This document shows positions 1 to 64,000 of a stretch of 64,000 nucleotides of DNA, piece by piece; the stretch's first letter is position 1, and every line of letters starts with the position of its first letter. Below the pieces are notes generated by a model. That model ran no database searches and was not told the origin of the DNA. It was given only the letters and a program-made list of their open reading frames with translations. A program made the translations under genes and the position numbers. Source of the stretch: Straminergon stramineum (Eukaryota; Streptophyta; Bryopsida; Hypnales; Calliergonaceae); assembly GCA_963920665.1 (NCBI GenBank), contig OY987270.1:14224019-14288018 (forward strand), read 5' to 3'.

Positions 1-874
1 TTACCATCTAACAAAGGTTGAGAAGCAGCTTTGCATATTGTAACTTAGCCAATAGTTTACATGTTTTTTTATTTAGCAGAACTAACGTCAATTTCGTTAA
101 ACTGGCACAATTCCATTAAAAACGACGTGTAGGCACGTTCTATTGAAATGGTTTAGCTAGAGAGGCGGGAAGGGGAATGGGGGTGAAAATCCTAGTTTTG
201 CAAGTTGTCAGTGCACAATGGTACCTATGAGATGCAATTTGCATCTGTATCTGCTAATGCAAATGTCAAAATGACGCATGGAATACCACGAATTTTACAA
301 AATTGACGTTATCTAGAAACGACATTTTCCGGTACTCAAGAGGCTAGCTCCAGGGAACTTACAAAGTAGTCAACCATGTCAAGTTTTCAATGGCTGGTGG
401 CAAAGTGCCAACAATCGATGCATTGGATATCGACCTGCTCGGACGCATTTCAATACATTTCACACATATCACTGTTAGAAGTGACTCCGTTAAGAAGCTC
501 TCACACAGTAACTATCATCATACACCATTCATTATTTTAAGAGTAGCATGAAACAGCACTAAATCAGGGGTTGGAACGTCAATTTCGTTATATTGCAGAT
601 TCAGAGCACTAAATGGTGGGCCAGCACTCATCACTCAAAAAACTCAGACTCTTATTCTGAGGTGCCAATGTTGGGAATGTCCACGAATATAACGAACACT
701 TTGACTTCTTAGGCGGTGCGAGTTCCAGGGACCCTTGTGTGGTAACCCGGCGTTTCTGTAAGGTGCTTGTCATCCTGGTCCTATTCAATGGCCGCACATC
801 AAACTAGCTAATTGAATAAAAGCGTAGAATAGATTCAATATAATAGTATAGAGAGGGAATAGAAGCATGCTTAC
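1..874. other. no recognisable gene; possible RLK intron
   Basis: I looked for leucine-rich-repeat exons continuing the minus-strand gene at 875-1559 and found none in any frame. The stretch is either a long intron of that gene, with the rest lying before position 1, or unrelated sequence after a truncation. Short open frames here look random. Confidence 0.4.
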
Positions 875-1559
875 AAGCCAACTACAACGACGTCCCAGTT
901 GGTATTATTATTTGCATCAACAGTATAGTTCTCTATCAAGCACTGCACTCCTCGCCAATCGGGGTACGTAATCTCTGGCGAGAACAGATTCAGGCAAGGG
1001 AACACTTGCGATGTATTCCAGCCATACAGGTTGCTGGTCGGATCCGGGGTACTATTCCAAGCTGCAAAGATTGCCTGGAGAGCGTCCACTGCAAGCAAAC
1101 AAGTGCATTCGTAATTTAAAACACAAAACCCATTGAAACACAGGATGACACTCGTGCATTGCAAGTTGCAGACCTTACTTTACCGACAGTATGAGTACTT
1201 CGATTCTCGAGTCTGGGTTAGAATCGTAAACTATTCACTAATAGGACTCCAATGGGCCATCCTGAGTCAGTCGATCGGTCACTCTACTCTCCCGCAGGGG
1301 CACTGCCATATTCGCTTAGTTTGCCAAGAAAAAGGAATTTCGAAAACCGTCCATCAGCAACGTACCAGGCTCTACTACTGCCAAATTGCGAACTTTGTAG
1401 AGCAGAGGATTCAATTTCAAGTCATTGAAACTTACGTTCCCTTGACCAGTAATTAGCGGTGTAGTTGCCTTGCACAAAGCAGAAATTGCCAAGTACAAGC
1501 AGTAAGGCTATCACAGATCGGCCAAACTGATCACAAAACAGCTGCGACTGTTGTCCCAT
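875..1559 (-). CDS. LRR receptor-like kinase, 5' two exons (partial)
   Basis: Likely the extracellular N-terminus of a plasma-membrane leucine-rich-repeat receptor-like kinase. Exon 1 (1559-1436) starts at an ATG and encodes a hydrophobic signal peptide (core SVIALLLVLGNFCFV), followed by NYTANYW. It ends at a GTAAGT donor in phase 1. A TTGCAG acceptor opens exon 2 (1088-875) in the matching phase, giving LDALQAIFAAWNS. Exon 2 then shows the LRR N-terminal cap: a PC pair, then a W-x-G-V-x-C motif (WRGVQC), with several N-glycosylation sites after it. It ends at a GTAAGC donor in phase 2. No LRR, transmembrane or kinase exon follows within the window, so this is either the 5' end of a gene extending past position 1 or a 5' fragment. 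The spliced frame and signal peptide are seen directly; the family call comes from the cap motif. Confidence 0.62.
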
Positions 1560-2198
1560 CTTGTTACAACTGCAACAGGGAGTTTGATCCTTACAACCGT
1601 ACTAACAAGTCCACAAATTCTCAAAACCAAGATAATAAATCGCACTCGAACTGAGGTTGTCCATCACTCTTTTAACTCCGAGCGCAAGCTCATTCTTCAT
1701 CTGAGTCTGCAGTCTGCACTGCAAAATCGGTACATGGGTGCCTCTCTGGCGATAATCTAATTAAAGCTGGGCAGGGGTGGTAGAATCTCTTCCGGAAAAA
1801 AAGAAATGGTAAAGCACAGTCATGTATCAAGCTGTAAAGCCCCGTCCACTTGACTTCTCTACCTGGAATGTACACTGGTTCATCCGGTGATTTTTTTATT
1901 TGTTTTGGAGAAGGAGACAGCTATTACTTCCATACTCATGTGTTATTTAGTGATATTTGGTGATGCGGTATCTAATGAATTTAACAGAGGCCTACACGAT
2001 ACTTAGGTAAAATTTCACTATTGGTTTTAAATACAACAAGAATTTGGCTACAAAGAAAACTTAAATATATTTCCTTTCCGTTACAGAAAATAAACTTTGT
2101 TTTCTCTGTAGCAAAGTCGTGAAAATTCGTGCAAAAACAACACCATTCAGTGTTAGAACAGTACCAAACGTACAATACGATGGTGAGCCCTAAGTTAG
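1560..2198. other. upstream region of the RLK, no gene seen
   Basis: This lies 5' of the RLK start codon and would hold its promoter and 5' UTR. I see no conserved element or convincing ORF. It ends at the TTAA target of the repeat beginning at 2203. Confidence 0.3.
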
Positions 2199-2202
2199 TT
2201 AA

Positions 2203-3958
2203 CCCCTAAAGGACCAAGGATCCCACTGTTGGCTTCTTCAGAACTTTAGCACGCTCTTTTTGACTTCATACTTTGGAATTTTTGCATAAATTTTTTAGGA
2301 ATGGATGCTACTCATCATAATCTACATTTGAAGCTTTTATTCATGTCATTTTGACAAATATTGCAAAAGTTAAAAAGATTTTTTTGATTCCAATGTCAAA
2401 TTCAAAATAAATATTACTTATTTTTTGGAGATTATAGACATTGATACCTACTCATAAACATATGAACCATTCAATTTCAAATACTGAGGTAAAAGCTATG
2501 AGGAGTTTTATTTTGCAAGCAATGAAGGTTGAAAAATATATAAAGTCATCTTTTCCTTTCAATTTTCAAAATTTTCAAACAGAATTAAAAATAAAGGATA
2601 TTAAATTTTTATTAGAGCATTTGCACCATTGGAATTAACAATTCTCAATTTCTTGCAAAAGTTATTAGGAGATTAGTTTTTTCTTCATTTAATACTACTT
2701 TAAATTTTGCAATTTAAAAAAAAATGAAATAAATATGAAAGTTTTTCCAGTTAAGTTTTTTTTCATATATTTTCAACCCATTTTCTAACATATTGATTAA
2801 ATGCTCAAGTTATAGGAGCATAGGACATATAGTTTTTTTTTGAAGTTTAGGCATATTGAACTTGCAATTGGTGGGGATATAACTGTATGTATTCACTCTA
2901 AAATTTGGGGACAATGTACTTGAACAAGTTACCCCCTAAAGGACCAAGGCCTTTTTTTTGCGAAATAAGACTATCTCAAAACTACCATTTCTATTACAAA
3001 GAAAAAATTGAAAATTATATTTTTGGACATCTAATTGTAGTATCTTACACTTAACTACTATGAGAATGTGTGGAATAAATTTCAAAAATTTGGACCAAAC
3101 AAATTGCAAGATATTTGCATTTACAATGAAGAAAACAATTTTTTTTTCACATTGCAAGACTAGATTATTTGACTTTGAACCTTTTCAACTTCAATTTTTT
3201 TCTCTATAGAGTTTTGAGGTTTAAATCTTCATGGTGGAAAATTGGGTTGAGAGTCTAGATTAAAAAATCCAAAAAATAATAATTTTCATTCTTAAGAAAA
3301 TTGTTAAGTAGAAGTAGGTACAAGATAGAAGGAAAATCTAAATTATTAATATCTCTAAGATGGAATTAAATTTCACAAATCCCAATGATGGGATTGTTTT
3401 AGTAAGGAAAAATTAAAGCATGTGGAAACTATGTTTTCAAAAAATTGTAAGAAATGCATTTAGAAATGAATCCTACAAGTTATTTTTTCAAGAAGATGCT
3501 TAGATTACTTGGAAAACAAAATTGTCCATAACTTTCACATCACTTATCCAAATTAAATGAATCAAATCTATTCATAAAGACAAAAATAGAATTTAAGAGA
3601 AAAAAAAATTGAAAAACAATTCAAGTTTTTGAAATTTTTTTTACTACCCAGTCTCCCTTATTTCGAGCTTTTGGGGGCATAATTTTTGTTCTTGGGCACC
3701 AATTGAAAAAAAAATCATATTCCCATGAAGCTAATCAATTTTTTTTATCTTCCAAAAAAAATTTAAAATCATGAACAAAATTGAGACTGTAGGTACTTAC
3801 CCAAAATCCAATTTGTTCCCCCAAGGGACAATGGTACTTTAGGGGTTAACCAAGGATTACGTGGTTGTATTTGTTAAAAATTAAATATTAATGAAGATTT
3901 TGACCTTTGGGGACAATTATTTTGAAGCTTCTTAATAGTCAAGAAAGAACTTTAGAGG
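2203..3958 (+). mobile_element. TTAA-flanked CCCC-ended element, type A, interrupted
   Basis: The left end is TTAA (2199-2202) followed by CCCCTAAAGGACCAAGG. The right end is decayed (about 3945-3958, followed by TTTA). Internal sequence matches the copy at 9058-9953 and the split copy at 21935/50268: a shared block on 'gaatttttgcataaattttt', another on 'caagttatagg', and a shared right end on 'gaagattttgacctttg'. It has no coding capacity, so it is a MITE-like non-autonomous element. A second element (2932-3845) is inserted into it. Strand follows the left end as first seen. Confidence 0.7.
2932..3845 (-). mobile_element. TTAA-flanked element, type B, nested
   Basis: It begins CCCCCTAAAGGACCAAGG after TTA (2929-2931) and ends with ACTTTAGGGG followed by TTAA (3846-3849). 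The related copy at 9058-9953 reads straight through the point 'aacaagtta' where this one is interrupted, which supports insertion. The right ~200 bp is the reverse complement of the start of the copy at 21329. It has no coding capacity. Confidence 0.65.
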
Positions 3959-4425
3959 TTTAGCCCCTAAGTGTTCTGACATCCATTTTCTAGACAATGA
4001 ACAAATTGAAACTCAAGTTTCATCCTCCTTGCTACTTGGATGAAAGTTATTCCAATTTGTGGAGATACTTTATTGAGTTATTTTCCTATCTAAGGGTTGG
4101 ATTTGGTGTTATTAGAGTATATATTTTTCTAAAATTACAAATGTACAAGTATGTCAAGTGGTTGACCAAGCCAAAATTGCATTGACTCTAGATCAAAACG
4201 GGATTTGCCAAAATGAGGGGATAGATTTAAATAACACAAAATTTTCAAAAAATCACCATGTGAAAACAATCTCATTTCAAATAGATTCCAAGAAAATTAT
4301 TCAAAGAATAATAATATTTTGTTTGTAATAAAAAATTTGTAAAATATATTGGTGATAGCATTGGTGAATCTAACGTATGGATGGAATCTGAAACTCACAA
4401 TCTACAATTTCTGTTCATTAGAGGT

Positions 4426-4531
4426 GATTTGAGGCCTCGGGAGGGCCGTTTCAAGCATGTTCCCCTACCTGTTCCCTGTGCAGTCCGAGAACGGTTGACT
4501 ACTGTCAGGAAAAAAATTTCAAGAATAAATA

Positions 4532-4574
<43 letters not shown>

Positions 4575-4719
4575 TATGAAATGCAAAAAGAAGTTGAATT
4601 TTTTTTTTTTTTTTTTGAAATGACGTGGCAGTGTCGAAGCCATGTCAATTTGCCACACTAGCACCATTCCTGCATTCCCCGCAGCTTGGGAACTTGCAGT
4701 CTCCTAGAGGCCTCAAATC
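4426..4719. mobile_element. MITE with GATTTGAGGCCTC ends
   Basis: The ends are GATTTGAGGCCTCGGGAGG on the left and, in reverse complement, GATTTGAGGCCTCTAGGAG on the right. The opposite arm of the surrounding foldback lacks this ~290-bp segment, which supports insertion. It carries the AGT microsatellite. Confidence 0.55.
4534..4573. repeat. GTA/TAG trinucleotide microsatellite
   Basis: About 13 uninterrupted copies of a GTA triplet, followed shortly by a 16-bp T run. It produces spurious poly-Val and poly-Thr open frames on both strands. Confidence 0.95.
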
Positions 4720-5632
4720 TCCCCCAATGTTTATGACAATTCCAAAATATGCTTCCAAATAGCACTTTATAATGTTGTTTTTTCAAATCATCAATTTTGG
4801 AGATGAGTGTAGACTTTTAGGGGTTAACCCTAAAATATCTAGTCTCATCTCCAAAATCGATGATTTGAAAAGAATCATAATAAAGTGTTATTTTGAAGCA
4901 TATTTGGGAATTGACATACAATCAAAAGTTGTAGATTGTGAGTTTTAGATTCCATCCATATGGTTAGATTCACCAATGCTATCATCAATATTTTTTTATA
5001 AATTTTGAAAGGGAAATTTCAGAATTCCTTCTTAATTTTATTACAAGCAAAATATTATCATTTTTTGAGTAAAATTTTTTGGAATGGATTTGAAATGAGG
5101 TTTTCTTGACATGGTGATTTTTTGAAATTTTTGTGCTCTTAAAATCTGTGATCTAATTTTGGCAAATCCAATTTTAAACTAAAGTCAATGCAGTTTGACC
5201 ACTTGACATACTTGCAAATTTGTAATTTTAGAAAAATATGTACTCTAATAACACCAAATCCAACCCTTAGATAGGACAACAACTTGATAAAGTATCTCCA
5301 CAAATTAGGATGACTTTCATCCAAGCAATAATGAGAAGATACAACAGTTTCAATGTGTTCATCGTCCACTTTTTGGACGTCGAAGCACTTCAGGATTAAA
5401 CTTCTCTTCAGCCAGTGCTGGGGAAATGATTCCCTTGTTAGTTTGGAATTTGTTTTCTCTTGCATTCGAAATTGTCAACCAAGGGTTCATGCACATGCCT
5501 TGGGGGGCACCACGGATTTCAATCTGTTTGACCTCTTTGAAGACTTCTTACTGGTATCGGATTTAGAACTTGTTTCTTCGAAAGAGGAGTCTGTAGAAAT
5601 CATCCTGTTTGCCACTGGGTAGAAGTAACTTA

Positions 5633-6050
5633 AGGTAGACCAACCCATTTCCGCCAACTTCCTATAACTGTCATCCTAGTTTTGGCCCCATCACCACCAT
5701 AAAACCCACCCAAGTCCATTCAGTGCACTGACAATTTCAATGCATTAATTTCAACTTGGGTAACGTGTCAGCCTTTGATTGGTGGAAACTCCGTTGTGAA
5801 TAGGTAAATGTAATGGCGGTTATAGGTTTAGGATAGGACATTTATGACTCTAGTCTAGTGGCAGATTTGTAATTTAGGGCAGACCACTTTAAAAATTCAT
5901 AGAAATTACAATTTTTATTGGAAAATTATAATTCCACTTGGGTTTGATTCGTAAAACATGCACACACCTCCGAAAAATATGTGCCCCTCCTGGAATTGGT
6001 CCTAATATACTCAGATTGCGAATCAGGGTGGTAATAGGTTGGTCTACCTT
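5633..6050. mobile_element. MITE with AAGGTAGACCAACC ends
   Basis: Inverted ends: AAGGTAGACCAACCCATT on the left and its complement ending at ...GGTTGGTCTACCTT. It sits between two parts of repeat Y that are adjacent in the copy near 50800 ('gccactgggta' and 'gtggacgagcatgatgcc'), so it is an insertion. The target duplication is not clear. Confidence 0.55.
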
Positions 6051-6089
6051 GGTGGATTGGTCGACCAGCATGATGCCCAAGCTTACTTA

Positions 6090-6640
6090 GAGCATCCCCA
6101 CTGCGGCTTAGGGAGTGACGCAAACTTGGTGACTAGCCGTGGCCAGCCATAATTAGTGACCTACGGCAGGGACATGAAATCAAAGAAAGTGTCTGGCCAC
6201 TACAGAAAATGGCATGGGGATGATCAAATGAAGTGTGTCAAACGTGGTGCGCTATGTCAAATGGCACAATCTTCGAGGTACAGAGCATAGAGTTTGAAGT
6301 GGTTATTAAAGTACGAAACATCACAATTGTAGGAGAATTATGTAACTTTCGTTGGAGTAGAGTTCCCAATGAAGACAATGCCGAGAAAAAAGGGTAGAGC
6401 CCAACAAAAGTTACTTAATTCTCCTTCAATTGTGATGCTTCGTACTTTAAAAACCACCTCAAACTCTATGCTCCATACCTCGAAGACCATGCCATCTGAT
6501 ATAACACACCATGCTCGACACACTTCATTTGGCCGTCCGCACACCATTTTCTACAGTGGCCAACTACATTCTTCGATTTTGCATCCCTGCCGTGGGATAC
6601 TAATTTTTGCCGGTCATGGCCAGACACCGAGTATGTGTCA
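6090..6640. mobile_element. foldback element, GAGCATCCCCAC family
   Basis: It begins with TTA (6087-6089) and GAGCATCCCCACTGCGGC inside repeat Y. Segment ~6140-6360 is the reverse complement of ~6395-6620; matches include 'tcttcgaggtacagagcat' with its partner near 6475, and 'aatgaagtgtgtc' with its partner near 6520. The right terminal motif is eroded. The open frames on both strands mirror each other and are not genes. Confidence 0.6.
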
Positions 6641-7013
6641 GGGCCTGTTCGCATGAAGGACTGGACTGGACCTCCAACTGGGCCCAGGGGGGTTGCATGA
6701 CGAAATTGTGAACTTGATTTCTGATATGGAGCTCCGGTCCCTCCCTGGCTCTTCCATCCTTGAATTAAGGATTTTCAAACCCGCTCTCCTTCCCATCAAT
6801 CTGACTTACTAAAATAAACTAAGATTATCCTCCACATGTCTCCTTGTCTCACATCACTAGTCAAACTCCCTTTTAAATGTAAAGAGAGTTCCCAAGTTCT
6901 TTCTATAAGTATTTTTTATAGAGGTATCACTACCACATGCCAGTCAATCCTAAAAATTTGGAAATGTTTTATTTGGAGAACCGGTTCACAAGCGGAAGCT
7001 TGATGTGGCATAA

Positions 7014-7434
7014 GAGCATCCCCACGCCAGACGCGCTAGAGAGGGGCGCTAGGAAGAGGTCTAGTGTGTGGGTTTAAACTGTTTGGAGTCGCTACTCCTG
7101 CTGTGCCCCACTGTAGACATGCCAGCAAGGAGCGTGAAGCTCAACTAATTGCAAAAACACTATTTTTTTTATTTTAAAAATCTAATTGCAAAAACGTTGC
7201 AGCCATATGAAGGCCAGTTGGAGGAGGTCGGCACCTCAAGGACCGGGCCAGCATTGAATGCCAAGCTTGTAGCGCGGCACGCTAAAGCCACTCCAGTTGA
7301 CAGTGCCCTCTTTAGATTTGAGCGTGGCCGGTCATTTTTTTTATGTAGTGCGCCTGCCATGGGGAAGAATATTAGCCCTGGCGTGCCCAACCAGCGTGTT
7401 GAGCCTATCCATTGCGCCTACTGTGGGGATGCTC
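7014..7434. mobile_element. Harbinger-like MITE, TAA duplication
   Basis: Starts GAGCATCCCCACG and ends GTGGGGATGCTC, flanked by direct TAA at 7011-7013 and 7435-7437. The 3-bp TAA/TTA target and ~420-bp size resemble Tourist/Harbinger-type MITEs. It has no coding capacity. Confidence 0.75.
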
Positions 7435-7728
7435 TAAACTCGATCTTCATGAATTGGCCCCTGGAGCTCCACCTCCGGTCTAGTCCCACATGCGAATAGC
7501 CTCTCATTCCCTGAGTTGTTCTAACAACCTATATTGAGTACTTGTTTTGATTTCCATATTATTGTGTAGAGTGTCAGCTTACCATATTTGCAATGAGACC
7601 ATTTTTTCTTGTTGCCAGTTGCAGCGTGTCTTTAGGAGAAATGCTGACTTGAATGGGGACGGAGATTCGTCTACCATTAGCACTTGAAAAAGGCATCTTG
7701 TGATTGTAACGAATCACCTTCACTATGA

Positions 7729-8069
7729 GAGCATCACCACCCGTCTTGCAAAATGTGGGGCCATCCAATTTGCAAGCCAAACCACCCCAACCATAGCATG
7801 CTATAAGTTCCCAAATTTAAACCCCTTTGCAAGGTCCATCCAATGGGCTATAGCACTAAAGGTCTATGCTTTGGGGGAAAGTGTTGGTGCTCTTGTCTCA
7901 TGTGGTTTGCAAGCTATGCTTTGACTTGCAAAATACCCCCATTCTACAAGCCACCCAAGGCTTTTGGCCAAGCCTCTTAACAAGTTCATCTATTTTGCAA
8001 GACGGGTGGGGCACTTTTGCAAGCCGCCTTGGACAAGTCATCCGTTTTGCAAGACAGGTGGGGATGCTC
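7729..8069. mobile_element. MITE of the GAGCATC family, TGA duplication
   Basis: Ends are GAGCATCACCACCCGTCTTG and its near-complement CAAGACAGGTGGGGATGCTC, flanked by TGA at 7726-7728 and 8070-8072. The inner part repeats a 'ttttgcaag' motif several times. It interrupts repeat Y. Confidence 0.7.
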
Positions 8070-8149
8070 TGACACTGAAGAATTGGCTACTATAAATTCT
8101 GGTCCACTTAGATTGAAAATGCTCTTGCACCCTTTGAAAGGTGCAAGTG

Positions 8150-8360
8150 AATTGGCCCCCTCACTTGGTCACTCCAAGTCATTCCACGGGTGCAAGTAAA
8201 AAAAATCCCCTTATTTAGTGCTTAATGAATTCACCTTCTACACCTCTCCTATCTAACCAGGGCCTTTGATTGCAAATATGAATTCCAAATTTGCAAATCT
8301 TCTCATGCGTGGAAAATGAAAATTTTCAGCATTTTCTCAAGGGGCCAAGTGAGGGGGCAT
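8150..8360. mobile_element. ~210-bp MITE, GGCCCCCTCACTTG ends
   Basis: Inverted ends around GGCCCCCTCACTTGG and CCAAGTGAGGGGGC. It is a diverged relative of the element at 11866-12090: both share 'ccacgggtgca' near the left end and 'tcatgcgtggaaaat' near the right. It interrupts repeat Y. Confidence 0.6.
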
Positions 8361-9057
8361 GCTTTTAGGCTCTCATAATAGTAACCCTCATTTGGGTGGG
8401 GCCTAGTTGATTTTGGGAGTTGGCTGGTCTACAATGAGGGACATTTCCGAGGGCAAACTGTACATTGAACATGCTATAACTATTCCTCGTGAATGAGTGG
8501 CAATGCTCTCATACATCAGGGATAAAAATCTTGAGTGGGCACTCCCAAAATTGAGCTTGACACGAAATCCTTCCGTGTTGTTCATCACCCTTTCCATACC
8601 CTTTGATTTGAGATTTACTATTGAGATCTCACCATTCCAACAACTCATTGGACAAGCAATAACAAAGCTTGGATAGTACCCTTGACTTCATAAATAGTAG
8701 CCCACATATTGATGAGTGTGTTGGATATTCTGCCCAACAATTGGTACTTGGCAAGTGAAATCAACAATCAAAAAGATTTGTAGAATCCATAATGAGACAT
8801 TTTGAAAATCAGATTTTTTTATGTGATGGTGACGATGCTCTAAAATAAGTCGTGGGAATAGTTTTGGCTTTGTTGCAGCACTCCATCCTAAGAGGTTGTG
8901 ATGTGCTAGTGGACCAAAAATTAAAATGTAAAAAGTAGATTATTGGAGCTACATTTTCTTAGTCTAGCTTAAAAACATTTGAAATCAATAATTGTGTGAA
9001 AATTAAGAATTTGACTTTCAAAATGTCTATGGGGCTTGCAATGTCCTCCAAAGGTTA

Positions 9058-9953
9058 CCCCCCTCAAGGACCAAGGAACTCACTTTGGTCTTTTTGAGAA
9101 CTTGGGCATGCTTTGTTGAATTCCTAATTTGAAATTTTTGCATGAATTTTTTGGATGGATGCTATACATTGTAATCTACATGTGAAGCTTTGTTGTTTCA
9201 CATCATTGTGATAAATATTGCAAAAGTTAAAAGGATCTTTTTGATTCCAATATCAAATCGCAGCAAAAAAAATTGTTCTAAGAAATTATTAATTATTTCA
9301 TGGATATAATTGTATAGACTCATATCTACTCAGTAACATATGAACCATTCAATTATGAATAACAAGGTAAAACTTACAAAGTTAGAGCTTTATTTTACAA
9401 CATATAAAGTCATCTATTACTCTCAATTTTGAATATTTTCAAAGAAAAAAAAAGGTTGTTATTTGATTAATAAAATATTTTCAACGTAGGAATTAATAAT
9501 TCTCAATTTCTTGTTTAAATTATTATCAATTTAATTAATTTTTTCATTTAGTACTATATCACCTTCCATTTTATAATTTTTTGAAAGATGAATATGAAAG
9601 TTTTTTGGTTAAATTTTTTTCATATGTTTTTCAAACCTCTTTCCAACATGACTAATAAAATGTACAAGTTATAGGATACAAGTGTTTTCTTGTAAAAATG
9701 TTGAAAGATAAAATTTCACCTTTGGGAATTTTAAAGGGCTAGAAAAACTTACTTTTTGAAGTTTAGGCAGTGTTGACTTACAATTGTTGGGTGGGAATAT
9801 TCACTCTAAAATTTTATAACAATGTACCCAAACAAGTTAATTAAAGGATCCCAAGGTTGGATATGCTAAAATAAATATCGATGAAGATTTTGACTTTGCT
9901 TTGGGGAAAAGTATTTTGAAGCCTCTAAACAATTATGAAAGAACTTAAGGGGG
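9058..9953 (+). mobile_element. TTAA-flanked element type A, best preserved copy
   Basis: Ends are CCCCCCTCAAGGACCAAGG and ...ACTTAAGGGGG, with TTAC on the left (9054-9057 region, a one-base change from TTAA) and TTAA at 9954-9957. It is ~0.9 kb, AT-rich and non-coding. It supplies the uninterrupted reference for two insertions elsewhere: the mariner element ('aaaatgtacaagttatagg', 9657) and the nested element at 2932-3845. Confidence 0.72.
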
Positions 9954-9957
9954 TTAA

Positions 9958-10640
9958 CCTTGAAACAATGGGGATAACCTTGAAACAACGCAAGGGGGTT
10001 CTTGGTTTCTTTTGTAATTAATTCTTTGAACTCTTGAAAAAAGAAAGGCCTTCAATGAGGGTTGACTCGTGCCTAGGAAGACTCTACATGCCCCTACCTC
10101 TCATCATAAAAACAATAGATGAAGAATTGCTTCTCTGTCTGAGGAGATATCCTAAGTCATTCAGTGGACAATTTCAGTCCTCAACATCAGTACATGGTTA
10201 ATCCTTAAATGTTGACAAGGACATTTAGTGTCCGATGGATGGATGACAAAGAATCTCTCTATGTAGGACAAAACTGTGACTATTCATCCTCAGAATTTTG
10301 TGAGAAAAGTGTAGGTCTTCTATAGTAGTATGACTTCCAATGATATTTTTGGATTTTATAAAGTAGATGATGTCACATGGTTCCAAAAGAGAATATTTTC
10401 AGTGTCACTAGTCCGTCCTTTAAGGGTTAAACTTATTTGACTTCAATGTTGGTGAAATGAGGGCACGCTTACATGTTGGCCCGGTGGGCAAGCTTTGTAC
10501 TAATTCAAGCAATAAGACGAAACAAGTCGAAATAGACTAAACCGATTGTCTTGCCGGGGTGGGCAAGCGGGAAAGGAGGAGTTGAAGTTTCATCAATATT
10601 AGTGGACAACTCCATTGGTGGAGACTAGTCACTCTTGAGA
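9958..10640. other. no gene; low-copy AT-rich spacer
   Basis: No supported ORF. A TTAA-type motif (AAGGGTTAAA near 10430) may be an eroded element end. Confidence 0.3.
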
Positions 10641-11405
10641 GAATCTACTACGTGTTGATTTCTTATTGTATTCCTCTCCACCCACTGGATCCACATGAAA
10701 GTGCAATTGCAATATTCACTTGTAGCACTCCCTATGAAGCTTCCTTGCCCACCAATATATGTAAGGAGGCCCTGATTCCCTTATTAGTTTGGAATTTGTC
10801 ATCCCTCTTGCATTCGAAATTGTCAATACTGAAGGGTGCATGCCGATGCCTAGGGAGCACTACAGTATGTAATTCGATCTGTTTGACCTCTTGAAGACTT
10901 CTCATTGGTAGTGGATTTAGTTAGCTTTATTTTATTTTATTTTTTTCTTGAAACACATGGACGATTTCCATTGACAGGGGAAACAGTACACAGCAATCAA
11001 GGGAACAAGTCCCTGGCATATCATTTTTACTTTTCCGAGCCTTGAAACACTACGCAAGACTAACCATATTCACCTTTTTATCAGTTTAACTCTTTTCTTC
11101 GAAAACAGCACAATCAAAAACTCGATAACCCCCTTTTCAGTGGAAATTGTCCATGTGTTTCAAGAAATAAAACAAAAAAAAATCAATAACTGGGAACAGC
11201 ACCCTCCAAGCTTAAATAAGGACCACTCCTAACAGCCTTCGGGAGTTTTTGTTTTTTGACACAAATGAACGAGATTTCATTGCAGAGACAAAAATACACC
11301 TACCAGTCATAGGTGGCCTGGCAGTAAAACTGGTGTCAGATTTAGAAATGGTTTCTTCAAAAGAGGAGTCTGCAGGAATGAACCTGTTTGCCACTGGGTA
11401 AGTTA

Positions 11406-11835
11406 GAGCATCCCCACGGCAACTCATTGAGTGCCGCAGACCCGGTGACTGGCCGTGGCTGGCCCACAACATTGCCCCATGGCAAGCACGGCGAGGGCCA
11501 TAAATTGGCCGGCCACGGCCAACTGCCGCGTCTAGCAAGTGGCTCAGCATTGCGTTTCACGGACCTTTCCGACCCCAATGTCGAGGTACCGACCCCAGCT
11601 GGACCTCGAGGAAGTGGAGGAACTCCATTTCATACTTTTTTTTCATTAAATTGTTGAAGGTTAAACTATTAAAAAAATTTAGCCGGATTTGCTGGGCGGA
11701 GTGTCTGTCCTTGGCGTGCTGCGTTGGCCGTTTTGCGGTGGGGAACACGACTACGAGGCTGGCCGGCTGCATCTCCCAGGCACTCCAAACAACTCATTTC
11801 TGCGCCTCTCTCATGCGCCAGCCGTGGGGATGCTC
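11406..11835. mobile_element. Harbinger-like MITE, TTA duplication
   Basis: Ends GAGCATCCCCACGGC and GCCGTGGGGATGCTC, flanked by TTA at 11403-11405 and 11836-11838. It is GC-richer than its surroundings, with repeated 'ggccg' motifs. The open frames inside lie in both strands and look unconstrained. Confidence 0.78.
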
Positions 11836-11865
11836 TTAGTGGACTAAGTTAGTGGACGAGGGCCG

Positions 11866-12090
11866 GGGTGGATTGACCCCCTCGCTTGTCCCCCAAGTCA
11901 ATCCACGGGTGCATGTAAAAAAAAAGACCCCCTATTTTGTGCTTCATTAATTAAGCTTCGAAGGCTCACTAACCTAAGTTTGGGCCTCTGATTGCAAATA
12001 TGAATTCATAATTTGCAAATTTAGTCATGCGTGGAAAATAAAAATTTTCAGAGTTTTCCCTTGGGGACAAGCGAGGGGGTCAATCCCCCC
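11866..12090. mobile_element. 225-bp MITE, GGATTGACCCCCTCGC ends
   Basis: Inverted ends GGATTGACCCCCTCGCTTGT and its near-perfect complement, flanked by GGCCG on both sides (11861-11865, 12091-12095), a possible 5-bp duplication. Related to 8150-8360. Confidence 0.65.
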
Positions 12091-12725
12091 GGCCGTGGAA
12101 CGAGCATGATGCCCAAGCTTATTATGGTAATAACTTATCCTCCGTACTCATTTTCATTACCGTATTTCGGTACTTGTGCTCCTGCATGCGTGTTGGCCAC
12201 GCTACTTGCAAAGAGACCATTTTTTTCCGGCTCCAAGTTGCGGCATTGATGGGTTTGAGGAGAAAAGCTGACTTGAATGGGGACGGAGATTCCCAAGCTT
12301 ATTAAGGTAATAATATATGCTTGGACCATATTGTTTGTGCTCCTCCAAGAGTGTCTGTCGGCTACCCTATTAATTTTGCAATGAGACAATTTTTTTCCGG
12401 CTCCCAGGTTGCAGCATTGATGGTTGAAGGAGAGAAACTGATTCGACTTGGGTCGGAGATTCGGCTGGAATCTGAGAACCGCTTCCTGGGATTGGAAGAG
12501 CACCCGCACAGACACGCTGAACAGTTGGCCGCTCTAGCTCCTGGTGCGCCGGGTCTGGAAATGCTCTCGCACCCTCTCACACCCAAGGATAAAATTCTTG
12601 AGCGGGCCCTCCAAAAATTGAGCTTGACACGGAATCCCTACCTGTTGTTCTTCACCCTCTCCGTGCTCTCCAATTTGAGATTCACGGTTGAGATCTTACC
12701 ATTCCAACAACTCATTGGATAAGCA

Positions 12726-13748
12726 TCAAGAACAGTGTGACCGTGAGGCTCTGTGGCTCTGTGCTACGTAAAGAACAATGTTAGTTTATTGATAGTGGAT
12801 GAAGGGGAAATTTAACAAAAATATTGAAACGAAAATAAATAGTGAGGAAATTGATAAAGATCATTTCATTTTAGGTGGTGAGTATAGGAACTATTTACAT
12901 TAGGTGTAAGCTGTAGCTAACAAATTAGTGAAAATAATTGGAAAATGTATGATTGTAAAATTTTATGCCACTTTGTAAAAAATATTTTGAATATTTGTAG
13001 CAAAACCATGACTTCTATGCAACATTCTCCACTTTGTTATTTTATGTTAAGAAAAATTACTATAGGTTTTTTCATTTCAAGTATGACCAAAAAACAATGT
13101 TGGAAAATTAAGTTCTTTACTATGTTTAACTTTGAAGATTCCTTTAGGATGATATTCTTTATTAGGTGCAATAGATAAACCATTTTCAACAAATGTAATT
13201 GAGGATATTTAATCATTCTTGTACTATTAAGCAATTTAGCCTATCTGTGGCATGGGAAAAGTTCAGGAAAAAATTTCCTTGTGTAGAGAAATAGACTTCA
13301 GGAGGATTTCAAAATTTCTTAAATTTTTCTCCTTAATAAAAAAATAATAACAATTTTTTTCCATGAAGATTCTATTTGTCCCATTCTTGATATGTAGGCA
13401 AAAACCTATTTCCAACCATAGGATGGTTCCAAAATCAATGTAAGGCTTCCAATGTACACATTGTGATCATGTAAGCTTTCAATGTACACTTATCGGACAT
13501 TTTTGTTGTCCCCGGGATCTTGCAGTGCATGAGCTGTCACCTATAATTCATTTGATTAGAAATAGAGTAGCCTAAATTACAAGAATGGGAGGCTGTTCAG
13601 AAATGGGTGATCTCCTTTACGCCACCCATGGGGCTATAGTACATAAAAGTGCTTCTCTTCCTAGGTGGGTGGTTTCCCGGCACTAGGTGTGGGCAAAATG
13701 CAACAATGCATTTGACCACCCATCTAACATGTACATCTAAGGAAGCCC
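12726..13748. other. no gene; AT-rich spacer
   Basis: Only short unconstrained frames on both strands. The opposing frames near 12945-13234 overlap each other and lack codon structure. Confidence 0.3.
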
Positions 13749-13751
13749 TAA

Positions 13752-13897
13752 GGGCGGGCTTCCATGTGGAGTCGGGGCTGGTGAAGTTCACTGATCAGCG
13801 GTAGACAAGGAGTTCCAGAAAAATCGGACACCCATTCCACCGTTGATTGGTGGACTTCACGTCTTTACTGGCCCCGACTCCACATGAAAGCTTGCCC
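13752..13897. mobile_element. 146-bp MITE, TAA duplication
   Basis: Ends GGGCGGGCTTCCATGTGGAG and CTCCACATGAAAGCTTGCCC, flanked by TAA at 13749-13751 and 13898-13900. The inverted repeat continues inward through 'tcggggc' and its partner 'gccccga'. Confidence 0.75.
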
Positions 13898-13900
13898 TAA

Positions 13901-14819
13901 AATAAGTCAAGGGAACAGTTTTGGATTTTGTTGTGGCACTCTATCTTGAGATGGGCCAGTAGACCAAGTAACCAACTCAACCAACTTAGGATCTGCTTAT
14001 TCAGTACCAGCAGAGGTTGAGAAGAACAACTGGACAGTTGGAATAGTCGGCAGTTCTACTGTAGTTTCTACAATTGGAACTCGTTTCATAAGTGAGTTTC
14101 TTCTTAACTCTGTGTTGTTGGTCCCTCTTCATTGGGACACGAGACGTTAAATACCCCCCATCGAGCTATTTCAGGGCCAGCTGGCAGTCTGCATGGTAGC
14201 AAGTGTCGTTCGTCGGCGACGATGCCCAACTCCCGTCCTCGCATTCTCGTTGATCTTCCCTCCATCCTTTGTCTGTTCGGACTGCAAAGCGCCTTCCAAT
14301 AATTTGAAGCGTTTTCCTCAAGAAGCTTGAATCTGATGACAAAGGGGGTCACAAATCCCAAACTTGAAGGGAAGGACACCAGAGAAATTGTGGCGGGTGA
14401 GACAAAGATCGGCAACGCAATTCTGGTAGCATTTGGATGCTTCTCCAAGTGCAAGGGTTTCTACCATAAATCCAAGGGTTTCTGCCATAAATCCAAGGCA
14501 GAAGCGTTGTCGAGTAGAGAGGCCTTGCCTTGGGAAAACGCGGGGCTTCTAGCTGCAACTAAATGTGGTTCAAATAATGGAAGTCTCGTGGCTAAAGTCA
14601 CAAACATAATAATAAATCCCCCCAAATGATGCCATATGAACCAAAATACTATCACCCTTTTATACACCCCTCCAAAGATGTCATCGAGTCTCAATATACC
14701 CCATGTATGGTAAAAAATTGTAGAAACAAAGTCATATCCTTCATGAACTCCCCTCGAAGAAGTGTCTGATAGTTGATTGAGTGCTACGTTCGCTATACAA
14801 ATCCAAACTAAGAGTGTGA
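13901..14819. other. spacer with weak ORFs, nothing recognised
   Basis: A 126-codon minus-strand frame at 14841-14461 and a 100-codon plus frame overlap each other. Neither shows a domain I recognise. A short tandem duplication, 'ataaatccaagggtttc', occurs near 14465-14500. Confidence 0.3.
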
Positions 14820-15420
14820 TATGCCTTTGAAAAGCTAACAAAAAGTTCTACAACCTCTCTAAAATTCACTCAAAACTAAGATATTGTCCGACTTTTATGA
14901 TCGGTCAAAGTTCACCCTTTCCAACTCAAAGGCAGCTCACCTATACTTCACTCTCAAGCTCATAACTTTCTCATACTACCTCCAAGTCAAGAAAATAAAC
15001 CCATTTTGAAAATCTAACATGAACACCTACAAGCTCCCTAAGTTTCACTCAAATACAAAGTATTATCCACATTTCATAGCCTTTCAAAACTCACTCACTT
15101 GGAAACCCGAAAGTATCCCTTCACCCTTTCACTCTCAAGCTCATAACTTTCTCATACTACCTTCAAATCAAGAAAATAAACCCATTTTGAAAATCTAACA
15201 TGAACACCTACAAGCTCCCCAAGTTTCACTCAAATACAAAGTACTGTCCACATTTCATAGCCTTTCAAAGCTCACTCTCTTGAAAGTTTGAGGGAGCTTC
15301 ACAACACTTCACTCCCAAACTCATAACTTACACATATTAACTCCCAAACTCATAACTTACACATATTAACTCCCAAACTTCATGAGCTTTTTGGAAACAC
15401 AAAAACAAGATACACAAGCT
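14820..15420. repeat. tandem repeat, ~180-bp unit, about three copies
   Basis: The block 'ctcaagctcataactttctc' recurs at about 14951 and 15132, and in diverged form at 15312, a period of 180-181 bp. The intervening blocks ('tttcactcaaatacaaagta', 'catttcatagcctttcaaa') recur in step. The last unit contains an internal ~30-bp duplication on 'ctcataacttacacatatta'. Confidence 0.8.
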
Positions 15421-18400
15421 CTCAAAATTTCATTACCAAACTCTCCATGTACAAAGTGCTATCCCCCCCAAAGTAATGGCATCCCTAAGCAAACAAGGAG
15501 GAGGAAGAAGATGATCCTCAATCCCATCCGCCACCTCAACCTCCATGCCATCCACCTAAGTTAGTGGATTTTGGCCACTAAGATGCCACATGGGCCATAA
15601 TACCCACATGGGTCACTTCCTATTCTCGATAAGTCTATCCATATCATCTACGTGAATTTCTAATCCATTAAAAATAAAAATAAGGAAAAAGGTAAAACAA
15701 GCTTTACCTTTTGTTTTTACAACTTCAAACAAACTAACTAATGTATTAAAATATTTTCTAGTATAGAAATCAAAGAACTAAATGTTTGTCAAATAGAGGT
15801 AAAAAAATAGAATTCAAGTGGAGTATAACCCCATTTGTTTCTTGAAACTCTAGAAAAAAAAACCCTCCAATTTAACAAACAATTATGCATTTTCACATAA
15901 TGAACACATTTACAATACGACAACGTGATGTGTGAGATACACAACTAGTTAAACCCCTTCCGTCTCGTGCGGTTGGTGTCTTAACTCTACTTTTGTATGA
16001 CAACACTGCTCAACACCAACAAAATGAAGAAGAAACAAGCAATTAATTCATACACCTATCTTCTCTTGTCCATTGAATCCCTCTAGCTACCTCGTCCCAC
16101 ATTATGCCCCAATCACTCTCCCCTCCTTTGTTCTAATTGAACTGAGTATCTACCTCAAAGCTAGCGCAGAAAAGGATTTGGAGAGTTAAATGGAAGCAAG
16201 AGAAGACCAAAAATAAATTCCTTCAATTCCATGAGAAAGATTTAATTGTCACTATCACATCTATTTGTGTTTCTCCAAATTATTATCTAATGTCTTGGAA
16301 GTTAAAAAACTTGTGGAATTTTGCAAAATCTAGGAGTTGACATGAAAGATTGTCAGAACGACCCTAAGTGACAATTTACGAAGCATTATGGAGTACTTGT
16401 AAAGAAATTTTGAGAGAGACATTGATGGGTGTGAGAATTTCGTGTTAAGCTTGCCTTAATTGCGAGGTCAGTAGCATCATGTTATTGTGTTTCTTAGGTA
16501 AACTTGGCACCAATGAGAGAATGCAAGGAAAGTTTTGTGTCTATCTTTGCGCTTGCTAGGAGTTCAAAAAATGATGTTGCTATGTTTTCAAGTAAGCATA
16601 GCACCTCGAGGTCGAGAAATTAGAGGTTTAGAATGAATCTCGTTGTAGAATCTTACAAAAAGTGCATATGTATCCAATCTCACAGTGCAGAGAAAATGAG
16701 AAACAAGAAGTAGAAGCTCACGGTACAAGGAATGCAAGGATGCGGAAGAGGATTTTTCACAATAGTAGAGACAATTGACCATCTAAATGTGATGCTATAA
16801 GAAGATTGTTGCGTCGGTAGAATAAATCTATCACAACTCTGAATGTGATGCTGTAAGGAGATTGTGATTGAACTATGTAGTTGGTGGGAAAGAGCTTTAA
16901 AATTATTGGACAATGCTCCGTAGCTCTGCAATCTGGACGAATGAAGGAGGTCGACAAGAATGTGAGGACAGGAACTGAGTACCTTCGTCAGCGAACAACC
17001 CTCATTGCAACACAAACTACCAGTTGGGCCTTGAAATAGCTTGATGGTGTGTGTTTAACATCTCGCCATTGGGACCAAGATTGATGGTTTGTTTTTCATT
17101 TTCTTTCTAAGGAAATAGAGCTCAAGTTTTTCCATCTTCATTGGACCCTAAAATAATGGACTAGTGACCATGGAAATCATCACTTCCAGAACCTTGGGAA
17201 TCATTGGTTTCAAAAAAAATTCAAGAGCACTCATTGGAAGTCAAACTATTGTGCAAGACTTTCTCTTTTCACACAAAATTCCAAGGATGAAGAGTTTCAC
17301 TTTTGTCCTACACCAAAGGATTCTTTGTCATTAATTGGCCGAAAAACGGTTGCAATGTCCTTTATGGGTTAATGTCAATTTCAAGAAAGTGGTGATATTT
17401 GAATATTTTGGCACCTTTCAAAACCGGCGTTTCAAAATATAAATCCATACATGATGTAGATTCTAGACCTTTATTGGTAACTTTTGGCACCATAATGGTG
17501 TGAGTTTTAGAAAACCTAATTTGTTTTGTTTTGATGTTTGTTTATTTTCAATTTTTTTTATTACAAGAAAGCAAGCCTAAGTTTTTGTTTTTGTTTTTTA
17601 AAACAATAGGAAAAGTCCAAGAGTTTGGTTTTGGTTTTTTACAGTACAAATGAAAATAGTGGCTATACTACAAGAAGCTCTATTCATGTAGCATTAGCTA
17701 ACATTTTGAGTAAAGTTCTAATCAAACTTCTCACTTATAGCTTTTGTGGATGCAAAAGTTTCCTTCCCTTTGATCTTAGAGAGCCTATAAATTTGTGGTA
17801 AATTGACAATTTTTTGTATTTGTGGTCTTTGCATTCAATTTGTTAGTTATACTTTTGTTTCTTTCTTCAATATTCCCCACCACTTGGTGATGACAAGTCG
17901 GTGCATCCTACAAGACCTTAATCTATCTAACATCTAGTAGGTATAGAGCCAATAGATTATGTTTGCACCAATGACAACAATTAGTAACCAATATTGATAA
18001 GTAAAATCAAATTTATTTAACATCGACGTTGTTAAATGAACGACATTTTCCTACTCTAATACCTTTTAGGACACACATTTTGAAATAGTAATCTATACCA
18101 TTCCAAGTTTATAGAGCTTCATAAATATTTGTATTCCCAATTTTTGGATTCATGAATGAAACCAATTGAACAAAATTGACGATATTTTGGTTAGATGAAG
18201 ATGCCTTTCTTTCTAATATTATTTGGTTGTTGCCCCATATGTTGAGGGTAAATTTTTTTTAAATGTATAATTTTTTCTTCTTTTTAATTCCAAATTAATA
18301 ATGACAATGATTCAATGTTGGTAATGTTCTTTATATAGTTCCAAGTGTCTAATTAGCAAAAGAACTTTCACAAACTCTTTACAATATTAAGCTAGTTGGA

Positions 18401-18602
18401 ATAATTATTTGTCTTTTTCTATTGATGTCTAAAAAATATATTCATATTTTCTTTCAAATTTAATTTGAAAAAAATTCTCTAACTTAAATACAATGTATAT
18501 AAGTGCATTCTTCATTTTTTAAGTAACCTTAACTTTGTAAAGACCAAATGTTCAAATTTCAAACAAATGAACACAAATACTTCTAAAACACACAAAACTA
18601 TC
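15421..18602. other. gene-free AT-rich stretch
   Basis: I see no supported gene. Overlapping minus-strand frames near 16588-17015 include a short imperfect duplication ('aatgtgatgctataagaaga' at 16787 and again near 16849) and look unconstrained. Confidence 0.3.
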
Positions 18603-18725
18603 CACTGGTAGAAAACAAGGTTTATTTCAACAAAATCTAGCTGACACAATTTTCAATTTTTTGCCAAAAAACTGAAAATCGCGTTAGCTAGATTTTGTTG
18701 AAATAAACTTTGTTTTCTACAAGTG
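18603..18725. mobile_element. CACTA-type foldback MITE, ATC duplication
   Basis: Starts CACTGGTAGAAAAC and ends GTTTTCTACAAGTG. The arms pair almost throughout ('tttatttcaacaaaatctag' with its partner near 18690). Flanked by ATC at 18600-18602 and 18726-18728; a 3-bp duplication is typical of CACTA elements. Confidence 0.82.
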
Positions 18726-21324
18726 ATCCCTTCTTCTTTTGGGGGAGATTCTTGTATTAGTATTTGAACATTTGTATATTAGAGATTTAGAAAGTATTTT
18801 TTGACTCAAAGGATACTAATATATTTTATAGTTTCACTTCAAAAAACAACTTTTCTAGTTCAAAAAAAGTCTCTTGAAAAATGACTTTAGTAAGTAAAAT
18901 AAAAATCTTATAAATCACTATAATGAGAGTTTAAAATTTTGAATCTAAAGAATTAAATAATGTGAATATTAAAAAAATTCAATCTAGAATTAACTTTAGA
19001 ATAAGTTTGGAATTTTGTAGATAAAATTTTATTGATAAATATTGGTCAATACAATGGTAGATCAAATTGTATGGCTATGATCTATGGATTATATTTTAAA
19101 AGTTTTGTTTGAAAGTCTTCATTATATCATTATTCTAGATTTCATTTTATAATAAACCTTGAAAATCTTAGAAATTTGGAGTATTCCTTGGTCCTTGTGT
19201 GAATGAAGTCATCCATCAACCTCTTTTTGGCCTCATCATCTTTATTGGGCTAGAATACAAGGTCATACACTCCCTTGCCTCTTTGTTAATAAATTTGAGA
19301 AAAAGAGAATATTGCATTGAAAAATTTCTATGTCAACTTCATTTGTAAAAAACATTGACACCACCTTCAATTGATGGAATTGGGATAGAAATCAAATAAG
19401 ATGGTTTATTATGAAACCAACCATGGACCCAATCTTGCCAAAATGTAAACGATGCATTCATTGTAGAACGTCAATCAAAGAGACAAGATAAGATATTTTA
19501 TTGTTGGAATACATGAAATGAAGATGTTTTGAATAGTCTTTGATTGGTATTCTACAATGACATGCTCAGATTATAGATTTTGATAGAATAATTGGGCCAC
19601 AACAAGGGCATGTACTTAATAGAATGACATGCATGTACTTATTAGACTTATATTTCATTTTTTGGTAATTTTAAAGTCATATGATTTCTTTTATTGATTG
19701 ATATTAATTTGGATAAGAGATTTCATGACCTTACAAAAGATATACAACGGATTCAAACAACCTTGTAACAATATCATTAAAAAAAACAATTGATAAGCCT
19801 ATAATAAGAAAATTTATGAATACATGTAGGAGAAAGGGAAGCCATTCAATTCCTACAACTTGTCATATAATTATTAATAAGAGATGGTAAGTATTCAAAA
19901 AATTATGATACATTATTATAAATTACAATAGTAATTGCTCTTTCAAGAATCTAAGTGAGATTTTATTTTTATGAAATTAATTTGAAAGTTATGTTTATCC
20001 TAAAAATTATCATATGAGTGTTATCTTTACATATTGTATGATAAGATGATCATAAGTTCATAATCCATCCTTAAATGATTTATTAACTCCAATTTTCCTT
20101 GCACATTATATAAGAGTTGTCACCCCAGAATTTGGTATGCATGATAAGTTGTTAAAAAATGCAAGAGTGTGAAACATGGCATTTGCAAATGGATGTTTGA
20201 AAACTGAGGGGGGTTGCAAATCTTGTTCACTAGATACAACATGGCACAAATCTTGTGATCAAGTTCTCAGTTCTAGCTAATCATTGTCAATAAAACCTCA
20301 TAGACATTGAAATGGAAGATTTGGGTGCATCTACAATGGCCCAACCAAAATTTCAAATCCTTTAAACTCGAGGTTCAGAGCGTGACAATTTCATGATAAT
20401 ACTACAAACTCTAAGAGGGAAGTGTTGCCATAATAAAATTTATTTATGAAAACATCAAATACATTATAAGCTAATCTTAGTGTTTATGATTGTAAAATAA
20501 AACTTTAAGCTATGATGTGAAAGTGCCTTTAAAGACATAATCAATGATAAAAACACTTAATGAATACAAAAATGTATTATATAAGTTACAGCAAATACCA
20601 AATAAATAATAAGTCAAATCATAAACATACTTAGGTATGCTCATCTAGAGGCTAGGCCATAATTTTAAACAAGACGTGTAGGCCCTACAAAATCACCAAA
20701 AAAATCATATATTGAAGAAAGTAAACTAAATATCAAATGGTTTGGATGCATGAACAACTTCGGGAGACAAAAGAAGTGCATAATTCCACATAGATTAGTG
20801 GCTCCTGATACACATTAGGATTTAGGATTTACCATGTCCTTGCATTTCCTTAATCCTAAATCATACTTTTTCATCCCTATTTATGAGACCTCTGCAAGGG
20901 ATATGGAAATTTTGTTCATACTAGGGAGATGACACTTCTCCTTTGGAAAACTTAGTTTAAAGGCAAACAACCAAGTGTTACAGACAACAATGTCAAGTAT
21001 TGGATTCATGAACAACTCCAGAAAGAGTTTCCTCATGGTAGTACAACAACGTTCAAAATAAACCAGCAGCTTGTTCAAGGATAGCTGGTAGACTCTGGAA
21101 AAAAATTGTTTGCAATCTGAAAACATTGGCAAAACGTAGGTGAAAAAAATCTATTAAATTTCTATTTAGAATATAAAAATAGAGAAAATAACTAGACTCC
21201 ATACTTGAAAAAACAATTCAATTTGAAAACTAAAGGAAAATAGTTGGTAAAATTCAAAGAATTTTCCAAACACTAGGGTACAACAATCACACAAGTTATA
21301 AGGCTAGATTGGTGTGATACGGCA
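18726..21324. other. gene-free AT-rich stretch
   Basis: Very AT-rich with only short open frames; no domain, repeat family or element end recognised. Confidence 0.3.
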
Positions 21325-21328
21325 TTAA

Positions 21329-21930
21329 CCCCTAGAGGACCCTTGTCGCCTTTGGGGACAAAATGGATTTTGGGAAAGTTCTTATGACCTCAATTTTTAG
21401 TTAAACTTTTTGAAACTTTCTCATAAGATAGAAAAATTGATTAGCTTCATGGGAATATAACTTTTATTTCAATTGGTGCTTGGGAGCAAAAGTTATACCA
21501 TCTTAAACATAATTTTGATGTCACCGGGAAGAAAAATAAATCCACAAAAAACTTGAAATTAAATTTATTTTTTCTTCTTATAGATTACATTTTTGTCTAC
21601 ATGCATAGTTTAAAAAATCCATACAAGAAGTTCCTTCCAATTAATATTAAATTTTATTTACAATTTTTTATTAAAAAATTTAAAAAAATTCTTGAAAAGC
21701 CCCCCAAATTGGATAGCTTATCCCACAGTAATTGTATGAAAAAAACTCATAGAATTAGATTTTTAATCCTACTATTGTCCTCAAAGGATTTTCATTTCAT
21801 GTATATAATTACATTATGGATTCCTTGTTGAAAGGGCTACAAGATCTTTTTACATTAAAACAAATTAAATCCCTTGAGATTGGACTAAAATGCATCATAA
21901 GTGATTATAAGTAGGGCCATGTAATACGGA
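21329..21930 (+). mobile_element. TTAA-flanked element type B (right end unclear)
   Basis: TTAA at 21325-21328 is followed by CCCCTAGAGGACCC. The first ~200 bp match, in reverse complement, the right end of the element at 2932-3845. The right boundary is not clear; a type A element starts directly after, at 21935. Confidence 0.5.
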
Positions 21931-21934
21931 TTAA

Positions 21935-22184
21935 CCCCTCAAGGACCAAGGAGACCACTTTGGTCTTTTTTAAAATTTGGGTAGGCTTTGTCAACTTCAT
22001 AATTTGGAATTTTTGTATGAATTTCTTAGGATGGATGCTATTCATTGTAATCTATGTGTAAAACTTTGTTTCACGTCATTCTGATAAATATTGCAAAAGT
22101 TAGAAGGATTTTTTCATTTCCATTTTAAAATAAATTTGACATGTATTTTTCAACCCATTTTTCAACATATTGACTAATTAAATG
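21935..22184 (+). mobile_element. TTAA-flanked element type A, left part of split copy
   Basis: TTAA at 21931-21934, then CCCCTCAAGGACCAAGG. It runs to 'actaattaaatgta' where the mariner element begins. Its continuation is at 50005-50268. It is shorter than the 9058-9953 copy because of an internal deletion. Confidence 0.75.
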
Positions 22185-22186
22185 TA

Positions 22187-24211
22187 CTCCCTCCATCCCA
22201 AAATGATCTTCTTGTTTGACAAAATGTTAGGGATTAAGGTCAAAAATCAATATTTTTCAATTCCGTTTTGAAATATAAATAAAAGACAAAATTGTCCTAT
22301 CATTCTCGAAATTGAAGCTTCGGATTCATTCAAAAATCATAATTATGTGGCTTTAAGCCTTTAAAATGTGTCTTTTGGAGGCCTTTATTGAGGAGCACCG
22401 CTAGCCAATGAAATTCACAGTTCCCGCGTTATCTATTGAACCTCGTGCCTTCCCGCAACATGAGCTGTAGTTCTCGCGTTAGCCCTAGCCACAACATAAA
22501 ACCGCATTTGTGCTGCTACTTCGCAGCTACTACGAAACAACAAATCTAAAAATAAATGGTGTAGAACCTACACCCTGCTAACATTGTGTTGATTTTGTGC
22601 TCCTGCATTCAACTGGGTTGAGTGCAATAAAAAGGAATTTTGACTTTGCTTTCTGTTGTCTAAGCACTTTGGCATCGGTCCCATGCTTTGTAAGTTGCTA
22701 AAATGGAATCCTCTACCTCAAGCAAAAGACTTTTGGCGTCCATGCCGGGTATGCGTCAACTTCGATCATTATTGTTACAAAAGTAAAGATGAAGAGGTAG
22801 CTAAGCTTGGTGGAATGAACACAGATTTACAGGGTAACTCAGTGAGCAAACACTATTTAAAGGTAACAAAAACTGTCACCAACATGTCAAAAGCATTGGA
22901 CGTTTGGCAACGCAATCGTAGTGGTGGTGTACAAAGTCCAATGTTGATGTGTTCTACTCTACATTTTCACAACTCCACCTCTTCTTTGGTGTATCGACAA
23001 GTACGTGCGTGCATACTCACTATCTCTCCAATTGAAGGAATTCCAGATTGCCACCTATCAAACAACCCCTTCGAAACACTATTGAGATTCCTTTTGGAGG
23101 CAAGCACGTAGTCATGATGGGTATTGTTCAAGCAAGTCAATCGAGGTTTCCAGGTGAGTTGATGGCTATGTATTTTGGAGTTTCTTGGTTGTTGGAATAA
23201 CAATATTGAATGATTTTTGCGTAGAGTGAAAATCTCAAAATATTCGATCAATTACTAGGTTCAAAGTATGCTTCAACCTTCACGGTTCGCCTTTTTTTCT
23301 TCACCTTTTTCTAGGCAATGTTTCCATCATCCAAATTATATATGGATTTGTATTAAGAATTTGTAATTTTATAAACTTAGATTCAGACTTGAAGACTCTC
23401 AGTGAATTACCATACAATGTGTATTGCATTTGGTATTGTCATTGAAGACATTATAGGCGTGAGAAAGAATTGCTTTAGAGCTTTGGTAATTAGACAACAT
23501 TTAGATGTCCAAATGATTGTGTTTTCAATTTGTGCACTACCAAGGTTTTTTATTTTTTGTAGAAGTTCTTTGTGAATCCCTTGAATTCTTTATTCTTGGT
23601 AAGTGAAAGGAGTTTGCAATGCATCAAAGAACATGACATTTAGGTACCATATGCCAAAGTTAGGAAGGGTCAAATTTTTTTCTCATACATGTTTTAAAAT
23701 CTTTTCTTCAATATTTATTTTGGAGACTTGAGGGACCTTATGCAAAAGTTAGGAAGGGTCAAAGTTTCTTTTGGTACATGTTCTAAATTCGTTCCTTTAG
23801 TATTGGTTTTAGAGACATTTGATTACCATATGCAAAAGTTTAGAAGGGTCATCGTTTCTTTTGGTAGATGTTCTAAAATGTTTACCATTCTACAGATGGA
23901 ATAATTGCCACTAGAATGGCATGTTTACAAGGAGTTGCTCATCTCCATAGGCAAACAGGGTAGCATTTGTTTTTTTTTTCTTGATAAAATCATATTGAGT
24001 ACTCTGTATTTCAATGTTTCTAGTGATATGAGTGTTGTTGACATGAGTAATATGATCATTTAGTAGGTGTTATTGCATAAATAAGTTCAAAAGGAAATGT
24101 ACTATTTGTTTGACCTCATTTGTGTATGTTTCAATTCTCTTTTGTTATTCATATGTTGAACCTAAAAGCAACATAAGGCTTCATTATTAAGGTCATTTCA
24201 TTCTCTTGCAG
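22187..24211. other. mariner 5' region before the transposase exon
   Basis: Holds the left TIR, an unrecognised 151-codon open frame (22656-23111) and a run of imperfect repeats of 'atgcaaaagttaggaagggtca' type near 23660, 23740 and 23830. A TTGCAG acceptor at its end implies an upstream non-coding or coding exon that I cannot place. Confidence 0.4.
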
Positions 24212-24213
24212 GG

Positions 24214-25551
24214 ATGGAGGGCGAACTACAATCCGAACTTGCTGTGCAAGTTCGAAAGGTGAATATGATTGAATCACAACGTCGATCATGTTATGAATTT
24301 TTACTAGCTCAAAGTAACAACGGAACCTTGAAGAAAGGATCATTTACCATTGCAGCACTTCGATTTGGCTTTAGCACTCGAACAATCAGCAGTGTTTGGG
24401 CAAGGGGTCAAGCATCCATATCAAACGGCAACGACTTTGTTGATGTCTCTTCTCGTATTCAAAGAAATTCGGGACGGAAGAGGAAGGAGATTGACATAGC
24501 CAATGTCAAAAATATTCCATTGAGGCAGTGCAAAAACATTCGATCTTTGGCATTTGCCATGAATGTGTCCAAGTCAACGCTGCATCGACGTATAAAAGAA
24601 GGAAAATTGTACCGCCATTCCAGTGCGTTGAAACCATTCCTCACTAAAGCAAATAAGAAGTCTCGGCTTCAATATGCGCTATCAATGATTGAACCATCAT
24701 CCCTCAATACGGAGTTGCCAATTTTTAAGGGATCATTTGATCGTGTTCATATTGATGAAAAATGGTTCTATCTCACTGAGGAAAGCGGGAGTTTCTATTT
24801 GGTGCCCGACGAAGAAGAGCCCCAACATAGTGGTAAAAGTAAGCGCTTTATTTTGAAGGTGATGTTCCTTGCAGCTGTTGCTCGTCCTCGCTTTGATTAC
24901 ATGAGGAATCAATTTTTCAATGGCAAAATTGGAATATATCCTCTTGTATTTCAAGAACCTGCCAATCGTTCTAGTAATAATCAACCAGTTGGTACAATGG
25001 AGACAAAGCCAATTGCAGCAATTACAAAGTAGATCACAAAACAAATTTTGATAGAGAAGGTGTTCCCAGACATCAGATTAGTTTGGCCAGGGAGCTCAGA
25101 ATCTGGACCAATTGAAGTCTTTGTTCAATAGGATAATGCAAAACCACATCCAAGTTTGGATGACCCAATTCTAATTGAAGAGGGCAATAAAGATGGATTC
25201 AAGATCCGTTTAGTGTGCCAACTACCGAATAGTCCAAATACAAATGTCTTGGACCTTGGAATTTTTCAAGCCATTCAATCACTGCAACATCAGAAGGCAC
25301 CTAATGTGATCGATGAGCTAGTCACTGCTGTTGTCACTTCATTCAATGAAATGGAGAAGGACAAACTCAATGACGTTTTCTTGTCGCTTCAAAACTGCCT
25401 CATTAGTGTTATGAAAGTTCACGGGGGCAACAACTACAAGCTTCCTCACATGGGAAAAGCAAGATTAGCAAAATTAGGTCGTCTTCCTGTAAATCTACAA
25501 TGTCCTACCGATGTACTACAAAGTGCCATTGACGCTATTAGTCACATGTAG
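24214..25551 (+). pseudogene. plant mariner-like (DD39D) transposase, two stops
   Basis: The transposase would bind the TIRs and cut and paste the element at TA sites. The frame opens at an ATG two bases after a TTGCAG acceptor. Two helix-turn-helix-like segments come first (about residues 40-65 and 107-130). The catalytic core follows: first Asp in HIDEKWFY (D181), the strongly conserved block LPDEEEP-like (here VPDEEEPQH), then KVMFLAAVARPRFD, second Asp in DNAKPH (D307), and third Asp in NVLDLG (D347), 39 residues between the last two as expected for plant mariners. Two in-frame TAG codons interrupt it, at 25030-25032 and at 25129-25131, directly before DNAKPH where family members usually have QQDNA. 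The usual NSPDLN is NSPNTN here. All three acidic residues survive, so it decayed recently or only by point changes. Confidence 0.92.
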
Positions 25552-25554
25552 TTC

Positions 25555-28435
25555 ATTGGGTGAACAAAAGTTATGGCACGCAAAGCCAAAATTTAAGTTA
25601 AGTGCACGGAAAAAATATCTACAAGAATTTGAAATAAATTTCTTTTTCAATTTGTGTCTTATATAGAGAATACTATAATTTTCTCTTCATATAAAGCTTT
25701 GGTGTGTTCAAATTGGATTAGCAATGTGAAAGTTGTGGACTATTTTGTTTCTTGGAAATACAAAGGAACATCTTGAAAAAAGAACTTGTATGATTCATTT
25801 TCCATTTAGTTTGTACTTTTTTTTTTTTTTAAAGTAAAGATCTCTAGCTTATCCTAGGGAAGACATTGGAATTAGTGTGTTTCAATTCCATGTTATAGCA
25901 ACTAACAATGTAGTTTTCTCTTCTATCTTGAACCTACTTGTATTGAACAATTTTTTTCTTGGACAGAATGAAGTGTGTGTTTTAAATTTTTTTCTAGACT
26001 TCAAACCAAATTCTACAATACAAAAAATTGAAATTGAAAATCACTAGAGCAGAAATTCAAAGTCCAAAACTTTAGAAAAATAAGGTTCCAAAAAACATTT
26101 TTTGTTTACTTTAAAAGCAAAATATCTTGCAATATATGTAGATAAAGTTTTCAAAATTTCTTCCACTTTCTTTTACACTAGTGTAATTTATACTCTATGG
26201 TCAAATGTATAAAGAAGACAATTACATCTTTTTGGTGCTATGCCGTAGAAGTGGTAGTTTAAATGTATTCTAATGGAAAAAAGACCTTGCAATTGTAGGG
26301 GTTCCTAAAGTTTCACAGTCCTTATAGGGGAGTCTTTCAATCACGCTTCAAAAACCTCAATTTTTGACATGATTTTGTGAATTTTTTTTAAGATAGGAAA
26401 ACAAATTTTTGTTTTGATTATTTCATTTTTATTTCAATCAATGACTTGAACCAAAAGTTATGCCATCTAAGTTCAAAAAGCAATTCTAGAGGGACCACCA
26501 TTAATATCATAGGCAATTCAATATTTTTAATTGTAAATTTTGCCCTCAAATATTTTATTGTTGTCTAAATGTAAAGCATTGATTCATTCTATTTGGATTA
26601 GTGCTAAAAAAATTCTAAACAATCTTAATTGTTGGGCTTTGTGAGAATCTTCTTGAAAAAGGAACTTGTATAATTCATTTTGACATTTTGGAATGCAATT
26701 TTCAGAATTTTCTAGAAAGAATTGTTAGACACAATTCAATTTGCTTAATAGAAAAATGTGACCGTTGTGATCATTTAGTTTCAATTCCATCTTTGAGCAA
26801 TAAACGATTTAGTTTTTTCATTGTCCCTTGTAAGAAGTACTTATTTCTATCTAAAAAAATCTTTATTAATGAAAATCCAATATTTTTCTTGGATTTTTTC
26901 TTTGAACTTTGAACTCAATGTTTGAATGTAGAAAGTACAAAATCAAAATTGATTATGTAAAACTCTAAGTAAAGATGATTGAAAGGAAAAAATATATATA
27001 GTCAAAAAAGGTCTCAGTCTAAAAACTTACTCCATATTTGTTGACAAATGAAAAATATATTTAAAACTTTTGTACTCTCTGTGATAGTGTAATAGAAGTG
27101 GCAATTTTAAATTTTCATATTCTTTGCAATAGAAAGGACAAGGAGTCAATACCTTCGCAGGAAAAAATAAATTAGATAATTTGTTTAGTAAGTAGACCTT
27201 TCAACTTAAAAGAATTCAAAAAAGTAGGAAGTGCCGCTTGGCATCTTCGTGTATTGGTCTTAGAACAAGATAGGGCTCCTATAAATGTTTTAGACAAACC
27301 AAGAGTTGTAAGCCACAAGTACAAAAGAAAGTTTTTTTTCATATAAAAGTGAAATAAATATAATTTTTTTTTCTATACACCTACAATTGATTAAAATAAC
27401 CAAATTTTAAAAATATATTAAAGAATACTATAATTTCTAACTTGAAAGTTTTTAAAAATATTGTAGAACAAAAGTGAAAGGGACTCACCAACAACTTTGT
27501 AGAAAACTATTTTGTGAGCCAACTCACAATCTCACGTGTAGATACACATGAATGAACTTCCTTTGAAGGTATCCAATGTAAAGCAAGAGTGGAAATTGTT
27601 TTGTTAGCAATGATGTTTGGGGGTCATTGCCACGTCTTTTCCAAAGTTTGAGAAGCACAAACTTTATATCGATGTAGCTTAACACCAACTCCCATAGATT
27701 TGTGCCTAAAATGTACACCTCTTGAACATTAAAGTATAGGATTGGTTTTAGAAATTAATTGACATTGTATAGAGTACCTTCAAAACTCTTCATTTATTCA
27801 AACATTTTCTACAAAACATGTAACTACACTAATAATATCTAAAATCTCTACCAATGAGACCTAATTGAAACTAAGACAATCTAGTATAGAGAAATGGAAA
27901 TTGCACTCACATGCTAATGTGGGTGCTTTGAGGTGTACTTACTTGAACTATTGTCCAACAAGTCATTTGTGTTTCTTTGGTAGTAGTACAACCAGTACCC
28001 TAAAACACAAGACATTCTAACAAATCATAATTTTTTTCATCAATTATCCATCACTTATGTACTTTCATCCATCATATATTCTAAAAGTAATTGACATTAC
28101 TAAAACTTTACATTATATGTAAGAATTAAATGAGGTTACTTCATTTTAGAGGATATAATGGATGGAAAAAAATGGATTAAATAAATAAGAAAATAATTAT
28201 AGATGAAATTTTTTTAAATTGGTAGGATTTTGGCAAAAGAATTGACCTCACAACATTTCATTATTCCTAGCCATGTTCAGATAGTAGTTCCTCTTCTTCC
28301 TCTTTTTATATTTAGAATTTGTTTAATCCCTAAAGGATTGAGGCACAGTTTAGACACAAATTGTGAAAAACTGTCACTTTTTAGGGCAATTAGAAAAAGG
28401 AGTTTTTTTTCAAAATTCAAGTATTCAAATTTGTA
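25555..28435. other. mariner 3' region, AT-rich, diverged internal duplication
   Basis: No gene. Segments near 25640-26050 and 26590-26950 are diverged copies of each other (shared 'aagaacttgtat..ttcattt' and 'tttcaattccat' blocks). A part near 26330-26500 resembles the type B TTAA repeat. The 74-codon frame at 26688 lies in this duplicated filler. Confidence 0.4.
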
Positions 28436-28660
28436 CTAAGGTAAGAGCATCCAATGGTGTCCTTGTACCCAATGGCATCCCTTTCTAGGCTAAGAATTCA
28501 TTTTAGAACATAAATGTAGCTGGACTGTAGACTTCTTATCATTTTAGGTCAAAAAAATAAGCTCTCTATTGTCTACTTATATTTACAGCCTAAAATGATT
28601 ATGCTTTGTACAATCTGACGCCATTGTGTAGAGGGATGCCATTGGGTGCTCTTACCTTAG
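28436..28660. mobile_element. MITE with CTAAGGTAAGAGCA ends
   Basis: Left end CTAAGGTAAGAGCATCCAAT; the right end reverse-complemented is CTAAGGTAAGAGCACCCAAT. About 225 bp, no coding capacity. The target duplication cannot be separated from the palindromic ends. Confidence 0.65.
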
Positions 28661-28792
28661 ACTACTATGGAAATGTGTGGAAAAAAATTCAAAAACTTTG
28701 ACGATATGGATTGAAAGATTATAATGTTTGAAGTTAGGAATTTTTTTTTTCTACCTTGCCCGATTGGGCCAACAGCCTTTAACTCCTCCTAG

Positions 28793-29000
28793 CAACAACG
28801 CTAGCGTGTGAGCTCGGAGCGGTGAGCTTGCGAGCTGCGAGCGTGGAGCTTGTGAGCGGTGAGCCCCCAAACCCTATTGTTTAGAAATTTTTTCTCCAAA
28901 AATTTGTGTTTATATTTTTGTTGGGAAAAATTGAGGAAAACTTACTATTTATAGTAAATTTTGTGACCTATAATCGTGTCCCCTATGACCGTGGATTGTG
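28793..29000 (+). repeat. left terminal inverted repeat region of the MULE
   Basis: Begins with the GCTAGCGTGTGAGC motif, followed by repeats of GTGAGCTTGCGAGC type, then AT-rich sequence and CCCTATGACCGT near 28981. The partner region is 48540-48690. Identity is patchy, so the terminal repeat is old or highly diverged. Confidence 0.65.
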
Positions 29001-29962
29001 ATAAAGTTTTATACTTTATGGTTCATAATTTTCGGTGGCTATGCATTTAGACTTTCAAAATTTTGTGCATAATTAGAACAATTGATTTATTAACTAAAGT
29101 AGAGAACATGCCAACCACTTAATGTATAGTAAACTCATATTACGTTGGAGGTGAATTATAATTATTTTTTTACTGACTGTAATTCATACAAAGAACCGTG
29201 TCTTCTGAGTATCGCATATGGATACAAATTTCCAACATGCGCTACTATAAGTGGACATGTATAGGATGAGTTGCCACCCTAAAGGTTAGGGTGAGATGAT
29301 GACCACAAGCCATTGTGGATTTTGAATAGATATCTCACCCTAATCTTGAGGTGTTTTACTATATGTAATTTGCAAATCTAAAATTGATTTTTCATCGTGA
29401 TTGTAAGTACTACCAAATGTTGACATCTTCAAACATATACTAGAAAATGACAAGTTAAGGGGGAAAGCAACAAAATGGGAAAAGAATAAGACATTATATG
29501 AAGAAAAATATAGGGAAAGAAAAAGAAATGGGAAAGGAAAAAACTAGGAAAAAAAATGGGGAAAAAAAATGAGGAAACCAAAAAAATGGGGAAACCAAAA
29601 AGATGGGGAAGAAATAACAAAAAAGAAAGGAGAATAAAAAAAACTAGAGACACTACGGTAAATTAAGGGGATAACAATGGAATTCAAAAAACAATGAAAA
29701 AATTTATAAATGGGACAAATCTGGGAGAATACAAAAAGAATTTCTTTTGATATCATATATGCCTTACTGAAATAGGATATAGGGTTGTACATAAGTATAT
29801 TCATTTACATGAATTACCTTCAAAACAATTGACTAATCAAGTTTCCTTCCATATTCCTAGAATGTATTTATTAGAAAATTCAAGAAGCTTCAAATCAATT
29901 CAATCAAAATATATGTGAATGAATATAATATGAGTCAAGTACACGGATAAATGTAGCCATGC
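29001..29962. other. MULE left non-coding region with purine-rich tract
   Basis: No gene. 29455-29645 is an almost pure A/G tract on the plus strand with repeated 'atggggaa' and 'gaaaccaaaaa' motifs. It generates spurious Phe/Ser/Leu-rich frames on the minus strand. The end of the transposase gene lies just after, at 29963. Confidence 0.6.
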
Positions 29963-32900
29963 CTATTCTGAAACTATGATGATTCCCGCTCGAATTAGAA
30001 GTACCTTCAACTCATTGAAGCTATAACTTGGAGCATGAATGAATTTGTCGTCATGGATGTCCATTTTGCAGAAGTTCCGGTATAAGTAGTACAAGTGCTT
30101 GCAATTCACATACTGTTGTCGACCTCCAATGGCAGAAACAACCATATTTATGAAGTCTGGGCATGTGCATGTGGGAAACATTCCCATAGTAATGCGATAG
30201 ACATTTCTATTAGGATCTACTCCAGTTTCTAATGAAACTATTGCACCTAGGCCTGGAAAGGGGAGCATAGTTACTGCCAATATTTGTCTTTTGATGTTAC
30301 CTGCACTCTCCCACTTATTTCTTTGCTCAGTTGTTGGTACATTTGCAATTCGCCGTATAGTTCGGTTGTTTCGCACCGTTGGATACGCATCTGCATTTGC
30401 TGGAGGCGGGTAATCATACAAGACGCTCTTGAATACATTGGACATGTTAAAGAGTCGACATGGTGACAACGTTGGTCGCTCTTGGAGACAGAAGCCAGCG
30501 TGTTGCAACAATAATGTCTCCTCTCGACTGAGGTTCGTTCTAGTCAAAATAGGCCATACCTTTGGTACCTCGGGCCAATCTATTACCCACTTGCGCTTGG
30601 TTCCTTTCACGCATCGTTCTATATCATCTCCACAGAACCAGAAGTCTGCCACAACCCCTCGTTTACTTCCGTACTCTTCTTTTCTCCCGCGATAGGTTGG
30701 AGCTGGGGTTCCCTTCTTTCCCCTTGCAATTTTGGCAGTGCACTTCAGATTTGATCCCCGTTGCTGAGCAAAACACTTAGCATTTGATTTGTGGCTGATC
30801 CTTGCAATGTGCCACTTCGATGTATCACAATCGAGTTCAAATGCAATCGTAACATGATGAGAAGGGTCCACCTCGGGCTGCTTTCCCTTATCTTTGGAGG
30901 ACTCAATTGAAGCCATTGTAGACCTTGTTCGAACACGTGGTTGAGAGAAATTTACTTTGTCCGGTCTATGTGAGTCCCCAGCATCGCCAATAGGTACATC
31001 CAACTTTCTCTTACAACTTCCAAAGATTTCTTCTCCTTCCAAATGTAGCATGCGAGTTCCAACACCTTCTGCTCCAGGTAATGTATTCATTGCCTTTGCT
31101 ATCTTCTTAGGATCTTCGCTTCGTCTCGCAGCTCTCAACTTCAACTCCCCCTTTGATGGACCAGATCCTGAGGCATGTCCTCTCAAGTAAGCACGATAGT
31201 TTGTCATTTGCATCCATGCACAAATACTATCATCGCAAGTAGCGTCAAACAAGTTATTTCTTTGGTTTCCGGACATTTGAAGCCACTTGTTATGAATTGT
31301 TTTTGACAAGTTGCACGAAGGTAAGTCCATCATTTCCTCCAAAGTCAAACCCTGGAAATCCATCCATAGAAATATCACTTTAGAAATTCAATTTCATACA
31401 TTACAACCATCAACATTTTTTACTCAAACTTTGTCCATATGGATTTCACATGAATGGAGGGATCTTTCAATACAATAAAATGCACATTTTGTAGCGTCCT
31501 AATGGTCCTATGCAAACTAACATTGGAATAATTAGGCAAGTTTACTTTGATGGTGACAGGAGCGTATATTCCATTCGCATACTTATATTTCTCTTAAAAT
31601 TTTTTTATTAAAACTTTTCCTTTCCAAAACCTTAAATGGGGGTATTTCAAGGTAGTACAAAAACAACCGTCGGATCTGACGGATGTTTCCATGCTACCTT
31701 CCAGTACACACATTTTAGGTTAAAATGTATGATCCCCCCAAAAGATTAAAAGTCAGGGGTATTTCAAAATCTGTATTTAAATCACACATGCTTACTTGAA
31801 ACCAAATATTATCACATATCTCTCACATCTAACAGTATTGCCATAAAAATATAGGAGAATAAATTACAAAACACGGTGCACTTACCATGTCCATGCAAGC
31901 TCCCCATTGACGGTACCTAAAATGCCAAAATGCAAGCCAATGGTCCAAGTGATGAAGTGCATCTTCAATAGTAGCTCCAGATGATAACCACCATGAATGA
32001 ATTGCAAGGTAACGTGTCTCCGCCTCATCCATATTATTTGATTCTTTGTATTGTTTGCATAGTCGAATGTGTTGTTGTTGGAATGCTTCCTTGATATGCT
32101 TCTGTGTGTGTTTGTGAAGAGAAGTACTCCAGTGCAATAAGCATGTCCTCTCACGATCCTCCATTTTGTCATTAGATGAACCACTACCATAGACAATACG
32201 AACCGCATTCCAATTGGCCATAGCGCTATCTGCCATGAATCCCTTGAAGTTCGTATGTTCGACTCCATGTCTTGCCATGACTGCATTCAACGACCTCCAA
32301 AACTGCACTTGGACCTTAGTATCTTCAAATTGCATGTCGCATGTAGAAATAGTCATGACCTTCTTGTACCCAGAATCATACACGTGGCAAGCCATTGTGG
32401 TCCATTCCTTCACGCGCTTAACGTGGTCAAACATCATCCACGCATTTTGAAGATCACCTCCGGATTGCATGCGCCTCACCAAGTCCATTCCATTTCCCGG
32501 TCCCTCGGTGAGCATCTTGAAAATGTACACCTTCTCTTTGCCTTGGCCAGGAAAGACACTATCATGTATGAATTCAAACTTTGACTCTTTCTTCATAGTC
32601 ATAATGTTGTCGATCACGCCTCCTCGGTTGTTCGAATGAAATGAAGAAATAACATTTCGTATGTTGGGACTACTCAAATATTGGAAGCGATCCATAACCT
32701 CTTCCATTTCCTCCTCCTTCAACATCTCCTTCTCTCCCTCTCCGTTATGAAATAGATAGCGTGTAAGGAAGTCCTTGCTAGTAGAGAGAGCAATTGCAGA
32801 GTTCATGGCTGTTGGTGTCTTGGCCACTTGCTCTGCTATGAGACCGCAAATCTGGATTGTAGAATCTCTATACATGCCCATTGCAACAGGGTGAACATGA

Positions 32901-34045
32901 TTTCCTAGATGGATTGCGGCCCTTGTCAATTTGGGATTCTCACTATAGGAGTAGTACATCCTAGCATCGCAAGTGTCCAGACATGTAGGTGATATCTTGC
33001 AAACTTTGCAAACTAGAGTACAATCTTTGGGAGGATTGACCCCTATTGCAAAAGGAAAGGTTGTGTACCTGGTCCATTCAGTTTCATTGCATTTCGAAGC
33101 CCTCTTCAGGTAATCACAGTCTGAATTTCCGCAAACAAGGTGACCAACACAATATGACTTATGAAACTTCAGGCTGTCAGAGTTGTGAATGTTTGTCGTC
33201 ACCAACTTGCACCAAAGGTGTCCATCATATCGCCTATCCATTCCTTCTAAGTTCCTCGCTGATGACGAAGACAAAGAGGAGCGACGTGGAGGCAATTCGA
33301 AGATGACATCCCCATTGAAGACAAGTGGAAGAAAGTTCACACGATGGTGCTCCATATTGTTCAAATTTAGAGTTGATAATTCATTCCTAAAGCGGTGCAT
33401 AGTACCTAGTCTCCTCAAACAATCCATTATGCTCATGGCGTCAACTCTATTGGGATGCAACGGAGGACGAGACAATAGAGATTGGGCTAGACTACTCGAT
33501 GGGGTGCTCACCCCTAAGTTCAATGAAACCTTCTCCACTGATGTGGACTGCACACAACGTATTTGCTTCTCAAGCATTGAGTCAGAGAATTCTCCTTCCG
33601 ATTCGCTAGACAACTCTATGACAGGATCTACTTTCTCAATTTTCACTGCTTGGAGAACTACAGTATTAGGAAGGACCGAAAACACTTTACGAGGTGGAGT
33701 ATATGATATACTGTGAGTGATATACGGCATATCCACAATGGATGTATCTGAATGACGACTTAAGATCTTAGTTGACGCAGCTAGCATAGATAGAGGAAGT
33801 CCGAAAGCTCTATAATTTCCACATGAAAGGTACTAGCACTGTTCATCTTCTTCCATAGACCTAACAATAGGGACTAACTGTTGCACTCCTCCTAATTCTG
33901 ACTGCTTCTCTTCTTCGACATAGATAGAGGATTCTACCAATCCAAAGCGGACATGAAGTAGATGTTTTAGTACTCTAGCACGTCCTCCCTCATCTATAGG
34001 AAACACTAGTGGAATGTCATGACCATCGACACGAATACAAGCCAT
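29963..34045 (-). pseudogene. MULE transposase: GCM1-like finger, DDE core, SWIM
   Basis: The transposase would mobilise the MULE. Exon 2 of the main frame (31351-29963) joins exon 1 (ending 31886) through a GTAAGT donor and a TTTCCAG acceptor, both phase 0. Numbering from the ATG at 33787: SUMO-interacting-type VIELSSESEGE at 56-66; a WRKY-GCM1-like zinc finger at about 183-302 (DGHLW, HKSYCVGHLVC, CxxC pairs, then HLGNHVHPV); a MULE-type core with candidate Asp at 454 (MMFDHV) and 520 (GFMADSA), and a CLLHW motif at 549-553. The C-terminal exon ends with a SWIM finger, C-T-C, 19 residues, C-K-H. The same frame extends upstream to an ATG at 34045 (MACIRVDG) but a TAG at 33833-33835 interrupts it. 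If translation starts at 33787 the protein is ~1,096 residues and uninterrupted. A further 5' exon (34266-34131) is possible, but its splice phase did not fit. Confidence 0.78.
31649..31700. repeat. hairpin with GATC-containing palindromic core (1)
   Basis: Arms on 'aaggtag' and 'ctacctt' surround CCGTCGGATCTGACGG. It lies in the transposase intron. Most diverged core of the five except that GATC is kept. Confidence 0.55.
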
Positions 34046-34266
34046 AGTACTGATAGTAGGAAGAAAAGCGCTCAGAGAATGATTGAAATGAAAGAAGTTC
34101 GTCCTTGGTCGAGGTTGCATACCATTGCATCTTCATTAAGTACTTTACACTCCACAATCCCTCTGCCGTCTAGGAAGCAATTAGCAATAAAGGAATAGGT
34201 AGTTCCACAATTACTCTCCATTAACATGGTAGTTGCCAAGCCGCCTTCAAAACAAACTTTTATCAC

Positions 34267-34790
34267 TACTATTTAGGAAAGCATTAAGCTTAGGGAGGCG
34301 GCTATGTCAGGGAAATTCCAAGTGCATGCACATGACATACGTAGGTACTATTTAATACAAGTTAGCACACCTTCTTTAATTAGATACCAGAAGTGACAGA
34401 GCCGTCACCGTCAGAGAAGTAGATATAAGTACATTGGTACAAGATCTTTACAATTGGCGATGCATTGAAGAACTTGTCAGTCCTTAGGGCTCAAAATTTG
34501 AAAATAGGGGCGTTTATCATCAATCCATTCAAGGATGTACATGTCTAACCTATTTGGTGACGGCTTCTTTAGCGCATATAAGTACTCTCTACTTCTCCAA
34601 ACCGCTGTGTGTTTCAAGTTGTGCAAGATGGAGAGTACACTCATTCTATAGCGATAGTTTAGTTCTCCTTTTCTCTCACTTCATGCTCTTAGACAATCAT
34701 AGTTTTTCAGCTGTTCCGGGGCAAACTAAGAAGCGTAAGAGGCAGATCTCTCTATATTTCTCATCTAGTAAGGTACTTAGAAGATCTAGG
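34267..34790. promoter_or_regulatory. divergent promoter region between two MULE genes
   Basis: This ~0.5-kb stretch separates the transposase gene (minus) from the SIM-tailed gene (plus), so it should contain both start regions. I see no clear TATA box or conserved motif. An open frame runs into it from 34791 upstream to 34554, so the downstream start could be earlier than chosen. Confidence 0.4.
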
Positions 34791-37700
34791 ATGACTCGTG
34801 GAAAGAAAGTTGTATCAAAGACTAGTCAAGCAATACCCGGAAACCTTCGGAAGGTCCTTTCTTTTGGAGGAGGTATGGGCGAAGAAGAGACTACTAGAGT
34901 GCAAACCAATGATTTAGCAGATGCAATGACACAAGATACAAGTGCTACACCAAATGTTGTAGGAAGAGATGGAGTCCCAAACGTAAGAATCTTTTGATCC
35001 CGTATGTCTACTTTGAATTAGTTGGCAATTAATGGAGTTTTACTGTGTAGGATTTAGGATGTCCAACATGCGATTTTGTTTTCATTCTACACATTCAGGC
35101 ATATACTGTATTTGTACTTTACAGATATGTTCATTGACATTCGAGTTCTATGAACAACATACAAAGAATAGGTTAGAAACTCTTAGGGTCAGATACATGC
35201 AAATATGTCATTTCTAGGGGGTGGAAGACTGTTTGTCCACAACGTACTATCAAGGTCTTAGTGTACAACAGTCCTAAATATATCCCTCTTTAAGCACTTT
35301 TACTGGTGAGTTATGCATTTCAAGTATGTCATACTTAGGAATGAGAACTCCATTCTGAGATTGCGTTGTTATTCTAGTTATCCAGACATTGAAAATACTC
35401 ATATGACAAATTAATCAAGTTATAGCTATGTATAGACTCATCCCATTTCATCCTAATTGGAAGTATTCCAATTGTATTTACTATGTTATTTAGGAAATAC
35501 TTCAACTGTCACGACCCTCATCACAAGGCATGCCCGTGCCACCTTGGTGAGCAAGAGGGACATTGGGGGTGACTCCCCAAGCCTTGCAAGAGATGAGGTG
35601 AGGGGGACTAGGAGTCCCGAGCGATCAGAGCGATGTAGCGCTCTGATCCGGACGAATTTGGGGGCGTGTGATACATGTTTGGAAAGGTCTTGAGAAGACG
35701 CTTCTAACCGTCCAAAGAACGCGTGATTTGGACTTGCGAGTCAAAAGTTATGGGCGTTCAAAGTTGGCAGTGTCCCGGTCGCGCCGGGAGTGCCCTGGCC
35801 GCACCGGGAGTGTCCCGGCCGCGGCGGGAGTGTCCCGAATCTTTGGAGGGCAATATCTTTGCGATTACTTGTCCGAATGGAGCAAGTGAGTAGTCCATCG
35901 GCATCTACGCGTCGCGTAGATGTCGAAAATGGGGTCGCATGTGCGATTTGGATACCGGACCGCAAAGTTATGCCAGGTGGAAGTTCGGGAGTCCCAAAGT
36001 AGTGCGAATCGGGAGAAATGGGTGGTCTTCCAAGATGGGATGCATCTTGGGGGTTCCCGGTGACCTCTAGTATGGGGGGGGGCTGCCGAATCCCGCAGAG
36101 AGTACTATGAGGAGGGGTGGTCTCCCTCCTCACTCCCGGATGGTGCCATGGTGAGCCTAAGTGGCCCTGGGTGGTGAGGCTAGTGTTGGAGCCTCACCAT
36201 CACTTGTGTGTTACCATGGAGTGCTTGTGCACTCCTTGATACCGGTTGGGTGGTGTCCCACTCCACACTAGGCCATGGTGTGAGTCCCGTTTGATGAGTC
36301 CCGATTAGTGAGTCCCGAAATGAGTTGGGTTGGGCCTAGTGGGGAGTTGGGTCCCATTCAAGGGCAATTAGCACCGGTGGGAGTAGTGCCTCACCGAGTG
36401 CTTGGACATCAATGGAAGTTCCGCCCCATGTCATCAAATGACATGCCCGGTGTCTTGTGGGAGTTAAGGATTGGAAGGAAAGGATTGGGAGTCACAGAGG
36501 AATGGGGAACCTCGTGACTTGAGTTGGAACCTAACATTGTGGATGCGTGGCATGTGCAGTGTTAGGAGAGCGTGAACCTTGGTGGCACTAAGGTATTAAG
36601 TGTTTGGAAAGTGAGCTTAAGGTGGTAAGTGTCACTAAGGGGCGCGACATCAACCCTAAACCACAGAAATTAGAAAAGTGCTTGAAATTGTCCATTTCCT
36701 TCTAGAATCTTTTAAATTAATTCAACAAATATCATGCTATAATTAATATAAGTTCTGGGCAAAAGTGGAAAGGATTCGTTAGGAAAATGTTATAAAGTAG
36801 AAAATTCTTGACGAAGAAATTTAATGAAACTCTAAACCCTTGTAACAAAAGATTTTGTGCATGTGACTTGTGACTACTCATAAGCAGGGTTAGTTGAATG
36901 AATACTTCTTTAGCCTAATTTGAGGGTTAACATGTATATTATTTAATAAATGATTCACTATTGCCAATCCTATACTATTCTGGTGAACTTCGAATTCTTA
37001 ATGCACTCTTAGACACCTTCCATCTCAGTAGCGAAGTCTACACTTTATTTTGTGATATAGTAGTAATGTCTAATTCTATAGCAAAGCTATAAACACTTCC
37101 AAAAATTAAAGTGGAACTTCAATAATATTCACTGCATACAGTTCTTACCAACAATACGTAAGATATCCAAATTCAAATTTACATCCTTTTCATTCTGAAA
37201 TGGCAGAGGATGTGAAAATTTAAGTGAGTCAATAGATTCCAAGAATAAACCAGTGATATGGAAGAGTCTGTGGGCATGAAAGACAAGTATATAGAACTTT
37301 TGAAATCAGATGAGAGCCACGCAATTAGAAGTATATTTTGGCTACTTAGCAAGATGTGGGAGCTCATCAACACTAAAACTAGATCCTGAGGCCACTAACA
37401 ACAGTTGCAAAGTAACTCTTTGGTATCCTATGAAATTTCAAATTCCAACCTTCAAGATTGTGGCCTCTCAAAAATAGCTAGAGTATTTTATTCCATCTTG
37501 CAAAGCAATTGAAATAAGCTAAAGAAGGAACTACAACAAAAACGGCACAAGGCACTTATGATCTGAGCTTTAACCCAGAAATAAAAAATCTTGGGCAATG
37601 AGCAGTTCAGGGGCGTCGCAGGAAGAGGGTACCTGAAGTCAACCATTGCCACTCTTATCGGAACATGGCAGAACCTACCGAGCAAAGGTTCCGAGCGGCC

Positions 37701-40700
37701 CTACCTCATCGGAAAGCAAAGTTTGCTGCAAATCAAAAGCAGCTTCTTAATCCTCTCCCAATCGATTTGTAGACCCTAGAAGTAACTGAAATCCTTCGCA
37801 AAATTCTCTTGATCTCGTTAGTGCTCATCTCACTTGTACCTCACTTGTTTTCAGGAAGAAGTTGGAGTCACGATGAAGAAGACCACGAGAAGCAAAGGTC
37901 GTGCTGATGGGAGGCTGCCACGCGTTGCACAAGTCGAAGAAGAGCAACCTGTTCGTCAACAACAACAGGAGGTTTGATTTCTTCCCCATTCCGTGTCGTC
38001 TTTCTCTGTGAAGTCACTGGATTTGTATGTGTTCAGAGCGATAAGGTTTCGAAAAAACCTGCGACACTTTGTCTCTGTATCGGCGTGTCTATATCGGCAG
38101 GGAGAGGTTCGAAGTCTCTAAACCCAACTAAATCTATAAGATTAGAAATACCAAACATGAGGGGAGTGTGCATTGGTGGCGCTGCTGACCTCTAGTTGAA
38201 CTTCTTGCTTGGCTCATCTATGAGCTGAAGGGCATAGCTCCTGTATCGGAATTTCAATATCGTGAGCAAGAGTAGCGGTTTTCTTTGCGACCATCAGAAT
38301 TTGGAAGATTCCAAGTACCATACTTGGGGAGTGTGCGTTTGAGTTTTCCTTGACCTCCTGTTCAAGTTGTCCCTCAGATCAGGCTAGGTAGCTGAAGCGT
38401 ACAGATCCTGTTCAAATTCCAAATTTGAGTATGTGAGGGAGAGCAGCGTTTTACTTTGCAAATATAAAAATTTGAGAGAATCCAAGTAATATACCTCGGG
38501 GAGTGTGTGTTCGAGGCGTCATTGCCCTCCAGTCTAGTTGCTCCCTACGTTGAAGCTGTGTTGTTGAAGCTGTGTTGTTGAAGCTCAGGTTCCAGTCACA
38601 TTTTCAAATTTCAGTAACATGAAGGAGAGCGGCGGTTTAAGCTTTCCACTATAAGTTCACAGTTGAAATTCGAGGGATTCCAAATTTCGATGCAGAAAGG
38701 CGAGTGTGTGTTTGAGTTTTCCTTGACCTCCTCAGCAATTTGCCCCTAGGATCAGGCTGGGCTGCTCAAGCGCACAGGTCCTGTTCAAATTCCAAATTTC
38801 AGTATGTGAGGGACTGCGGTGTTTTGCTTTGCGACCACAAAAAATTTAGATGATTCCGAATACCATACCTGGGGGAGTGTGCGTTTGAAGTTTTCTTGAC
38901 CTCCTATGCAATTTGGCCCTAGGATCACGCATCGCAGCTGCAGCGTATAGCTCTTGTTAAAATTCCAAATTTTAGTATGACAAGGAGTGCAACGTGTAAA
39001 CCGCAAACTAGAAAATTTGAGAGAATCCAAGCACCATACCTGTGGGAGTGTGCGCGTGAGAAGACATTGCCCTCTTCTCTAGTTGCTCACAACGTTCCGG
39101 TTGTGATGCTGGATCTGAAATTCCAGTGAAATTTCCAAATTTCTGTAACGTGAAGGACAACGTTTAGGGTTGCTTTAAACTGAAGTTTTCAGAGATTAGA
39201 AATTTGTTGCTCAAAGGCAAGTGTGCACTTGAGGGTTACCTTGATCTATTCAGCAATTCGTCCCTGGGATCAGGCTGGGCTGCTGAAGCGCTCAGGCGCA
39301 CAGGTCCTGTTCAAATTCCAAATTTCAGTATGTGAGGGACTACGGTGTTTTGCTTTGCGACCAGAAATTTTGTGAAGATTCCGAATACCAAACCTGTTGG
39401 AGTGTGCGTTTGAGGTTTAAGTGATCTCCTCAGCAATTTATCCCTAGGATCAAGCTATCCCAAGCTACGTTGCTGCAGCGTGTAGCTCCTATTAAATTCC
39501 AAATTTTAGTATGACAGGGAGTGCAGCGTTTTGCTTCACAAACTAGAAAATTTAAGCGAATCCAAGCACCATACCTGTGGGAGTGTGCGTGTGAGGAGAC
39601 ATTGCCCTCCTCTCTAGTTGCTCACAGCGTTCAGGTTGTGATGCTGGATCTGAAATTCCAATGAAATTTCCAAATTTCAGTAACGTGAAGGACAACGTTT
39701 AGGGTTACTTTTAAATGAAGTTTTCAAAGATTAGAAATTTGATGCTGAAAGGCGAGTGTGCGTTTGAGGGTTACCTTGACCTCCTCAGCAATTCATCCTT
39801 GGGATCAAGCTGCGCAGGTGATGCGCACAGGTCCTGTTCAAATTCCAAATTTCAATACGTGAGGGAGAGTGCTGTTTTGCTTTGCGACCAGAAATTGTTT
39901 GAAGATTCCGAATACCAAACCTGGTGAAGTGTGCGTTTAAGGTTTTCGTGACCTCCTCAACAATTTGTCCCTGGGATCAAGCTACGCTACTGCAGCGTAT
40001 AGCTCTTATTCAAATTCCAAATTTTAGAATGAGAGGGAGGGTAGTGTTTTGCTTCGCAAACTAGCAAATTTAAGAGAATCCAAGTACCATACCTCTGGGA
40101 GTTTGCGCGTGAGGACACATTGCCCTTTGTCAAGTTGCTCCCTATGCTCAAGTTGTAATGTTGAAGCTCAATTTCTAGTCAAGTTTTCAAATTTCAGTAA
40201 TGTGAAGGACAGTGGTTAGGGTTGCTTTCAACTATAATTGTTTGAAGGTTTCCTTGACCTCTTGTGCAATTTGTCCCTGGAATGAAGCTGCGCAGCTAGA
40301 GCGTGTAGCTCCTGCTAAAATTCTAAATTTCAGTATGAGAGGGAGGGCATCATTTTGCTTGAGGAACTCGAAAACCTGGTGGAGTGTGCGGTGGTGGCAG
40401 GGGGCTTAGCCCGTAGAGTCATAGACAACCCTCACGGTCCGCTCCATCGCACAGATCTTGGCGCACCTGAAGCACTCGACACACTCTCCCGAGACCGATA
40501 ATGTGGGTACTTCCAACTACCCACCGAACCACCGTCGGATCCGACGGTACTTTGAGGGGTACCCTGGACTACCCACATAATCGGTTTCTTGACTGAACCC
40601 TAATGGAAATTCTAGGGACCTTGAGCCTAATTTTCTTAACTTCCAGGGTCATTTCAAGGCATCCATTTGTGTTGTGTTCAGTGTTACACTCTCGGCTTTT

Positions 40701-42869
40701 CGCTCATTGATTTATATAGCCCTACATGCTCTTCCTAATGTGTCGATTTTAATTACCTTACCTGTGAGCGACTGTGCGGTGGTGGCAGAGAGCTTAGCTC
40801 CTATGCAACCCTCACGGTCCGCTCCATTGCACCTGTGGAGCTTGGCGCACCTGAAGCCATAAACGTGCTTCTGCATCAGCTTGACGTCCTCTCCCGCGAC
40901 CGATTATGTGGGTAGTGGAGGGTACCCCTAAAACCACCGTCGGATCCGACGGTATTTTGAGGGGTACCCTCCACTACCCACATAATCAGTCTCCTTAGAA
41001 AACCGTAATGGAAATTCTAAGGATTACGAACCTGATTTTCTTAATTTTCAGGGTCATTTCAAGGTAGCCAATTGTGTTGTCTGTGGCGTTATACTACCGG
41101 CCTTTCATTCTTTCATTTATGCAACCCTGCATGCGCTTCCTAATGTATCACTAAAAATCATGAATAGATTGGTGGAGCCCTCAGGCAGTAGTTGTTCAAA
41201 CGAAATTTGGGAGGCATTATTTGAAAAGGCAATTGGCGTGGAAACAATCTTCCTTATATACGTGATTCCAGTTGAAAACCTGAATGAATCCGTGATTGTC
41301 ATTAGAAAATGACCGTTTTGGGGGGTAGTGGGAGCTATCTCCAAAACCACTGTCGGATCCGATGGTGGTTTTAGAGGTAGCTCCCACTACCCCCAAAAAC
41401 GGTTTTTCTCTTCTAAGAGTATTGACGAAAATCTCTAGATGTCTCATTCCAACCATGTATTCTGGGGATGCCTTCATCCATTGCAATGAAATTGTAATTT
41501 GTTAGATCTTGGGCATAAATTCAGTATCAAAGGATAGGATTTGAAAACGTGGTTATTTAAGTTTTTTTGCATCGATCCTCGACACTCGCAACAAGAATAC
41601 TTAGAAATGTTTTTGACCCTTGTTGTTCAAATAGTTCATGTGACATAGTCTAGAATCATTTTGGGTTACAATACTATGTTTTAGGAAATTAACTTGGAAT
41701 CTATCAGATCATTGAATTTGAGAGCTAGTCAAAGCTACTAAGAAAACTAGCACTACTCTTTGTCTTTTTAGGAGAGGGAATTAATGTATACCTTGGATCA
41801 TATAATTTTAAGTGATTCATACTTGAAGGACATCAAAATATTGTGACTAGTAGCTTAGTGAAGTTTGTATTGGAGTTTTGGAAAATGATTGGGATATTGA
41901 GGCTTTTTTCATGTTGGACTAATTAACTAGAAGATGACGTCACTATAAACCCTCATTGATATTCATATTAAAGGTACCCTAAGATTGGCATGGTAATTTA
42001 GTTGTGCAATAAGTGAGTGATCTCAATTAAATTTGTTGTAGAATTTTGAATTTGATGCGGAGAACAACAACTGTTGGGGGCATTGTAGGTACATGAAATG
42101 ACTAATGTTTCATGGTCATGACAAGATTACTTGAATTGGAATGACTTATACATGTGTTTAAGAGTTTAAGCCCTTGTAGCATGACTTAGAGATTTTGGGA
42201 GCTTGAACTATACTTTGTTTTTCATGTATCTACTACAAGTCATCTATATATGTTTAAGATTATTTGTTTTGAAAAAGTAATTTTATTGGCATGTAATATT
42301 TAGTTCCTCTATATTCACTCATGCTCATTGTATTGAGACACAAATATTTCAAGTTCAACCTTTACTATAATCCATGTCATTCACACATGATATTTGAATT
42401 GCTTACATATTAGTTCTTACATGTGTAGATTGTGACAACCAATGAGCATTTTGGGCAAGCTTCATCATCAACCGTGCCAAGTGTGATGGCGGAGGTTCAA
42501 CATGTTGCAAATGAAATGGTGCCATTGACTCCCATGCCCAAAAATGACAACTTGACCCTAAACTTGCCAGTGGAGGAGAAAGACCTGGTAAGCTTCAACG
42601 ACATTATGGACGCTTGTGACCGTGCTGCTGATAATTATGAGCAGCCACAGCTCAGTTACTATAGTGGTCAACGAAAAAGAACAAAAAATATGTTCTCACA
42701 GGAGAGATCTAGTTCAAAGTACAATTCTAAATGCCATTCTTCAGTGTCCGTTTCTAGCCCTCAGGTTCAAGAGTATTGTGATTGTGCATGTAGTGCACAA
42801 TTAAACAAGCACGAAGTGGTTATCATTCATCTCAGTTCAGACTCAGATGAAAGTGTAGATATTGATTGA
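34791..42869 (+). CDS. three-exon accessory gene, SIM-tailed basic protein
   Basis: Function unknown. Proposed exons: A 34791-34982 (starts MTRGKKVVSK, donor GTAAGA), B 37855-37971 (acceptor TTTTCAG; encodes KKTTRSKGRADGR, donor GTTTGA), C 42429-42869 (acceptor GTGTAG, ends TGA). All junctions are phase 0 and the joined frame has no stop, about 250 residues. The N-terminal half is basic with AT-hook-like RGKK and RSKGR patches and a Gln run. Exon C encodes a basic GQRKRTKN stretch, a CDCACS cluster and a C-terminal VVIIHLSSDSDES, a good match to SUMO-interacting motifs (hydrophobic core plus acidic Ser tract). The introns hold a solo LTR and satellite arrays. It is transcribed toward the methyltransferase-like gene 200 bp downstream, and exon C could belong to that transcript instead. 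The exon joins are inference. Confidence 0.48.
35507..36649 (+). mobile_element. solo LTR, TCAAC duplication
   Basis: Starts TGTCACGACCC and ends CGCGACA, flanked by perfect 5-bp repeats TCAAC (35502-35506, 36650-36654). It shares long stretches with the second LTR at 59463-60774, e.g. 'tgggggtgac..cccaagccttgca', 'cttctaacc.tccaaagaac' and 'aatctttggagggc'. No internal gag-pol, primer-binding site or second LTR is nearby. It is GC-rich compared with the MULE around it. Confidence 0.85.
35771..35837 (+). repeat. 20-bp tandem repeat in the LTR
   Basis: Three units of TGTCCCGGnCGCnCCGGGAG type plus a partial fourth. The second LTR (59463-60774) has only a degraded trace ('tctcggtggcgccaag'). 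Confidence 0.85.
36655..38169. other. intron-like AT-rich sequence
   Basis: Apart from the proposed exon B at 37855-37971, no gene is supported. Sequence after 37590 becomes GC-richer. Confidence 0.4.
38170..40385. repeat. satellite-like array, ~180-bp units in trimers
   Basis: Landmarks such as 'gattccgaatacca' plus 'gagtgtgcgtttgag', 'agaatccaagcaccatacct', and 'aggcgagtgtgcg' recur about every 180 bp. The same type returns every third unit: 'gaatccaag' type at about 38469, 39018, 39556, 40077 and 'gattccgaatacc' type at about 38852, 39378, 39905. So ~180-bp monomers form a ~530-545-bp higher-order unit, with about four rounds. It lies between proposed exons B and C. Confidence 0.8.
40494..40585. 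repeat. hairpin with palindromic core (2)
   Basis: Arms 'accgataatgtgggta' and 'tacccacataatcggt' enclose the core ACCGTCGGATCCGACGGT. Confidence 0.75.
40902..40987. repeat. hairpin with palindromic core (3)
   Basis: Nearly perfect 86-bp palindrome: arms 'gattatgtgggtagtggag' and the exact complement around ACCGTCGGATCCGACGGT. The best preserved of the five. Confidence 0.85.
41312..41403. repeat. hairpin with palindromic core (4)
   Basis: Arms 'ggtagtgggagctatctcc' and its near-complement around ACTGTCGGATCCGATGGT. Arm sequence differs from hairpins 2 and 3 but still pairs with its own partner. Confidence 0.8.
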
Positions 42870-43068
42870 ATTTTAATGAAAACTCTACTTTAGTAGAGTT
42901 TGAACTTTCACTTCAACGATTGTGCCATCTATGTATGTCATGTTTAGTAGAGTTTTTTTGTCATTGTAGTGAAATGAATGATTGTAACTAAAGAATATGC
43001 ATTGCTTATTTTATTCACATTTTATATTGAAGTTTCAATAAATTTGAAGGTTCTGTTTGTGTTTGAAG

Positions 43069-46000
43069 ATGGAGGAGTCATCTATTCCTTGTACACAAGA
43101 AAAGGAGCCTACACATACACCGGGTACTGACGAGACAATGCAACCTGACATTGGTGGGGAAGAAGATGAAAACTTTGAGATAGAGGACATTGACGATGGT
43201 GAGGAGGAGAAGGAGTTATTGGAAGATGAGCTCCATCGATTGCAAAAGGTTGACTCTGTGGCAACCATTGCAAGTTTGAGGATGAAGCCTGAAAAATATT
43301 CACGACTGAATATTCCACTCTGTAGATTGGTAGCAATGCCAATGGTCAGACCTACTCTTTCTTCTGACGTCAACAAATTGGAGAGGGAGTTCGCTATTGG
43401 ATATCGTGAAGGAGCAGCGGTCTTCTATGTTTCCACAACAAATGAGTCTGGGGAGAGTTTTACATTCACCGAAGAGGAGATAAACACATGGGATCCATTG
43501 TGGAAGGAAAAAAACGACAACTTCAATGCCTATGTCAATTTGGTGCCGGAATTGAAGTTCATGAGGAACTTGAAGTTTTTTGTGTGCGACGGAAATCACC
43601 GGCTTCAAGCGTGGATGAATCACATTGGAAGGCTATACATGTCACACCCAAAATGGTACATAGTAGTTGACTGCATCATTTTGGAAACAAAAGGGAAAAT
43701 TGAATTGGTCATGCAAATGATGCATGACATCAACAAGTGAGTGATAGTGAAGGCTTTGATTTCTACTTTACGTTTTATTTTTCCTCCCCTTAATTTTTAA
43801 GATTTAATTTTAATCAAGCATCTTTGGTACTAACTCATATTCTTCAAAACATTTTAGATCTACGGAGGACTCTCATGTGAAGACCAACTTGGTGCACACT
43901 CTTTACCACATGCAAAAGTATGGGCTTCTTCCATTGGAGCAATTTATTGACATGTTAAGGCCCTCAGAGAAGAAACGTTGTGTTGTACAGTCTGGGAGAA
44001 AGCATTGGTATTCAATGCCGATTGAAGTGTTCACAGCTTTTGTTTTTCGGGTGAGAATTTTTGTTGTTTAAACTTAATTTATCTTTATTGTTTCAAATGT
44101 TCCTGGTGCCTACATAATTCGTTTATAGAGGTTCAGGTAATTTAAATGTTGTTGGAGTTTTGCAGCAAGAGATAGCACAAGCAGCTGATGGTGCCGTACG
44201 TGTCTACACTGAGGTGACACCTTTTGATGAAAAGAGCGATCAAGGGCTTGCAAATGCAATGAGAGTTGGAGCAAAAGACAGGGCTACAAAGTTGATTGCA
44301 AAAATGGGGAAGTTGTTGGCAGTGGCAAATCCTATACATGGTCCGACTTTTCTTCAAGAGGTACATTACATTTTTTAATTATATTTTGTTTTTCGCCTTT
44401 GATGTTCATTGGCCTTAAAAATTTATAATAACTAAAAAAAATACTTTGCATTGCATTTTGTAGATTGAAAAGCATTGGACCACTAATGAGGTACTGGAGA
44501 TGACCCTTGAAAAACTACAACTCATTGCCACATGCAATACATCAGCCTTGCAGAAGACGAAGTTTTTGAAATGGTGGAACTCCTCCATGCCTTCCCGAGA
44601 TGCTAGGCGGTTTCCACCCAAGCCTGTTTCTGAAGAAAAGTTGTTGCCCTTCCTCAACAAGTGCGTTTGGTGGGCAGGGGTGAGTATTTTCTAAATTCAT
44701 GAATCATATGTAAAGTATGTGTGATTTTTGTAATCTATTGTCACAATACATGCTTTCTATTGCCTTCCAAACAATGTAGAAGTGAATTATTGAGGTCTTT
44801 TTGCAAATTGAGGAAGCTGCTGTGGAGTACTTTGACAATGTGATAAAGAAAGACAACATCAACATTAACATGGCCGCCCCGCTTGAGCCGGAGACTCTAC
44901 CAGAGTACATTGAAGGGTGGAGGAGGAAGATTTGGGAGCAAGGTTTTGGCCCTGTTCTCAAAGGAGCCAATGCTTTCAAAAAATCTAATTACTTTATGAG
45001 CTATGATGGATCAGACCTAGCAGTGAAAAGGGTTATTTTTCGGTGAGTATTTGATTTATTTTAATTTGCTTCATTTTTAGAGATGAATTGCATGTAAAAT
45101 GAGCCCTACAGAACTTGTAAAACATCACTCTTACAATTCATCAAAGCATAGAGTACTTTTCAAATTTTCTACCTTAAACTGAAAGTTGGGGTAACGTAAG
45201 GAACTCCAAAAAGAACTGTCGGATTCGACGGCTCTCTTGGAGGTACTTCTCCCTACCACAACTATTGGTTATACCATCAATTTCAAAATTGATTAACATG
45301 TGGTGATCATGATTGTTTGGAGTCATTCTACAATGACACTTCTCATTGTTAGAAGGTCCTTTATGAATGTTCACTTTCGTAGCATTACATCTTCATTTGA
45401 TATAATTTGAAATGCAGATTTATTTATATTGCACTTTCTAATTTAAGACTTTCTTGTTCTTTTGTAATTGGGAGTTACTTCAAGCATGAGTTTCTAGCAA
45501 AGAATGCTATTGCTCGGGAGGATCTTCCTCCATTCTTGTCCATTTGGTTGGACCGGAGTGCGTCAGAGTGCATGTACACTCCAAGTCAGCTTCAAACATT
45601 TACCACAACCCATTTGACTAGTGGTGGGTGGTACTTGGATTGTCCACAAACATTCACTCATCCGTCGGAGGCAGAGTTTAGAAAGTCCTTTGATGGACTT
45701 GGAGTTATTGATTTGGATGTACCAGAGTTTGCTGACCTCACGGACACTCAGAAAAAGAGGGCCATTGCAAGGAGGATTGTTGCTGACAAGAAGAAAGAGG
45801 GCAAGGAATAAGAAGTTCGGGCAAACAAGGAAAAGAAAGAAGCAGAGCGTTTGGCAAAGTTGGCGGAGAAGGAGGCGGAGAAGGAGGGGAAGGGCAAGGG
45901 GAAGGGCAAGAAGAAGGTTGAAGCCGTGGACCACGTTCCAGTGACTTCTACGATGGATCAAAGTTCTCAAATGCAAATCGAAACTCAGAGTGGTTTGAAG

Positions 46001-47677
46001 AGGAAGGCGGTTCTTGCAGAGTTCACGGAAGATATTGTCACTCAAGGTACCCAAGTAATAGTCCTTGACGACAGTGAGGAGGTGAATTCAGAGGAATTGA
46101 TCCTCAACATCTCCATTGTGGATGTTATGGACAATGAGAAAATCGATGGACCAAATTATTATACAAAGGTTGTGGACTTCCTTAACAAGGTAAAAAGATT
46201 TTGTTCATAATACTCAAATTGATTATACTATGAAATAACATGAATATTTTCTTTCTGAAGTATTTATTATTTGAAATACAATTTGTTTGCAGATGTCGAC
46301 TGGGAAGGCTCGTGTGTATGACAATAAAGTCACCCATCATCCATCAGTGGACCTCATTCTCTTTGACTATCAAGAAAATCTACCTGTACCAGGGGTGTCT
46401 TTTCCGGCAACTCACGTGCCTACATGGAACTCAAACATAGAGTATGAGGCCATAGCAATGGCATTTTTTTTTGCAGAGAAGCATTTGCAAGACCATGGTT
46501 GCATAGTTATTTTTCATTCGTGGAGCACTGATGCGAAGGGCGTCATTGCCAGATTATGTGAGTCGTACCCCACATTTGTGAAGAAGGAGTGGATGGGTAT
46601 GAATCGTGTACACTTGACCTCGGCTTTGGACAAGACCACTATGGTAAATTTTTTTGCACTTATTCACAATTTATTGGGCATTTGACATTGTCTATTTCTG
46701 TTCATTTATATCTAATGTGTATATGGTTCCCATTCTTACAGACTTTAAAATTTGGCATCACCCTCTTGGTGAAAGACCTTGGCAAGAGAGGAAAATCAAA
46801 TTTCACTTTCAAGCGGTCACCATCAATGCTAAAGGCAAAAGTGGACATTAGACGAGACGAAATTTTGATCAACTACACCACAAAAGAGACCATGTTGATG
46901 AATGAGGCAACATCATTGCCGTGGCGAGGGGCTCGAGAGAAAGATGCAAGATTTTACCAATTCATCATTGAGGGGACAACTGAAGAAGGGGATTTGGTTC
47001 TAGATTGTACAGCATCTACAGGTATGTTTTGAATCCAAGAATCATGAGATTAAATTCAAATATGTATTATAAAATCATTCAAGTAATAAATTGTTTGTTA
47101 TTCATCACAGGTGCTTCTATTATGGCATGTCGTGGGATGGAGCGCCACATCGTGGCTTTGGAGGAGGATGAAGAAATTTTTGAAGCCCTTCTTTTGCCCA
47201 TGCAAAAGCCAACTCCTATTGTGGTGGCAGTTGAAGTCAATGATCCACCAACTACGATTCCGAAATCACAAGATCCAGATGCCATGAACGTGGTACCTCG
47301 GAAGTTTATTCGGAGGGATAGACCTAGTAAGTAAGTTTAAAGATTTGTGAAAGCTTTGTGTGTATGGTATTTCTAATCTCTAATGAATCTAACAATTAAT
47401 CATTTTTGTTTGCAGTGCCAAGGGGTTGATGTCAACAGATGCAGTGATGAAGAAGTGAAGACTTCTCTTGAGTCCAGAGAAGTCATTTGATCTTCCGGTG
47501 TATGCCAAGAAAATGGCATCGGCATTTGCGGAGTTCAGTTGCTCTAAACCTAAACCCCGTAAACAAACATATGCTTTCAACGTTCTGGAGTTCATAGATG
47601 AATCGGCATCCGAGGGTAGAGAGACATCAGATTCCTCTATCAATGAGGATTCTGCGACAGAGTCCAGTGCGCCCTAA
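43069..47677 (+). pseudogene. ParB-like + adenine-methyltransferase-like gene, decayed
   Basis: Proposed exons: 43069-43736, 43858-44050, 44166-44360, 44464-44679, 44780 (or 44795)-45042, 45418-46189, 46293-46643, 46742-47021, 47111-47330, 47416-47677. Every junction has GT..AG and matching phase. The first exon encodes an acidic region (residues 29-56) and a ParB/sulfiredoxin-like domain (about 80-205, key motif DGNHRLQAW at 174-182). A Lys/Glu/Gly-rich linker and a SUMO-interacting-type VIVLDDSEE follow near 46060. The end resembles a beta-order amino-methyltransferase: DLILFDYQ in the motif IV place (46350), then VLDCTASTG as motif I with ALEED after it (46995-47170). DPPY is replaced by FDYQ and DPFxGxG by DCTASTG, so methylation activity is doubtful. 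In-frame stops: TAA 45809-45811; TGA 47456-47458; TGA 44783-44785 if the first acceptor is used. Confidence 0.72.
45184..45272. repeat. hairpin with palindromic core (5), diverged
   Basis: Core ACTGTCGGATTCGACGGC (GATC lost), arms 'gttggggta..' and '..taccacaac' with partial pairing. Located in an intron of the methyltransferase-like gene. Confidence 0.6.
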
Positions 47678-47839
47678 ACTTATGAGATTGACGTATCTCA
47701 TGAGTCAAACTATTATGTGTTCATTTTCATTATGATTGGATTTGTGTGTTTTATGGCTACATCTTGGATAGTTGGATGGATGATATTTATTTCTCTTTCC
47801 ATTCTTCTATTGCTTGAGATTCCTTTAATTGTATGGAAA

Positions 47840-48440
47840 TCAAAGTGTCCCAACTTAAAAAATATAGGGTGTACCCTAAACCCTATACTATAACCCAACC
47901 AAAGTGTCTTCATAAAAATAATAGGGTGTGGAGAATAGTATGTTCACACCAACCAAACTGTCTATCCAAAAAAATAGGGTGTGAAAATGAAAAATAAGTT
48001 CACACCCATAGAAGTGTCTTTTAAATATTATAAGATGTTAAAAAGAAAGGTCCACACTAATGAAATTGTTTTAACAAAAAAAAATAGGGTGTGAAAAAGA
48101 AATTCATGCAAAGTAAAAAGCCCAGGTGTTGGAATCCTTGCATACCAAAAAACATTAACACACCAAAGTGCCTTATCCAAAAAAATAGGGTGTAAAAAAA
48201 AAAATCACACTACCTAAAGTTTCTTCATAAAAATAATAGGGTGTCAAAAATAGTATATTCACACAACCCAAAATATCTAAATCTTCAAAAAAATTGGATG
48301 TGAAACAAAAAAATATATTCACACCACCAAAAGTGTCTTACCCAAAAAATAGGGTGTAAAAAGGAGAAATTGATTCACACCCACCAAAACCTTAACTAAA
48401 AAAATTGAGTGTCTTATTGTAAATAAAAAGGTGTGAAATA
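47840..48440. repeat. subterminal tandem repeats, ~55 bp, AGGGTGT core
   Basis: 'aaaaatagggtgt' followed by an A-rich stretch and 'cacaccnaccaaagtgtctt' recurs about ten times (near 47864, 47917, 47970, 48080, 48183, 48233, 48290, 48345, 48402), spacing mostly 50-60 bp. It sits directly inside the right end of the MULE. I saw no matching array at the left end. Confidence 0.75.
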
Positions 48441-48539
48441 TGTAGCATGTGGAGGGGGGCTATAAAATATATAAAATGTGACTCTAACAAATTCAAATGT
48501 TGGTACATATTTTTTTTAATATGTAAGTCACTTAAAATT

Positions 48540-48690
48540 TGGACAAAATTAACTAATGTTTCCCAAAATTTAAAATTTTGTACACCAACGGTCATAGGTC
48601 CATCACCCTTTTTTTCTTCAAATTTTTTCCTGCTCACAGGCTCATAGGCTCACAAGCTCACACTCTCAGGCTCGCATGCTAGCAACCCTG
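48540..48690 (-). repeat. right terminal inverted repeat region of the MULE
   Basis: In reverse complement: GTTGCTAGCATGCGAGCC, then GTGAGCTTGTGAGC repeats, then CCTATGACCGTTGG, in the same order as the left end. The 10-bp duplication follows at 48691-48700. Confidence 0.65.
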
Positions 48691-48700
48691 CTCCTCCTAG

Positions 48701-50002
48701 AATGAGATTTTTACACTACACATGGATAATTTTTTGGACATTTGCATCTTATATCATGTAAGTTACACACTTGCCAAATTTCAAAAGTAGAGGAGGTATT
48801 TTGCACATGCAACCTCAATTGCCTCAAAAGTTTAGGGCATCTAATCAGAAGAAAAATTACATTCCCACTTAGGGAATACATGTTCACACCTTGTGTCAAA
48901 ATTTGAAGAACATTTGTTACAAAATGACTTCATACAAACCTACCCAAGATTACCTACATACGTTCAATAGTCATTTGGTCCTTCAAGGGTTAACCCTTAA
49001 AGGACATTGAGGATTGAAAGTGTCCAATGGATGACTTCATTGTTTAATGTAGAAACAAAGAATGTACCTAGTAGTTCAATAATAGGAGCATTTTGGTGAT
49101 TACCTTGGTACTGAAAGGGCCATGTCCTTCAAGGATTAATTTTGTAAAGATGGGTTGGTCTCTGCAAAAATCATCCTTTCTGATACAATGTGAATCATGT
49201 ATGGAGTACTTCAAGAAAACCAAATGTACTCATTTGTGGTCAAACTATTGTGTAAGGCCCTCCTTTTCTTGCACAAAATTTGAAGGATAAACAATAGTAC
49301 TTTGGTCTCACATGAAAATATTCTTTGTCATCCATCAAACACTTAGTGTCCATGGCATCATTACAAGCTTAATTGAGAGTGAATGGTATGGATTCAAAGT
49401 GTCGGAATGATGACTTAAATTTTTTTTTTAAGTTAATGCATCTCCAAATTTTCATGTAACACTTTGTTGGCCTTACATCTTTGGCCATCTACATTGGTAG
49501 AAAGACTATCTTCCGTCCAATGAAGGTGGCTCTATGAGAATGCAACAGATTAAAAAATTTCATGAAAATAGCACATGGCCTTGAAAGCATGGCAGTCGCA
49601 ACTGTGCACAGAATCAAATAGTGAATTGTTTAAGTTCAAAAGATTTTTACACAATCTTGGAGAAATTCCAAAAATTAGGCAAATGGGCAAGTGATGTTTC
49701 TTCTTCCATACCCTGACATCAGACAACCACATATAGCTGGTCATCTTTCAAGATGTTTCCTTCGAAAATCCAGCCTAGCTACCATATTCAACCATGATGG
49801 CTACAAAAAAAGTGAACAGGGACTGGTCCCACAATTGTTTATTTGTGGTTTGTTTTAAAAAATACAAACTCATCATTAGGGGGGATTTTCTTTATAGCAA
49901 CAGTGTTTCATTTCCCGGGCTCTTCTTCCACGTCATGAGAGGAAGATCATTTCGGGACAAAATTTGAAGGTGTATAGGAAGATCATTTTGGGACGGAGGG
50001 AG
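48701..50002. other. right part of the mariner element, non-coding
   Basis: No gene. Contains the head-to-head TTAA motif near 48990 and, at its end, two copies of the mariner terminal motif (a degenerate one near 49951 and the functional-looking one ending 50002). Confidence 0.5.
48979..49004. repeat. head-to-head TTAA-family ends
   Basis: A near-perfect palindrome centred on a single TTAA: CTTCAAGGG, TTAA, CCCTTAAAG. It looks like two family ends sharing one target, the same arrangement as at 4826. Confidence 0.6.
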
Positions 50003-50004
50003 TA

Positions 50005-50268
50005 CAAGTTATAGGATATAAATGTTTGTTTCTAAAAATGTTGAAAGACAAACTTCACTTTTTAGAAGGGTTAGAAAAAACTACATTTTTGAAGTTTAGA
50101 CACATTGAACTTGCAATCAATGGGTATATCACTTTCAAATTTTAAAACAATGTACTCAAACAATTTTTTCAAAGGATTCTAAGGTTGGATCTGTTAAAAA
50201 ATAACTATTGAATCAAAAGAAGATTTTGACCTTGCTTTGGGGACAAGTATTTTGAAGCCTCTAACTTT
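50005..50268 (+). mobile_element. TTAA-flanked element type A, right part of split copy
   Basis: Continues from 'caagttatagg' through 'gaagattttgaccttgcttt' to 'gaagcctctaa', matching 9665-9930. The terminal AAGGGG-TTAA end is missing. Confidence 0.72.
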
Positions 50269-50275
50269 ATGCGAT

Positions 50276-51610
50276 GGAAGTTATCTTCAGTGCTGTTGGA
50301 ATGATCCCCTTGTTAGTTTGGCATTTGTTTTCTCTTGGATTCGAAATTGTCAACCAAGGGTTCATGCAGATGCCTTGGCAGCACTAGTACGTAATCCAAT
50401 CCGGTTGACCTCTTGAAGTCCTCTCATTGGTTTCGGGTTTAGAAATTGTTCTTCAAGAGAGAGAGGCAGGTCTGCAGGAATGATCCTGTTTGGCACTGGA
50501 CGAGTGGACGAGTGGACGAGCAGGATGCCCAAGTTTCTGGGAATATGCTTGTATGTGTTACCATATTACTTTGTGCTCCTGCACGTGTGTCAGCTATCCA
50601 ATTTGCAATGATACCATTTTGGGCGGCAACAAGTTGCAGTATTGATGGTTTGAGGAGAAAAGCTTACTTGAATGCGGACGGAGATTCGGCTGGAATTTGA
50701 GAACGGCATCCTGGGATTCTAAGAGCATGCCTACTCCTGAAATTGTTTCTTCAAGATCGTGAGGAGTGTGCAGGAATGATCTTGTTTGCCACTGGGTACT
50801 GGACTAGTGGACGAGCATGATGCCCAAGTTTCTGGGAATAAGCTGAAGATATACTCCGTACTTGTTTGGATTACCGTATTGTTTGTTCTCCTGCAAGCGT
50901 GTCGGCTACCCTCTTGCAATGAGACTGCAGAATGTTTGGCGGCTCCAAGTTGCAGCATTGATGGTTTGAGAAGAAAAGCTGACTTGAATGGGGACGGAGA
51001 TTCCTGACTTTAGAAAACGGCTTCCTGTGATTGTAAGAGCAACCGCACTGAGAACACTTAAGAGTTCGCCGCTCTGGCTCTCCTGGCACGCACGGGTTGA
51101 AAAATGCTCTTGCTAAAAAAGTGAAAAATGTGTGTTGAAAATTTCTGGTTCCTTGTCTTCCACCGCCGAGGTTCGTGCCTCTGGTTCGCTGTACCTTTTC
51201 CCCTTTCAATGGAATTTGTCCATGTGTTTCAAGAAAAATAAAATAAAAAAATTGCTATTGCACCCTCCCATGCTAGCGATAAAATTCTTGAGTGGGCCCT
51301 CCAAAAATTGAGCTTGACACGGAATCCTTCCTTGGTGTTCACTACCCTTTCCGTGGCCTCCAATTTGAGATTCATGGTTGAGATCTCAAGATTCCAACAC
51401 CTCATTGGATGTATGAATGTGGGCAAATGGATAGTATCCTTGACTTCATGAATAGTAGCCCAACTATTGTTGAGTGTGTTGGATATTCTACCTCTCAATG
51501 GGCACTTGACAAGTGAAATCAACAAACGAAGATATTTGTGGAGTCCGTAATGAAACATTTGGGTGAGTCAAATGTTCATTGTGATGGTGGCAATGTTGTA
51601 AGTGTATGGT
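50276..51610 (+). repeat. dispersed repeat Y, copy 3, uninterrupted
   Basis: The fullest copy, used as reference. It contains an internal ~300-bp duplication (50440-50735 and 50738-51030), each half with 'gcaggaatgat', 'gatgcccaagtttctgggaa' and 'gacggagattc', and a 'ggacgagt' triplication at 50500-50520. It ends in 'gtgatggtggcaatg', as does copy 1 near 8830. No coding sequence recognised. Confidence 0.65.
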
Positions 51611-53212
51611 TCCGCTTGGGGTAGCTCATGTAGGAAAATCATGAAACCCAAACAAGACTAGCCATACCCCAAAATCTCTAACTCCAGTGCATCAAACTCC
51701 TAATCTAGAAAGCACTAAGTGGGTAAGTGGTTCCTACTTAGATGAGTTGCACATCCCCCTTAGTCTCAAATCAATGGTTGGATTGTGATTCTCATGTTCC
51801 CACTCTTGCCAACTTAGAGTCCAAAGAGCTAATTTGAATTGGAAAGTATACTTTAACAAACTCGCAATCATAATTTGCAATGCCACCTTATCTTGTCCAA
51901 CTAGATTCACAACTATTTTCACACACCACCTAGCCTCTGGGGGTATACCAATCCATGCCAATTCCAGAAACTCCTTTATAGAATAATAAAATGGTAGTTT
52001 TGTTGATCACAATTGATTGCATTTCTACTTATTTTAAGAGTATGAGCAACTTCATTGAATCTTACACTCCTAATCTTGTGAAAAAAATTCACATTTACTT
52101 TATTTGTGTGCTAAATACTACTAGAAGAGAAAGGGGTGTTTTAAGTGCAATAATTAGTTAGAAAATGAAAATTTAAAGATCTTGTGTTTTTAGTAAAGCT
52201 CCCTTAAAAAGTTGTCTCTAGGACTTGTATTATTATACATTATTGTATAGCTACAACATGTCCTTTCAAAAGAATAATGCATGACTTTTTAGATCTCTAA
52301 AATAATAGTGTTGTATTCAATTTTTTCACCTTCGAGTAACTTTTTTTTAATGTCTTCCATGTTGATAGATGGCAATTTCTAAATTGATGGAGCCCTATTT
52401 TCTAGCAACATCTCCAACAAATTGCTTGAGGTCAAGTTATTTCAAGTTACACATAAGATAGGCCACATGTGCTTTGTAGAATCTAAAAAAATACCATGTA
52501 TGCTCTTTTATTTTAAATGTTGGTTTATTCCAAAAGCATATTTTTAGTACATGGTGCAACAAAGCATTACTAATCACCATGTCTACTTATCCACTCTACA
52601 AGCATCAACAACAACCATGGTTGCATGTAAGCTACAAAAATACACTCTTCAAAACCATTGTCTAGTAAGATTTCTTCTTTCAATAGGAACATCTTGCTGC
52701 CCTCCTAAATAACGCTTCCAAGTACTACACATATGGAAGCACTCACATGTGGCCATCTAGACTCTTGAAGAGACTAGTACCTATGATAGACACATCTGCT
52801 TCTTCTACCAAAAGCTAAACTAATCTCTTTAACAATTCAATTGGTATCTAAGGATATAGCTATTTGTAGGATCCATTTGGTGTACCTTATCAAGATCAAT
52901 GAGTATTCCATCATAATCTTCTAAAAACAAATTCATGAGACCCCAAACATTGCAGTCCAACAACTACAATAACCACTAGACTACTAAAGAAAAGAAAAGA
53001 AGTACAAAAACATCATTCACATGAAGAAGAAAATATCACCAAAACACGAAAGCAATTACATGTGTCAAGGTTAATTATTACAAATCTCACTAACTTGATC
53101 ATATACTAAGCAAGGGACTCAACAAAGCCAAAACATAATAAACTTAGAAGCTCTTGGGCAAAAATCGTATGCACTAAAGTACATCCAAATCATTAGCTTC
53201 AATACAATTTGC
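51611..53212. other. gene-free AT-rich stretch
   Basis: No supported gene or element end before the Pack-MULE target at 53213. The 75-codon minus frame near 51734-51961 shows no recognisable domain. Confidence 0.3.
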
Positions 53213-53577
53213 AGGGTCCACACCCGGGGAGGACACTCTTCGTATTTTCTGGGTACCACGTGCGGCGCTGGGGTATTTTTAGGGGGGGTATTTATTTATT
53301 TTTTTGAATTTTCAGGCCCCTATAATTACTTATAAACCCCCCTAGAGCCCATATTATCATGCCTATCTTTACTTATAATACGTACATCGGCTGAATTTAT
53401 TGGAGGCTATTTTCTTTATAAAGAACAAAACTAATTTAACAAGTAATGAGAATTAAAGTGACAAGATATGCCCTGTACACCCACAAGATTCAACTTTAAG
53501 GCAGAAAATGGATGTGTTTACATTAGAATGCATACTTGAAGACAAATACATGCACAAATGCTAAATAAAAGCAAGAC

Positions 53578-53706
53578 ATTACAAATGACAAAGTAATGAA
53601 AGAGTTTAATGTACAAAATGTGTTAAAAAACACAAACATTACAAATGAAAAAGTAATGAAAGAGTTTAATGTACTAAAGGTGTTAAAAAACACAAACATT
53701 ACAAAT
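53578..53706. repeat. 60-bp tandem repeat
   Basis: Just over two copies of a unit containing 'aagtaatgaaagagtttaat' and 'gtgttaaaaaacacaaacat'. Confidence 0.9.
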
Positions 53707-53919
53707 CATTTACAAGAACTATGGCAACAAGCTGCAGTTCTAAGCCATCCAACACATGTGAAAAACCATCCAACTGCACAATTCTAGCTTGAGCAGACCT
53801 GTGCTGAAGTTTCTGACTGCTAAGTTTCCTCCTCATGAGTCGAGCATGGTCAGCAATTTCTGGAATGGAGAGGTAAGCAAGTCGCCTTCCAGCTCCAGTG
53901 CTTCTCCCTCCCCTCTTTT

Positions 53920-54723
53920 CTACACTAAATGTTCCCTGACAACTCGTTTGTAAAAGTCATTCTCTTTCGGGATAGACGAGCACAGCTCACAAGACAGATT
54001 CACAAATCCTCTACCCGATCTATCGACCCTGCTACAAGACGTATGCCTAAACGTACCATTCACTTTTACAAATTTACCGTTTCTCATGAATGTCGCCGTC
54101 AAATGAGGTTCGGCATACCAGACAGCGCCAACGTGAGGGTCATTGAACAACGGAGTCACCGAATAAGACACACCACCGTAAATCCAATTCGGACCTCTAA
54201 AACCCAAACACAAAGAACCCAGCAAGTCATTCATGCGAGCTGAACACTCACCTTCATGAGGGGAACCGCTGAGGTCGACTGCAGAATCCCGAGCAGCCTC
54301 CACGCGATCAGCACCCTCCCCACGACCAGATGACTCCACTGCCCACCATCTGCCGAGATTGGGCTGATTCGAATGCACGCTGGCCGCCGAGGACAAGGCA
54401 GGCCGACCTCGTCTTCCGCTGAGGAGAGCGCAGCACCGTCGTGAACACACTAGCAGAAAACACACCCGCACAAACAAACACACCCGCACAAACGAACAAC
54501 ACCCGCACTCCGTGACGCCGCTGACCTGAACACACCACCACAATTGATCGCGCACAAACAAGCAAGCTAAAACAATCCCGAACACCATCCTCCACGCTGC
54601 TGAACCTTGCACACCCCAGCAGAACTGATCGCGCACCCCGCAAAAGCAAACCCCGCACCAGACAGAACTGATCGCGCACCCCGCAAAAGCAAAACCCCGC
54701 ACCAGGAATCGGTGATCGCGCAC
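53920..54723 (-). CDS. captured gene fragment inside the Pack-MULE
   Basis: Not recognised. The frame is 267 codons, but only the C-terminal ~110 look protein-like: NWIYGGVSYSVTP, then DPHVGAVWYAEPHLTATFM, Cys residues in FRHTSC and LSCELC, and SIPKENDFYKRVVRE at the end. Just before it, AAG followed by GTGAGTG near 54252 and TTTTAG near 54198 could bound a ~55-bp intron whose removal keeps the frame. The N-terminal half is built of minisatellite units (FAGCAI, CGVRDQF repeats) and is probably not original coding sequence. High GC contrasts with everything around it, consistent with capture of host exons. It might equally be part of an accessory gene of an autonomous MULE. Confidence 0.4.
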   Translation of the reverse strand: MRDHRFLVRGFAFAGCAISSVWCGVCFCGVRDQFCWGVQGSAAWRMVFGIVLACLFVRDQLWWCVQVSGVTECGCCSFVRVCLFVRVCFLLVCSRRCCALLSGRRGRPALSSAASVHSNQPNLGRWWAVESSGRGEGADRVEAARDSAVDLSGSPHEGECSARMNDLLGSLCLGFRGPNWIYGGVSYSVTPLFNDPHVGAVWYAEPHLTATFMRNGKFVKVNGTFRHTSCSRVDRSGRGFVNLSCELCSSIPKENDFYKRVVREHLV

Positions 54724-54800
54724 CCCGCAAAATCAAACCCCGCGCCAGGAATCGGTGATCGCGCACCCCTCAAAAGCAAACCCCGCACCAGGAATCGGGA
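54626..54800. repeat. 43-44-bp minisatellite in the Pack-MULE
   Basis: Four copies of a unit starting 'tgatcgcgcacccc' at 54626, 54669, 54713 and 54756. Confidence 0.85.
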
Positions 54801-54840
54801 ACACCTTTGTCACGCCGCTGACCCCAAAACAGAATTCCAC

Positions 54841-54910
54841 AACTGATTGCGCACAAACAACTGGTCGCGCACAAACAACTGATCGGGCACAAACAACTGA
54901 TCGCGCACCC
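54841..54910. repeat. 18-bp minisatellite in the Pack-MULE
   Basis: Four units of AACTGATCGCGCACAAAC with single-base variants. Confidence 0.9.
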
Positions 54911-55019
54911 ACAACCAAGCGCATGCCATCCCCAAGAGCAGCCTCCACGGTTCAGCCGAAGAACTGATCGCGCGAATCGGAAACACCATCTCCACGCTGC
55001 CGTCCCTCAACAAGCAGCA

Positions 55020-55260
55020 GAACTCATCGCGCGATTAACCCTAAACCGCACCCAGATTGCAAACAAATTCGTGAACACACGCTAGCGCTGCCGTCCCTCA
55101 ACAAGCTGCCCCCCTGATCGCGCGATTAACCCTCAACCGCACCCAGATTGCAAACAAATTCGTGAACACACGCTGCCGTCACTCAAGAAGCTGGAGGACT
55201 CATCGCGTGATTAACCCTCAACCGCACCCAGATTTGCAAACAAATTCGTGAACACACGCT
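55020..55260. repeat. ~85-bp tandem repeat in the Pack-MULE
   Basis: Three copies marked by 'cgcgattaaccct', 'ccgcacccagatt' and 'aaattcgtgaacacacgct'. Confidence 0.85.
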
Positions 55261-55687
55261 GCCGCGCCTCCCTCCCAACCTCGAAATTATCGTTCGCGCC
55301 TAAACCCTAGCAGTAGTCGTTAAACTTAACAGACAGAACAGATGGAAACTACCCCATTCATCGACTGACTACAAGATATGTTGTAGTTATACTTCAGATT
55401 TGTATAGTACCTGTATCTTACTAGTACTGTAGCATAACCATAACTGAACCTAGTAAATAGAATTCCTTGGATCCTATTCTTTGGCCCCTATTTTACATTT
55501 AAAAAATAATTAATGGACCATAATTTTCGGGTATCTATTTTACTTATAAAAGACATGTCACTTTTTAAGTCCCCTTCTTTAAATGTAAAATCTTTATAAA
55601 TTTTACCTATGATGAATTAAATCCACCCTATTTTTCGCCGCAGGTCACTTTGTAAAGCGCGGGGAGTGTCCTCCCCTAGGGTCCACA

Positions 55688-56453
55688 TTTGCTAGTGCTC
55701 CAATATAGTCATGTCAATGGCTTCTTGACTCACCTTCAAAGTCTGCAACACATCAAATGTTAAAGTTAGTAGAGAATTAGAAAAAAAGACTTTAGAATTT
55801 AAACAATGAAAAAGACTTGAAATCTTGATTGTCACATAAAATGTTTGTTTTGATCTATAGGCCATGCTTGCTATGGGGTATAGTTATGATTTGACAAAAT
55901 GAATCAAAAAGAAGATCCGCCAATTTGGTATGAAGTACATAAAGGGACAACACAAGTGACAAAAGGCTCTTGTTTATAACTTCAACAGCCCCTATGCCTA
56001 GATCCTTCCTAACCACTTAACCATACTTGGAAAGAATGTTTTGAGGTAGTACACTCCTTATCAACTCCAAAGAATTGCCCTCTTTCATTAAGACTAAAGT
56101 AGAGATTGTGATAGAAACTTTATTATTGAGGAATTAGGTCCCACTCTTAGTTGTTTGATGAAAGCATAATATCATGACCTCCACTAGTACAAAGTAGTTG
56201 AAATCTTCCACAAATGCTGATTTTGCAAACAAATAAGGGAATACCATCGCAAACAATGAAATGGCCTTCCAAATCATTTCAGCAAGAAGAGCACACCCTT
56301 AGTGACAAACAAAGCAAATTCCAAAAGAAATGAGTTCCAAATACATAAGGCAGCACACCTTAAAGTCTACATGTCATTCAGTTGCAAGAGGTTTGTAGCA
56401 TTTCAAACTTGCACTACACCTTGACGATCTCCAAGATAACATATGACAACACC
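55688..56453. other. no gene seen
   Basis: AT-rich, no ORF of note and no element end recognised. Confidence 0.3.
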
Positions 56454-56670
56454 CACTATAAGAAACCCAGGTTTTTCATAACATGCCTCAATTTTTTGAA
56501 ATGTTTTTTTTTTAATGTAAAATGCAACAAACTCATGTTTTTATGTTAAAAAAATCACCAACATAATGTTATTTTTGACATAAAAGCATGGGTTTGATGC
56601 ATTTTACATCAAAAAAAATCCATTCCAAAAAATTGAGGCGCATCACCCCAAACATGGGTTTCTTCTAGTG
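56454..56670. mobile_element. CACTA-type foldback MITE, ACC duplication
   Basis: Starts CACTATAAGAAACCCAGG and ends GGGTTTCTTCTAGTG. Arms pair over most of the length. Flanked by ACC at 56451-56453 and 56671-56673. Confidence 0.85.
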
Positions 56671-57005
56671 ACCTAAAGCCCTACATCTTTGGAGATAGAA
56701 ACCAACAATTAGCTTCATGCATCAAACAAAAGATTCACTCACATTTCCATACAAAAAGAGAAGAAGAAAACATTTCTAAATGGCTAAATGAATACCTTAG
56801 AGTGAAAATATCATCTAGTCTCAACCGGTCTACATGCATCAAATCCTCTAATGCACCCTCATAATCATTCATCCAACATTTCACATCTTCGCACAACCTT
56901 CATACACACTAATTGAAATCCACAATGCAAAACCCATTCCAAATGATGATTTTATGTCAAATTTGTATTATATAAAATGTATTAGTATCAGTTTCAACCT
57001 AGATT

Positions 57006-57210
57006 TACTAGTAGGAAACATCGTTTCCTTCAACAAAATCTAGGTGACGTGTTTTTTTATTTTCTACCAAAAAACACAAAATTTGCATTGACTACAACAC
57101 AATTTTTAGAAAATTGTGTTGCAATCAATGCAAATTTTGTGTTTTAGGGCAGAAAATAGAAAAACTCAACACCTAGATTTTGTTGAAGGAAACATTGTTT
57201 TCTACTAGTG
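57006..57210. mobile_element. CACTA-type foldback MITE, ATT duplication
   Basis: Starts TACTAGTAGGAAAC and ends GTTTTCTACTAGTG, flanked by ATT at 57003-57005 and 57211-57213. Shares 'ttcaacaaaatctag' with the copy at 18603. Confidence 0.85.
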
Positions 57211-57408
57211 ATTTAACACAAAACCATCATCTAGAATGGGTGGATTTCTACTTGTGACACCAACCAAAACAACAACCACATGAAACTAACTTCAACCTAA
57301 TCCAATGCACATTCCAACCATTTCAACCCCATATTTCAAACCACCTTCCAAAATTTCACAAAACCATCTTAAAATTCTACCACTTGAAACCAATGATGCA
57401 ACAAAGTA

Positions 57409-58639
57409 CACTATAAGAAACCCGAGTTTTTTTGGATGTCGTAGAAAACGTAATGGGACATTGACTTTGACATGGAAGTAATCAATTTTGATGTCACCTA
57501 AAATTTGATATAATCAACAGGCCAAGAACATGGAAAAAAACATCCATTTTGAGCTTGATTTTTTCTAACATCACAAATAACATGGTCTTTCAATCTCCCC
57601 CAAATGCACCATGTGGATGCCACATAAATGCCACATGGGCAACAAGAGCCACGTTGGGGTTTTTTTCATTCAACATGTCTTTGACATGGCACTTGATGTG
57701 GCATCTGACATGCCTTATCAACAAACATTTATGTTGTTAAAAAGTTTTGGCGTTGCTTTTTGAGACATCAAACTAGACGTTTCGGAAGACATCAATTGGT
57801 GCATACCCTATTCATAAGGCAAGATCAATAAAAAAAATGAATTGAAATAAAATTAAACAAAAAATGAACAAAAAAATTATTGAATCAAAAATAAATTACA
57901 AAAAAATCCTACCATCTACCCATAAAAAGATTTTTTGATGGTAAAATGAACAAATTACTTCTTTGAAAGTTAGTGAGTATAAAGGGTTTAAACGGTCATA
58001 TTTACATCTATTCTCCATCCATGGTGAAATAAAAAAGTATGGGATAATTAGAATATGGGAACTTGATCAGAATACATGTTGATGTTGTTTTAGACGTCTA
58101 CATGTTGTTTCAGACATTTGGATGTTATTTTAGACATCTTGATGTTTTGAAAGACATCTTATATGAAATACAATTCTTGTTATCCATATCCCATATGGAT
58201 TGTTTCAGTTCCTACCACCCCATGTTTATAAAGACCATATCTTTTCATCCATGATGCACATCCATCCATCCATTTTTTTTTCACAAAGCATGCCACATGG
58301 CTATCTTTTCCCCAAATTTTTCATATATGGTCAAAGGTTTTGCCATAGACTGTAGTAATTTTACCAATTTACAAGAAGTGAAAATGGGGCTACTTGTTGA
58401 GGTGGCAGTCTATGCTTTTCGGGATGTCACAAGAAAACATGACCGTGTTCTTTTTAACATCACTAAGAACATGTCCATCTACAGTGACATCTACTTGTTT
58501 TCCAACTTAGCTGCTTACATTTTCCTCAACATCAAACCAAATTCACATTCTTGCGGATGTTTATTGTCCAACATAGGGTGTTTTAGAAAACATGTTATGT
58601 CTTTTGGATACAACACCAAAAACTAGTTTTCTTATAGTA
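57409..58639. mobile_element. 1.2-kb CACTA-type non-autonomous element, GTA duplication
   Basis: Left end CACTATAAGAAACCCGAG; right end reverse-complemented TACTATAAGAAAACTAG. Flanked by GTA at 57406-57408 and 58640-58642. The 109-codon plus frame at 58297 (starting MAIFSPNFSY) lies inside but shows no recognisable domain. There is no transposase. Confidence 0.72.
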
Positions 58640-58642
58640 GTA

Positions 58643-59462
58643 GTTCTTGTATGCAAAATTTCCACTTACTAGAGGATGAAGGTGTTGTTACTTGTTAGGG
58701 TCCAAAGAATCTACCTAATTCAAATCTGCCAACCTTTCATCATAAATTTCACAACCCCTCTCGATCTTGACATAAAACCAAGAAACCAACTTAGTCAACT
58801 CTCAATGCAATTAACTCTGAACAAACCCTTGCAACAAGTAGTCAAAGAATGAAAGATGTCTTCTAGTGTATGGATACCATATAACAAATGTTCAATAGTC
58901 ACAATATAATTGCCCACCTACTTGTAGGATCCATACATGAGATAACCCTACACAAAATGTAACATTTATGAGCTAGAACTCTACTTAGATAGTAACCTAC
59001 CTCACTTACAAGGATAATAGTATTATGAAGGACTCACCAAGAAAATTCAAAGTTCCACAGGCAATAGAAGGCAACAACGTACTATCCAAAGCATAGAAGA
59101 CCCTAATGTAACAAATAAACGAAAAGTCAATGAGATCAACCCCTAAGGAATATTTTTATTAAAAAAAAAATTAGACTATAAATGGAACAACCAGAATGAC
59201 ATAGTAGTCATTCCAACCTGATCACAAACACTACTTTTCAAGAACTGCACAATTTGTGATTTATGAAGATTTTCAAAGAGCACCCTGAAGTCCACATCTG
59301 AGTCTTCATTTGTGAGAGTCTTCAAAGCATGAAACTTGTAGTTAGCAACCCTAAACTATACTAGATTTCCTCTAGAAACTCAATAGTATAAACTAGCCCT
59401 CTTGCACAAGCACATTTTATATTATCTCATACATTACTACAACAAATATATACAAAACACAT
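58643..59462. other. no gene seen
   Basis: AT-rich, no ORF of note, up to the LTR target site. Confidence 0.3.
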
Positions 59463-60774
59463 TGTTACACCCCTATCTCCTTGGGGTGCCCAAAGTGCCT
59501 TAGTAAGTAAGGGGGACCTTGGGGGTGACTTCCCAAGCCTTGCAATAGGCTAAGAAGGGAGAAATGAGAGACTTCCGATCAAATAGGGCGCAATAGCGCC
59601 TTGTTTAAGAAGGGCATAGTATCATGTCATACATGATTAGAAAGATCTTGAGAATATGCTTCTAACCATCCAAAGAACACCTGATTCGGATAAGTAGGCT
59701 AGAAGTTATGGTTGTTCTAAGTTGGGGGTATCTCGGTGGCGCCAAGACACTCAAAGGCTAGGTGGAAGGGGTTCTAAAGGAATCACTCAACAAAGTATGA
59801 CATGTAGCATATCATTGGAAAGCTGAAAAGATAAGGAACCTAGAATGCCAAGAATTACAAGGTTCTAAGCTATGAGACAAAAGTTATGTCCAAGAGGAGG
59901 GGTGTGGTGAAGGATGATGCCACTCCCAGTGGACCCAAATCTTTGGAGGGTCATAACTTTGTAAGAACTTGTTCAAATGCAACAAGTGAGCAGTCCATAG
60001 GCATCCAATTATTGCGCAAATATCCAAAATGGGCTCGCATGTGGGATTTGGAGCCCTGACAACAAAGTTACACTGTTTGGAAGTTCAGGAGTCCAAATGG
60101 AGGTAGAATTTGGCGGTTTTGGTTGGAAACGGGTGGTCTTCCCATACCCAAGGGGGTTTGGGAAGTTCCTTTGATCCACAAGGGGGGGTCTACCAAATAC
60201 TACAGAGAATACTATAGGAGGGGTTGGTCTCCCTCCTCCCTCCCTCTTGGAGTTTTGATGAGTCTTGGTGACTCATGGATGGTGATATAACTTCACCACC
60301 GGCTTCAAGGCTCCTTGGGACACTTGTGTGAGTGTCCCGAGGCACCGGTTGGTTGGAGTCCCACTCCTTGCTAGGCTTTTGGTAATGTGTCCTGAGTTGT
60401 GAGTCCCGATTAATGTTGGTGTGAGAGTAGCAAATGCACAACGGGTCTAGTATGAAGTGGGGTGACAACCAAGGGCGGTTAGGATCATGGTGAGTAGTAC
60501 TACCATGAGTCTTAGCACAGTAAGATGAAAGTTCCGCCCCATGTCACCAAGTGATATGCCAAGAGTCACGAGTGGAGTGTGTGCTAGAAGTCCCGGGCAC
60601 TAGGACTTAGCAATGTGAATTGGAAATGGGAACTAATGCTGTGAGTGCGTGGTATGTGCAGTGCTAGTTAGTTGGGCCTAAGTGATACCAGTATTGAAGC
60701 GTGATGAGCTCTGAAATTTGTGAGGGGTTCTTGAAGTCTAGTTGGAGCTATAAGGTATTACTAGGGCCGTGACA
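59463..60774 (+). mobile_element. solo LTR, second copy
   Basis: Starts TGTTACACCCC and ends GGGCCGTGACA. Flanks are CACAT and CACAC, a 5-bp duplication with one change. It is collinear with the LTR at 35507-36649 throughout ('tggtctccctcctc', 'aagttccgccccatgtca', 'tggtatgtgcagtg') but clearly diverged. No internal retrotransposon sequence. Confidence 0.78.
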
Positions 60775-62898
60775 CACACACTACAAAAAAGGACAAGAAA
60801 ATTTACCCTACGAAATTAGATATTGCGTACTACACAACATGGTCATGATCTTTATGTATGTTGAAGAACATGCAATTTTATCATCCATTTTCTTCAAACT
60901 AACAATTGCAATAGAAATAAGGTAACACTAGAATGTACAAAACTAGGCGATTATAACCCCTAACATGCAAGAAAAAACCTCCATTTTTCATCCATGACAC
61001 ACTCTAAACCAAATTCAAGTTCAAAAAATTAAGCAATTTTCAAGCAAGTCACATATTCCATCATATCTTGACATGTTTCGACAATATCTAAAGCTTTTAA
61101 AGTAGAATCCCAAACACCACTTATGAACAATCCAAAATCCAAAAAGAAGTGTATAGATTAAACCTTAGAACATGTTGACAACTATCCTCGTGATCACTTG
61201 GAGGGAACCCAATGCAATCCAACCAAATCAAGGTTCAAAGAATTTATAATTTTCTAGCACCTTGCCTTTTCAATTATATCTTCTTGCCATCAACTTGCGA
61301 CTAAATCCAAACTTTCTCATCCAAATCAAAGTATTCTCAATGAACCCCCCAAATTTGAACATCCAATCAAACCCTAAAATACGATTACAAAACCCTAATA
61401 AACACACAAACTATTTTCTCTATGGCCAATTGCAAGAGACCAAGTGCAACTTCTTCACCTTTTGTTTGAAACTTGAGCTCTACATCACAACTACGCTAGA
61501 AGAAGTTTTGTTACGAGAGAAGAATGATGCATTGGTCTCTCCGACACCCTCTTTAGAATTATTATGATTCTAAACTAGGTCAATCCCCAAGGAGCGCACC
61601 ACCAAGTTCACATTCTGCTGCAAGCTTGTGAGACTGAATTCAAGCTTGTCACTCGTATACGGCAACTCGTCTTTCTTCTTCTTCGCATGCAACTCCAACT
61701 TTGTAATTGACTCTTGAACCAGGACAATTGTTCCTTCAACACCTCCCACTTTTTCATTGAGTCCAATAAACTCACTAAGGTTATACTCTCAATCTCGCCA
61801 ATGATGTGTGTAAACACACCAAAGTTGGTACTACTTATAGTACTACTACGGCTCCTCCCGCTCTCCATTTGATCCATCAAATACTTTACAATTCACCACA
61901 AACACTTACAAACACACTCACACTCAACCATTGCACCATTCTAGCTCTACAATGTCCTACTAAACCTCTTAACCCTTGTCCCACCCTAAAGGCAGCAACC
62001 CCCCTTTGCTAGCATCACAAAACATTGTCACCACTAAAGGGGTGCTTTCCACACATGCTATGACCGATAAGCATTTCAATGCTTCATTTTACTCATTTTC
62101 CATATGCATTGTGACCTTCTAGCAATATAGAATGAATTTCGACAATTTCCTACTAATTTCTCATCGTAAAAGCACCCCTTTGTCTTGTAGTGTAAGGATG
62201 TTGTAAATAATTGCCTAAAAACTAACTTTTGTCTGTAGCTCAAAATGTATGAATAGTTTGCACATCATACATTTGAAACTTTACTCCTATGTTTAACCTA
62301 TGGGTGCATCTCATCTCAAAATTTGGGATCAATCTAATAAGAATTTATTGTCCTTATTTGTCTTGATGTTGTAATCAACAGAATAAGATAAATTTCATGT
62401 TCTTTACGAAAGGAATCATTTGGACAAGTTAGAATTTGTCAATCATTGGTTAAAAAACATATTTGGGAAACATATAAGTATAGGTTGTTAATTAAATCTC
62501 AAATCTATTTTTTTCAAAAAATTCATGTGTATTTGTTATTAGCATGACAAAAGTGTAAGATTCAAGGTGTCTTCCTTAACCCCCAAATGACCTTGAGGAC
62601 ATAATCTATCCCCGAGCAATCTTCTCACTTGAATAATGAAAAATCACTAGCAAATTAGCAAAAACTATTAACTACATAATTGTGAGGCTTCACATGATGA
62701 ACAATAATATACTTGCACATCCCACAACTAATGTGTCTTGGATTTTCTAAGGCCAAATTGCCAAGATACCATTCCATTACAAGACAAGAGAGTACATTGC
62801 CAACACAGGTGGAGGATCTCAAGTCATTTGGCTTGTGACCCAGAGAAAGACCTTGTTGGTTGTGCCATCCTTTGCCACTCTTGCAAATTCATATGACA
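60775..62898. other. spacer with a possible small MITE
   Basis: No supported gene. Inverted 'aaaggggtgcttt' at 62036 and its partner ending TTGTAGTG at 62192 suggest a ~160-bp CACTA-type MITE, but the left end is incomplete and the flanking 3 bp do not match. Opposed frames near 61608-62012 are not convincing. Confidence 0.35.
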
Positions 62899-63070
62899 CA
62901 CTAGAAGAAAACTGTGTTGTAGTGAACAAAAGCTAGGTGATATTTTTATTCAATACAATACAATTTTTTGAAAACTGCATTTACCACAACACAGTTCTCA
63001 GAAAATTATGTTGCAATGAACAAAAATGTCACCTAGCTTTTGTTTACAGTAATACAGTTTTCTACTAGTA
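62899..63070. mobile_element. CACTA-type foldback MITE, ACA duplication
   Basis: Starts CACTAGAAGAAAACTGTG and ends CAGTTTTCTACTAGTA, flanked by ACA at 62896-62898 and 63071-63073. Same family as 18603 and 57006. Confidence 0.85.
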
Positions 63071-63073
63071 ACA

Positions 63074-64000
63074 ACTCACATAACTTGCATTTTTTTCATG
63101 CCACGCTTGCTTCCCGTCACGACCACCCTTCCCTTCATAGGGTTGCCTTCATTGTGCCTCACAGAATGATCTTACAGGCAAACAAACCGTCTGATTCAGA
63201 GGAAATTTGCTTTAGCAATTCACTATTGTCAACCATATTGTATTTACCGTTCAAATTAGCTTCTTTCATTTTCCATTTAAAATAAATAAATAACCAAAAT
63301 TAGCACCCTAGCACTAGGAATGCCAAACACCTAGAACTTTGACATCATTGTGGGCAAATTATCTTGTCTGCATTGTTGGGTTATTTTGTTCCATTGCCTC
63401 TACATCTGATCCCTTACTATACAAAAAAGAAGCATCTCAATCCGTTATATATTCGACCTGTAACATCCTTTGAAGTTTCCCAACCTTCAACAAAATTCAA
63501 GCATCGGCAACTGTGTACGGTGGAAATCAGGTGAATCATTTAGGGTGGCAATTTTTTTTGTAGGATCCTTCAAGACTTAGGAAGCAATCGATATGGTTAC
63601 ATCTTCAATAGTCATCACTTCGCTAATTCTAAAATTTGAATTATGTTTGCCTTTCTAACATGGCTCAGTCATTCAAGAAATCTCAAGGTCATTTTGGGCT
63701 TAAGACAATTTTTTTAGTACCCGTATTAATATAAGGTAAAACAACCCATTACAGATCTTTGACCCATTATAGACTCCAAAGAATGCCATCATTATGGTTT
63801 TCTTTTAGTGATTGAGATGTGGGCCGTGTTCAATGTCTTAGCTAACTGAAATAGAGTGATTAGTGACCACAATAGGAACTTTTAGTTTTTCAATGTGAGT
63901 TCATTGCACGAAGTGCCTTTTCCAGGTCTTCTATGTTAGAAAATATTGTGAGTGCAATAGGTGAGTAAGATGAGTATTATGGATCAGTTTTGGTTGGTTT
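63074..64000. other. no gene seen to window end
   Basis: An 81-codon plus frame (63040-63285) overlaps the MITE end and looks unconstrained. Nothing else recognised. Confidence 0.3.

Follow-up and report, generated by a model that had tools for sequence, protein, structure and literature searches.

Our study identified a lightly decayed MULE-type transposon of 19.9 kb at positions 28793-48690 of the window (the whole stretch of 64,000 nucleotides that was analysed). In the explanation that we consider best as a whole, with a rough probability of 0.47, a little short of even, this is a once-autonomous MULE that carried, besides its transposase, at least one and probably two accessory genes of its own (gene A and gene B); the gene B product would recognise DNA without methylating it, and the proteins of the element would be joined in a SUMO-linked complex. 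Accessory genes of the ParB-methyltransferase kind are already known in transposons from algae; the new features here are the setting, a MULE probably in a land plant, together with the altered motif IV and the apparent SUMO wiring.

The boundaries of the element are marked by an exact duplication and by inverted ends:

28783..28792, no strand: left target-site duplication, CTCCTCCTAG, identical to the right one at 10/10 positions
28793..28835, plus strand: imperfect left terminal inverted repeat; CA-N5-GCTAGC is followed by a GAGC array reaching about 28865
48648..48690, minus strand: right terminal inverted repeat, likewise imperfect and in register with the left one; GAGC array from about 48631
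48691..48700, no strand: right target-site duplication, CTCCTCCTAG, identical to the left one at 10/10 positions

The duplicated sequence has only two copies in the whole window, both flanking the element, which fits the 8-11-bp duplications of MULEs; random flank pairs shared any 10-mer within 18 bp in 7 of 20,000 draws, a total that retains the pairs skipped for lying less than 5 kb apart. The CA-N5-GCTAGC motif stands at equal spacing from the duplication at the left and right ends, which share 28 of their 43 outermost bases and 28 of their 50 outermost bases, the latter value being reached by 5 of 200,000 random pairs. Gapped local alignment of the ends scored 40 against a shuffle maximum of 32 (n = 300 shuffles), and the top three of 1,278 overlapping 100-bp stretches in GAGC density all sit at the two ends. 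Both the exact 10-bp direct repeats and the inverted termini of the preliminary description were thus confirmed, the termini being imperfect but in register and above random pairs. Together they enclose the transposase, gene A and gene B, with about 1.2 kb from the left end to the transposase stop, 0.2 kb from the gene A stop to the gene B start, and 1.0 kb from the gene B stop to the right end. Repeats and MITE-like inserts are also present inside the element, and searches for Rfam families (at gathering scores) and tRNAs (by scan) returned none. The same description had called this copy degenerate, in agreement with its four premature stops (one in the transposase, three in gene B). These stand beside a low departure from columns conserved at 90%: the window differs at 2 of 71 such columns for the ParB exon and at 4 of 140 for the transposase. 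With so few departures, a plain dead wreck is not favoured.

The transposase lies on the minus strand in two exons (34045-31886 and 31351-29963) separated by a GT-AG intron, with one premature stop:

31886..34045, minus strand: transposase exon 1, coding for a WRKY/GCM-like zinc finger and an IS256-like RNase H domain; premature stop 33833-33835
33596..33646, minus strand: SUMO-attachment consensus VKIE, then the SUMO-interacting motif (SIM) VIELSSESE, in the predicted disordered linker
29963..31351, minus strand: transposase exon 2, with SWIM-type C-x-C...C-x-H motif; relative L006 has the same layout

We identified 126 homologues at E<=0.01. The predicted fold resembles that of ISCth4 and, to a lesser degree, those of GCM and WRKY, so that both an IS256-related RNase H fold and a WRKY-GCM1-like zinc finger are present in the model, while the SWIM-type spacing was recognised by eye in the window transposase and in L006, with no Pfam match. 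The assignment of a GCM1/SWIM MULE transposase, already proposed, is upheld, its SWIM finger being a candidate one. As for the third acidic catalytic residue, beyond the C-x2-H motif no E is conserved at 90%. L006 is the sole contig with a transposase match in genome_contigs; it is filed as a cyanobacterium, and its frames are split like those of a spliced gene. Residues 19-128 of the transposase have pLDDT <50 in the predicted structure and are read as a disordered linker. Within it, a [VIL]KxE motif occurs in 49 of the 58 aligned sequences (shuffle mean 7.1, maximum 19) and a SIM pattern in 41 of the 58 (shuffle mean 16.0, maximum 26), and E66 is kept in 49 of 50 sequences. These alignments document SUMO-type motifs, whose role would be that of putative attachment and binding sites. 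The preservation of a SUMO-attachment motif together with a SIM in a transposase linker was unexpected.

On the plus strand, gene A was assembled from the following parts:

34791..34982, plus strand: weak candidate first exon (MTRGKKVV...), based only on an open frame and a GT donor
37855..37971, plus strand: weak candidate middle exon (EEVGVTMKKTTRSK...), based only on an open frame between AG and GT
38223..40374, no strand: diverged tandem repeat array in a putative large gene A intron, with copy spacings of, for example, 172, 373 and 535 nt
42429..42869, plus strand: last exon, a plain open frame, with the SIM VVIIHLSSDSDE from 42816

The exons upstream of 42429-42869 are guesses; gene A is probably a real second accessory gene of the element. 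Its product ends in VVIIHLSSDSDE plus an acidic tail, which bears out the SIM previously noticed inside the element, and further SIMs were found in gene B and in the transposase, so that SIM-like motifs occur in the products of all three genes. The preliminary description had also proposed two multi-exon genes on the plus strand: this stands for gene B with its ten exons, whereas for gene A the multi-exon status is weakly supported, only the last exon being plain.

Gene B (plus strand, 43069-47677) has ten GT-AG exons in phase, 1,120 codons and three premature stops:

43069..43736, plus strand: exon 1, acidic N-terminus, ParB/Srx-like domain and FFVCDGNHR box (DGNHR from 43588)
43858..44050, plus strand: exon 2; the relative P0168 continues into it from exon 1
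44166..44360, plus strand: exon 3
44464..44679, plus strand: exon 4
44780..45042, plus strand: exon 5; premature stop 44783-44785
45475..46189, plus strand: exon 6, encoding a charged linker and the SIM VIVLDDSEE (46055-46081); premature stop 45809-45811
46293..46643, plus strand: exon 7, which codes for the first half of the methyltransferase-like domain and, starting at 46365, its altered motif IV (DYQENLPVPG)
46742..47021, plus strand: exon 8, continuation of the methyltransferase-like domain, with the beginning of motif I (from 46997)
47111..47330, plus strand: exon 9, remainder of motif I (VLDCTASTGAS)
47416..47677, plus strand: exon 10, encoding the C-terminal tail up to the stop codon; premature stop 47456-47458

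The domain order is ParB/Srx-like domain, linker, SIM and N6/N4-type methyltransferase-like domain, and the earlier claim of a ParB/methyltransferase-like gene between the ends of the element is therefore sustained. A search with the joined query gave 231 matches at E<=0.01, a number that includes relatives of exon 7, and 120 of them were listed. The ParB-like exon is matched by 116 of the 120 listed relatives, and a [DN]GN[HR] box is found in 115 of 120 among the matches listed of the 231; each of the box residues C, D, G, N, H and R is conserved in 63 to 66 of 66 sequences. A box of the D-G-x-H-R type is a mark of the ParB/Srx superfamily. In the predicted structure (pLDDT 63.5), the box is followed by a helix (176-192) and two strands (199-205 and 212-218), and the domain has weak fold matches to SerK, SbnI, sulfiredoxin and Noc, with scores near background. 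Searches of Pfam, PHROG, PDB and phage sequences gave nothing useful for a ParB identity by sequence, and the matches of the domain to KMP11 and TCTP were judged to be due to chance. No relatives of the element proteins were found in viral_contigs and none of the ParB-like exon in genome_contigs. No protein among 7,990 candidates matched full-length gene B at E<=0.001; this would be unsurprising if the entries of the database are single exons.

The beta-class motif order is kept in the methyltransferase-like domain. PF01555 matches it with 25.0 bits (E 2.1e-5), below the curated cut-off of 26.7, and PHROG methyltransferases with E down to 1.3e-6, both matches being confined to the end with motif I. 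Phage enzymes align with 87% of the domain (5e-5). When exon 7 alone was compared by profile with five phage enzymes, the probability was 2.3% (P 0.021), in the same register as BLASTP. At motif IV, the five phage relatives keep DLPYG or DLPFG, whereas the usual catalytic motif, (D/N/S)PPY/W or DLPY, is replaced by D[C/Y]QENLP[V/M]PG in all five copies seen (DYQENLPVPG in the window; DCQENLPVPG in P0122, P0160 and P0178; DCQENLPMPG in P0161). At motif I, the window copy has VLDCTASTGAS against VLDNTMGSGTT and similar in phages, with the first glycine of G-x-G replaced. The alternative that gene B encodes a functional methyltransferase for N4-cytosine or N6-adenine, marking the DNA of the element and using DCQENLPVPG as an unusual but working motif, would agree with the retained motif order and the phage alignments, with the self-marking already proposed for the Ectocarpus protein (PMC12477816), and with the invariance of eight positions of the substitute motif (D, Q, E, N, L, P, P, G) across all 5 sequences. 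Considering that D-P-P-Y/D-L-P-Y is missing from every copy seen and that the motif I glycine is lost in the window copy, we judge such activity decidedly unlikely. Because the catalytic motif is replaced in 5/5 copies, binding without methylation is, from these alignments, the likelier function of the gene B product. The DNA-modification module envisaged in the preliminary description is consequently retained as regards its ParB-methyltransferase-like gene, but methylation by the usual route is improbable.

Genes A and B could also be passengers or members of a host gene family, that is, captured or nested sequence lying between MULE ends in this copy. It is known that MULEs frequently pick up gene fragments (PMC6446971), the element contains the repeats and MITE-like inserts mentioned above, of 17 long ParB contigs just one is equal in size to a transposase contig, and the ParB-exon relatives could represent one gene per species. 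Against this, the three-gene layout is compact, with SIM-like motifs in all three products, and the Ectocarpus Sola-1 element has the same gene pair on opposite strands (PMC12477816). A search for exact 11-bp inverted pairs with 8-11-bp duplications found none that surrounds gene B alone, and within the scope of such exact ends a separate nested element around the gene is not favoured. In addition, among the listed matches, ParB-exon relatives on long contigs cluster tightly into three groups, which comprise 9, 6 and 2 distinct contigs and are 76-95% alike internally and approximately 50-60% alike between groups. These groups are more in keeping with a dispersed family than with one conserved host locus, and a single-copy host gene is not favoured, several species with one copy each being the alternative. 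The 231 matches include exon 7 relatives and do not show several copies per genome, which limits their weight for the main reading; we regard the passenger explanation as unlikely. A further proposal assigns to the ParB/Srx-like domain an enzymatic role in transposition, as a nucleotidase, a kinase or a nuclease-like enzyme, and to the methyltransferase-like domain that of its DNA clamp. It draws on the weak fold matches, several of which (among SerK, SbnI, sulfiredoxin and Noc) use ATP or CTP, but these scores lie near background and the DGNHR box alone was considered as catalytic residues, which makes it very improbable.

Under the main reading, gene B would belong to the transposon lineage, and its product would recognise the DNA of the element through its ParB/Srx-like and methyltransferase-like domains, possibly at the terminal GAGC arrays or at the gene A intron repeat array, without transferring methyl groups in the ordinary way. 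Its SIM would meet a SUMO-bearing transposase or SUMO-bearing host silencing proteins, and the products of the transposase gene, gene A and gene B may assemble on the element into a SUMO-linked complex whose effect would be to maintain the element in an open, transcribable state, to steer transposition, or both. This mode of action would be akin to that of VANC in VANDAL elements, by analogy and with no claim of homology.

The closest parallel is the giant Ectocarpus transposon Sola1-1_Ec32 (21.5 kb), whose ParB-methyltransferase accessory protein of 1,104 aa is encoded on the strand opposite to its transposase, as gene B is here; transposons of brown, green and red algae are reported to carry such proteins (PMC12477816). 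The likeness, which refers to published descriptions (domains, size and strand) rather than to sequences, consists of a single protein of roughly 1,100 aa that unites ParB-like and N4/N6-type methyltransferase domains (1,104 aa there, 1,120 codons here). In contrast to the algal systems, ours is a MULE, probably of a land plant, with motif IV replaced, a SIM and a probable second plus-strand gene. VANDAL MULEs, which encode VANC anti-silencing proteins and among which the KIU group carries ULP1 (PMC5735166, PMC13317346, PMC6446971), likewise have three genes and repeat arrays in non-coding DNA, and the KIU group shares a link to SUMO biology. However, VANDALs are without TIRs whereas this element has TIR-like ends, its SUMO link consists of attachment and binding motifs instead of a protease, and VANC is likened by function, not by sequence. 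Retrotransposons of Symbiodinium and Klebsormidium also carry a DNA methyltransferase domain, DNMT, a C5-cytosine enzyme of shown activity (PMC5890265), unlike this DNA transposon with an amino-methyltransferase-like domain that has lost its catalytic motif. Fungal DNA transposons carry another DNA-modification protein, TET/JBP (PMC12730594), a dioxygenase and not a ParB-methyltransferase. N4CMT of bdelloid rotifers is a bacterial-type amino-methyltransferase in a eukaryote, reported as an enzyme that makes an epigenetic mark (PMC8885841), unlike the motif-altered domain described here. Among the listed titles and abstract openings of open-licence papers, with the terms used, no ParB-methyltransferase protein was named in a MULE or a land plant.

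A bolder version, which we hold to be doubtful, is that a plant MULE lineage turned a bacterial-type ParB-methyltransferase into a non-catalytic, sequence-specific reader of DNA or methylation, with three proteins SUMO-wired to each other and to host silencing, as a second anti-silencing system independent of VANC. If the main reading is true, ParB-methyltransferase accessory proteins would extend from algal transposons to MULEs, and probably to land plants, and the enzyme part of such a protein can stay conserved after loss of its catalytic motif. The SUMO site and SIM of the transposase would offer a concrete possible route from the transposon to SUMO-linked silencing in the host, beside the ULP1, a SUMO protease, of some VANDALs.

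Our study confirmed the exact 10-bp direct repeats and the inverted termini that the preliminary description had claimed for the MULE. The target duplication has only two copies in the 64-kb window, one on each side of the element:

28783-28792 and 48691-48700: target duplication CTCCTCCTAG, exact 10-bp repeats

Inside each duplication there are seven bases, followed by GCTAGC and then by RTGYGAGC; since GCTAGC is found at an equal distance inside both duplications, the two ends are in the same register, and their outer 43 bases are identical at 28 positions. Random controls rarely equaled these matches: a 10-mer common to both flanks within 18 bp was found in 7 of 20,000 draws of flank pairs (pairs less than 5 kb apart were skipped, yet left in the total), and 28 of 50 identities were attained by 5 of 200,000 random end pairs. 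It should be noted that these frequencies are not taken as exact probabilities, because the repeat has low complexity. In addition, the three stretches with the highest GAGC content, among 1,278 overlapping stretches of 100 bp, are at the two element ends (28801, 28751, and 48601). Elsewhere in the window, two open frames at 24166-25548 on the plus strand, reading HIDEKWFYL..., are presumably a Mariner-like transposase remnant, judged by eye from their motifs, and tandem arrays rich in GC, their repeat units roughly 43 and 91 nt long, are located at 54612-55260.

Gene B is the ten-exon gene described earlier as ParB/methyltransferase-like. The sounder conclusion, judging from sequence comparisons, is the identification of its exons 7-9 as methyltransferase-like. 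The Pfam profile PF01555 matched these exons with 25.0 bits, just under its curated 26.7, and PHROG methyltransferases matched the domain down to 1.3e-6, both covering the motif I end; DpnA, from the PDB, matched at 0.0018. Phage records matching the domain numbered 431 at E<=10 (best E 5e-5), and 43 of them did so in a single place spanning at least 80% of it. A BLASTP search against five phage enzymes chosen out of the 431 records gave E-values of 5e-9 to 8e-11, which are relative to a five-sequence database, in the beta-class order; the profile comparison of exon 7 alone with the phage enzymes was not significant. The phage-type D-L-P-Y/F-G, present in all five phage enzymes, is replaced in the window by DYQENLPVPG. 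Three relatives have DCQENLPVPG and one has DCQENLPMPG; since all five copies seen (the window and four relatives) are altered, the motif has changed beyond this copy's own decay, and the replacement of the catalytic motif is, at the sequence level, conserved among them. Motif I, read from the window copy only, is VLDCTASTGAS, as against VLDNTMGSGTT and similar sequences in the phage enzymes.

All three products carry SUMO-related motifs. Exon 6 of gene B includes the SUMO-interacting motif (SIM) VIVLDDSEE, and gene A, reported to be SIM-tailed, does end in VVIIHLSSDSDE followed by an acidic stretch. The transposase has a linker, spanning residues 19-128 of its open frame, that is predicted to be disordered but nevertheless contains a conserved VKxE, the SUMO-attachment consensus, and after it a SIM (VITLLSDSSD, for example). 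Within the first 260 residues, the attachment pattern was identified in 49 of 58 transposases (shuffles: mean 7.1, maximum 19) and the SIM pattern in 41 of 58 (mean 16.0, maximum 26), with a few of the SIM matches falling elsewhere than in the linker. These results were obtained with 200 composition shuffles and the 58 longer of 121 transposase sequences; the 58 are akin, so that the counts are not independent, and fragments without the linker were scored as misses. Among the transposase matches, the contig L006 (CADCWO010000080.1), from an assembly labelled Synechococcales cyanobacterium, has a MULE-type transposase in two frames, as does the spliced gene of the window; it is probably eukaryotic contamination of the cyanobacterial assembly.

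As for the linkage of gene B with the transposase, among the matches listed, 17 contigs of more than 10 kb carry ParB relatives and 74 carry transposase relatives. When the contigs were paired by equal size, each cluster being represented by one contig only, a single size, 96,476, was common to both sets (P0130, a ParB relative, and P0083, a transposase relative). This match in length, seen for one contig and at whatever spacing, lends weak support to linkage; strict linkage would predict more than one common contig, though each cluster shows just one. Gene B would be part of the element in other copies as well, considering that it lies between the same ends as the transposase in a compact layout, that no exact nested ends were found enclosing it in the window, and that there is a parallel with the Ectocarpus protein, to which it is alike in domains, size, and strand (PMC12477816).

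Several repeats lie inside the MULE, among them one in the putative gene A intron:

38223-40383: higher-order array of diverged repeats

Eight copies of AGTGTGCG are found between 38330 and 40383, either in this array or immediately next to it, and the window has no others. A palindromic MITE-like repeat has five copies (31628-31720, 40493-40585, 40898-40990, 41311-41403, and 45177-45269), one within the transposase intron and one within a gene B intron; its center, CCGTCGGATCCGACGG, allowing up to 3 mismatches, was found 5 times in the window, every time inside the MULE, against 0.02 expected. A 176-nt repeat, possibly a nested element, is present both inside (35834-36009) and outside the MULE (59934-60109), the two copies being 75% alike.

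In VANDAL elements, VANC proteins bring about methylation loss and bind motifs that are often within tandem repeats, introns included (PMC5735166); a ULP1 domain is present in some VANDALs (PMC13317346). In the present element, too, a repeat array is found in the putative gene A intron. Both the element and the ParB-methyltransferase-like gene inside it are genuine. ParB-methyltransferase accessory genes in transposons are a kind already known; what is new here is that such a gene lies in a MULE, that its catalytic motif has been replaced, and that SUMO motifs are present. The gene B product, probably non-methylating, may recognize the element's own DNA, and its SUMO-linked action might lead to anti-silencing or transposition control.
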